Source: a virus
DNA: 28,339 nt
Direction: 5' to 3' (one strand)
Virus record (IMG/VR): IMGVR_UViG_3300010883_000304
Location: 1-28,339 of that record
Positions 1 through 28,339 of the stretch are shown in pieces (position 1 is the stretch's first letter; each line of letters opens with the position of its first letter). A program made the position numbers and the translations under genes. The notes under the pieces are model-generated. The model had not been told where the DNA came from, did no database searches, and saw only the letters and a list, made by a program, of their open reading frames with translations.

Positions 1-3000
1 AATAGTTAATAGTTGATCCATCCTCGCTAGTAAGCAACAATCGTTGGCCACCAATGAATATGTCTAACTCACTAGCAGAGGCTGGGGTTTGTGATAGTGC
101 GAAAATTACAGTACTACCATCACCTGTAAAGGTATTAGTGTGTACTGTGTCCGCATAAGGTATAGTTTGACTTCCGCTGGCATCTACCACTAGTGTGCCA
201 TCGCTATGGTCCTTAATTCCTGTTCCAAGGGTTCCACGTCTCAGTTGTCCCAACGTGTTTCCAGTCTTGGTAAAATATTCTATTCTTTCTTTGTCTAAGA
301 AAACTACACCCGGCATATTGTTAGATGCATCGGGTTCTGGTAATAAATTTCCGTCTTTCACTTGTAGTGTCTTGATTGTATCTGTCAAATCATCGACTAA
401 TTCTGTTGTTGCGTTCTTGCTAATACGTTTATAGAAAGTCCTGTTCAGCATGTCTTTGAATATCCTGAATCCCGTACCTCCTATTGCTGTATCTAGTGCA
501 AAATACATAACATCTAATCTATCTGTGGATAATATTGTCCTGTTTAGGATTGTAATGACATTACCACTTAGGGTGAAATCATATCCTTGTGTTAATTGCA
601 CACCCTTGAACCAAACATATGCGTATGTGGCATTCAATGGCTCAAATCTCAAATGGAATATGTTGTTAGTTTTTCCTTGGAGAACTTCTCTTCTCTGTTT
701 CATTCCAAGTGCGTTATTAAATGTTGTGACAGAAAGTACATCACTTGCAGACAAAGTTTGTCCGTCTGCTATCAACTGTGTGGTGTTTAATATAATATCT
801 GTGCCCTCATTGAAGTATTGATAATCTGTCAATGTTGTTATGGCAATTAAATCTGTGGACGCTGGTGCTGTTACGAAAACAATTCTGTCAGGTGCTCCTG
901 ATTGATCCGTAGTATTTGTTGCCGAGTCTGCTGTCGTTGTAGATACATCTGTCGTAAACACACCATTTCCAAGATCTATGGTGTAGTCAGTGTTTATAGT
1001 TTTCAACACTCCATTTATGTGTATCTTGATTTGCGAGGCACTGGTTATACTCTTGAGAGGATCTATAGTTGAATCTTCTCCAAGCGGTCTATCAAGTGGT
1101 GATCCTTCTTCATCAGCAGTCATTGTATGTGTGTCCGCACTCTCTGTGCCTGAGTCAGCCGTGTACGCAACATAACCCGCAGTTCCAGGACCTTGTGTTA
1201 CATTGAAACCGTAATTTACAGTAGTGCCATCACCTAGATAATAACTTACATCCGGGCCTCTTAGGACCTTACCGTTTGCCTCTATCATAGTGAGTGCTGA
1301 GAACGGTCCTATTGATCCTGGTGGATAAGTCAAAGTATATCTGTTAGTGCTTCCATCATATGTGATTGCCTGATTCCTGATGCTTGCGAAACTTCTAGTG
1401 GAAGTGGCGGATTTGTTGAACCCTGCGATTTGCACAAATGCATTCGCCGCCGGGGCTGAACTAAACGTCAACGTTACAGTGTTCGCAGTTGTTGAACTGC
1501 TGTAAGCCGTTGTCGGCACACCATCTATAGTTACATAAATGTCAGACACAGTGGAATCTAAATTGAACTCACCCCTAGTCGAAGTTGTAAATGCAACTGT
1601 ACTTCCATCTCCTGTGTATTGATCTAGAACTCTATAATTTTCTCCACTTATTGCAAACACTTTTGTTGACACAATAGAATACTCTGCAGGTGCTGTGTTA
1701 AATGTAATTGTTTTGTTACCAACATCTACTGTGTAGTCTGTCGTCAATTTTTTAACAACGCCATCCACCGCAACAGTGACCGAACCAAGTGTTCCTGGAT
1801 AGTCCCCAATGCTGAAAGTTGCTGTTGAACCTTCAACTCTGTGATTCTTTTCTGAGATAAACGGAACTCCTGATTCTGGAGATGTGTAAACTTTTATGTC
1901 TAGCGTATCAAACATTTGACCCGGGATAGTTTCTTCCGGTGCGTAACTGGTATCAGGAGATATGAAATCGTCACCTTCTAGAACAATGTCACTCGGTGCC
2001 TGTCCTAGTGCTGATGCAAATAATCCTCCCTGCACTATTGAGTCCAATGTCCTATCATCTGTTGGAGTTAACACTCCGTCATCATCAAAAGGAATAAATT
2101 CAACCAATGCATTTTCTGGCGGTACACTACTTAAAGTAAACGCAGTGGTAGTACCGTCTCCCCTAAATATTTCTGTACGTTTTTTCCTCGTGCTATCGTC
2201 TGATGACACATATACTTGGAATACATCACTCACAGGCGGAGCTGGCGTAATTGTAAAAGTAGCTGTAGATCCATCTGCTCTGAACGCCTGTATCCTAGAA
2301 TCTCCATAATTATCAAATGGGAAATCATACCAACCTGCTTTGTCCCAACCGGCTTCTTGCGAGAATAATAATCCTGTGACCATTGTTCCGCCGTAGTCAA
2401 CACCTGTCATAACTTGCGACAGTTCGTTGCCTGGCATTCCCGAGCCTGGGGTATAGAACCCTTTGGTTCTGTCCGCGGCAGTCAATCCTGTTTCATCACC
2501 GTAAACTTTGTACACGTTGCTGATATTATCATCAAATTTTGTAGTCGACGTAAAGGCACTTGTTGTTTTATAAAGTTGGTTCTTGTATCTTAATAAATCG
2601 TTATAAGCGTAAATGGTCGACGCTGTCCAATCAACCACTCTCGATGTGCTAGATACCCTATCAAATTTAATTGTTGTGTTAAAATCTCTTACAAGATCAT
2701 TTGATAAGTTTGCATATGCTCTTGCTGTGTCTGTTGGGGTCGCTCCGTCATCTGCACCACCAGTCAATACTACCATTGGTGTTGCCTGGTAATTTGCACC
2801 AATTCCTGTGACTGTGATCTTTGTTACTGTACCACCAACCACTGTGGCTGTGGCAGTAGCCGCTGTTGTAGAAGGCGTTGTGTACATTTTAAATGCACCT
2901 GAGATTGTTGCCTGTGCTGTGATACTTGTACTTGGACCATAAAACGTAGGTGCGTAACCGTCAAACCTGTAGCTGTTTGTTGAACCTGTTCCACCATTCT

Positions 3001-6000
3001 GTTGTGCGTCATATAGTTTTGCCTGTGTTTCACTGCTGAACAACGGATAGAAATAACCATAAGTTCCTGATGTGGCACCACTAGTGCTTGTTGCTAATAT
3101 TTGGAATGGTCCTGTTGAACCGGCTGTACCACCTACTATTGTTACTGTCGGAACTTGGGTGTATCCAGAACCACCATCAACCACTGTTATAGACGAAACA
3201 TATTTCTTATGGTAATCATTCCACATTTGCCAAGGATATTCAGTCAGTTTGGCTGTATCGCTGTCAACATTCAATGGTCTAATCTTGCCTGTCGTGGCAT
3301 CATAGAATGTTGGACTGTCAAAGTCTGTGAATATTCCATCCTGTGTATCTGCTCCTGTATGTCCTAACCTGTATTCTCTTAATTTTGTGTGGAAAGGTTT
3401 CACTTCGTTTATGTAACTTTCAATCCAACTGTCTGTGCCTGTCGTGTATGTTTTTCTTTGATCTAGTTGTCTTACTGAGTTTGTTGCATTGATAAATGAT
3501 GTTTTAAACATCCAATCCACGTATGTCTGTTCCGAAAGCACTTTGCTTAATCCTATGAAGAATAGTGTGTTGTATTCTATAGCAAGAGCATTGACAAATA
3601 GGTCGTCTCTCAACGCTGTAAGAACTTTCCTCGTCTCAGTCTCTGGTTCTTGGTCAAAACTATTATCATCGAATGTGTCCTCACCACCGAATCCTGTTGC
3701 ATCTTGTGAATAATCATAAAGTTTAGTTGATAGTCTTATTGTTCCATTTTCCGTACCAACATTTGTGTACCCCTTAGATGTATTCATAAACAATTTCCAA
3801 CCACCAGTATCAGCGTTTGTGACTTTTACATGTTTTCCAATTGCAAGGTCAAGCGAGTCAAGTTCGTATTCGTATGTCACTTGTTTGTCTATAGGAGTAT
3901 TTTCATTATGGATCATCTCATGTATTTCTAGATCTGTTCCATACCAGTCCACGTAATTCCAGTATTTAGAAGTGTCGTATGTCTGTAATTTTGTTCTGGA
4001 AAATTCTGTGCCATCCCATGTGTATATTGCCCAAAGTCCATTGGCAGTTTCGTCTGCTTTTACTAAAAACTTTACTGTTCCTGATAAATCTCTTGTGTCT
4101 AAATAAGTCAACTCGGCGTATGTGTCTATACTAGTGTCCCATTCTAAACTTTGTGCAGTTGGTTCTGGATCCTTTGCATCTAAATTTGTAAGGTTAATTG
4201 TTCCACTCAATTGATATTTCTTTAAAACAGTGTTTGAATAATCTATAAGTTCTTTAAGTGCCGCGTATCTGTCAACATACCAGCTCTGTCTTGGTCTCGT
4301 GCTGTTTCCGTATTTCTCATTAACTGGGAGGTCTAGATCCGGAACAATGTCTCCAGCACTATTCTTACCTATTAACGAATCCCACCAACGTGATTCTATT
4401 TGTGTGCCTGGTCTGTAATTCTTATCTCCCTCTCTGGCTAGCTTCCAAACGGAATGTGAATCACCATCAAAAGTATTAGTCCTGATGTCAACATTTAACA
4501 CTATGTTGTCATTCACAAGATTGCTAACATTGTTCAACAAAAATTTATTTGTGTCTGTAACAGAGTAATATTTGTAATTGAATGCCCTAGGATTCTCTAT
4601 TAGATTTGCCACGAATGCTGTAGAATTCTTTCTGTGCAGGCTAACATGTCTTCCGTCATTAGTTCTGTTAATAGGTACAGTGGTTTTATTTTTTACCCAA
4701 TAGTAATAATAGTTTACTAATGAATTAAGTCTTGAATTATATCTCTGTATCACTGTGTACTTCGAATCATCACCATTGATTGCTTCACCGGATATTCTTT
4801 CCGACACTCCTTGCTGTGTGTTAGCACGAGAATTCCATTGACTAGGCAACAACGTTGACTCTGTCCATTCACATATGTCTATGCTTGAGCCTGGGAAAAT
4901 TTTGCCCCAGTTATTAGTTTTGTACTCTTGTGTGCTTTGTTCATACCATATCCATTTAACTTTTGACAGATCCCACCAAACTTCTCCTAAATGCTCAGCC
5001 GCCCACGGAGTCTTAACGTTTGTGTCTGTCCCAAAGTTGTAACTTGCAGGATCCCATGTGGTTTTAATATCTATCTCCCTGTCAGCAAGTCCTAGTATCC
5101 TTCCCTTGATAGGATCATAAAGCTCGTAGTAATCTCTTATTTGTTTGCTCTGATTGTCAAATTCAAAAACCTGTCCTAATTTATCTATATCAATCAGTGC
5201 ATCTTCAGTTGCAAGATTTTTCCAGGCATAATCACCCTTCACATTTAGATCATAACAGTTGACCGTTCCGTCATTGGCTATTTTAGAACTTCCATCGCTG
5301 GTGTCTGTGTTACCATCATCCTTAGGAGCTCCTACTAGCACAGTGTTGTCTATAATGCACACCCCTTTTCCAAAATCATCATTTTCCGATACGCTGTCTG
5401 CAACCAGGCTGTCATCTATAACAAATTTAGTGTTGTACATAGTTGCCGTGAATGCCCCACCTGATCCTGTGTTCATGTCGATGACAGAAGTGTCCTGTAA
5501 GTCAAATGTCGTCTCTCCAGAGTCAAATTTTATCTCTTTACGATTTGCAAAATTTTCAGCACCTATCACAAGCCTTGTACCTGCTTGGTTTATATCACAA
5601 GTTTTTCCAAATTTCATGTTAACTTGAACTTCAGGAGCCTTAATTGTTTGCTGTAATGTATACGTGTTTGTTGAACCGTCGGCATTCCATTTATAGTAAT
5701 AGACTCCTCCACCATCTATTTGCCCTGTGCTTTCATCGTCTACTCCTGGTGAGCCTATAATCAGCACAGTACCATCTTTACTCATTGTCATAGATTCTCC
5801 AAAAGCCGTATTCAGAGAAGAGCCGTCAGCTGAAACACCTGTAAGGGTCTGTGCCAATGCAAAAGAATTCTGTGTGCTACCATCATTTGACTGTGAAGTC
5901 TTGACGAATATCTCAACTTTCCCTGCGTTTCCTGGTGCTAATGAACTTACTGCCAATATGTCGCCATTGTCGTTTGCGGACAATCTATGCCCGAAACGTT

Positions 6001-9000
6001 GCCCCGATCCGCCATCTGGTGCGTCAATCGTGTAGTCCTGCGTCCATCTGTCGTATGTAGAACCGTCCGCTCCCACGCCCCAAGTATACATGTAGACCCT
6101 ACCTGTGTCGCTGTCGTGCCCTGGAGCAGAAACAAACATGTATTTCTGAGATGTGTTCCTATCCGAACTTGCTGTTGGTTCTGAAATTTTGTGTGCCCAT
6201 CCAAAATTCAAATCCTCGTTTGAACTTGAGCCGTCAGTCGGTGGACGTAGTGTAGTCAATGTGTTGTATTTGAACGTTGATGGATCCCAAAGGAATATTT
6301 TTATAAGTCCTGCGTTCAGTTGCCTTGTACTGCCATCGGAATCAAACGAGTTGGTGTATGGGCCACCTGCAACAACAAAATTCTCATCTGTGCTCATAGA
6401 TAATGATTCACCTAATCTTCCTGTTGTGTCATTGCCGGCTGTTGTGGTTACAGCGGATTCTGTCTGCAACAGTGTGCCTGCTTCGGAGCTTGTTCTAAAT
6501 AGGAAATCTATTGTTCCTTGTCCTTTGCCAGGTGCTGAAACAATTACTGATCTCCCGTCGTTCCGTGCTACAATTCTATGACCGAATTCTTGGTCTACAG
6601 TTTCATTGTCTGGTGCTAATACCAATTTTGATGTGTATGGATCCTGTTTCTCATAAACATGCCAAAGTCCCGAACTATCAGTGTCCGCAAATACCTTGTC
6701 TCCTTCTTTTCCAACGGCTGTTATCTCGTCTTTGTAATCAGAGAAATTAATTAAATCATTTACATTATCCATTGAGTCTAATCTTACTGATATAAATTTG
6801 TAAACCATACCGAAGCTGTCCGCAGTTGACCCGTCTTCCAACGATGGAATAAATCCTGTATTGCCTGTGTAATCTATTATAACAGTTTTATGGTCTGGTA
6901 CGCTGTTTACTAGGTAAACTCCGTTAAGTGTTGTTTCCTCACTATTAGATATTCCAAAGTAATCAGCAAGTTTTGTTGGTGTTGCCGCAGTAAGTCCATG
7001 AGAACCTGTAAATGTAATCTCTAACTGTGTAACAGCGTTCAAAGTTTTAAGTGAGGCTATTTTGAAATTACCTGACGTCAATCTAAAAACGTCCCAATCT
7101 TTGTTGCTCTTGTTTGCTACCCATACTAAATCATTTGCTGTAATGGCATTCATATCTAGGTTTGTGATATCGGTTATGTCAAACGCTGTGTGTTGCACCT
7201 GATTCAACTGTGGATATCCTGCTGTTTGATAAATCTGTACTGTATCTCTGTCTACTCCTGCTTTTGAGTAGTCTACTCTACTAAATGTAGTTGAGGCAGT
7301 ATAATCTATTGGCTGGTGATATAAATCCGTTTTGGCTATGTATTTGGATCTTGAGTATTCGACTGAATCATTTGACGTGTCAAATATTTCCATGCTTTGT
7401 GGATCTGCTGTGATCTCATTATCTCTGAGAGTTATCTGTATGTTCTCTATGGAGTCAGTGTTTCCAAAATTTCCTGTCCTGATCATCCATTCTGGATACA
7501 GATCCAATGTGATGTCCTCTCCTTCATACTTGGCTTTCAAAAGTTTGTCTACGGCGTTCTGTGTTCCTTTCTCTCTAGTGTAACCTTGAAAGAATTTGTA
7601 TTGTGAAACATCGTTTACAAAAAGATTTTCTAGATAATCTCTTGATTGGTAACCTATAAGTCTCTGTGCCAATTGTTGTTGTGACTCGTCAAAGTTGTTG
7701 GATTCTAATTCATAGAAATCATTGAACTGTGATATTTTGTAATCGAAATTTGGGATCAATTGTGGTGCTGGTTTCTCTTGCTTTAAAATCCAATTTGCAC
7801 TTTCAAATTTTGCAGTCGAATTATGATTTATCTTGGCTACGTAAAACCTTCCTTGGTACTCGATCGAGTCTCCTATGCTGTAATCTGTGTTGGCTATCCA
7901 ATAAGTGACCTGAGCGGCGTCAAAAACAAATCCTGGTGCGTAGTAATCTCCATTCCACCCGGCTGTCTTCCAACCAACAAGTTTCAACCTCTGCTGTCTG
8001 AATCCTGTGTACGGATCAAATATGATGTCTGAGAAAACTGTGCTGTTATCGAATAGTAAAATGTGTTCTTTCTGCACAGTGTTTAGAGCCACGCTGTAAA
8101 GACCTGTGTCCTGTGATTTAATTGCCATCTCGAATGTCTTGCCTATCCTTTTAGTAGATATATTTCTTATGTCTATCTTCCTACCACCTGCATCAAGCAA
8201 TGAATAATCTCCCGCAATATTTCTTAATTTACCAACAACGGAATCAGCTGTATCTAATTCAAACCCATCAGCGGCCGGTGATACCGTTACTGCAGAGCCT
8301 GGTGCCCATTCCTGCGTGGTCCAAAACAAAAATTCTCTCACTGCATTTGCCCAATTCAATGTTTCCTTCAGTTCATTTGAATACTTGTTAAATTTGAAAC
8401 CTTGGTCTTCCAACCAATGACCGTAACCAAAGAGAAAGTCTGCTACATCCTGTATTGTTGAGAATACATAGCCATAAGGTATGGTCTGTGTTGTTTCTTG
8501 ATAGTTGTTGTATCGTTTTACCTCCACTGCTCCTGTCACTTTTACTGCTTTATGCGTGGTAGTCTTTACAGGATAGTTAAATCTAAAATACGGTTTTGTT
8601 GTTGAATAACCTAAAACTTTGTAACCACCTAATAAAGACGAGCCATCAGCACCAATGTCTGTATTTTTCTCTACCAATACGCCCGAGTAAGAGAAACTTT
8701 CTACAGGGTTTGATGTACGGAACAATATCTTGTAGTTCTCATCAGGTATAAATTTTGAACCTGATGTTGATCCTGGAGATACAGAATCTGTCAACACTTT
8801 CAAATTTTCTTTATCTGTAAATCCTCCCAGCTTGTATGCCATCTGCACTGTTAAATTCTTCATCTTGTTGTAATAGAATGTTGTAATGTCCAAATTTCTA
8901 GAAATCAAATAGTTCACCACAAAATTTTGGTAACCTGCTGTCTGGTATCTCGTTGTTACTCCTGTGTTATTGTCAATCACGGTTTCAAGGTGATACTTAG

Positions 9001-12000
9001 ATGTGGCAAGTGTCTTCCTAACACCTGTGTCTACATCAATCTGATTTCCAGCTGTGTTTGTTGTCAGCCTAGAAATATCAAAGAAGTTAGAGAAAAACCT
9101 AGCAGGTTTGGTTAGTGCCAGTGTCTTTATCACAGTGAATGGATAAGCACTAGATCTACGCCATGCCGTTTCGGCAGGTGCTTGGTCTCCAAACTTCCAC
9201 GAGAACTGTCTACCCGGTATGTTGTAATCACCGATGAGTCCTGACGCAAGTGGATCTAACAGATTTCCCGAGGCATCGACCGGAAGATAAGTTTTAATTT
9301 CTGGCTTTCCATACCTGCCTGTTGCTGTCGCTATTGCTGTCCATAAAACATCATTGGCAGACGTATATGGTGCTGGGCCATAAAGTGTCTCCCAGTCCGT
9401 TGGCTTCTCTGAATGCCCTAACATCTCCCATGGTCTCACATGCGGAGCATCTGTGTCATAAAAGTATTTGTATATGCCTCTCCAGTATCCCGGTAGCTTT
9501 TCACTTGGTGTTATCCTATTAGTTGAAAAAGCATAATTGTATGTAAATGGAGATCCTTCAACAAACTGCTTGTTATTAATGTATTGCACATTGTTTCTGC
9601 CTGCCCATGTGTAGAAGTCTGTGCCCATTATATCGTTGACTTCTAACAGGGTGTATTCAGTTGATGTAAACGCTGTTGGTTTTACATCATGTATACCTAA
9701 CAATGTGCTGTCATAGGCAACCTTACAGTTGTTGTAAATTCTTTTCTCAAGTTCTAAAATTAAATCGTCTCTTTCATCTCCGTAGGCTTTGATAAATGAT
9801 CCATCGTGCCTTCTGATCATTGTTGTGGTTGTGATGTATGTGTCGTCTGTAAAAAGTTCAGGTTTGTATTTTGGATACATTCCAAGTTTGGTAGGTGTAG
9901 TAGGCATGTAACTGCCAGTAGTATCAGGATAGTCTTTTATGACAACCTTGTCACCCTCGGCAAGTGTTGCTGATATTGTAATACTGTCATCTGTCGTGCT
10001 AAAAGTGTAATCTGTATCAACTAACAACTGCACATCATTTAGATACACATAAACCGCCCTGTTACTTGTCTTGTTTATGTTGTGCTGTGAGTCTAGTGCA
10101 TAGTCTGTCTGAGAAGATCCTAGCACTGTGTATGATCTCGTACTCACGTTCTCTCCCCATCCTATCATGTCTTCGTAGTAGAATGGGAAACTAGAGTTTC
10201 TACCCTGTATAAATGATGTAATAATTTCATCAACTCTGTCGGTGGCAACTCCCTCGTATGCTGTACTTGTTGCGTGAGTAAGAAATGAATTATACCATTT
10301 TTCATATTCCTGACTGTTGTACTCGATGGCAGTAATCACATTAGATTCCTGATCTATCAGTCCAAACATCGCCGGCAATAACGGTCCTTCGTGTTGGTGT
10401 ATGCTACCTCCCTTGAGCCTTGTGTCTGGCTTGTCTCTTAAATTGGATGAGCCTAGGACTGATCCTGTTAAATCTTGATTTTTATCAAATATATCAGCAA
10501 GGTGTTTTAAAATTTGTCCATACGTAAATGTACCTAACTGCTGGTTCAAACTGTTAGTAGATAAGTTTTCAGGTACTTCATAGATACCTTTGGTCTCTAA
10601 TTTGTCAGCACTGCTATAACCAGCAATACGCACTTGATCATCAACTGATAACTCCTTAACAAATTTTACGTACTTGTTCGTGGCACCATCGACTAGAGTG
10701 TAATCTGTTGTCACTGTCTTCCTTATACCGTTTACTGAAATTGCAATTTCTAAGTCTGTAAGTGCAACAGAATTTTTGTAGAAGTCAATCGGGAACAACT
10801 GTTTCTCAGTGTCATTTGCTTTTATTGTTCGTATAACCCTCTGTTTGCTTTCTGTTGTCCTTTTGACCCAAGCACTCTTAGAGTTATGTGTGTCTCTGCT
10901 TGTCGTGTAGTGTAGATGACCTTCTGCAAATTTTTTAGTAATTGTTTTTGTTCCAGACTTGTATGTAAATGTACCGTTGGTGTGATCTGATTCAAAAACT
11001 ATGTCACCAACGTTGTTTATTGTATTGTATTTTACTTTGATCCCTAGTACAGTGTCTGTCGTTGCTGTGTCCGAAGTTGCAAATTCGAAAACCTTGGCTC
11101 CTGTGAATGTTGAATTTGGGTACGTTGTTGTGTTATCAAAAGATATGTGGTTATCATCAAACATACCAAATAATGGCTGTTGGTTAACTCCTGTTTTCTG
11201 TTGTGATTCTACCCAAGCAGTCGTGGCACTATCGAAGTAAAAAGTCTTTCCTTGGTTCACTGTACCAAATTCAACAAATATACTGTCCTTGTTTACTGGA
11301 GTTCCGTCGACTTCCTCGGTCAATGAAATAACCTGTGAACTATCTCCTGCGTTTGCAAAACTTACATTGTATATCCTGTTTTTAACTATGGGGTCTGTGT
11401 CGGCGGCAAATATTATTCTCATTCCTTCGGTAAGTGCGATACCATCGACTATGTAACCAGTCTGTAGAACAACATCACTGAAAGCATCAGTCGTTACTGT
11501 ATCAAACAGTGTAACAGACTTCTTGGCCACTGCTCCGTGATTGTATAATGCAAGTCCAGAATCAAATTCTATTATAGGTCTCTTTGCCCTGTCGTCCTCA
11601 TTAAGAGTCGGTGTGAAACCTCCTACCCTAGCAGTTTCATCTATGACAGATTTATGGAACCATCTGTTATACCTGGACCATGCATTTTGATCAATAGAAT
11701 CTCTTTTTATTGTGATGTAATCTCTAGTCTCTGGTGTAAAGTATGATTTTGCGTAAGGTCTTGTGTCATAACCTTTTGAATCAAAAAGTATTGTACTTTC
11801 AGTGGCATAACTGGCTGGTGTAATCAAGTCGTCAACATCGGTCAAGGTTATGGAGTCTCCAACCCCCTCCACGTAATATTCCTTATCTTGATATTCTGTA
11901 GCAACTAAACTATTAGTGAATTTCACTTTCATTCCATTGGAAAGATCTAATGTTCTTATGCTGTAATTTTTTGTTCCTATTATCTCGTCCTCAGGATTTA

Positions 12001-12901
12001 TTTTTGCCGTGGTAGTGACATCTCTGATTTGTAATATACCGTACATGGCATTATGGTTACCACACTGATAATACAAAGTGTCCGGTGTGCCTGTTGTAGG
12101 TACAGTAAACGTTACAGTGCCCTTGTCAGCACCGTTGTTTGTCACTCCTGTGGAATATAAAGTAGACGTGGAACCGTCTTCTGACAACATGCTCTTGTAT
12201 GGTTCTGTCATGATCCAGAAAGGATGTCCTTCAGCGTTTACATTAAATTTGTAGGTGTTTCCTCTATAAAGTTTTACTATAGGATTTCTTTCATTTTCTC
12301 TGTGAAGAAAACTATATGCCCTTGCCGAACTCCCGTCGTCTTTGGAAAGTTCAACTTTGTATTCTGCAACAACTGATGGTCCTACTGCATCTATCTCCAG
12401 AGACGTTGGACCTTCTGGTATCCAATAGTATTCTCTATAATTGATTAACTTGTCGTAATCAATTGCTGGATTCCAGGAGTACACTGTTTCCTTGTTCAGC
12501 CTGTCATGATTGTCTACCTTTCCTCCAAAGTATTTGATTTGGTTAATATAATCATCATAGGTTCCTGTAAACTTAACCTGGTCTTCTGGATTTACCGAAG
12601 TGGTGTCTCTGTCTGTGTACGTAACAGCAGGTTCCAACTGGTATGCCATCCTGTCCCTGTTAGTGGCGTTAATATATCTATCCGTTGCTAATCTAGTGTA
12701 GGCATCTTGCCTTCCTATGAAACCATCCAATCTCTCTAGGTTACCTTTCTGCACCAAGGGATCCAGTGTGCTTGACAGAAATCTTTGGTTCGTGTCTGTT
12801 CTGTAGAATGCAGGTAGGTGTTGTACAGTCCTTCTGTATTCGTTGTTGCCTTGTTTGACAACTTCGTTATTGGTTAATGCGTTTGTTGGATTATCAGCCA
12901 T
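1..12901 (-). CDS. Giant multidomain tail/baseplate structural protein, partial (C-terminus outside window)
   Basis: A single frame runs from the ATG at 12,901 to the window edge, giving 4,300 codons without a stop; the C-terminus is missing. The start overlaps the gp6 stop as TAATG, with AGGA five bases upstream. Visible modules in order: an N-terminal region with LPAFYRT near residue 30; a cupredoxin-like domain (about 200-293); long segments resembling the large virion structural proteins of marine T4-like phages as I remember them (for example WSRYNRWFHKSVID and EFLFWTTQEW); a WxxxxxYxxGDxxxYxGxxY segment at 1668; seven FG-GAP repeats (2095-2560); two GGxGY-type repeats (3236-3382); a second aromatic module at 3425; and tandem beta-sandwich repeats from 3535 onward. 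No signal peptide or membrane segment is evident. Position after gp6 matches T4 gene 7, so a wedge-periphery or host-contact role is inferred. Homology to gp7 itself is not shown. Confidence 0.9.
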   Translation of the reverse strand, partial: MADNPTNALTNNEVVKQGNNEYRRTVQHLPAFYRTDTNQRFLSSTLDPLVQKGNLERLDGFIGRQDAYTRLATDRYINATNRDRMAYQLEPAVTYTDRDTTSVNPEDQVKFTGTYDDYINQIKYFGGKVDNHDRLNKETVYSWNPAIDYDKLINYREYYWIPEGPTSLEIDAVGPSVVAEYKVELSKDDGSSARAYSFLHRENERNPIVKLYRGNTYKFNVNAEGHPFWIMTEPYKSMLSEDGSTSTLYSTGVTNNGADKGTVTFTVPTTGTPDTLYYQCGNHNAMYGILQIRDVTTTAKINPEDEIIGTKNYSIRTLDLSNGMKVKFTNSLVATEYQDKEYYVEGVGDSITLTDVDDLITPASYATESTILFDSKGYDTRPYAKSYFTPETRDYITIKRDSIDQNAWSRYNRWFHKSVIDETARVGGFTPTLNEDDRAKRPIIEFDSGLALYNHGAVAKKSVTLFDTVTTDAFSDVVLQTGYIVDGIALTEGMRIIFAADTDPIVKNRIYNVSFANAGDSSQVISLTEEVDGTPVNKDSIFVEFGTVNQGKTFYFDSATTAWVESQQKTGVNQQPLFGMFDDNHISFDNTTTYPNSTFTGAKVFEFATSDTATTDTVLGIKVKYNTINNVGDIVFESDHTNGTFTYKSGTKTITKKFAEGHLHYTTSRDTHNSKSAWVKRTTESKQRVIRTIKANDTEKQLFPIDFYKNSVALTDLEIAISVNGIRKTVTTDYTLVDGATNKYVKFVKELSVDDQVRIAGYSSADKLETKGIYEVPENLSTNSLNQQLGTFTYGQILKHLADIFDKNQDLTGSVLGSSNLRDKPDTRLKGGSIHQHEGPLLPAMFGLIDQESNVITAIEYNSQEYEKWYNSFLTHATSTAYEGVATDRVDEIITSFIQGRNSSFPFYYEDMIGWGENVSTRSYTVLGSSQTDYALDSQHNINKTSNRAVYVYLNDVQLLVDTDYTFSTTDDSITISATLAEGDKVVIKDYPDTTGSYMPTTPTKLGMYPKYKPELFTDDTYITTTTMIRRHDGSFIKAYGDERDDLILELEKRIYNNCKVAYDSTLLGIHDVKPTAFTSTEYTLLEVNDIMGTDFYTWAGRNNVQYINNKQFVEGSPFTYNYAFSTNRITPSEKLPGYWRGIYKYFYDTDAPHVRPWEMLGHSEKPTDWETLYGPAPYTSANDVLWTAIATATGRYGKPEIKTYLPVDASGNLLDPLASGLIGDYNIPGRQFSWKFGDQAPAETAWRRSSAYPFTVIKTLALTKPARFFSNFFDISRLTTNTAGNQIDVDTGVRKTLATSKYHLETVIDNNTGVTTRYQTAGYQNFVVNYLISRNLDITTFYYNKMKNLTVQMAYKLGGFTDKENLKVLTDSVSPGSTSGSKFIPDENYKILFRTSNPVESFSYSGVLVEKNTDIGADGSSLLGGYKVLGYSTTKPYFRFNYPVKTTTHKAVKVTGAVEVKRYNNYQETTQTIPYGYVFSTIQDVADFLFGYGHWLEDQGFKFNKYSNELKETLNWANAVREFLFWTTQEWAPGSAVTVSPAADGFELDTADSVVGKLRNIAGDYSLLDAGGRKIDIRNISTKRIGKTFEMAIKSQDTGLYSVALNTVQKEHILLFDNSTVFSDIIFDPYTGFRQQRLKLVGWKTAGWNGDYYAPGFVFDAAQVTYWIANTDYSIGDSIEYQGRFYVAKINHNSTAKFESANWILKQEKPAPQLIPNFDYKISQFNDFYELESNNFDESQQQLAQRLIGYQSRDYLENLFVNDVSQYKFFQGYTREKGTQNAVDKLLKAKYEGEDITLDLYPEWMIRTGNFGNTDSIENIQITLRDNEITADPQSMEIFDTSNDSVEYSRSKYIAKTDLYHQPIDYTASTTFSRVDYSKAGVDRDTVQIYQTAGYPQLNQVQHTAFDITDITNLDMNAITANDLVWVANKSNKDWDVFRLTSGNFKIASLKTLNAVTQLEITFTGSHGLTAATPTKLADYFGISNSEETTLNGVYLVNSVPDHKTVIIDYTGNTGFIPSLEDGSTADSFGMVYKFISVRLDSMDNVNDLINFSDYKDEITAVGKEGDKVFADTDSSGLWHVYEKQDPYTSKLVLAPDNETVDQEFGHRIVARNDGRSVIVSAPGKGQGTIDFLFRTSSEAGTLLQTESAVTTTAGNDTTGRLGESLSMSTDENFVVAGGPYTNSFDSDGSTRQLNAGLIKIFLWDPSTFKYNTLTTLRPPTDGSSSNEDLNFGWAHKISEPTASSDRNTSQKYMFVSAPGHDSDTGRVYMYTWGVGADGSTYDRWTQDYTIDAPDGGSGQRFGHRLSANDNGDILAVSSLAPGNAGKVEIFVKTSQSNDGSTQNSFALAQTLTGVSADGSSLNTAFGESMTMSKDGTVLIIGSPGVDDESTGQIDGGGVYYYKWNADGSTNTYTLQQTIKAPEVQVNMKFGKTCDINQAGTRLVIGAENFANRKEIKFDSGETTFDLQDTSVIDMNTGSGGAFTATMYNTKFVIDDSLVADSVSENDDFGKGVCIIDNTVLVGAPKDDGNTDTSDGSSKIANDGTVNCYDLNVKGDYAWKNLATEDALIDIDKLGQVFEFDNQSKQIRDYYELYDPIKGRILGLADREIDIKTTWDPASYNFGTDTNVKTPWAAEHLGEVWWDLSKVKWIWYEQSTQEYKTNNWGKIFPGSSIDICEWTESTLLPSQWNSRANTQQGVSERISGEAINGDDSKYTVIQRYNSRLNSLVNYYYYWVKNKTTVPINRTNDGRHVSLHRKNSTAFVANLIENPRAFNYKYYSVTDTNKFLLNNVSNLVNDNIVLNVDIRTNTFDGDSHSVWKLAREGDKNYRPGTQIESRWWDSLIGKNSAGDIVPDLDLPVNEKYGNSTRPRQSWYVDRYAALKELIDYSNTVLKKYQLSGTINLTNLDAKDPEPTAQSLEWDTSIDTYAELTYLDTRDLSGTVKFLVKADETANGLWAIYTWDGTEFSRTKLQTYDTSKYWNYVDWYGTDLEIHEMIHNENTPIDKQVTYEYELDSLDLAIGKHVKVTNADTGGWKLFMNTSKGYTNVGTENGTIRLSTKLYDYSQDATGFGGEDTFDDNSFDQEPETETRKVLTALRDDLFVNALAIEYNTLFFIGLSKVLSEQTYVDWMFKTSFINATNSVRQLDQRKTYTTGTDSWIESYINEVKPFHTKLREYRLGHTGADTQDGIFTDFDSPTFYDATTGKIRPLNVDSDTAKLTEYPWQMWNDYHKKYVSSITVVDGGSGYTQVPTVTIVGGTAGSTGPFQILATSTSGATSGTYGYFYPLFSSETQAKLYDAQQNGGTGSTNSYRFDGYAPTFYGPSTSITAQATISGAFKMYTTPSTTAATATATVVGGTVTKITVTGIGANYQATPMVVLTGGADDGATPTDTARAYANLSNDLVRDFNTTIKFDRVSSTSRVVDWTASTIYAYNDLLRYKNQLYKTTSAFTSTTKFDDNISNVYKVYGDETGLTAADRTKGFYTPGSGMPGNELSQVMTGVDYGGTMVTGLLFSQEAGWDKAGWYDFPFDNYGDSRIQAFRADGSTATFTITPAPPVSDVFQVYVSSDDSTRKKRTEIFRGDGTTTAFTLSSVPPENALVEFIPFDDDGVLTPTDDRTLDSIVQGGLFASALGQAPSDIVLEGDDFISPDTSYAPEETIPGQMFDTLDIKVYTSPESGVPFISEKNHRVEGSTATFSIGDYPGTLGSVTVAVDGVVKKLTTDYTVDVGNKTITFNTAPAEYSIVSTKVFAISGENYRVLDQYTGDGSTVAFTTSTRGEFNLDSTVSDIYVTIDGVPTTAYSSSTTANTVTLTFSSAPAANAFVQIAGFNKSATSTRSFASIRNQAITYDGSTNRYTLTYPPGSIGPFSALTMIEANGKVLRGPDVSYYLGDGTTVNYGFNVTQGPGTAGYVAYTADSGTESADTHTMTADEEGSPLDRPLGEDSTIDPLKSITSASQIKIHINGVLKTINTDYTIDLGNGVFTTDVSTTTADSATNTTDQSGAPDRIVFVTAPASTDLIAITTLTDYQYFNEGTDIILNTTQLIADGQTLSASDVLSVTTFNNALGMKQRREVLQGKTNNIFHLRFEPLNATYAYVWFKGVQLTQGYDFTLSGNVITILNRTILSTDRLDVMYFALDTAIGGTGFRIFKDMLNRTFYKRISKNATTELVDDLTDTIKTLQVKDGNLLPEPDASNNMPGVVFLDKERIEYFTKTGNTLGQLRRGTLGTGIKDHSDGTLVVDASGSQTIPYADTVHTNTFTGDGSTVIFALSQTPASASELDIFIGGQRLLLTSEDGSTINY
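2..2299 (-). repeat. C-terminal tandem beta-sandwich repeats with GDGST-type openings
   Basis: From residue about 3535 to the window edge the protein is a series of similar units. Several open with a D/E-G-S/T-T turn followed by alternating strands: the turn glycines are at 3544, 3583, 3691, 3766, 3850, 3892 and 4262. Some units continue with V-x-V-x-V-D-G-V, TDYT and a strand ending in APxxxxV. Unit lengths are uneven (about 40-110 residues) and some units lack the opening motif. This arrangement is typical of phage fibre or baseplate-appendage shafts. The series continues past the window edge. Confidence 0.6.
2756..3196 (-). repeat. Pair of GGxGY-type beta repeats in the giant protein
   Basis: Residues about 3236-3262 read ITVVDGGSGYTQVPTVTIVGG and residues about 3355-3382 read ITVTGIGANYQATPMVVLTGG, so two copies of a V/I-x-GG-x-GY-x3-P-x-V-x2-x-GG element lie about 120 residues apart. 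I have seen this type of repeat in other phage structural proteins. Its function is unknown to me. Confidence 0.55.
5222..6619 (-). repeat. Seven FG-GAP repeats (integrin-alpha-like beta-propeller) in the giant protein
   Basis: Seven repeats begin with FG (once LG) at residues 2106, 2163, 2233, 2303, 2367, 2431 and 2510. The spacing is 57, 70, 70, 64, 64 and 79 residues. Each has the FG-GAP layout: FG followed by a short strand, an N/D-G turn, a hydrophobic strand such as VLIIGSP or MFVSAPG, and then a G-x-V-x-x-Y strand. Seven copies are what one closed seven-bladed propeller needs. Known FG-GAP propellers act in adhesion and often bind calcium in blade loops; SANDNGD in the fourth repeat resembles such a loop. 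Confidence 0.75.
7757..7909 (-). other. Aromatic carbohydrate-binding-like segment of the giant protein
   Basis: Residues about 1665-1715 contain W1668 followed by IANTDYSIGDSIEYQGRFY. This is the W-x5-Y-x2-G-D-x3-Y-x-G-x2-Y spacing of small chitin/cellulose-binding modules (CBM5/12-like). A related segment lies at residue 3425 (about 2507-2638). The match is to spacing and aromatic residues only; sugar binding is not demonstrated. Confidence 0.4.
12023..12304 (-). other. Cupredoxin-like domain inside the giant tail protein
   Basis: Residues about 200-293 read as a plastocyanin/amicyanin-type fold. A strand of the form VKLYRGNTYKFNV is followed by HPF with His226, then TVTFTVP, then LYYQC with Cys280 and a C-x2-H-x2-M loop (Cys280, His283, Met286) leading into a final strand. 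All four classical type 1 copper ligands are therefore present in the right order. The C-x2-H-x2-M spacing is that of amicyanin. Ligand residues are seen in the sequence; copper binding and any redox or adhesive role are inference. Confidence 0.7.
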
Positions 12902-15900
12902 TAGTATCCTGATCCACTACTGCCGGAACTTGAACTCGATCCCGAACCTGTTGTAGTAGAGCCTGACACTGCTGATCCTGTTGTGGTGTTTGTCGTGGCA
13001 GTTGATGTTGATGTAACCACTGTACCGGATGATGCCAATTGATTGGCTCCCAGTGCAGTTATGATTGAAACATCATCAACGGTGGCCCCACTGATAAAAA
13101 TCTCGTCTGCCGCTGAATTTATCTGGAACAGAGACCCAAATGTCTGCCCTGATTGATTTGGCACAATCACTGCTGTCAGTAAATCTGGAGCAAGTTGATT
13201 ATGCACGTAAGCGGCTAATTCTGTAAAGTAAAAAGTATCTCCAAAATCCCAGTTGCTCAATGCAAAAAATTCATTTATAGCGGCGATCACTCTTGTTTTA
13301 ATGACTGCATCTGTGACATTGGTTTTTGTATTCTTGACAACTTTAAATGTTGCCTGTAGTAGTTCTTCTGCGTTTGATCCAAAAAGTATCTTGTATTTTA
13401 CAGGATGATATACAATCTGATCTGATAAAGATTTTAAAGGATTAAGTGTTCCAGAGTAATTAATTCTTAACTGATCCGCTGTTGACTCAGCAGGTTTTTC
13501 TCCACCGTCCTGTAACCATATTCTAAATAGGTTATCGTATGTTCTCTCTAAAAGATATATGTCAACTATGTTGGAAACACTAGGGTCAATCCTAGTCTCT
13601 TGCCCTGCGTGATGTTTGTATTGGAAACTGATCGAGCCTCTACCTCTCCTTGCTTGGTAGTCTGTTGTTGTTGACAAAGTATTTGTTGTTGCACTATATT
13701 TTTTTATAACGTTCTCATCAGCATGATAAAAATAAAACAACTGTTCGTCGGTGTATATTGATGCATTTAAACTGATAGATGATTCTTTTTCACTTACAAC
13801 AAAGTTGGTTGTAGCATATGGTCTGAATCTCTCAACAGTATCGTATGATATGTACTTCTCAAAGAAAATAAATTTAGTGCTTTCCGACAGTGTTGGTTCA
13901 ACTACTATATCAAAAATGTCTGGATTGTCTACTACTCCGTCGTCATCATCGTCATAGAATCCAACTTTTACTTTTCTGTTGTCTTGAAATCCATCTGACT
14001 CTGTCACTGTGTCCACAACCTGCCACGTTACAGGATAACCTATGCTGTTGCCTGTTGACACAATTGAGTTTGTTTTTAAAATTTTTACAGTGTCCTTGAC
14101 CGTTTTTCCTGTTTTGTAATCGTAAATTTTTTCTTCAACATCATAATGAAACTTATTCTGTGACTCCGATTCAAAGAAATAATCTAGTTTTCTGTATTGC
14201 ACTGTGTATGTGTTTCCATCATTAGTAAATTTGAACCACCAGCTGGCATCAGTGTTAGTTCCTGCTGTGCTACCAGCGTTGTTTAGATCAAACACTGCAC
14301 TCGAACTAAGATTTGTACTTGTGATCACTTTCCATGTCTCTGAATCTATATCAAATCGTAAGCCGAAGTCCTCGTATGCTTCGATTCTGTCAATTATATC
14401 TGCTTCCAGTGTTGTTGATAGAGATGTTGTAAAGGCAGGTATCACTGCACTGACTACTGCTCCGTTTGGCACTATGTTGTTTAGTGTGACTGGACCTTCC
14501 CCTGACTCTAAATTTCCTACTCCGCTGTTTGATCCATCTCCAGAAACTGCTCCTATTTTTACCCAAACTCTATCTTCGGCATTGTCGGTGGCAGATGCCA
14601 CTAATTTACCGTTTAGAAATTTCCTAGTGTCCGGTGATGTAAATTTAATTAACGCACCTGTCTTTGCATACTTAAAATTTGAAGTTGCATTGTCTCCTAC
14701 GGATAGTGCACCGCCGGCAGTGAAATAACCTGTGTTGGTATTTGTTGATGTCGACGTCGAATTCCATGTTGCAGTAAGTGTGCTTAAATCCTTTGTGCCA
14801 TATTTCAAGTAATAGAACTGTCTTGCATATGCTTCTTTTAATTTTGCTTCTACAGACGTGTCTACGGTTGACTGTATGTCACTTCTGTTGTTGTAGTTAA
14901 AAGTGAACTGTTGTGTGCTTTCTTCTCTGTACAACATTCCGTCTTCTGCAAAAACACTTACATTTGAGTATGCACCTGTTGGATCTAATATTTCTTTAGC
15001 TCTAGATATACCAGACGCAGTCCTGTTTACTGATCTAACTTTAACAATTTCTTGTGATGCTGACAGAGGCACAACCTGGTAATCCTCTGCTGTGATCATT
15101 CTGTTCTGTGAGTAGTACACTTGTGGTGCCTTCTCTTTGATGGAAGCATTTGTTTCTGTTGCCGCGGCGTTGTAGACGCTGGCTTTAAGACTCATCGTGA
15201 TAGTCAATGTTTGCTGTGCACCGTTAAGATCTGTGTATGGTACCACCAAATTTAATCCTTGCATGTCAGATGGCTGTATTGCATACTTGGCATTGTCGCT
15301 TATCCTATGATAAGTTCTAAACGATCCCAGCGGTAGATTAGAAAAGTTACCATCACCAAAGACAAGGTCTATAGTATCTTCTGCTCTTGTTACAATGTTG
15401 TAGGTGTTTCTTTCTGATTTTGCTAATGAGTTGTAAATTGCGTTGTTCCCTGACAGAGAAGGAATTTTTGTCCATTCTTCAGATAACTGTCCAAACTGAT
15501 CTAACCTGTACAACCAAACATCCGAATCATTGATGTTTGTAACATTTAAACTTTTTATGTAATTTGTTATGGCTGTGTCTACACGAAAATTTTGCTGTTG
15601 CATAACTCCTTGCTTGAAAAGAAAGAAGAACCCTGTATTGTTTGAACTGTCTCCTGAACCATCTGCTCTGTATGTGTAGGTTAGTCCTGTTCCCGGTACC
15701 GGTGATGACTCATATATCGTTTCTGAATTTTCTACTGTGCTTGGTACTATTTCGAATGTCCTGTTAGTGCCGCCTACTGATCTATTAAAGGTGAATACTG
15801 GTATGTCTAGTTGATTGGAGCTCAGTGTGTAAACCTCTGTGGTGATGCCACCTATCTGTGCTGACTCCCTAGGTTTTCCAAAAAGTTGTCCTGTCTGGTT

Positions 15901-16389
15901 TGCCGCGTTTAAGATTGCCGTAAACTGTTCTCTGTAATTAGAATTTGCTGAATCATTCCATATAATTGTGCTGTTTGCAAGGTTGGTTCCCGAAGAATCG
16001 TTAACATCCTGTGTCGTAGAAAGTGAATCTATTTTAAGTAATCCTGTAGCTGGTTTGTTTCTTTTCGCATTGTAGTTGATTAGTCTTGCTAATCGTAAAA
16101 CTGAGTTTCTTCTCTCCGCTGTTTCTAGGAAATTTTCCCTAGCATTCAAGTCTACCCTGAATGAAAGTGCCTGGGCCACATAAGCAATCAAATCTATCAG
16201 TGCGACATATTCTGAACTTTCCACAAAGTCATTGAAATCGTCTGGGTAGTTCTCACGGAGATACGCCACCATTGTTCTTCTAAGTGTTTCAAAGTCATAA
16301 CTTTTGAAATCGGCCTGTTGGAACGCTTGGTAGATCTTTCTCCAATCTTCCGCTACAAGTAATCTGTTTTGTCTATCTGTTGTGGCCAT
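12901..16389 (-). CDS. gp6: Baseplate wedge protein gp6
   Basis: Product of 1,162 residues, a baseplate-J/gp6-type wedge subunit; in T4 a gp6 dimer forms the inner ring that holds the wedges together. The N-terminus (LLVAEDWRKIYQAF, then YPDDFNDFVESSEY and an ALIDLIAYVAQALSFR helix) is characteristic of the family. The middle holds the baseplate-J region with ITAEDYQVVPLSA. The conserved C-terminal domain includes HPVKYKILFG and NWDFGDTFYFTELAAYVH. It is much longer than T4 gp6 (660 residues), mainly through beta-rich expansion in the middle. Residues 813-821 form an acidic D-x-D-x-D-G-x-x-D loop, and the last 41 residues are a Ser/Thr/Gly-only-like tail. No Shine-Dalgarno sequence precedes the start, unlike its neighbours. 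The stop overlaps the giant gene's start. Confidence 0.93.
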   Translation of the reverse strand: MATTDRQNRLLVAEDWRKIYQAFQQADFKSYDFETLRRTMVAYLRENYPDDFNDFVESSEYVALIDLIAYVAQALSFRVDLNARENFLETAERRNSVLRLARLINYNAKRNKPATGLLKIDSLSTTQDVNDSSGTNLANSTIIWNDSANSNYREQFTAILNAANQTGQLFGKPRESAQIGGITTEVYTLSSNQLDIPVFTFNRSVGGTNRTFEIVPSTVENSETIYESSPVPGTGLTYTYRADGSGDSSNNTGFFFLFKQGVMQQQNFRVDTAITNYIKSLNVTNINDSDVWLYRLDQFGQLSEEWTKIPSLSGNNAIYNSLAKSERNTYNIVTRAEDTIDLVFGDGNFSNLPLGSFRTYHRISDNAKYAIQPSDMQGLNLVVPYTDLNGAQQTLTITMSLKASVYNAAATETNASIKEKAPQVYYSQNRMITAEDYQVVPLSASQEIVKVRSVNRTASGISRAKEILDPTGAYSNVSVFAEDGMLYREESTQQFTFNYNNRSDIQSTVDTSVEAKLKEAYARQFYYLKYGTKDLSTLTATWNSTSTSTNTNTGYFTAGGALSVGDNATSNFKYAKTGALIKFTSPDTRKFLNGKLVASATDNAEDRVWVKIGAVSGDGSNSGVGNLESGEGPVTLNNIVPNGAVVSAVIPAFTTSLSTTLEADIIDRIEAYEDFGLRFDIDSETWKVITSTNLSSSAVFDLNNAGSTAGTNTDASWWFKFTNDGNTYTVQYRKLDYFFESESQNKFHYDVEEKIYDYKTGKTVKDTVKILKTNSIVSTGNSIGYPVTWQVVDTVTESDGFQDNRKVKVGFYDDDDDGVVDNPDIFDIVVEPTLSESTKFIFFEKYISYDTVERFRPYATTNFVVSEKESSISLNASIYTDEQLFYFYHADENVIKKYSATTNTLSTTTDYQARRGRGSISFQYKHHAGQETRIDPSVSNIVDIYLLERTYDNLFRIWLQDGGEKPAESTADQLRINYSGTLNPLKSLSDQIVYHPVKYKILFGSNAEELLQATFKVVKNTKTNVTDAVIKTRVIAAINEFFALSNWDFGDTFYFTELAAYVHNQLAPDLLTAVIVPNQSGQTFGSLFQINSAADEIFISGATVDDVSIITALGANQLASSGTVVTSTSTATTNTTTGSAVSGSTTTGSGSSSSSGSSGSGY

Positions 16390-16403
16390 AGTGTGTACAA
16401 CGA

Positions 16404-16411
16404 TATTTATG
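16404..16411 (-). promoter_or_regulatory. Possible internal late promoter, CATAAATA
   Basis: The 42-base gap between gp25 and gp6 holds CATAAATA on the minus strand, one base off the T4 late consensus TATAAATA. It lies in the only sizeable gap of the operon and upstream of the only gene without a Shine-Dalgarno. Against it, the expected start site would leave a leader of only about eight bases. Confidence 0.3.
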
Positions 16412-16431
16412 TGTTAGGAAATGTGCGTATA

Positions 16432-16842
16432 TTAAGATAGACGCAACAACGAGTTTTCGTCGAAGTTGAATCTCAGTTTCTCCGTGATGTTCAAGGGAAC
16501 ATACGTTATAGTGGCCTGTATTGCTATGCCTTTGTCGGCTTCAGTTACCAATATTTCTCCTGTGGCAATACGTGGGTCTGCATTGAGATTTGCTGTGATG
16601 TCGTCTAGAATGGCTTCTTTTACTGCTTCTGTAAATGGTTCGAACAGGGCATCGTATATTATAGTACCAAATTCTGGATTCTCAACCCTTTCGCCCTTAC
16701 GTATGCTTAACCTGTTTAATAAGTCCTGTTTGGCACATTCGAAGTCGTACAACTTAAAGTTCTGGTTGTCCGCACGCGAACTAAAACCCTTGAATGTCAC
16801 TGACTTGTTGTTCAGTGTTGCTGATGCGTCATCGTATGCCAT
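16432..16842 (-). CDS. gp25: Baseplate wedge protein gp25
   Basis: Product of 136 residues, close to T4 gp25 (132), of the gpW/gp25 family that also includes type VI secretion TssE. It forms part of the inner wedge with gp6 and gp53 and contacts the first sheath ring. The family signature is visible as RKGERVENPEFG at residues 48-59, followed by ALFEPFTEAVKEAILDDI and a C-terminal beta region with ITYVPLNITEKL. The ATG overlaps the gp5 stop as TAATG. AGGAG lies nine bases upstream of it inside the gp5 coding end, so translation is probably coupled. The family was historically called lysozyme-like, but it is structural. Confidence 0.95.
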   Translation of the reverse strand: MAYDDASATLNNKSVTFKGFSSRADNQNFKLYDFECAKQDLLNRLSIRKGERVENPEFGTIIYDALFEPFTEAVKEAILDDITANLNADPRIATGEILVTEADKGIAIQATITYVPLNITEKLRFNFDENSLLRLS

Positions 16843-19355
16843 TAGTTTAATCTCCTAAATTCAACATCCACTTTGCTGTAATCAACTATGTAGTAGCCCG
16901 TGTCTGTCATTTCTCTTGCCCATGGAACCTCCTGTGCCATCACGCCCTCGTATGTTCCATCGGTATGTTTGTATTTAAACGAATATATGTTGATGCCCGA
17001 GGGTGACTTGCCAATTAGTTGTATGTCCTCCTTGAGTCTGACGTCACTGAACCCTGCGAAGAAACTTGTGACACTAGATATGGCTTTGGTGGCGTATGAG
17101 CCAACTGATGTCATCAAAGTGGTGAACTGCGATGGCTCATACCGACCTGGGCCACCTCCCTGCCCTGATTTGAAGAATCCCGAGGCCCTCTTGGCTATGC
17201 TAGATATCTGTGACACATTTGTTATATTACCTGCCATTACATTCTTGTACACGTTTGTGACCGTGCTTATGTCGTTTGCCACTGAGCTAATGTTATCAAT
17301 TTTAAGATTTCCTGTTATGCCCTGTACATTTTTCAGCACGTCATTTAGGCTGGTGCCATATACGTTTCCACTTGTCCCAAATTCATCTAAAACGTTTTCT
17401 GCTTTACTGCCGCCAAGTGAGAACAACTCTCCCACACTGTTGACGAACACGTTGTCCTTGAACAGCTCTATAGAATTCCCACTGGATAAGTTTTCTATCA
17501 CTTGGTTGGTCAGCTGTGTTGCTAGGTTGTTCTTAACATCTTTGACCGTGTCGCTTAGGTTGAAGTTCTTCAACTTGTTGGAGATGCTCTCTACCTCGTC
17601 CCACGCCCCGTTGGCCTGGTTTATCACGTTAAAAGTTTTGTCATAAGTTTCCCCAACTTCTGCCAATATCTCCCTGGCCTTTGCACTATCGGTTGACGTT
17701 CCCATTTGTTCCTTTAGGATTCTTTCCCAATCAGCCTGGGCCTGTCCAAGCCTGATGTTTTCATTTTTATTAATTCTGTTTTGTTGTTCCATGTACTCCA
17801 CTGTTCCTGGTGTCGTGGAAAGTCTGTACCACTGCTTGGTGTCCAGCTGGTCATCCGTTTTATCAAAACTCGGTAGCTGTCCTTCTGATGTGAATGCTTT
17901 GAATCTTGGCATTGGTTCGTGTGTGACGAACCTGTGTACTGTGGTCTTTGTATTTTTGGTAAATGATTGCAGTGGTTCTATACCTTTCTTTGCCAATTCC
18001 ACATCTCCCTCTTCTCGTGGCGTCATTCCCATCTTGTCCGTGGTCATCCATCCCGGTCCCCAGGTCGAACTTGCACTTGCTGAGTTCATGTGTACCTGTG
18101 AACCTGCAAGGTGTATCTGTCCACCCGCCCCGTGTAATTGTGTGCCTGGAGTGAACGATGACAAACCATCCCTGGCAAAATCTCTAATCGATCCTCCATG
18201 TGAGGCATTGAATATTCCTTTTTGTCCCATATTGAACATGGCATCCGCCGATTGTATCATGTCTGTCTCTGCCGACATCCTTATGGAGCCCGCGGCGTGC
18301 ATGTTGATGTTGGCATCACTGTGTAGGTTGAAGTCACCCTGTGTCCTCATGTGTATCCCACCCACTCCTGAGAACAAGTCTATCTTGCCGTCCTTGTTCA
18401 TCTCTATCCATGCGTTACCTGAACCATTGGCTATGTACACTACACCTTCTGTGTCATGCATCAACAACTGGTGACCTGAAGCTGTACGCAACCTGGTCAA
18501 TTGGTTTGTTCCATCTGCGGCTCCGTCATCCATTGTGAATGTGTGTCCTGGTGTGCGTACCACATAATCTGTTGCTGTTGAGTCTTTGGGTCCTACCTGT
18601 CTCTTTGTTGTTCCTGTGTCTTTCCGACCCGGGGTGCTTATTCCAAACACCTTACTAGGAGATTCTCTACGTGCTGAGCTTGATGTGTTACCACGCACAT
18701 CATCTGCACCTAGTCCCTGTTTAACCAATATGTCCGCAAAGGGGTGTATGGGTTTTTCCAAGGCATCGTAGTTGTTGCCTAAATTAGTATTTTGTATAGA
18801 TGTCCTGTTCAACTCTCCTGCAGGCACGTTGGTAGAACCATATGTCGATATCTTGTCAACACCTGCATTGTTCATTTCGTTTGGATTGTTTGTGTCTAGT
18901 CCTGAGGTCTGGTCAAAGGTTTTTTCACTTGATGCAATTCCTGGCATCATGTGATTTGTGAATGGGTCTTGTATACATCCTATCCAGAATGCTTGGTTCA
19001 TTTTACCTTCTGCAAATATTACCAGGACCTTGGTTTCAAGATCAGGTGGTACTGCCCAGAATCCATACGAGTGTTGACTGCCTTCGTATTCTCTTGATGA
19101 TGGGACGTTGTATTTGACCCCCTTTGCTCCATAGAACGGAGAAAGGTATTCGCATGTTATCAGTTGATCTGATGTTCCGTTTTCGGTCTGTGCCAGTGAC
19201 GGAATAAGGACAGCTAACCTACCCATCCTCGTGGGATCTGAGTTCTCCTTGACTGTTCCTATGTACGGTCCTGGATTCGTAAGTGCCCAACTTTTATCTT
19301 TGCCTGGTGCCTTGGCAGTTGATGCGTCACCTTTCAAATAGTTGTGTAAACTCAT
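16842..19355 (-). CDS. gp5: Baseplate central spike protein gp5, without a lysozyme domain
   Basis: Product of 837 residues. It begins with a gp5/VgrG-type OB-fold (about 28-160: GPYIGTVKENSDPTRMGRLAV and later FWIGCIQDPF). A poorly structured linker follows, then a beta-helix needle (about 270-430) of short repeats such as GDFNLHSDANINMHAAGSIR. In T4 gp5 a lysozyme lies between OB-fold and helix; here I see no such domain or catalytic glutamate context. After the needle come a helical region (about 540-640) and a C-terminal segment beginning SDVRLK at Ser770-Lys775. It continues INIYSFKY and GVMAQEVP, the pattern of the S74 intramolecular chaperone family, although only 68 residues remain. 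The start overlaps the hub stop as TAATG, with AGGAG just upstream. Confidence 0.92.
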   Translation of the reverse strand: MSLHNYLKGDASTAKAPGKDKSWALTNPGPYIGTVKENSDPTRMGRLAVLIPSLAQTENGTSDQLITCEYLSPFYGAKGVKYNVPSSREYEGSQHSYGFWAVPPDLETKVLVIFAEGKMNQAFWIGCIQDPFTNHMMPGIASSEKTFDQTSGLDTNNPNEMNNAGVDKISTYGSTNVPAGELNRTSIQNTNLGNNYDALEKPIHPFADILVKQGLGADDVRGNTSSSARRESPSKVFGISTPGRKDTGTTKRQVGPKDSTATDYVVRTPGHTFTMDDGAADGTNQLTRLRTASGHQLLMHDTEGVVYIANGSGNAWIEMNKDGKIDLFSGVGGIHMRTQGDFNLHSDANINMHAAGSIRMSAETDMIQSADAMFNMGQKGIFNASHGGSIRDFARDGLSSFTPGTQLHGAGGQIHLAGSQVHMNSASASSTWGPGWMTTDKMGMTPREEGDVELAKKGIEPLQSFTKNTKTTVHRFVTHEPMPRFKAFTSEGQLPSFDKTDDQLDTKQWYRLSTTPGTVEYMEQQNRINKNENIRLGQAQADWERILKEQMGTSTDSAKAREILAEVGETYDKTFNVINQANGAWDEVESISNKLKNFNLSDTVKDVKNNLATQLTNQVIENLSSGNSIELFKDNVFVNSVGELFSLGGSKAENVLDEFGTSGNVYGTSLNDVLKNVQGITGNLKIDNISSVANDISTVTNVYKNVMAGNITNVSQISSIAKRASGFFKSGQGGGPGRYEPSQFTTLMTSVGSYATKAISSVTSFFAGFSDVRLKEDIQLIGKSPSGINIYSFKYKHTDGTYEGVMAQEVPWAREMTDTGYYIVDYSKVDVEFRRLN

Positions 19356-21646
19356 TAGGCTCCTATTCCTTTAATTTTTTTGACTACGTTGTTGTAAAAG
19401 TCTGTAGTCTTTCCTATTATGTTAGTTACTTTCGATATATCTCCACCCTCTGATTCTAGGTATGCGGCCAGTTGTTCTTTTTTACTGAAAATCTGTGTTT
19501 CCTTATTGGAGTAATGTGTGGCAGTGTATTTCTCCACTGGGTTAGATATGTAAACGCCTTGGTTGTTGAATCTTGTACACTCTAGCACATTAATGTATTT
19601 CCCATCGACAAAATTATGTTCCATGGTTATGACCCTGTACAGTCCAGAGAACATGGCCTGCTCTGTGACTCCCATCTCATACACACCTTTTTTGGTATCC
19701 ACGTCCGGTGGCATCTTGAAGTTCAACATTATGATGGGCTCCGCTAGGTCCGAGTTGTAACATCTAAGTTTAGAATTCCATATGGCGTCGATGTTGTTCC
19801 GCCAGTATCCTATCTGTCGATCCTGGTGTATGCCTTCTTTTGTCTCTTCGGGTGTTGGTGGTATGTACTGAGACTGTCCCAGCCACGCCGGGTCACCCAG
19901 TACTTCTAATCTGATGTTGACCATGTCCGCCTTTGGGTGTGTCAGCTCGTCAATGAACTGGTCTACCTTGGTGAACTGTGGTCCTGTGGGTCCTGTCTTT
20001 TCGTTGGTGGCTATTGTTACCTCAGACTTGTGTAGAAACGCACTGTCATTCACATAGGCGTCATCTGGCAGATCTGGCACTGGGGCCGAACCGACTCGGT
20101 TTACTTCTACATAATTTTGTCTGTCGTTAGATGCGTCCACATCTTTCAGTCTGCTCTGGAAGTAGGAGTACTTGTAGTCTATGTTGCAATCAAGCACATC
20201 CACGTTTTCTCCTGTGAACATGTAGTTGTATGTCTTGTACACGAAGCTCTTGAAATTCTGTCCTGTGCTGGCACCTGGTATGGCTAATGAGTATGCGTGT
20301 ACCTTGTAGGGCGACACAATGAAATGTATAAGTTTTTGATGTGTCTGTCTCTTGTTGTCCCATGCCGCCTGTGGGATCACGGACACTTGAATACGGAAGT
20401 AAGGAAAGTACATGTCTGGGTTTTCTTTCTCACCTGCCGTACGATTGTACACCCCCGCCGCTCCTGATTCCGTTTGCTCTGCTGTCAGTATCGAACCAAC
20501 TTTAGATTTCCATTTTTCAAAATTTATGTCGGTAAGGTCTGGGTGTGCTTTCATTATGTCTTCCAGTACCTTGGATATTGCATTACCGCTGTTGATCTTC
20601 ATGAAGTCTACAGTGTTTTCTAGTTCTCTCCCTGCCACAACGTCAATCTCCTTTTTCATTCCGGCCGACTCTATGCTCTTGGAGTCCACCGTGACCTTGT
20701 CTGCATTAAAATCTTGATGTATGGTTATCTTGTACTTGTCCGGAAACGATACCCCGGCTTGTTTTTTCTCTGTTTCGTTTTGTTGATTCAGCAGTTGTGT
20801 TAGTGCCGAGAATATTGTGTTCATTTTCCTATTCTTAGGTTTAAGTGTTCCAGAGGTCCTAACGTAGTTGAACCTGTTCATCAGGCCGAACTCGTTGTAT
20901 GGCACTGCCTTTACAGAGTACTCTGTGCCACCCTCATTCACGGACATCTGTATGTTGGTGAGCTTAATCGGTATCACTCTCTTCATGGTCTTTGTGTCTT
21001 TTTGATTGACCTCCGTGCCATCTGCCTTGAATCCCTTAAACTCAACAGTTAACAAATATGGCTGGTCAATATGATCGAAAGATCCGTTGTTGAACGCGGC
21101 CGCCTTCAATCTCTCGAACAGTGTGATGCCGGCCGGCTCGATGATGGTCATTGTTATCAAGTTGACCGAGGTCAGTCTTCTCTGCTCGTTTGGTCCATTT
21201 ACTGCTTTTAGCTCTACCGATCTAAAATACAGATCCCTGTCCTTCTTGAATGTCCTAGCCGACTTGGATATCGTCGCACCTGCCCTGGAGTTCAATGTTT
21301 TTTTGTACTCGGGATCTCGGTAACGCTCTCGGGCATTGGTGGCACCTTCCTGGTGGCTGTCAAAGTTGCCGTCTGCTATGCCGGAACTACGCATGATTAT
21401 GTCATGCGGTGGTCCATCAAAAAATTTTGTATTCTCTAGGTCATCCTTGTTAAGCGTGGACAGTGTGAACAGTGCCGTGTACGATGCGAACTGGTGCAGT
21501 TGGTTTGGATCAGACACGTCATACACAAAAGTCGGGGCCTTGATTGTTTTCTTTTTGTAATTTCCAGCTGTCGATTCGTTACCTGCTGGACCGTTTCCAG
21601 TTGTGCTGGTTACCTTAAGGTTAGGATCTGTAGAAATTATTGCCAT
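19355..21646 (-). CDS. Large baseplate hub protein (gp27 position)
   Basis: Product of 763 residues between gp53 and gp5, probably the hub ring that carries the gp5 spike, as gp27 does in T4. Supporting pattern: LFERLKAAAF, then a QPYLLTVEFKGF strand and IPIKLTNIQMSVNEGGTEYSV (about 200-265). This resembles the first tube-like domain of hub proteins of the gp27/gpD type. Near the C-terminus GLYRVITMEHNFVDGKYINVLE resembles the last hub strand pair. It is about twice the length of T4 gp27 (391), so the name rests on position and fold pattern, not on clear sequence identity. GGGGA precedes the ATG by eight bases. There is a three-base gap to the gp53 stop. Confidence 0.7.
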   Translation of the reverse strand: MAIISTDPNLKVTSTTGNGPAGNESTAGNYKKKTIKAPTFVYDVSDPNQLHQFASYTALFTLSTLNKDDLENTKFFDGPPHDIIMRSSGIADGNFDSHQEGATNARERYRDPEYKKTLNSRAGATISKSARTFKKDRDLYFRSVELKAVNGPNEQRRLTSVNLITMTIIEPAGITLFERLKAAAFNNGSFDHIDQPYLLTVEFKGFKADGTEVNQKDTKTMKRVIPIKLTNIQMSVNEGGTEYSVKAVPYNEFGLMNRFNYVRTSGTLKPKNRKMNTIFSALTQLLNQQNETEKKQAGVSFPDKYKITIHQDFNADKVTVDSKSIESAGMKKEIDVVAGRELENTVDFMKINSGNAISKVLEDIMKAHPDLTDINFEKWKSKVGSILTAEQTESGAAGVYNRTAGEKENPDMYFPYFRIQVSVIPQAAWDNKRQTHQKLIHFIVSPYKVHAYSLAIPGASTGQNFKSFVYKTYNYMFTGENVDVLDCNIDYKYSYFQSRLKDVDASNDRQNYVEVNRVGSAPVPDLPDDAYVNDSAFLHKSEVTIATNEKTGPTGPQFTKVDQFIDELTHPKADMVNIRLEVLGDPAWLGQSQYIPPTPEETKEGIHQDRQIGYWRNNIDAIWNSKLRCYNSDLAEPIIMLNFKMPPDVDTKKGVYEMGVTEQAMFSGLYRVITMEHNFVDGKYINVLECTRFNNQGVYISNPVEKYTATHYSNKETQIFSKKEQLAAYLESEGGDISKVTNIIGKTTDFYNNVVKKIKGIGA

Positions 21647-21649
21647 GGA

Positions 21650-21949
21650 TTATATCCCCAGGTCTTTAAGCAGAACGTCCTTTTTGGGCAACTGTATGGT
21701 CACGCCCGGTTTGAAATCGTATATAGGATCTTCGATTGCATCTGGGTTACGCTGTGCGAACACCCACCACAACCTGGGAGTACCGTACAAGTCATACGCC
21801 AGTAGGTCTGGTCTGTACGCATAGGTTCGTTCTATCGTGTAGCTCTGATCATCCTGTTCGGCCGTCAGTGTCCTTGGATTCATTATGTCCAAGTGGTCTC
21901 CTGTCTCGCCTGTCTCCGAGTATGGTGATGTGTTTGAGTAGTTTGCCAT
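21650..21949 (-). CDS. gp53: Baseplate wedge protein gp53 (short form)
   Basis: Product of 99 residues matching the gp53 family core: YTIERTYAYRPDLLAYDLYG (residues 37-56), then PRLWWVFAQRNPD and IYDFKPGVTIQLP. The final part resembles a LysM-like turn. In T4, gp53 links neighbouring wedges and clamps gp25/gp6; T4 gp53 is about twice as long (196), so this is a reduced form. The ATG overlaps the gp48 stop as TAATG, with AGGA nine bases upstream. It lies in the same transcription unit as the other wedge genes. Confidence 0.88.
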   Translation of the reverse strand: MANYSNTSPYSETGETGDHLDIMNPRTLTAEQDDQSYTIERTYAYRPDLLAYDLYGTPRLWWVFAQRNPDAIEDPIYDFKPGVTIQLPKKDVLLKDLGI

Positions 21950-22800
21950 TAGATAAATCCTACCTCGTTGTCACCGCCATTAAGTTCACCACGTACAAAT
22001 TTCTTCATTGAAAAATTCTTTACGTCATCCCTAGAGTAGATTGGTGTTATCAGCACTGAAATGTTTGACAGTGTTGGTGCCCATGATTGAGATTCACCTC
22101 CAGAATCAAATCCTGCATCCGGTCCATTCATATCCACTCCCACAGGTAAGTCGGTATTGCTTGATCCGTACACATCTGATTGCTTGGTAGATATGTAGTC
22201 TATTCCTGGTCTCAACTCAACGTTGAATGAATTCAACACAACCGGTACCTTGTGGAACATGTGATCACCATAACCATACAAGTGAAGTATGGGTGGTGGA
22301 TTTCCTTTGAGTCCGTCTAGTCCTTCATTCGAACCAAAGAACATCTTAGTCGCTGTCCTTAGGAAGTTTACAGTCGCTATCCAGTGTTTGGCGTCTTCTG
22401 AATTCTGCACAGGAAACTCACCGATGATGTTTAAAGAATCTACCTGTGAATTCTGATATGCCTGGTGTGGGAAATTACTGTGTGTCATGTCCATGGCATT
22501 GTAGTTGGCAGAATGTTGTATTACCATTGACGGAGTCAAAGGCCAAAAAATGCCCTGTGAGCCTGCTAGTGGCCGAAGTAATGGATTGTTTTGGAAATCA
22601 AAAAACTTAGTCAGAGGACCTTTAGGTACCTGTAACCTCACACGCCAGTCTTTCTTGTCGCTCCTGCCTGACCATTTGGCGTTGGCATTTGGTATCCTGC
22701 TGTCTGTAGAAATACCCGCACCAAAAAGCCTACCCAACGTCCTGTCGAATATGCCTGTGCCTACGTTTTTTACTATTCTTCCAAATGTGTTTTCGGCCAT
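21949..22800 (-). CDS. gp48: Tail-tube cap / baseplate protein gp48
   Basis: Product of 283 residues from the ATG at 22,800 (MAENTFGRIVKNVGTG). In T4, gp48 sits on the hub and starts tail-tube polymerisation with gp54. Typical segments are WRVRLQVP, GIFWPLTPSMVIQHSANY, and DAKHWIATVNFLRTATKMFFG with PPILHLYGYGDHMFHKVPVV. The frame extends upstream to an ATG at 22,896, but that start would lie upstream of the late promoter at 22,845-22,852. The inner ATG fits the promoter, the AAGGA upstream and the usual N-terminus, so I chose it. It is first gene of the minus-strand operon. T4 gp48 is somewhat longer (364). Confidence 0.9.
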   Translation of the reverse strand: MAENTFGRIVKNVGTGIFDRTLGRLFGAGISTDSRIPNANAKWSGRSDKKDWRVRLQVPKGPLTKFFDFQNNPLLRPLAGSQGIFWPLTPSMVIQHSANYNAMDMTHSNFPHQAYQNSQVDSLNIIGEFPVQNSEDAKHWIATVNFLRTATKMFFGSNEGLDGLKGNPPPILHLYGYGDHMFHKVPVVLNSFNVELRPGIDYISTKQSDVYGSSNTDLPVGVDMNGPDAGFDSGGESQSWAPTLSNISVLITPIYSRDDVKNFSMKKFVRGELNGGDNEVGFI

Positions 22801-22811
22801 ATAAACGGTTG

Positions 22812-22819
22812 CTTTCCTT
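22812..22819 (-). promoter_or_regulatory. Ribosome binding site deciding the gp48 start
   Basis: AAGGAAAG on the minus strand lies 11 bases upstream of the ATG at 22,800. The spacing is longer than ideal, but it is the only purine-rich site in the leader and it supports the inner start of gp48. Confidence 0.55.
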
Positions 22820-22844
22820 GTTAAAATTTCGTATACTTTAACTA

Positions 22845-22852
22845 TATTTATA
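22845..22852 (-). promoter_or_regulatory. T4-type late promoter TATAAATA
   Basis: An exact match to the T4 late promoter -10 consensus on the minus strand, in the intergenic region before gp48. T4 late promoters consist of this box alone and are read by RNA polymerase carrying gp55. Transcription would start near 22,838, giving a leader of about 38 bases. The gene for gp55 begins about 90 bases away on the other strand. Confidence 0.8.
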
Positions 22853-22932
22853 GGCACAATAATAGGCGCATTTAATTCCCATACGACACACTTCAACAGA
22901 CCTGTTTGTGGTCACTTACATTAATAAAAATT

Positions 22933-22938
22933 AGAGGA
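22933..22938 (+). promoter_or_regulatory. Ribosome binding site deciding the gp55 start
   Basis: AGAGGA lies three bases before the ATG at 22,942. The ATG at 22,906 in the same frame has no such site, so translation probably starts at 22,942. I found no convincing promoter for this strand between 22,853 and 22,932. Confidence 0.6.
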
Positions 22939-22941
22939 TTT

Positions 22942-23925
22942 ATGAAGAGAGTAAAGTACCTAAATAACAGAGATTTATTAGCACAGATTCATGCCAGCAA
23001 GAACACATATTGTTCATATGTGGTACCGGAACATGCACGTTATGACCTGATAGTGCCCAGTCTAAAAAAGATCAATGCAAGTGCAGTAGCACAGGCACGT
23101 AAGGCAAAAGCCAAAAGACTTACGCAGGAGGCATGGGAAGCCGCAAAAGATTCAGGATTGAAAAAAATTAAACTAGTGGACTACACCGTGTCTCCTAGAA
23201 AACTAGAAAAAACAGAACTTATATTCAGGGTCATGATGTTTGACCACATACCACTAGACAGCGAAAGGAAGAAGAATCCAAAGCAGACAGCAGACCATCA
23301 CAGCAAAGTAAACTTCCCCCCGTTCCAACACTACAAGCATGATTCAAAAGGCAAACTGGTGTGTGTGGGTAAATCACACTGGATCGGTGGAATGGAAAAT
23401 GGACACTTCTCATGTGACCATGGCAAGATGACCAACACACTGGCAATGATGTACATGAAGTTGTGTGAGAGATATGGAACAAGATCTAACTGGAGAGGTT
23501 ATACTTACAATGATGAGATGCAGTCACAGGCCTTGATGCAACTATCACAGATAGGATTGCAGTTCGACGAAAGCAAATCAGACAATCCATTTGCATATTA
23601 CACAGCGGCAATCACGAACAGTTTCACAAGGATACTAAACATAGAAAAGAAAAATCAAGCAATCAGGGATGACCTTTTAGAATACAACAACATGATGCCA
23701 AGTTTTACAAGACAGAATGAAAACGATACCAATGCCCCATCTTACAAAAAGAAAATGAAGACTGTGCATGGTGACGTTCATGCAGTCAATAAAACCACAC
23801 TTGCAAAATTAAACAAGACATTAAGAAAGAAAGGCAAATTAGATTCCGAGGATTTCGATGGCGTTAAGTTTAAAAACAAAATAGATATGACTAATCATAA
23901 ACCAATTGTAAAGAAGAAATGGTAA
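22942..23925 (+). CDS. gp55: Late transcription sigma factor gp55
   Basis: Product of 327 residues, the phage sigma factor that directs host RNA polymerase to TATAAATA late promoters, with the sliding clamp as activator in T4. The diagnostic part is residues about 178-246: WRGYTYNDEMQSQALMQLSQ, then FDESKSDNPFAYYTAAITNSF and NIEKKNQAIRDD. This lines up with T4 gp55 ([39 protein letters not shown]). The protein is far longer than T4 gp55 (185) because of about 150 extra, lysine-rich N-terminal residues with HYKHDSKGK and CDHGKMTNT. The frame could start at 22,906, but AGAGGA precedes 22,942. It ends in tandem stops, directly followed by gp47. Confidence 0.88.
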   Translation: MKRVKYLNNRDLLAQIHASKNTYCSYVVPEHARYDLIVPSLKKINASAVAQARKAKAKRLTQEAWEAAKDSGLKKIKLVDYTVSPRKLEKTELIFRVMMFDHIPLDSERKKNPKQTADHHSKVNFPPFQHYKHDSKGKLVCVGKSHWIGGMENGHFSCDHGKMTNTLAMMYMKLCERYGTRSNWRGYTYNDEMQSQALMQLSQIGLQFDESKSDNPFAYYTAAITNSFTRILNIEKKNQAIRDDLLEYNNMMPSFTRQNENDTNAPSYKKKMKTVHGDVHAVNKTTLAKLNKTLRKKGKLDSEDFDGVKFKNKIDMTNHKPIVKKKW

Positions 23926-23928
23926 TAA

Positions 23929-24951
23929 ATGGCATTCTTTAAAAAAGTAGCTTGTTTCACTGACATACACTTTGGGTTGAAAGGTAACAGTCGTGTACAC
24001 AACGATGACTGCGAATCATTTGTGAAATGGTTCATAGAGCAGGCCAAGGCAGAAGGGTGTGAGACCTGTATATTCCTAGGGGACTGGCACCATCACAGAT
24101 CAGCAACAAATGTTTCCACAATGAACTACACAGTGTCCAACATGGAAAGACTAGGTGCGGCATTTGAAAAAGTTTATGTGATAATGGGAAACCACGATCT
24201 GTATTACAGGGATAAAAGAGAGATCAATTCTATGGAGTATATTAGAAACATACCAAACATACATATCGTGAATCAGTGGTTGGTCGAAGACGATGTTGCT
24301 ATAATCCCATGGATCGTTGAGGAAGAATATAGAAAAATTCAAAAAATGAAACAGAAATACGTGTTTGGTCACTTTGAACTGCCGTACTTCAAAATGAATG
24401 CCATGGTCGAGATGCCGGATGTTGGCGGAATACAAACAGATCATTTCGCAGGATGTGGTAAGGTATTTTCAGGACACTTCCACAAAAGACAAATTATGAA
24501 AAACGTGACCTACATGGGTAATGCGTTTCCCCACAACTACGCAGATGCATGGGATGACGACAGAGGAATGATGATACTAGAGTGGGGTGGTGAGCCCAAA
24601 TATATCAACTGGCCTGACATGCCAAGATACATCACAATTAAAGTTTCGGAACTGCTAGAAGACCCAGACAAGTACCTGAAATCCAAGATGTATGTGAGAG
24701 TAACACTAGACATAAAAATTTCATACGAAGAAGCAAACTTTGTTAGGGAAACATTCATAGACAAATACAACCTAAGAGAACTACAACTGATACCGGAACA
24801 GGTGGACAACGCACAACAGCCAACAGTTGAAGTGCAAAAATTTGATAGCGTGGATCAAATCGTAATTAAACAGCTACAAGGGGTAGATTCTGAGGTGTAC
24901 GATAAGAATATATTGACAGCAATCTACAATGACTTAGATGTTACAAGTTAG
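23929..24951 (+). CDS. gp47: Recombination endonuclease subunit gp47 (Mre11/SbcD-like)
   Basis: Product of 340 residues, nearly identical in length to T4 gp47 (339). It is a metallophosphatase-type nuclease that works with gp46 to resect DNA ends for recombination-dependent replication and repair. All metal-binding motifs are present: DIHFG (Asp12, His14), GDWHH (Asp52, His54), GNHD (Asn88, His89, Asp90), GHFE (His148) and SGHFH (His183, His185). The C-terminal region, about 215-340, is the capping and gp46-contact part by analogy. The ATG follows the gp55 tandem stop by three bases, with only a weak purine-rich GAAGAAATGG ahead of it. Its end overlaps the next gene by 14 bases. Confidence 0.95.
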   Translation: MAFFKKVACFTDIHFGLKGNSRVHNDDCESFVKWFIEQAKAEGCETCIFLGDWHHHRSATNVSTMNYTVSNMERLGAAFEKVYVIMGNHDLYYRDKREINSMEYIRNIPNIHIVNQWLVEDDVAIIPWIVEEEYRKIQKMKQKYVFGHFELPYFKMNAMVEMPDVGGIQTDHFAGCGKVFSGHFHKRQIMKNVTYMGNAFPHNYADAWDDDRGMMILEWGGEPKYINWPDMPRYITIKVSELLEDPDKYLKSKMYVRVTLDIKISYEEANFVRETFIDKYNLRELQLIPEQVDNAQQPTVEVQKFDSVDQIVIKQLQGVDSEVYDKNILTAIYNDLDVTS

Positions 24952-25675
24952 TAATTTAAAAATTAAGTTGTTGGACAAAGTTATAACACGAAGATGGTTA
25001 GAGCTATGGCAGAGTCTAGGTATCAATCCTGATTCAATCATCAATAATGCTAACACCAATGACAGTGATTTTGTAAATGACATACACAAAGCAAATGAAA
25101 TTTTTGGATTTGGTTGGCCAAGCAATCCAACTACCCAGGAAGAATACAACAAGATGCACAAAGATATAGAAACTGCACCAAAAGATAAAGCAGATATACT
25201 ACAGAGCATACACAACAATTTACATGTGAAAGAATCAAAGGGAAAAGAAATAAGTCAAATACAATTTGTTTGGTCGGAAAGTCTGGGACAATTTTATAAA
25301 AAAAAGCCTATAGATTGTGACATGCCCGAAGATGCCGAACCATTTGACAAAAAAATCAAATATGGAGATGTATATCTTGGGTATCCCCATGTTGGTAAAT
25401 CGCCGGAGATTTGTATGTTGCAAAAAGATAATTCAGTTCTTACACAAACCTGTAAGATCCACAATAAGATTGTGTGCAATATCTTGATAAGCCTTACTAG
25501 TTTAAGTTGCGAAACTGATGATAGGTTATTAAAATGGTATGACAACAATAAAATCACTATGTTTACCAAAGAAGAAATGTTAAAATATAATGGTTGGGCA
25601 AAAATCGGAGAAGTAATTAACAAGGATGAAATAAAAAATTTAGATATGAAAAATCTAACAATGCTTTATGAATAG
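24938..25675 (+). CDS. Unrecognised protein between gp47 and gp46
   Basis: Product of 245 residues that I do not recognise. It opens with a basic, helix-prone segment (LKIKLLDKVITRRWLELWQSL), has GFGWPSNPTTQEEYNKMHKD around residues 57-76, and a mixed polar middle. The C-terminal half includes CKIHNKIVCNILISL and FTKEEMLKYNGWAKIGEV. No nucleotide-binding, nuclease or zinc-binding pattern is clear; cysteines are few and scattered. There is no signal peptide or membrane helix. It overlaps gp47 by 14 bases and the next small gene by 8, so it is translated as part of the 47/46 unit. That suggests, but does not prove, a role with the nuclease. No good Shine-Dalgarno is visible. Confidence 0.8.
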   Translation: MLQVSNLKIKLLDKVITRRWLELWQSLGINPDSIINNANTNDSDFVNDIHKANEIFGFGWPSNPTTQEEYNKMHKDIETAPKDKADILQSIHNNLHVKESKGKEISQIQFVWSESLGQFYKKKPIDCDMPEDAEPFDKKIKYGDVYLGYPHVGKSPEICMLQKDNSVLTQTCKIHNKIVCNILISLTSLSCETDDRLLKWYDNNKITMFTKEEMLKYNGWAKIGEVINKDEIKNLDMKNLTMLYE

Positions 25676-25826
25676 ATCAAAAAGAAAATTTTGGAAACTA
25701 TTGACTCAAAAACCCAAAAAGAAATGGGAAACCAACATATCAGACAAAGATACTCCACACAGTGTATGGTTGGCTGGTTATAATAGATGGCGCAAATTAA
25801 TGGAAAAAGTAAATGCTGACAATTAA
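25668..25826 (+). CDS. Small basic tryptophan-rich protein, 52 residues
   Basis: A short frame starts with the ATG at 25,668, which overlaps the previous stop (ATGAATAG), and ends with TAA 14 bases inside gp46. The product begins MNRSKRKFWKLL and contains KPKKKWETN and TPHSVWLAGYNRWRKLME. It has four tryptophans in 52 residues and a strongly basic N-terminal half. I do not recognise it. Coding is supported by the tight overlaps on both sides and the way it fills the only gap in the unit; a nucleic-acid contact is conceivable from its charge. Confidence 0.6.
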   Translation: MNRSKRKFWKLLTQKPKKKWETNISDKDTPHSVWLAGYNRWRKLMEKVNADN

Positions 25827-27624
25827 AGAGCTGACTGTAAAGAACTTCATGAGTGTTGGGAACCAGGCACAGGCCATAGACTTCTCAAATAAAAGTCTAG
25901 TATTGGTCATTGGTGAGAACATGGACCTAGGCGGGGACGATGCAGGCGCAAGAAATGGAACAGGTAAGACAACAATTATAAATGCACTATCGTATGTGTT
26001 CTTTGGTGAAGCCCTGACAAATATCAGAAGAGACAATCTTGTAAACAAGACCAATGGAAAGGGCATGGTTGTTAGTGTAAAGTTCATAAAGAACGGAGTA
26101 ACCTACACCATAGAGAGAGGCAGAAAACCACAGATATTTAAATTCTTTGCAAACAACATCGAACAAAACACAGAGAGTAACGAAGCACAAGGTGAAAACA
26201 GAGAAACACAACAAGAAATAAACAAATTAATGGGCATGACTCATGCCATGTTCAAAAACATAATTGCATTGAACACATACACACAACCTTTTTTATCAAC
26301 AAAACAAGCAGAACAAAGAGAAATTATAGAACAGTTGCTTGGAATAACTTTACTTTCACAAAAGGCAGATCTATTGCGAGATAAACAAAAAGCAACAAAA
26401 CAGTTGTTGAACGAAGAAAAATTAATGATAGATGCAAAAGTTGTTTCAAATGCAAAAATAGATGAATCAATTGACAGTTTAAAAATAAGATCCATTGCTT
26501 GGCAAAAACAAAAAGAACAAGATGCAACGAATTTTGCAGAAGCAATAGCAGAACTAGAGAAGGTTGATATAAAGGCAGAACTAGATGCACACAAACGTCT
26601 ACAGAAACACAATGAGAATTACATAAAACTTTTAAGTTTACAAAAAGAAAAAGCATATCACGAGGATTCTTACACAAAAGCAAAAAGCATTGTAGACAAA
26701 ACCAAAAGTGATTTAGAGTATGCCGCACAACAAAAATGTCCAACTTGTGAACAAGAATTACACGATGATAAACACGAACACCTAGTAGGCAAACTTAAAA
26801 CTACACTGACAGAATCTAAGGAATACACATCAAAGCTAGAAAGTGATCTTGCAAAAATACAACAGGACATTGATACTATAGGTGATCTAGGTAACACGCC
26901 GGACACGTATTACGACGCAATGGATGAGGCTTATAACCACAAAGGATCATTAAAGGATCTAAAAAGACAGCTAGAGCAAACTGAAAAGAAAGAAGACGTA
27001 TATGCAGAACAGATAGAAGAAATGCAAAGCAAGGCAATACAAAAGATCGACTATGAAAAGGCAAACGAATTAGAAGATTTACACAGACACCAGGAGTTCT
27101 TGTATAAGTTGTTGACAGCGAAAGATTCTTTTATAAGAACAAGAATCATAGAACAAAACTTAACCTACTTGAATCAACGTCTAGCATATTTCTTAGGCAA
27201 AGTAAAACTGCCACACACTGTAACTTTCCAATCAGATCTAAGTGTACGTATTGAGGAATTAGGCAGAGAACTAGATTTTGATAATTTAAGTCGAGGTGAG
27301 AGAAATAGATTGATCCTAAGTTTGAGTTGGGCGTTCAGAGATGTGTGGGAAAGCCTTTATCAACAGATCAACTTGCTGTTTATTGACGAGCTTATAGATG
27401 CAGGAATGGATCTATCAGGTGTTGAAAGTTCCATGGCTGTGTTGAAAGACATGAGTAGGACACAGAAGAAAAATATTTTCCTAATATCTCACAAAGACGA
27501 ATTGGTAAGCAGGGTAAACTCTGTTTTGAAAGTGGTAAAAGAAAACGGTTTTACTAACTATGCTAATGATGTTGACATATTGTTTAATTTTTATGTTGAC
27601 AAAACCACATCTTACGTGCTTTAA
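25813..27624 (+). CDS. gp46: Recombination endonuclease subunit gp46 (SbcC/Rad50-like ATPase)
   Basis: Product of 603 residues, similar to T4 gp46 (560). It is the SMC-like ATPase partner of gp47 in DNA end resection. The N-terminal half-site has a P-loop ARNGTGKTT with Lys52 and Thr53. Two long coiled coils (about 165-300 and 320-440) flank a zinc hook CPTC (Cys309, Cys312). The C-terminal half-site has the ABC signature LSRGE (492-496), Walker B LLFIDE with Asp525 and Glu526, and the H-loop His560 in LISHKDE. The usual first glycine of the P-loop is alanine (Ala46). The start overlaps the small upstream gene by 14 bases, with GGAAAAAG as a weak ribosome site. Confidence 0.95.
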   Translation: MLTIKELTVKNFMSVGNQAQAIDFSNKSLVLVIGENMDLGGDDAGARNGTGKTTIINALSYVFFGEALTNIRRDNLVNKTNGKGMVVSVKFIKNGVTYTIERGRKPQIFKFFANNIEQNTESNEAQGENRETQQEINKLMGMTHAMFKNIIALNTYTQPFLSTKQAEQREIIEQLLGITLLSQKADLLRDKQKATKQLLNEEKLMIDAKVVSNAKIDESIDSLKIRSIAWQKQKEQDATNFAEAIAELEKVDIKAELDAHKRLQKHNENYIKLLSLQKEKAYHEDSYTKAKSIVDKTKSDLEYAAQQKCPTCEQELHDDKHEHLVGKLKTTLTESKEYTSKLESDLAKIQQDIDTIGDLGNTPDTYYDAMDEAYNHKGSLKDLKRQLEQTEKKEDVYAEQIEEMQSKAIQKIDYEKANELEDLHRHQEFLYKLLTAKDSFIRTRIIEQNLTYLNQRLAYFLGKVKLPHTVTFQSDLSVRIEELGRELDFDNLSRGERNRLILSLSWAFRDVWESLYQQINLLFIDELIDAGMDLSGVESSMAVLKDMSRTQKKNIFLISHKDELVSRVNSVLKVVKENGFTNYANDVDILFNFYVDKTTSYVL

Positions 27625-27625
27625 T
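27596..27625 (+). promoter_or_regulatory. Sigma-70 type promoter for the H1-like gene
   Basis: TTGACA (27,596-27,601, a perfect -35) and TTTAAT (27,620-27,625, five of six) are separated by 18 bases at the end of gp46. The predicted start is near 27,632, leaving a leader of about 45 bases. This is the form of an early promoter read by unmodified host polymerase. It overlaps coding sequence, so a chance match is possible. Confidence 0.5.
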
Positions 27626-27630
27626 AACAC

Positions 27631-27648
27631 TAACGTTAATTAATGTTA
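27631..27648 (+). repeat. 18-base palindrome at the predicted transcript start
   Basis: TAACGTTAATTAATGTTA is an inverted repeat with one mismatched position pair (a G-T pair, which can wobble-pair in RNA). It lies at or just after the predicted start site of the H1-like gene's promoter. It could be an operator for a dimeric protein or a small RNA hairpin at the 5' end. Confidence 0.4.
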
Positions 27649-27662
27649 TCGTACGACAACTA

Positions 27663-27671
27663 AAGGAAGGA
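27663..27671 (+). promoter_or_regulatory. Strong ribosome binding site of the H1-like gene
   Basis: AAGGAAGGA lies six bases before the ATG at 27,678. It is the strongest Shine-Dalgarno in the window, fitting a small protein made in high amount. Confidence 0.7.
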
Positions 27672-27677
27672 CAAATT

Positions 27678-27872
27678 ATGTCACAAGAAACACATGAATC
27701 GATCATGACTGAGATACAGACTTACTCAGAAGAGAATGGTAAGTTTGTAGACAAGGGTGTTAAAGCATCTGCGACTAGAGCCAGAAAAGCATTAGCAAAT
27801 CTTTCAAAGCTGATCAAAGCAAGAAGAAAAGAAATTCAAGAAGTTAAGAACGCGGCAAAAACAGCGGCGTAA
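27678..27872 (+). CDS. Histone H1-like (Hc1-type) DNA-binding protein
   Basis: Product of 64 residues with an acidic/polar first third and a basic Lys/Arg/Ala-rich remainder. KASATRARKALANLSKLIKARRKEIQ (in two parts: residues about 29-44 and 45-56) follows the pattern of chlamydial-type Hc1 proteins, in which an A-x-R-x-R helix is followed by KL-x-K-x-x-RKEI. It lacks the long lysine-rich tail of full-length Hc1. Such proteins bind DNA without sequence preference and compact it. Here it could condense phage or host DNA or act in DNA metabolism. It forms its own small unit, with promoter-like sequence, strong ribosome site and terminator. Confidence 0.65.
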   Translation: MSQETHESIMTEIQTYSEENGKFVDKGVKASATRARKALANLSKLIKARRKEIQEVKNAAKTAA

Positions 27873-27898
27873 TTTTCTTGAGCATTTAAAAGTTGAAG

Positions 27899-27926
27899 CC
27901 CTCGACTCACAGTCGGGGGTTTTTTT
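27899..27926 (+). terminator. Rho-independent terminator
   Basis: A nine-pair stem (CCCTCGACT with AGTCGGGGG, one G-U pair) closes a CAC loop and is followed by seven T. It lies 27 bases after the H1-like stop. The complementary strand has no T-run after the stem, so it acts in the plus direction only. The T-run overlaps the stop codon of the converging gene. Confidence 0.9.
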
Positions 27927-28332
27927 ATGACTTGAGTATTCCCTTGCCGTGTACCCTCACACGGATATGACCGTTGTAGTAATCCTTGGTTTCCAACACC
28001 TTACGTGAGAATTGTTCACGTGCCTCCACGTATGACAGCTCTGATTTTGACTTGCAGTAGAACAGTATTTCCCTCTTGAAGTTTTCCGCTCCAAGCCTCT
28101 TTATATCTATTGTCAAGTCATCACTGGATCCGTAGTACTCCTGCCAGTCACTCTCAACCTTGTACCTACGTCTGTTGCGTCTACCTTTCAGGGGCGCCTT
28201 GGACCTTTTGAATTTCGCAAGTTTCTTGCCTATGTATTTCCTGCCGTCAATTGTGTTGGTTATCTCGTAGACGAAACCCACGCAGTCCTCTGGTAATTCC
28301 GTAATGTCTTTCTCTTGGTATGTCCAGTGCAT
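27925..28332 (-). CDS. GIY-YIG nuclease-like protein
   Basis: Product of 135 residues. The GIY-YIG core is visible as GFVYEI (19-24) and KYIGKK (32-37), spaced by nine residues, so the first motif is FVY instead of GIY. A basic stretch KGRRNRRRYK follows at 49-58, then DWQEYYGSS. The putative metal-binding glutamate is Glu103 or Glu106 in YVEAREQF, and Asn120 is in DYYNG. The length fits a stand-alone catalytic domain without the DNA-recognition tail of homing enzymes such as I-TevI. It could be a free-standing homing-type or repair nuclease. The start at 28,332 is near the window edge, so a further upstream start cannot be excluded. Confidence 0.7.
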   Translation of the reverse strand: MHWTYQEKDITELPEDCVGFVYEITNTIDGRKYIGKKLAKFKRSKAPLKGRRNRRRYKVESDWQEYYGSSDDLTIDIKRLGAENFKREILFYCKSKSELSYVEAREQFSRKVLETKDYYNGHIRVRVHGKGILKS

Positions 28333-28339
28333 ATTGGTA

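Follow-up and report, generated by a model that had tools for sequence, protein, structure and literature searches.

Gene content of the window and extent of the giant gene

The window, by which we mean the whole 28,339-base virus fragment analyzed here, carries genes for gp53-like, gp5-like, gp25 and gp6 proteins followed on the same strand by a single giant gene (Table 1). ORF listing and translation gave this gene an ATG start and a product of 4,300 amino acids that is still open at the 3′ end, where the record stops. Because the record is a fragment, the end of the gene cannot be read from its own genome. Over the same region each of the other frames contains 170–361 stops, as opposed to none in the giant's frame, and the chance of such a frame staying open was put at log10 P of about −130. 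IMG/VR was scanned with both ends of the giant protein, which yielded 160 loci. Complete orthologues were found in 20 independent IMG/VR contigs, each as a single ORF of 4,278–4,328 codons. They share the C-terminus ..FI(A/G)xxPTNxPE (in the form ..FIANEPTNAPE) and extend 63–65 residues past the end of the window, so that the window copy lacks about 65 codons and its full product would have about 4,365 residues. In all nine 500-codon blocks dN was 0.09–0.28 against a dS of at least 0.9 where estimable, values that place the entire frame under strong purifying selection. An earlier note on this DNA had described an uninterrupted minus-strand frame from 12,901 down to 2, of at least 4,300 codons, protein-like throughout and filling nearly half of the window. 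Each of these points was borne out, with the length refined and the stop, sought to the left of the fragment, now placed by the complete orthologues.

Table 1. Positions of the genes of the baseplate region and of the parts of the giant protein in the window.
Feature	Position	Strand	Giant residues	Basis
Giant, putative baseplate-associated structural protein, 4,300 codons, 3′ cut	2..12901	-		PHROG_10938 E=0
Core block 1 (LPxxxRTxT..., YSWxPxIDxDKxINxREYYW)	12392..12844	-	20-170	HMM
Cupredoxin-like domain, marine lineage only among relatives checked	12002..12370	-	178-300	PF25489, Foldseek
Core block 2	10172..11743	-	387-910	HMM
Inserted beta-module, VYLNDVQLLVDTDYTF...LAEGDKVVIKDY type	9935..10171	-	911-989	HMM, repeats
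Core block 3	7937..9934	-	990-1655	HMM
CBM5/12 (chitin-binding type 3) insertion	7781..7936	-	1656-1707	PF02839 E=3e-5
Core block 4	6962..7780	-	1708-1980	HMM
Family-wide motif FYxGxIRxKGTxxAxxKxLR...EEW	7484-7594	-	1770-1806	core block 4
FG-GAP-type repeat insertion	5282..6961	-	1981-2540	PF14312 E=2.7e-8
Core block 5	3362..5281	-	2541-3180	HMM
GGSGYT module, common to cyanophage giant gp7	2756..3265	-	3213-3382	hhalign P 85%
Second CBM5/12-like repeat	2531..2656	-	3416-3457	repeat evidence
C-terminal GDGST / beta-module run	2..2296	-	3536-4300	translation, repeats
gp6 baseplate wedge subunit, 1,162 aa; final base shared with giant's start	12901..16389	-		phrog_10646, phrog_219
gp25 baseplate wedge subunit	16432..16842	-		profile matches
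gp5-like hub/spike, 837 aa; OB domain, S74 chaperone-like C-terminal end	16842..19355	-		profile matches
gp53-like baseplate wedge protein	21650..21949	-		Pfam

The giant protein belongs to a jumbo-phage family with members detected in virions

The giant protein matched PHROG_10938 ('virion structural protein') with E=0 in five stretches, and the marine-family HMM matched eight relatives with E-values down to 1e-296. Judged by these profile matches, it is a marine member of the giant-protein family PHROG_10938 of RaK2-like jumbo phages, which includes RaK2 ORF070 and phAPEC6 gp245. The eight relatives are those of RaK2 (ORF070, 3,326 aa), GAP32 (GAP32_230, 3,341 aa), CBB (CBB_236, 3,340 aa), Vibrio 2.275.O (Vibrio 2.275.O_424, 3,771 aa), SCTP-2 (3,807 aa), PA5oct (gp355, 3,857 aa), Atu_ph07 (gp180, 4,449 aa) and Phosso (294, 4,555 aa), and further IMG/VR contigs carry family open frames as long as 4,747 aa. 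In PHROGs the family is classed as 'head and packaging', a category that lumps annotations together and is no evidence of where the protein sits. A PDB sequence search with the giant gave no match, and distant-relative scans for the family returned only the query phages themselves or nothing. Relatives are also present in MAG bins assigned to Pelagibacter, Porticoccaceae and Betaproteobacteria (contigs L199–L202); these assignments may represent misbinning rather than a host signal.

The gene neighborhood is conserved as well. The gp25-gp6-giant order of the window recurs in GAP32, CBB, PA5oct, Atu_ph07, Phosso and Vibrio 2.275, and RaK2 and GAP32 have its wider arrangement, in which the genes for the late sigma factor and for gp47/gp46 run on the other strand and are followed by gp53, hub, gp5, gp25, gp6 and the giant. 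SCTP-2 is an exception, with gp6 elsewhere in the genome. The gp5 proteins of RaK2, GAP32 and CBB carry a lysozyme domain, whereas Pfam detected none in the gp5-like protein of the window, which ends instead in the S74 endosialidase-chaperone-like region. On the plus strand, a 245-aa protein without a Pfam match is encoded at 24938-25675, between the gp47-like (23929-24951) and gp46-like (25813-27624) genes. A SegE-type GIY-YIG endonuclease (27925-28338, minus strand; PF19835 E=3e-35) adjoins gp46, and RaK2 has an endonuclease VII nearby in the order.

Orthologues of the giant have been found in virions by mass spectrometry. The CBB report gives 21 peptides and 7.7% coverage for CBB_236 (PMC5259590), phAPEC6 gp245 (381.9 kDa) was detected with 17 peptides (PMC7247149), and the database record of PA5oct gp355 carries the note 'ESI-MS/MS'. 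These detections support the view, implied in the earlier note, that the window giant is a virion structural protein. The published accounts of orthologues consulted here name no function beyond 'structural' or 'hypothetical' protein. The family itself is known, and what is new is the module set of its marine member.

A conserved core is interrupted by lineage-specific modules

Alignment of the marine-family HMM to the eight relatives defined five core blocks that keep the same order throughout the family and total about 2,100 aa, with lineage-specific stretches between them. Most invariant columns fall in these blocks, and identity between the marine family and the eight relatives is about 25%. 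Core block 1 is the most conserved part across the marine orthologues (88%), and residues 1389-1620 of core block 3 gave a high-confidence AF2 prediction. RaK2-type giants resemble the window giant in their slot after gp25-gp6, their size and the order of the five blocks, but the window giant has in addition the cupredoxin domain, the CBM5/12 domain at residue 1656, the FG-GAP repeats, the beta-module and a longer C-terminal tail with modules of its own. These marine-lineage insertions, set among the core blocks, bear out the distinct modules that had been noticed along the frame. In Foldseek the CBM5/12 insertion matched the chitin-binding domain of ChiA1 (1ed7, TMt 0.74). The FG-GAP-type repeats proper span residues 2095-2460, and the insertion that holds them probably forms a beta-propeller. 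These results settle one of the longest phage genes as real and describe its family as a fixed core with swappable modules.

A cupredoxin-like domain with a complete set of predicted copper ligands

Residues 178-300 matched PF25489 with an E-value of 1.1e-6, above the cut-off. The AF2 prediction of this domain has a pLDDT of mostly 60-88, and its best PDB matches in Foldseek were rusticyanin, nitrite reductase, pseudoazurin, plastocyanin and amicyanin (best E 9e-5), with all top matches being blue-copper or multicopper proteins. As modeled, the domain has a cupredoxin fold. It also resembles rusticyanin, pseudoazurin, amicyanin and PF25489 in having four putative type-1 copper ligands, H226, C280, H283 and M286, in the pattern H...C-x2-H-x(2-5)-M. 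We take their spacing to be of the amicyanin type, with a C-x2-H-x2-M loop. Unlike known cupredoxins, the domain sits inside a likely phage baseplate protein, and its copper site is a predicted one.

All four ligand residues are invariant in 21 giants and also in gp9 of P-SSM4 and of S-RIM2, a P-SSM2 tail fiber, podovirus P-SCSP2 and Bellamy 29; in the domain alignment they are among the 20 of 128 columns that do not vary. We found the module in 175 phage records, almost all of them from marine cyanophages. Neither the eight isolate relatives nor the distant IMG/VR relatives (L177-L184) contain the ligand motif, and our literature search found no report of a cupredoxin domain in phage tail proteins. 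Conservation of the ligands may reflect copper binding or merely a retained fold. A bolder and rather doubtful reading is that baseplate and tail-fiber proteins of marine phages whose tails are unrelated, from jumbo-type phages to T4-like and T7-like cyanophages, have a functional type-1 copper domain in common and that the virion tip bears redox-active copper. If true, copper at the tip could serve in contact with the host, as part of a trigger or to exploit host copper uptake. The exchange of modules between the tails of jumbo-type phages and cyanophages, especially of a domain with a complete blue-copper ligand set, offers a directly testable idea about metals in the tails of marine phages, one that seems not to have been reported.

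Relation to cyanophage giants and to the T4 wedge proteins

Giants also occupy this slot in cyanophages, namely the 'gp7' of P-SSM4 (7,312 aa, L197:7145-29083) and its counterpart in S-RIM2 (6,378 aa, L198:3977-23113). They resemble the window giant in lying between gp6 and the tail-fiber connector genes, in their size and in having the GGSGYT module, but they keep the T4 gp7 signature as a short island (P 94%, hhalign), and separate gp8 and gp9 proteins are present in P-SSM4. Core homology between the two kinds of giant was considered and rejected, since only the GGSGYT module aligned (P 85%), and GGSGYT is a mobile module. The kinship to giant proteins of marine myoviruses that the earlier note suggested failed for P-SSM4 and S-RIM2, whose giants are a different protein. 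Unrelated cores in the same slot with a common module indicate that two phage groups have placed unrelated giants in one position and have exchanged modules.

The earlier note had further proposed that one polypeptide may replace several wedge and appendage proteins, at the place where T4 has genes 7-10, and this survived in part. Profile comparison of slices of the giant with T4-like gp6, gp7, gp8, gp9 and gp10 gave nothing convincing; the best gp10 match was a 40-column beta-module (P 31%), and gp8 showed no homologous domain. The positive control, jumbo gp6 versus T4-like gp6, reached 62% with E 8e-5. Foldseek searches with AF2 models of residues 1-1190 (mean pLDDT 63) and 1200-1990 (mean pLDDT 54) returned no wedge protein. 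The first found only copper proteins, and the second, with its core partly folded, found only a chitin-binding domain and family members; because mean confidence was low, the missing wedge match says little. The part of the proposal that stood concerns the slot and the absence of the usual occupants. Profiles of gp7 and gp8 had no match in the genomes of RaK2 and Atu_ph07, both complete; in P-SSM4 the same profiles detected both proteins. The T4-homologue table of the CBB report, as excerpted, lists gp4, gp6, gp13, gp15, gp17, gp18, gp20, gp21, gp23, gp25 and gp53 and contains no entry for gp7-gp12 (PMC5259590). Classical gp7 and gp8 therefore appear to be missing from RaK2-type relatives, with the giant in their place, which makes functional replacement a reasonable reading; replacement of several wedge proteins by the giant fits the data. 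T4 gp7, gp8 and gp10 and the giant are alike in genome position and presumed role, but no sequence or fold homology between them was detected, and the giant gene is four times the size of gp7.

A proposed baseplate block and its alternatives

We favor, with a probability of about 0.75, the reading that the giant is a contractile-tail baseplate block of about 4,365 residues beside gp6, combining the conserved five-block core with exchangeable modules for marine hosts. The protein would assemble next to gp6 in the baseplate of a relative of the RaK2-like jumbo phages, and its core of about 2,100 residues would form the outer wedge, which T4 builds from gp7 and its partners. The loops between blocks and the long C-terminal tail would bear exchangeable beta-domains (the cupredoxin, two chitin-type CBMs, FG-GAP repeats and GDGST/GGSGYT modules). 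Exposed on the baseplate, these could adapt it to marine hosts through glycan or surface contact, and a metal-binding step may be part of that contact.

The strongest alternative is that the giant is a highly diverged and inflated true gp7 of the gpI/Tail_P2_I superfamily, with a wedge fold in the core and insertions making up the rest. Its slot after gp25-gp6 is identical, the family motif FYxGxIRxKGTxxAxxKxLR..EEW resembles the gp7 KGI motif FYSTKGIEASYKFLFKLLY, hhalign's best local alignment is exactly this motif pair, and this island clearly marks the cyanophage giant at that position as a gp7 (P 94%). However, the motif alignment is insignificant (P 0.2%, E 0.37) and is outscored by other tiles, PF09684 (Tail_P2_I) and TIGR02242 have no match in the window, and the low-confidence fold of the motif region does not match gp7. 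The KGT motif was accordingly rejected as proof of homology and kept as a lead, and we regard descent from gp7 as possible, with the odds tilted against it. The giant could also be a baseplate-attached adhesin or tail fiber outside the wedge, with another, unrecognized protein doing the job of gp7. Such a role would suit its many adhesin-type domains (CBM5/12, FG-GAP, beta-repeats) and the fiber-like genes that come after it. Receptor-binding proteins usually lose similarity fast, whereas the long core of the giant is still conserved at 25% identity among phages whose hosts differ widely, stays ordered between insertions and nearly always comes after gp6, so we consider this alternative unlikely. 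That the frame is an assembly error or readthrough artifact merging several genes, the possibility against which the earlier note had cautioned, might be read from the gene running off the contig and from frames broken in a few related contigs (L017/L117, L181 and L185, with an early end in L146; probably assembly or sequence errors), but it is reduced to a negligible chance by the nearly equal lengths of the 20 independent complete ORFs, by isolate genomes carrying the same single gene and by the identification of phAPEC6 gp245, a gene product of 382 kDa, among the proteins of virions.

Downstream of the giant, two related contigs (L061:11546-19411 and L005:11651-21210) encode a conserved protein of 242 aa (phrog_11259) along with several fiber-like proteins in a row. 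Three of the downstream fiber-like proteins have a common N-terminal domain (MAYxINKTxG...GKxYxGFGE.LNEN), which suggests that they share one attachment point.
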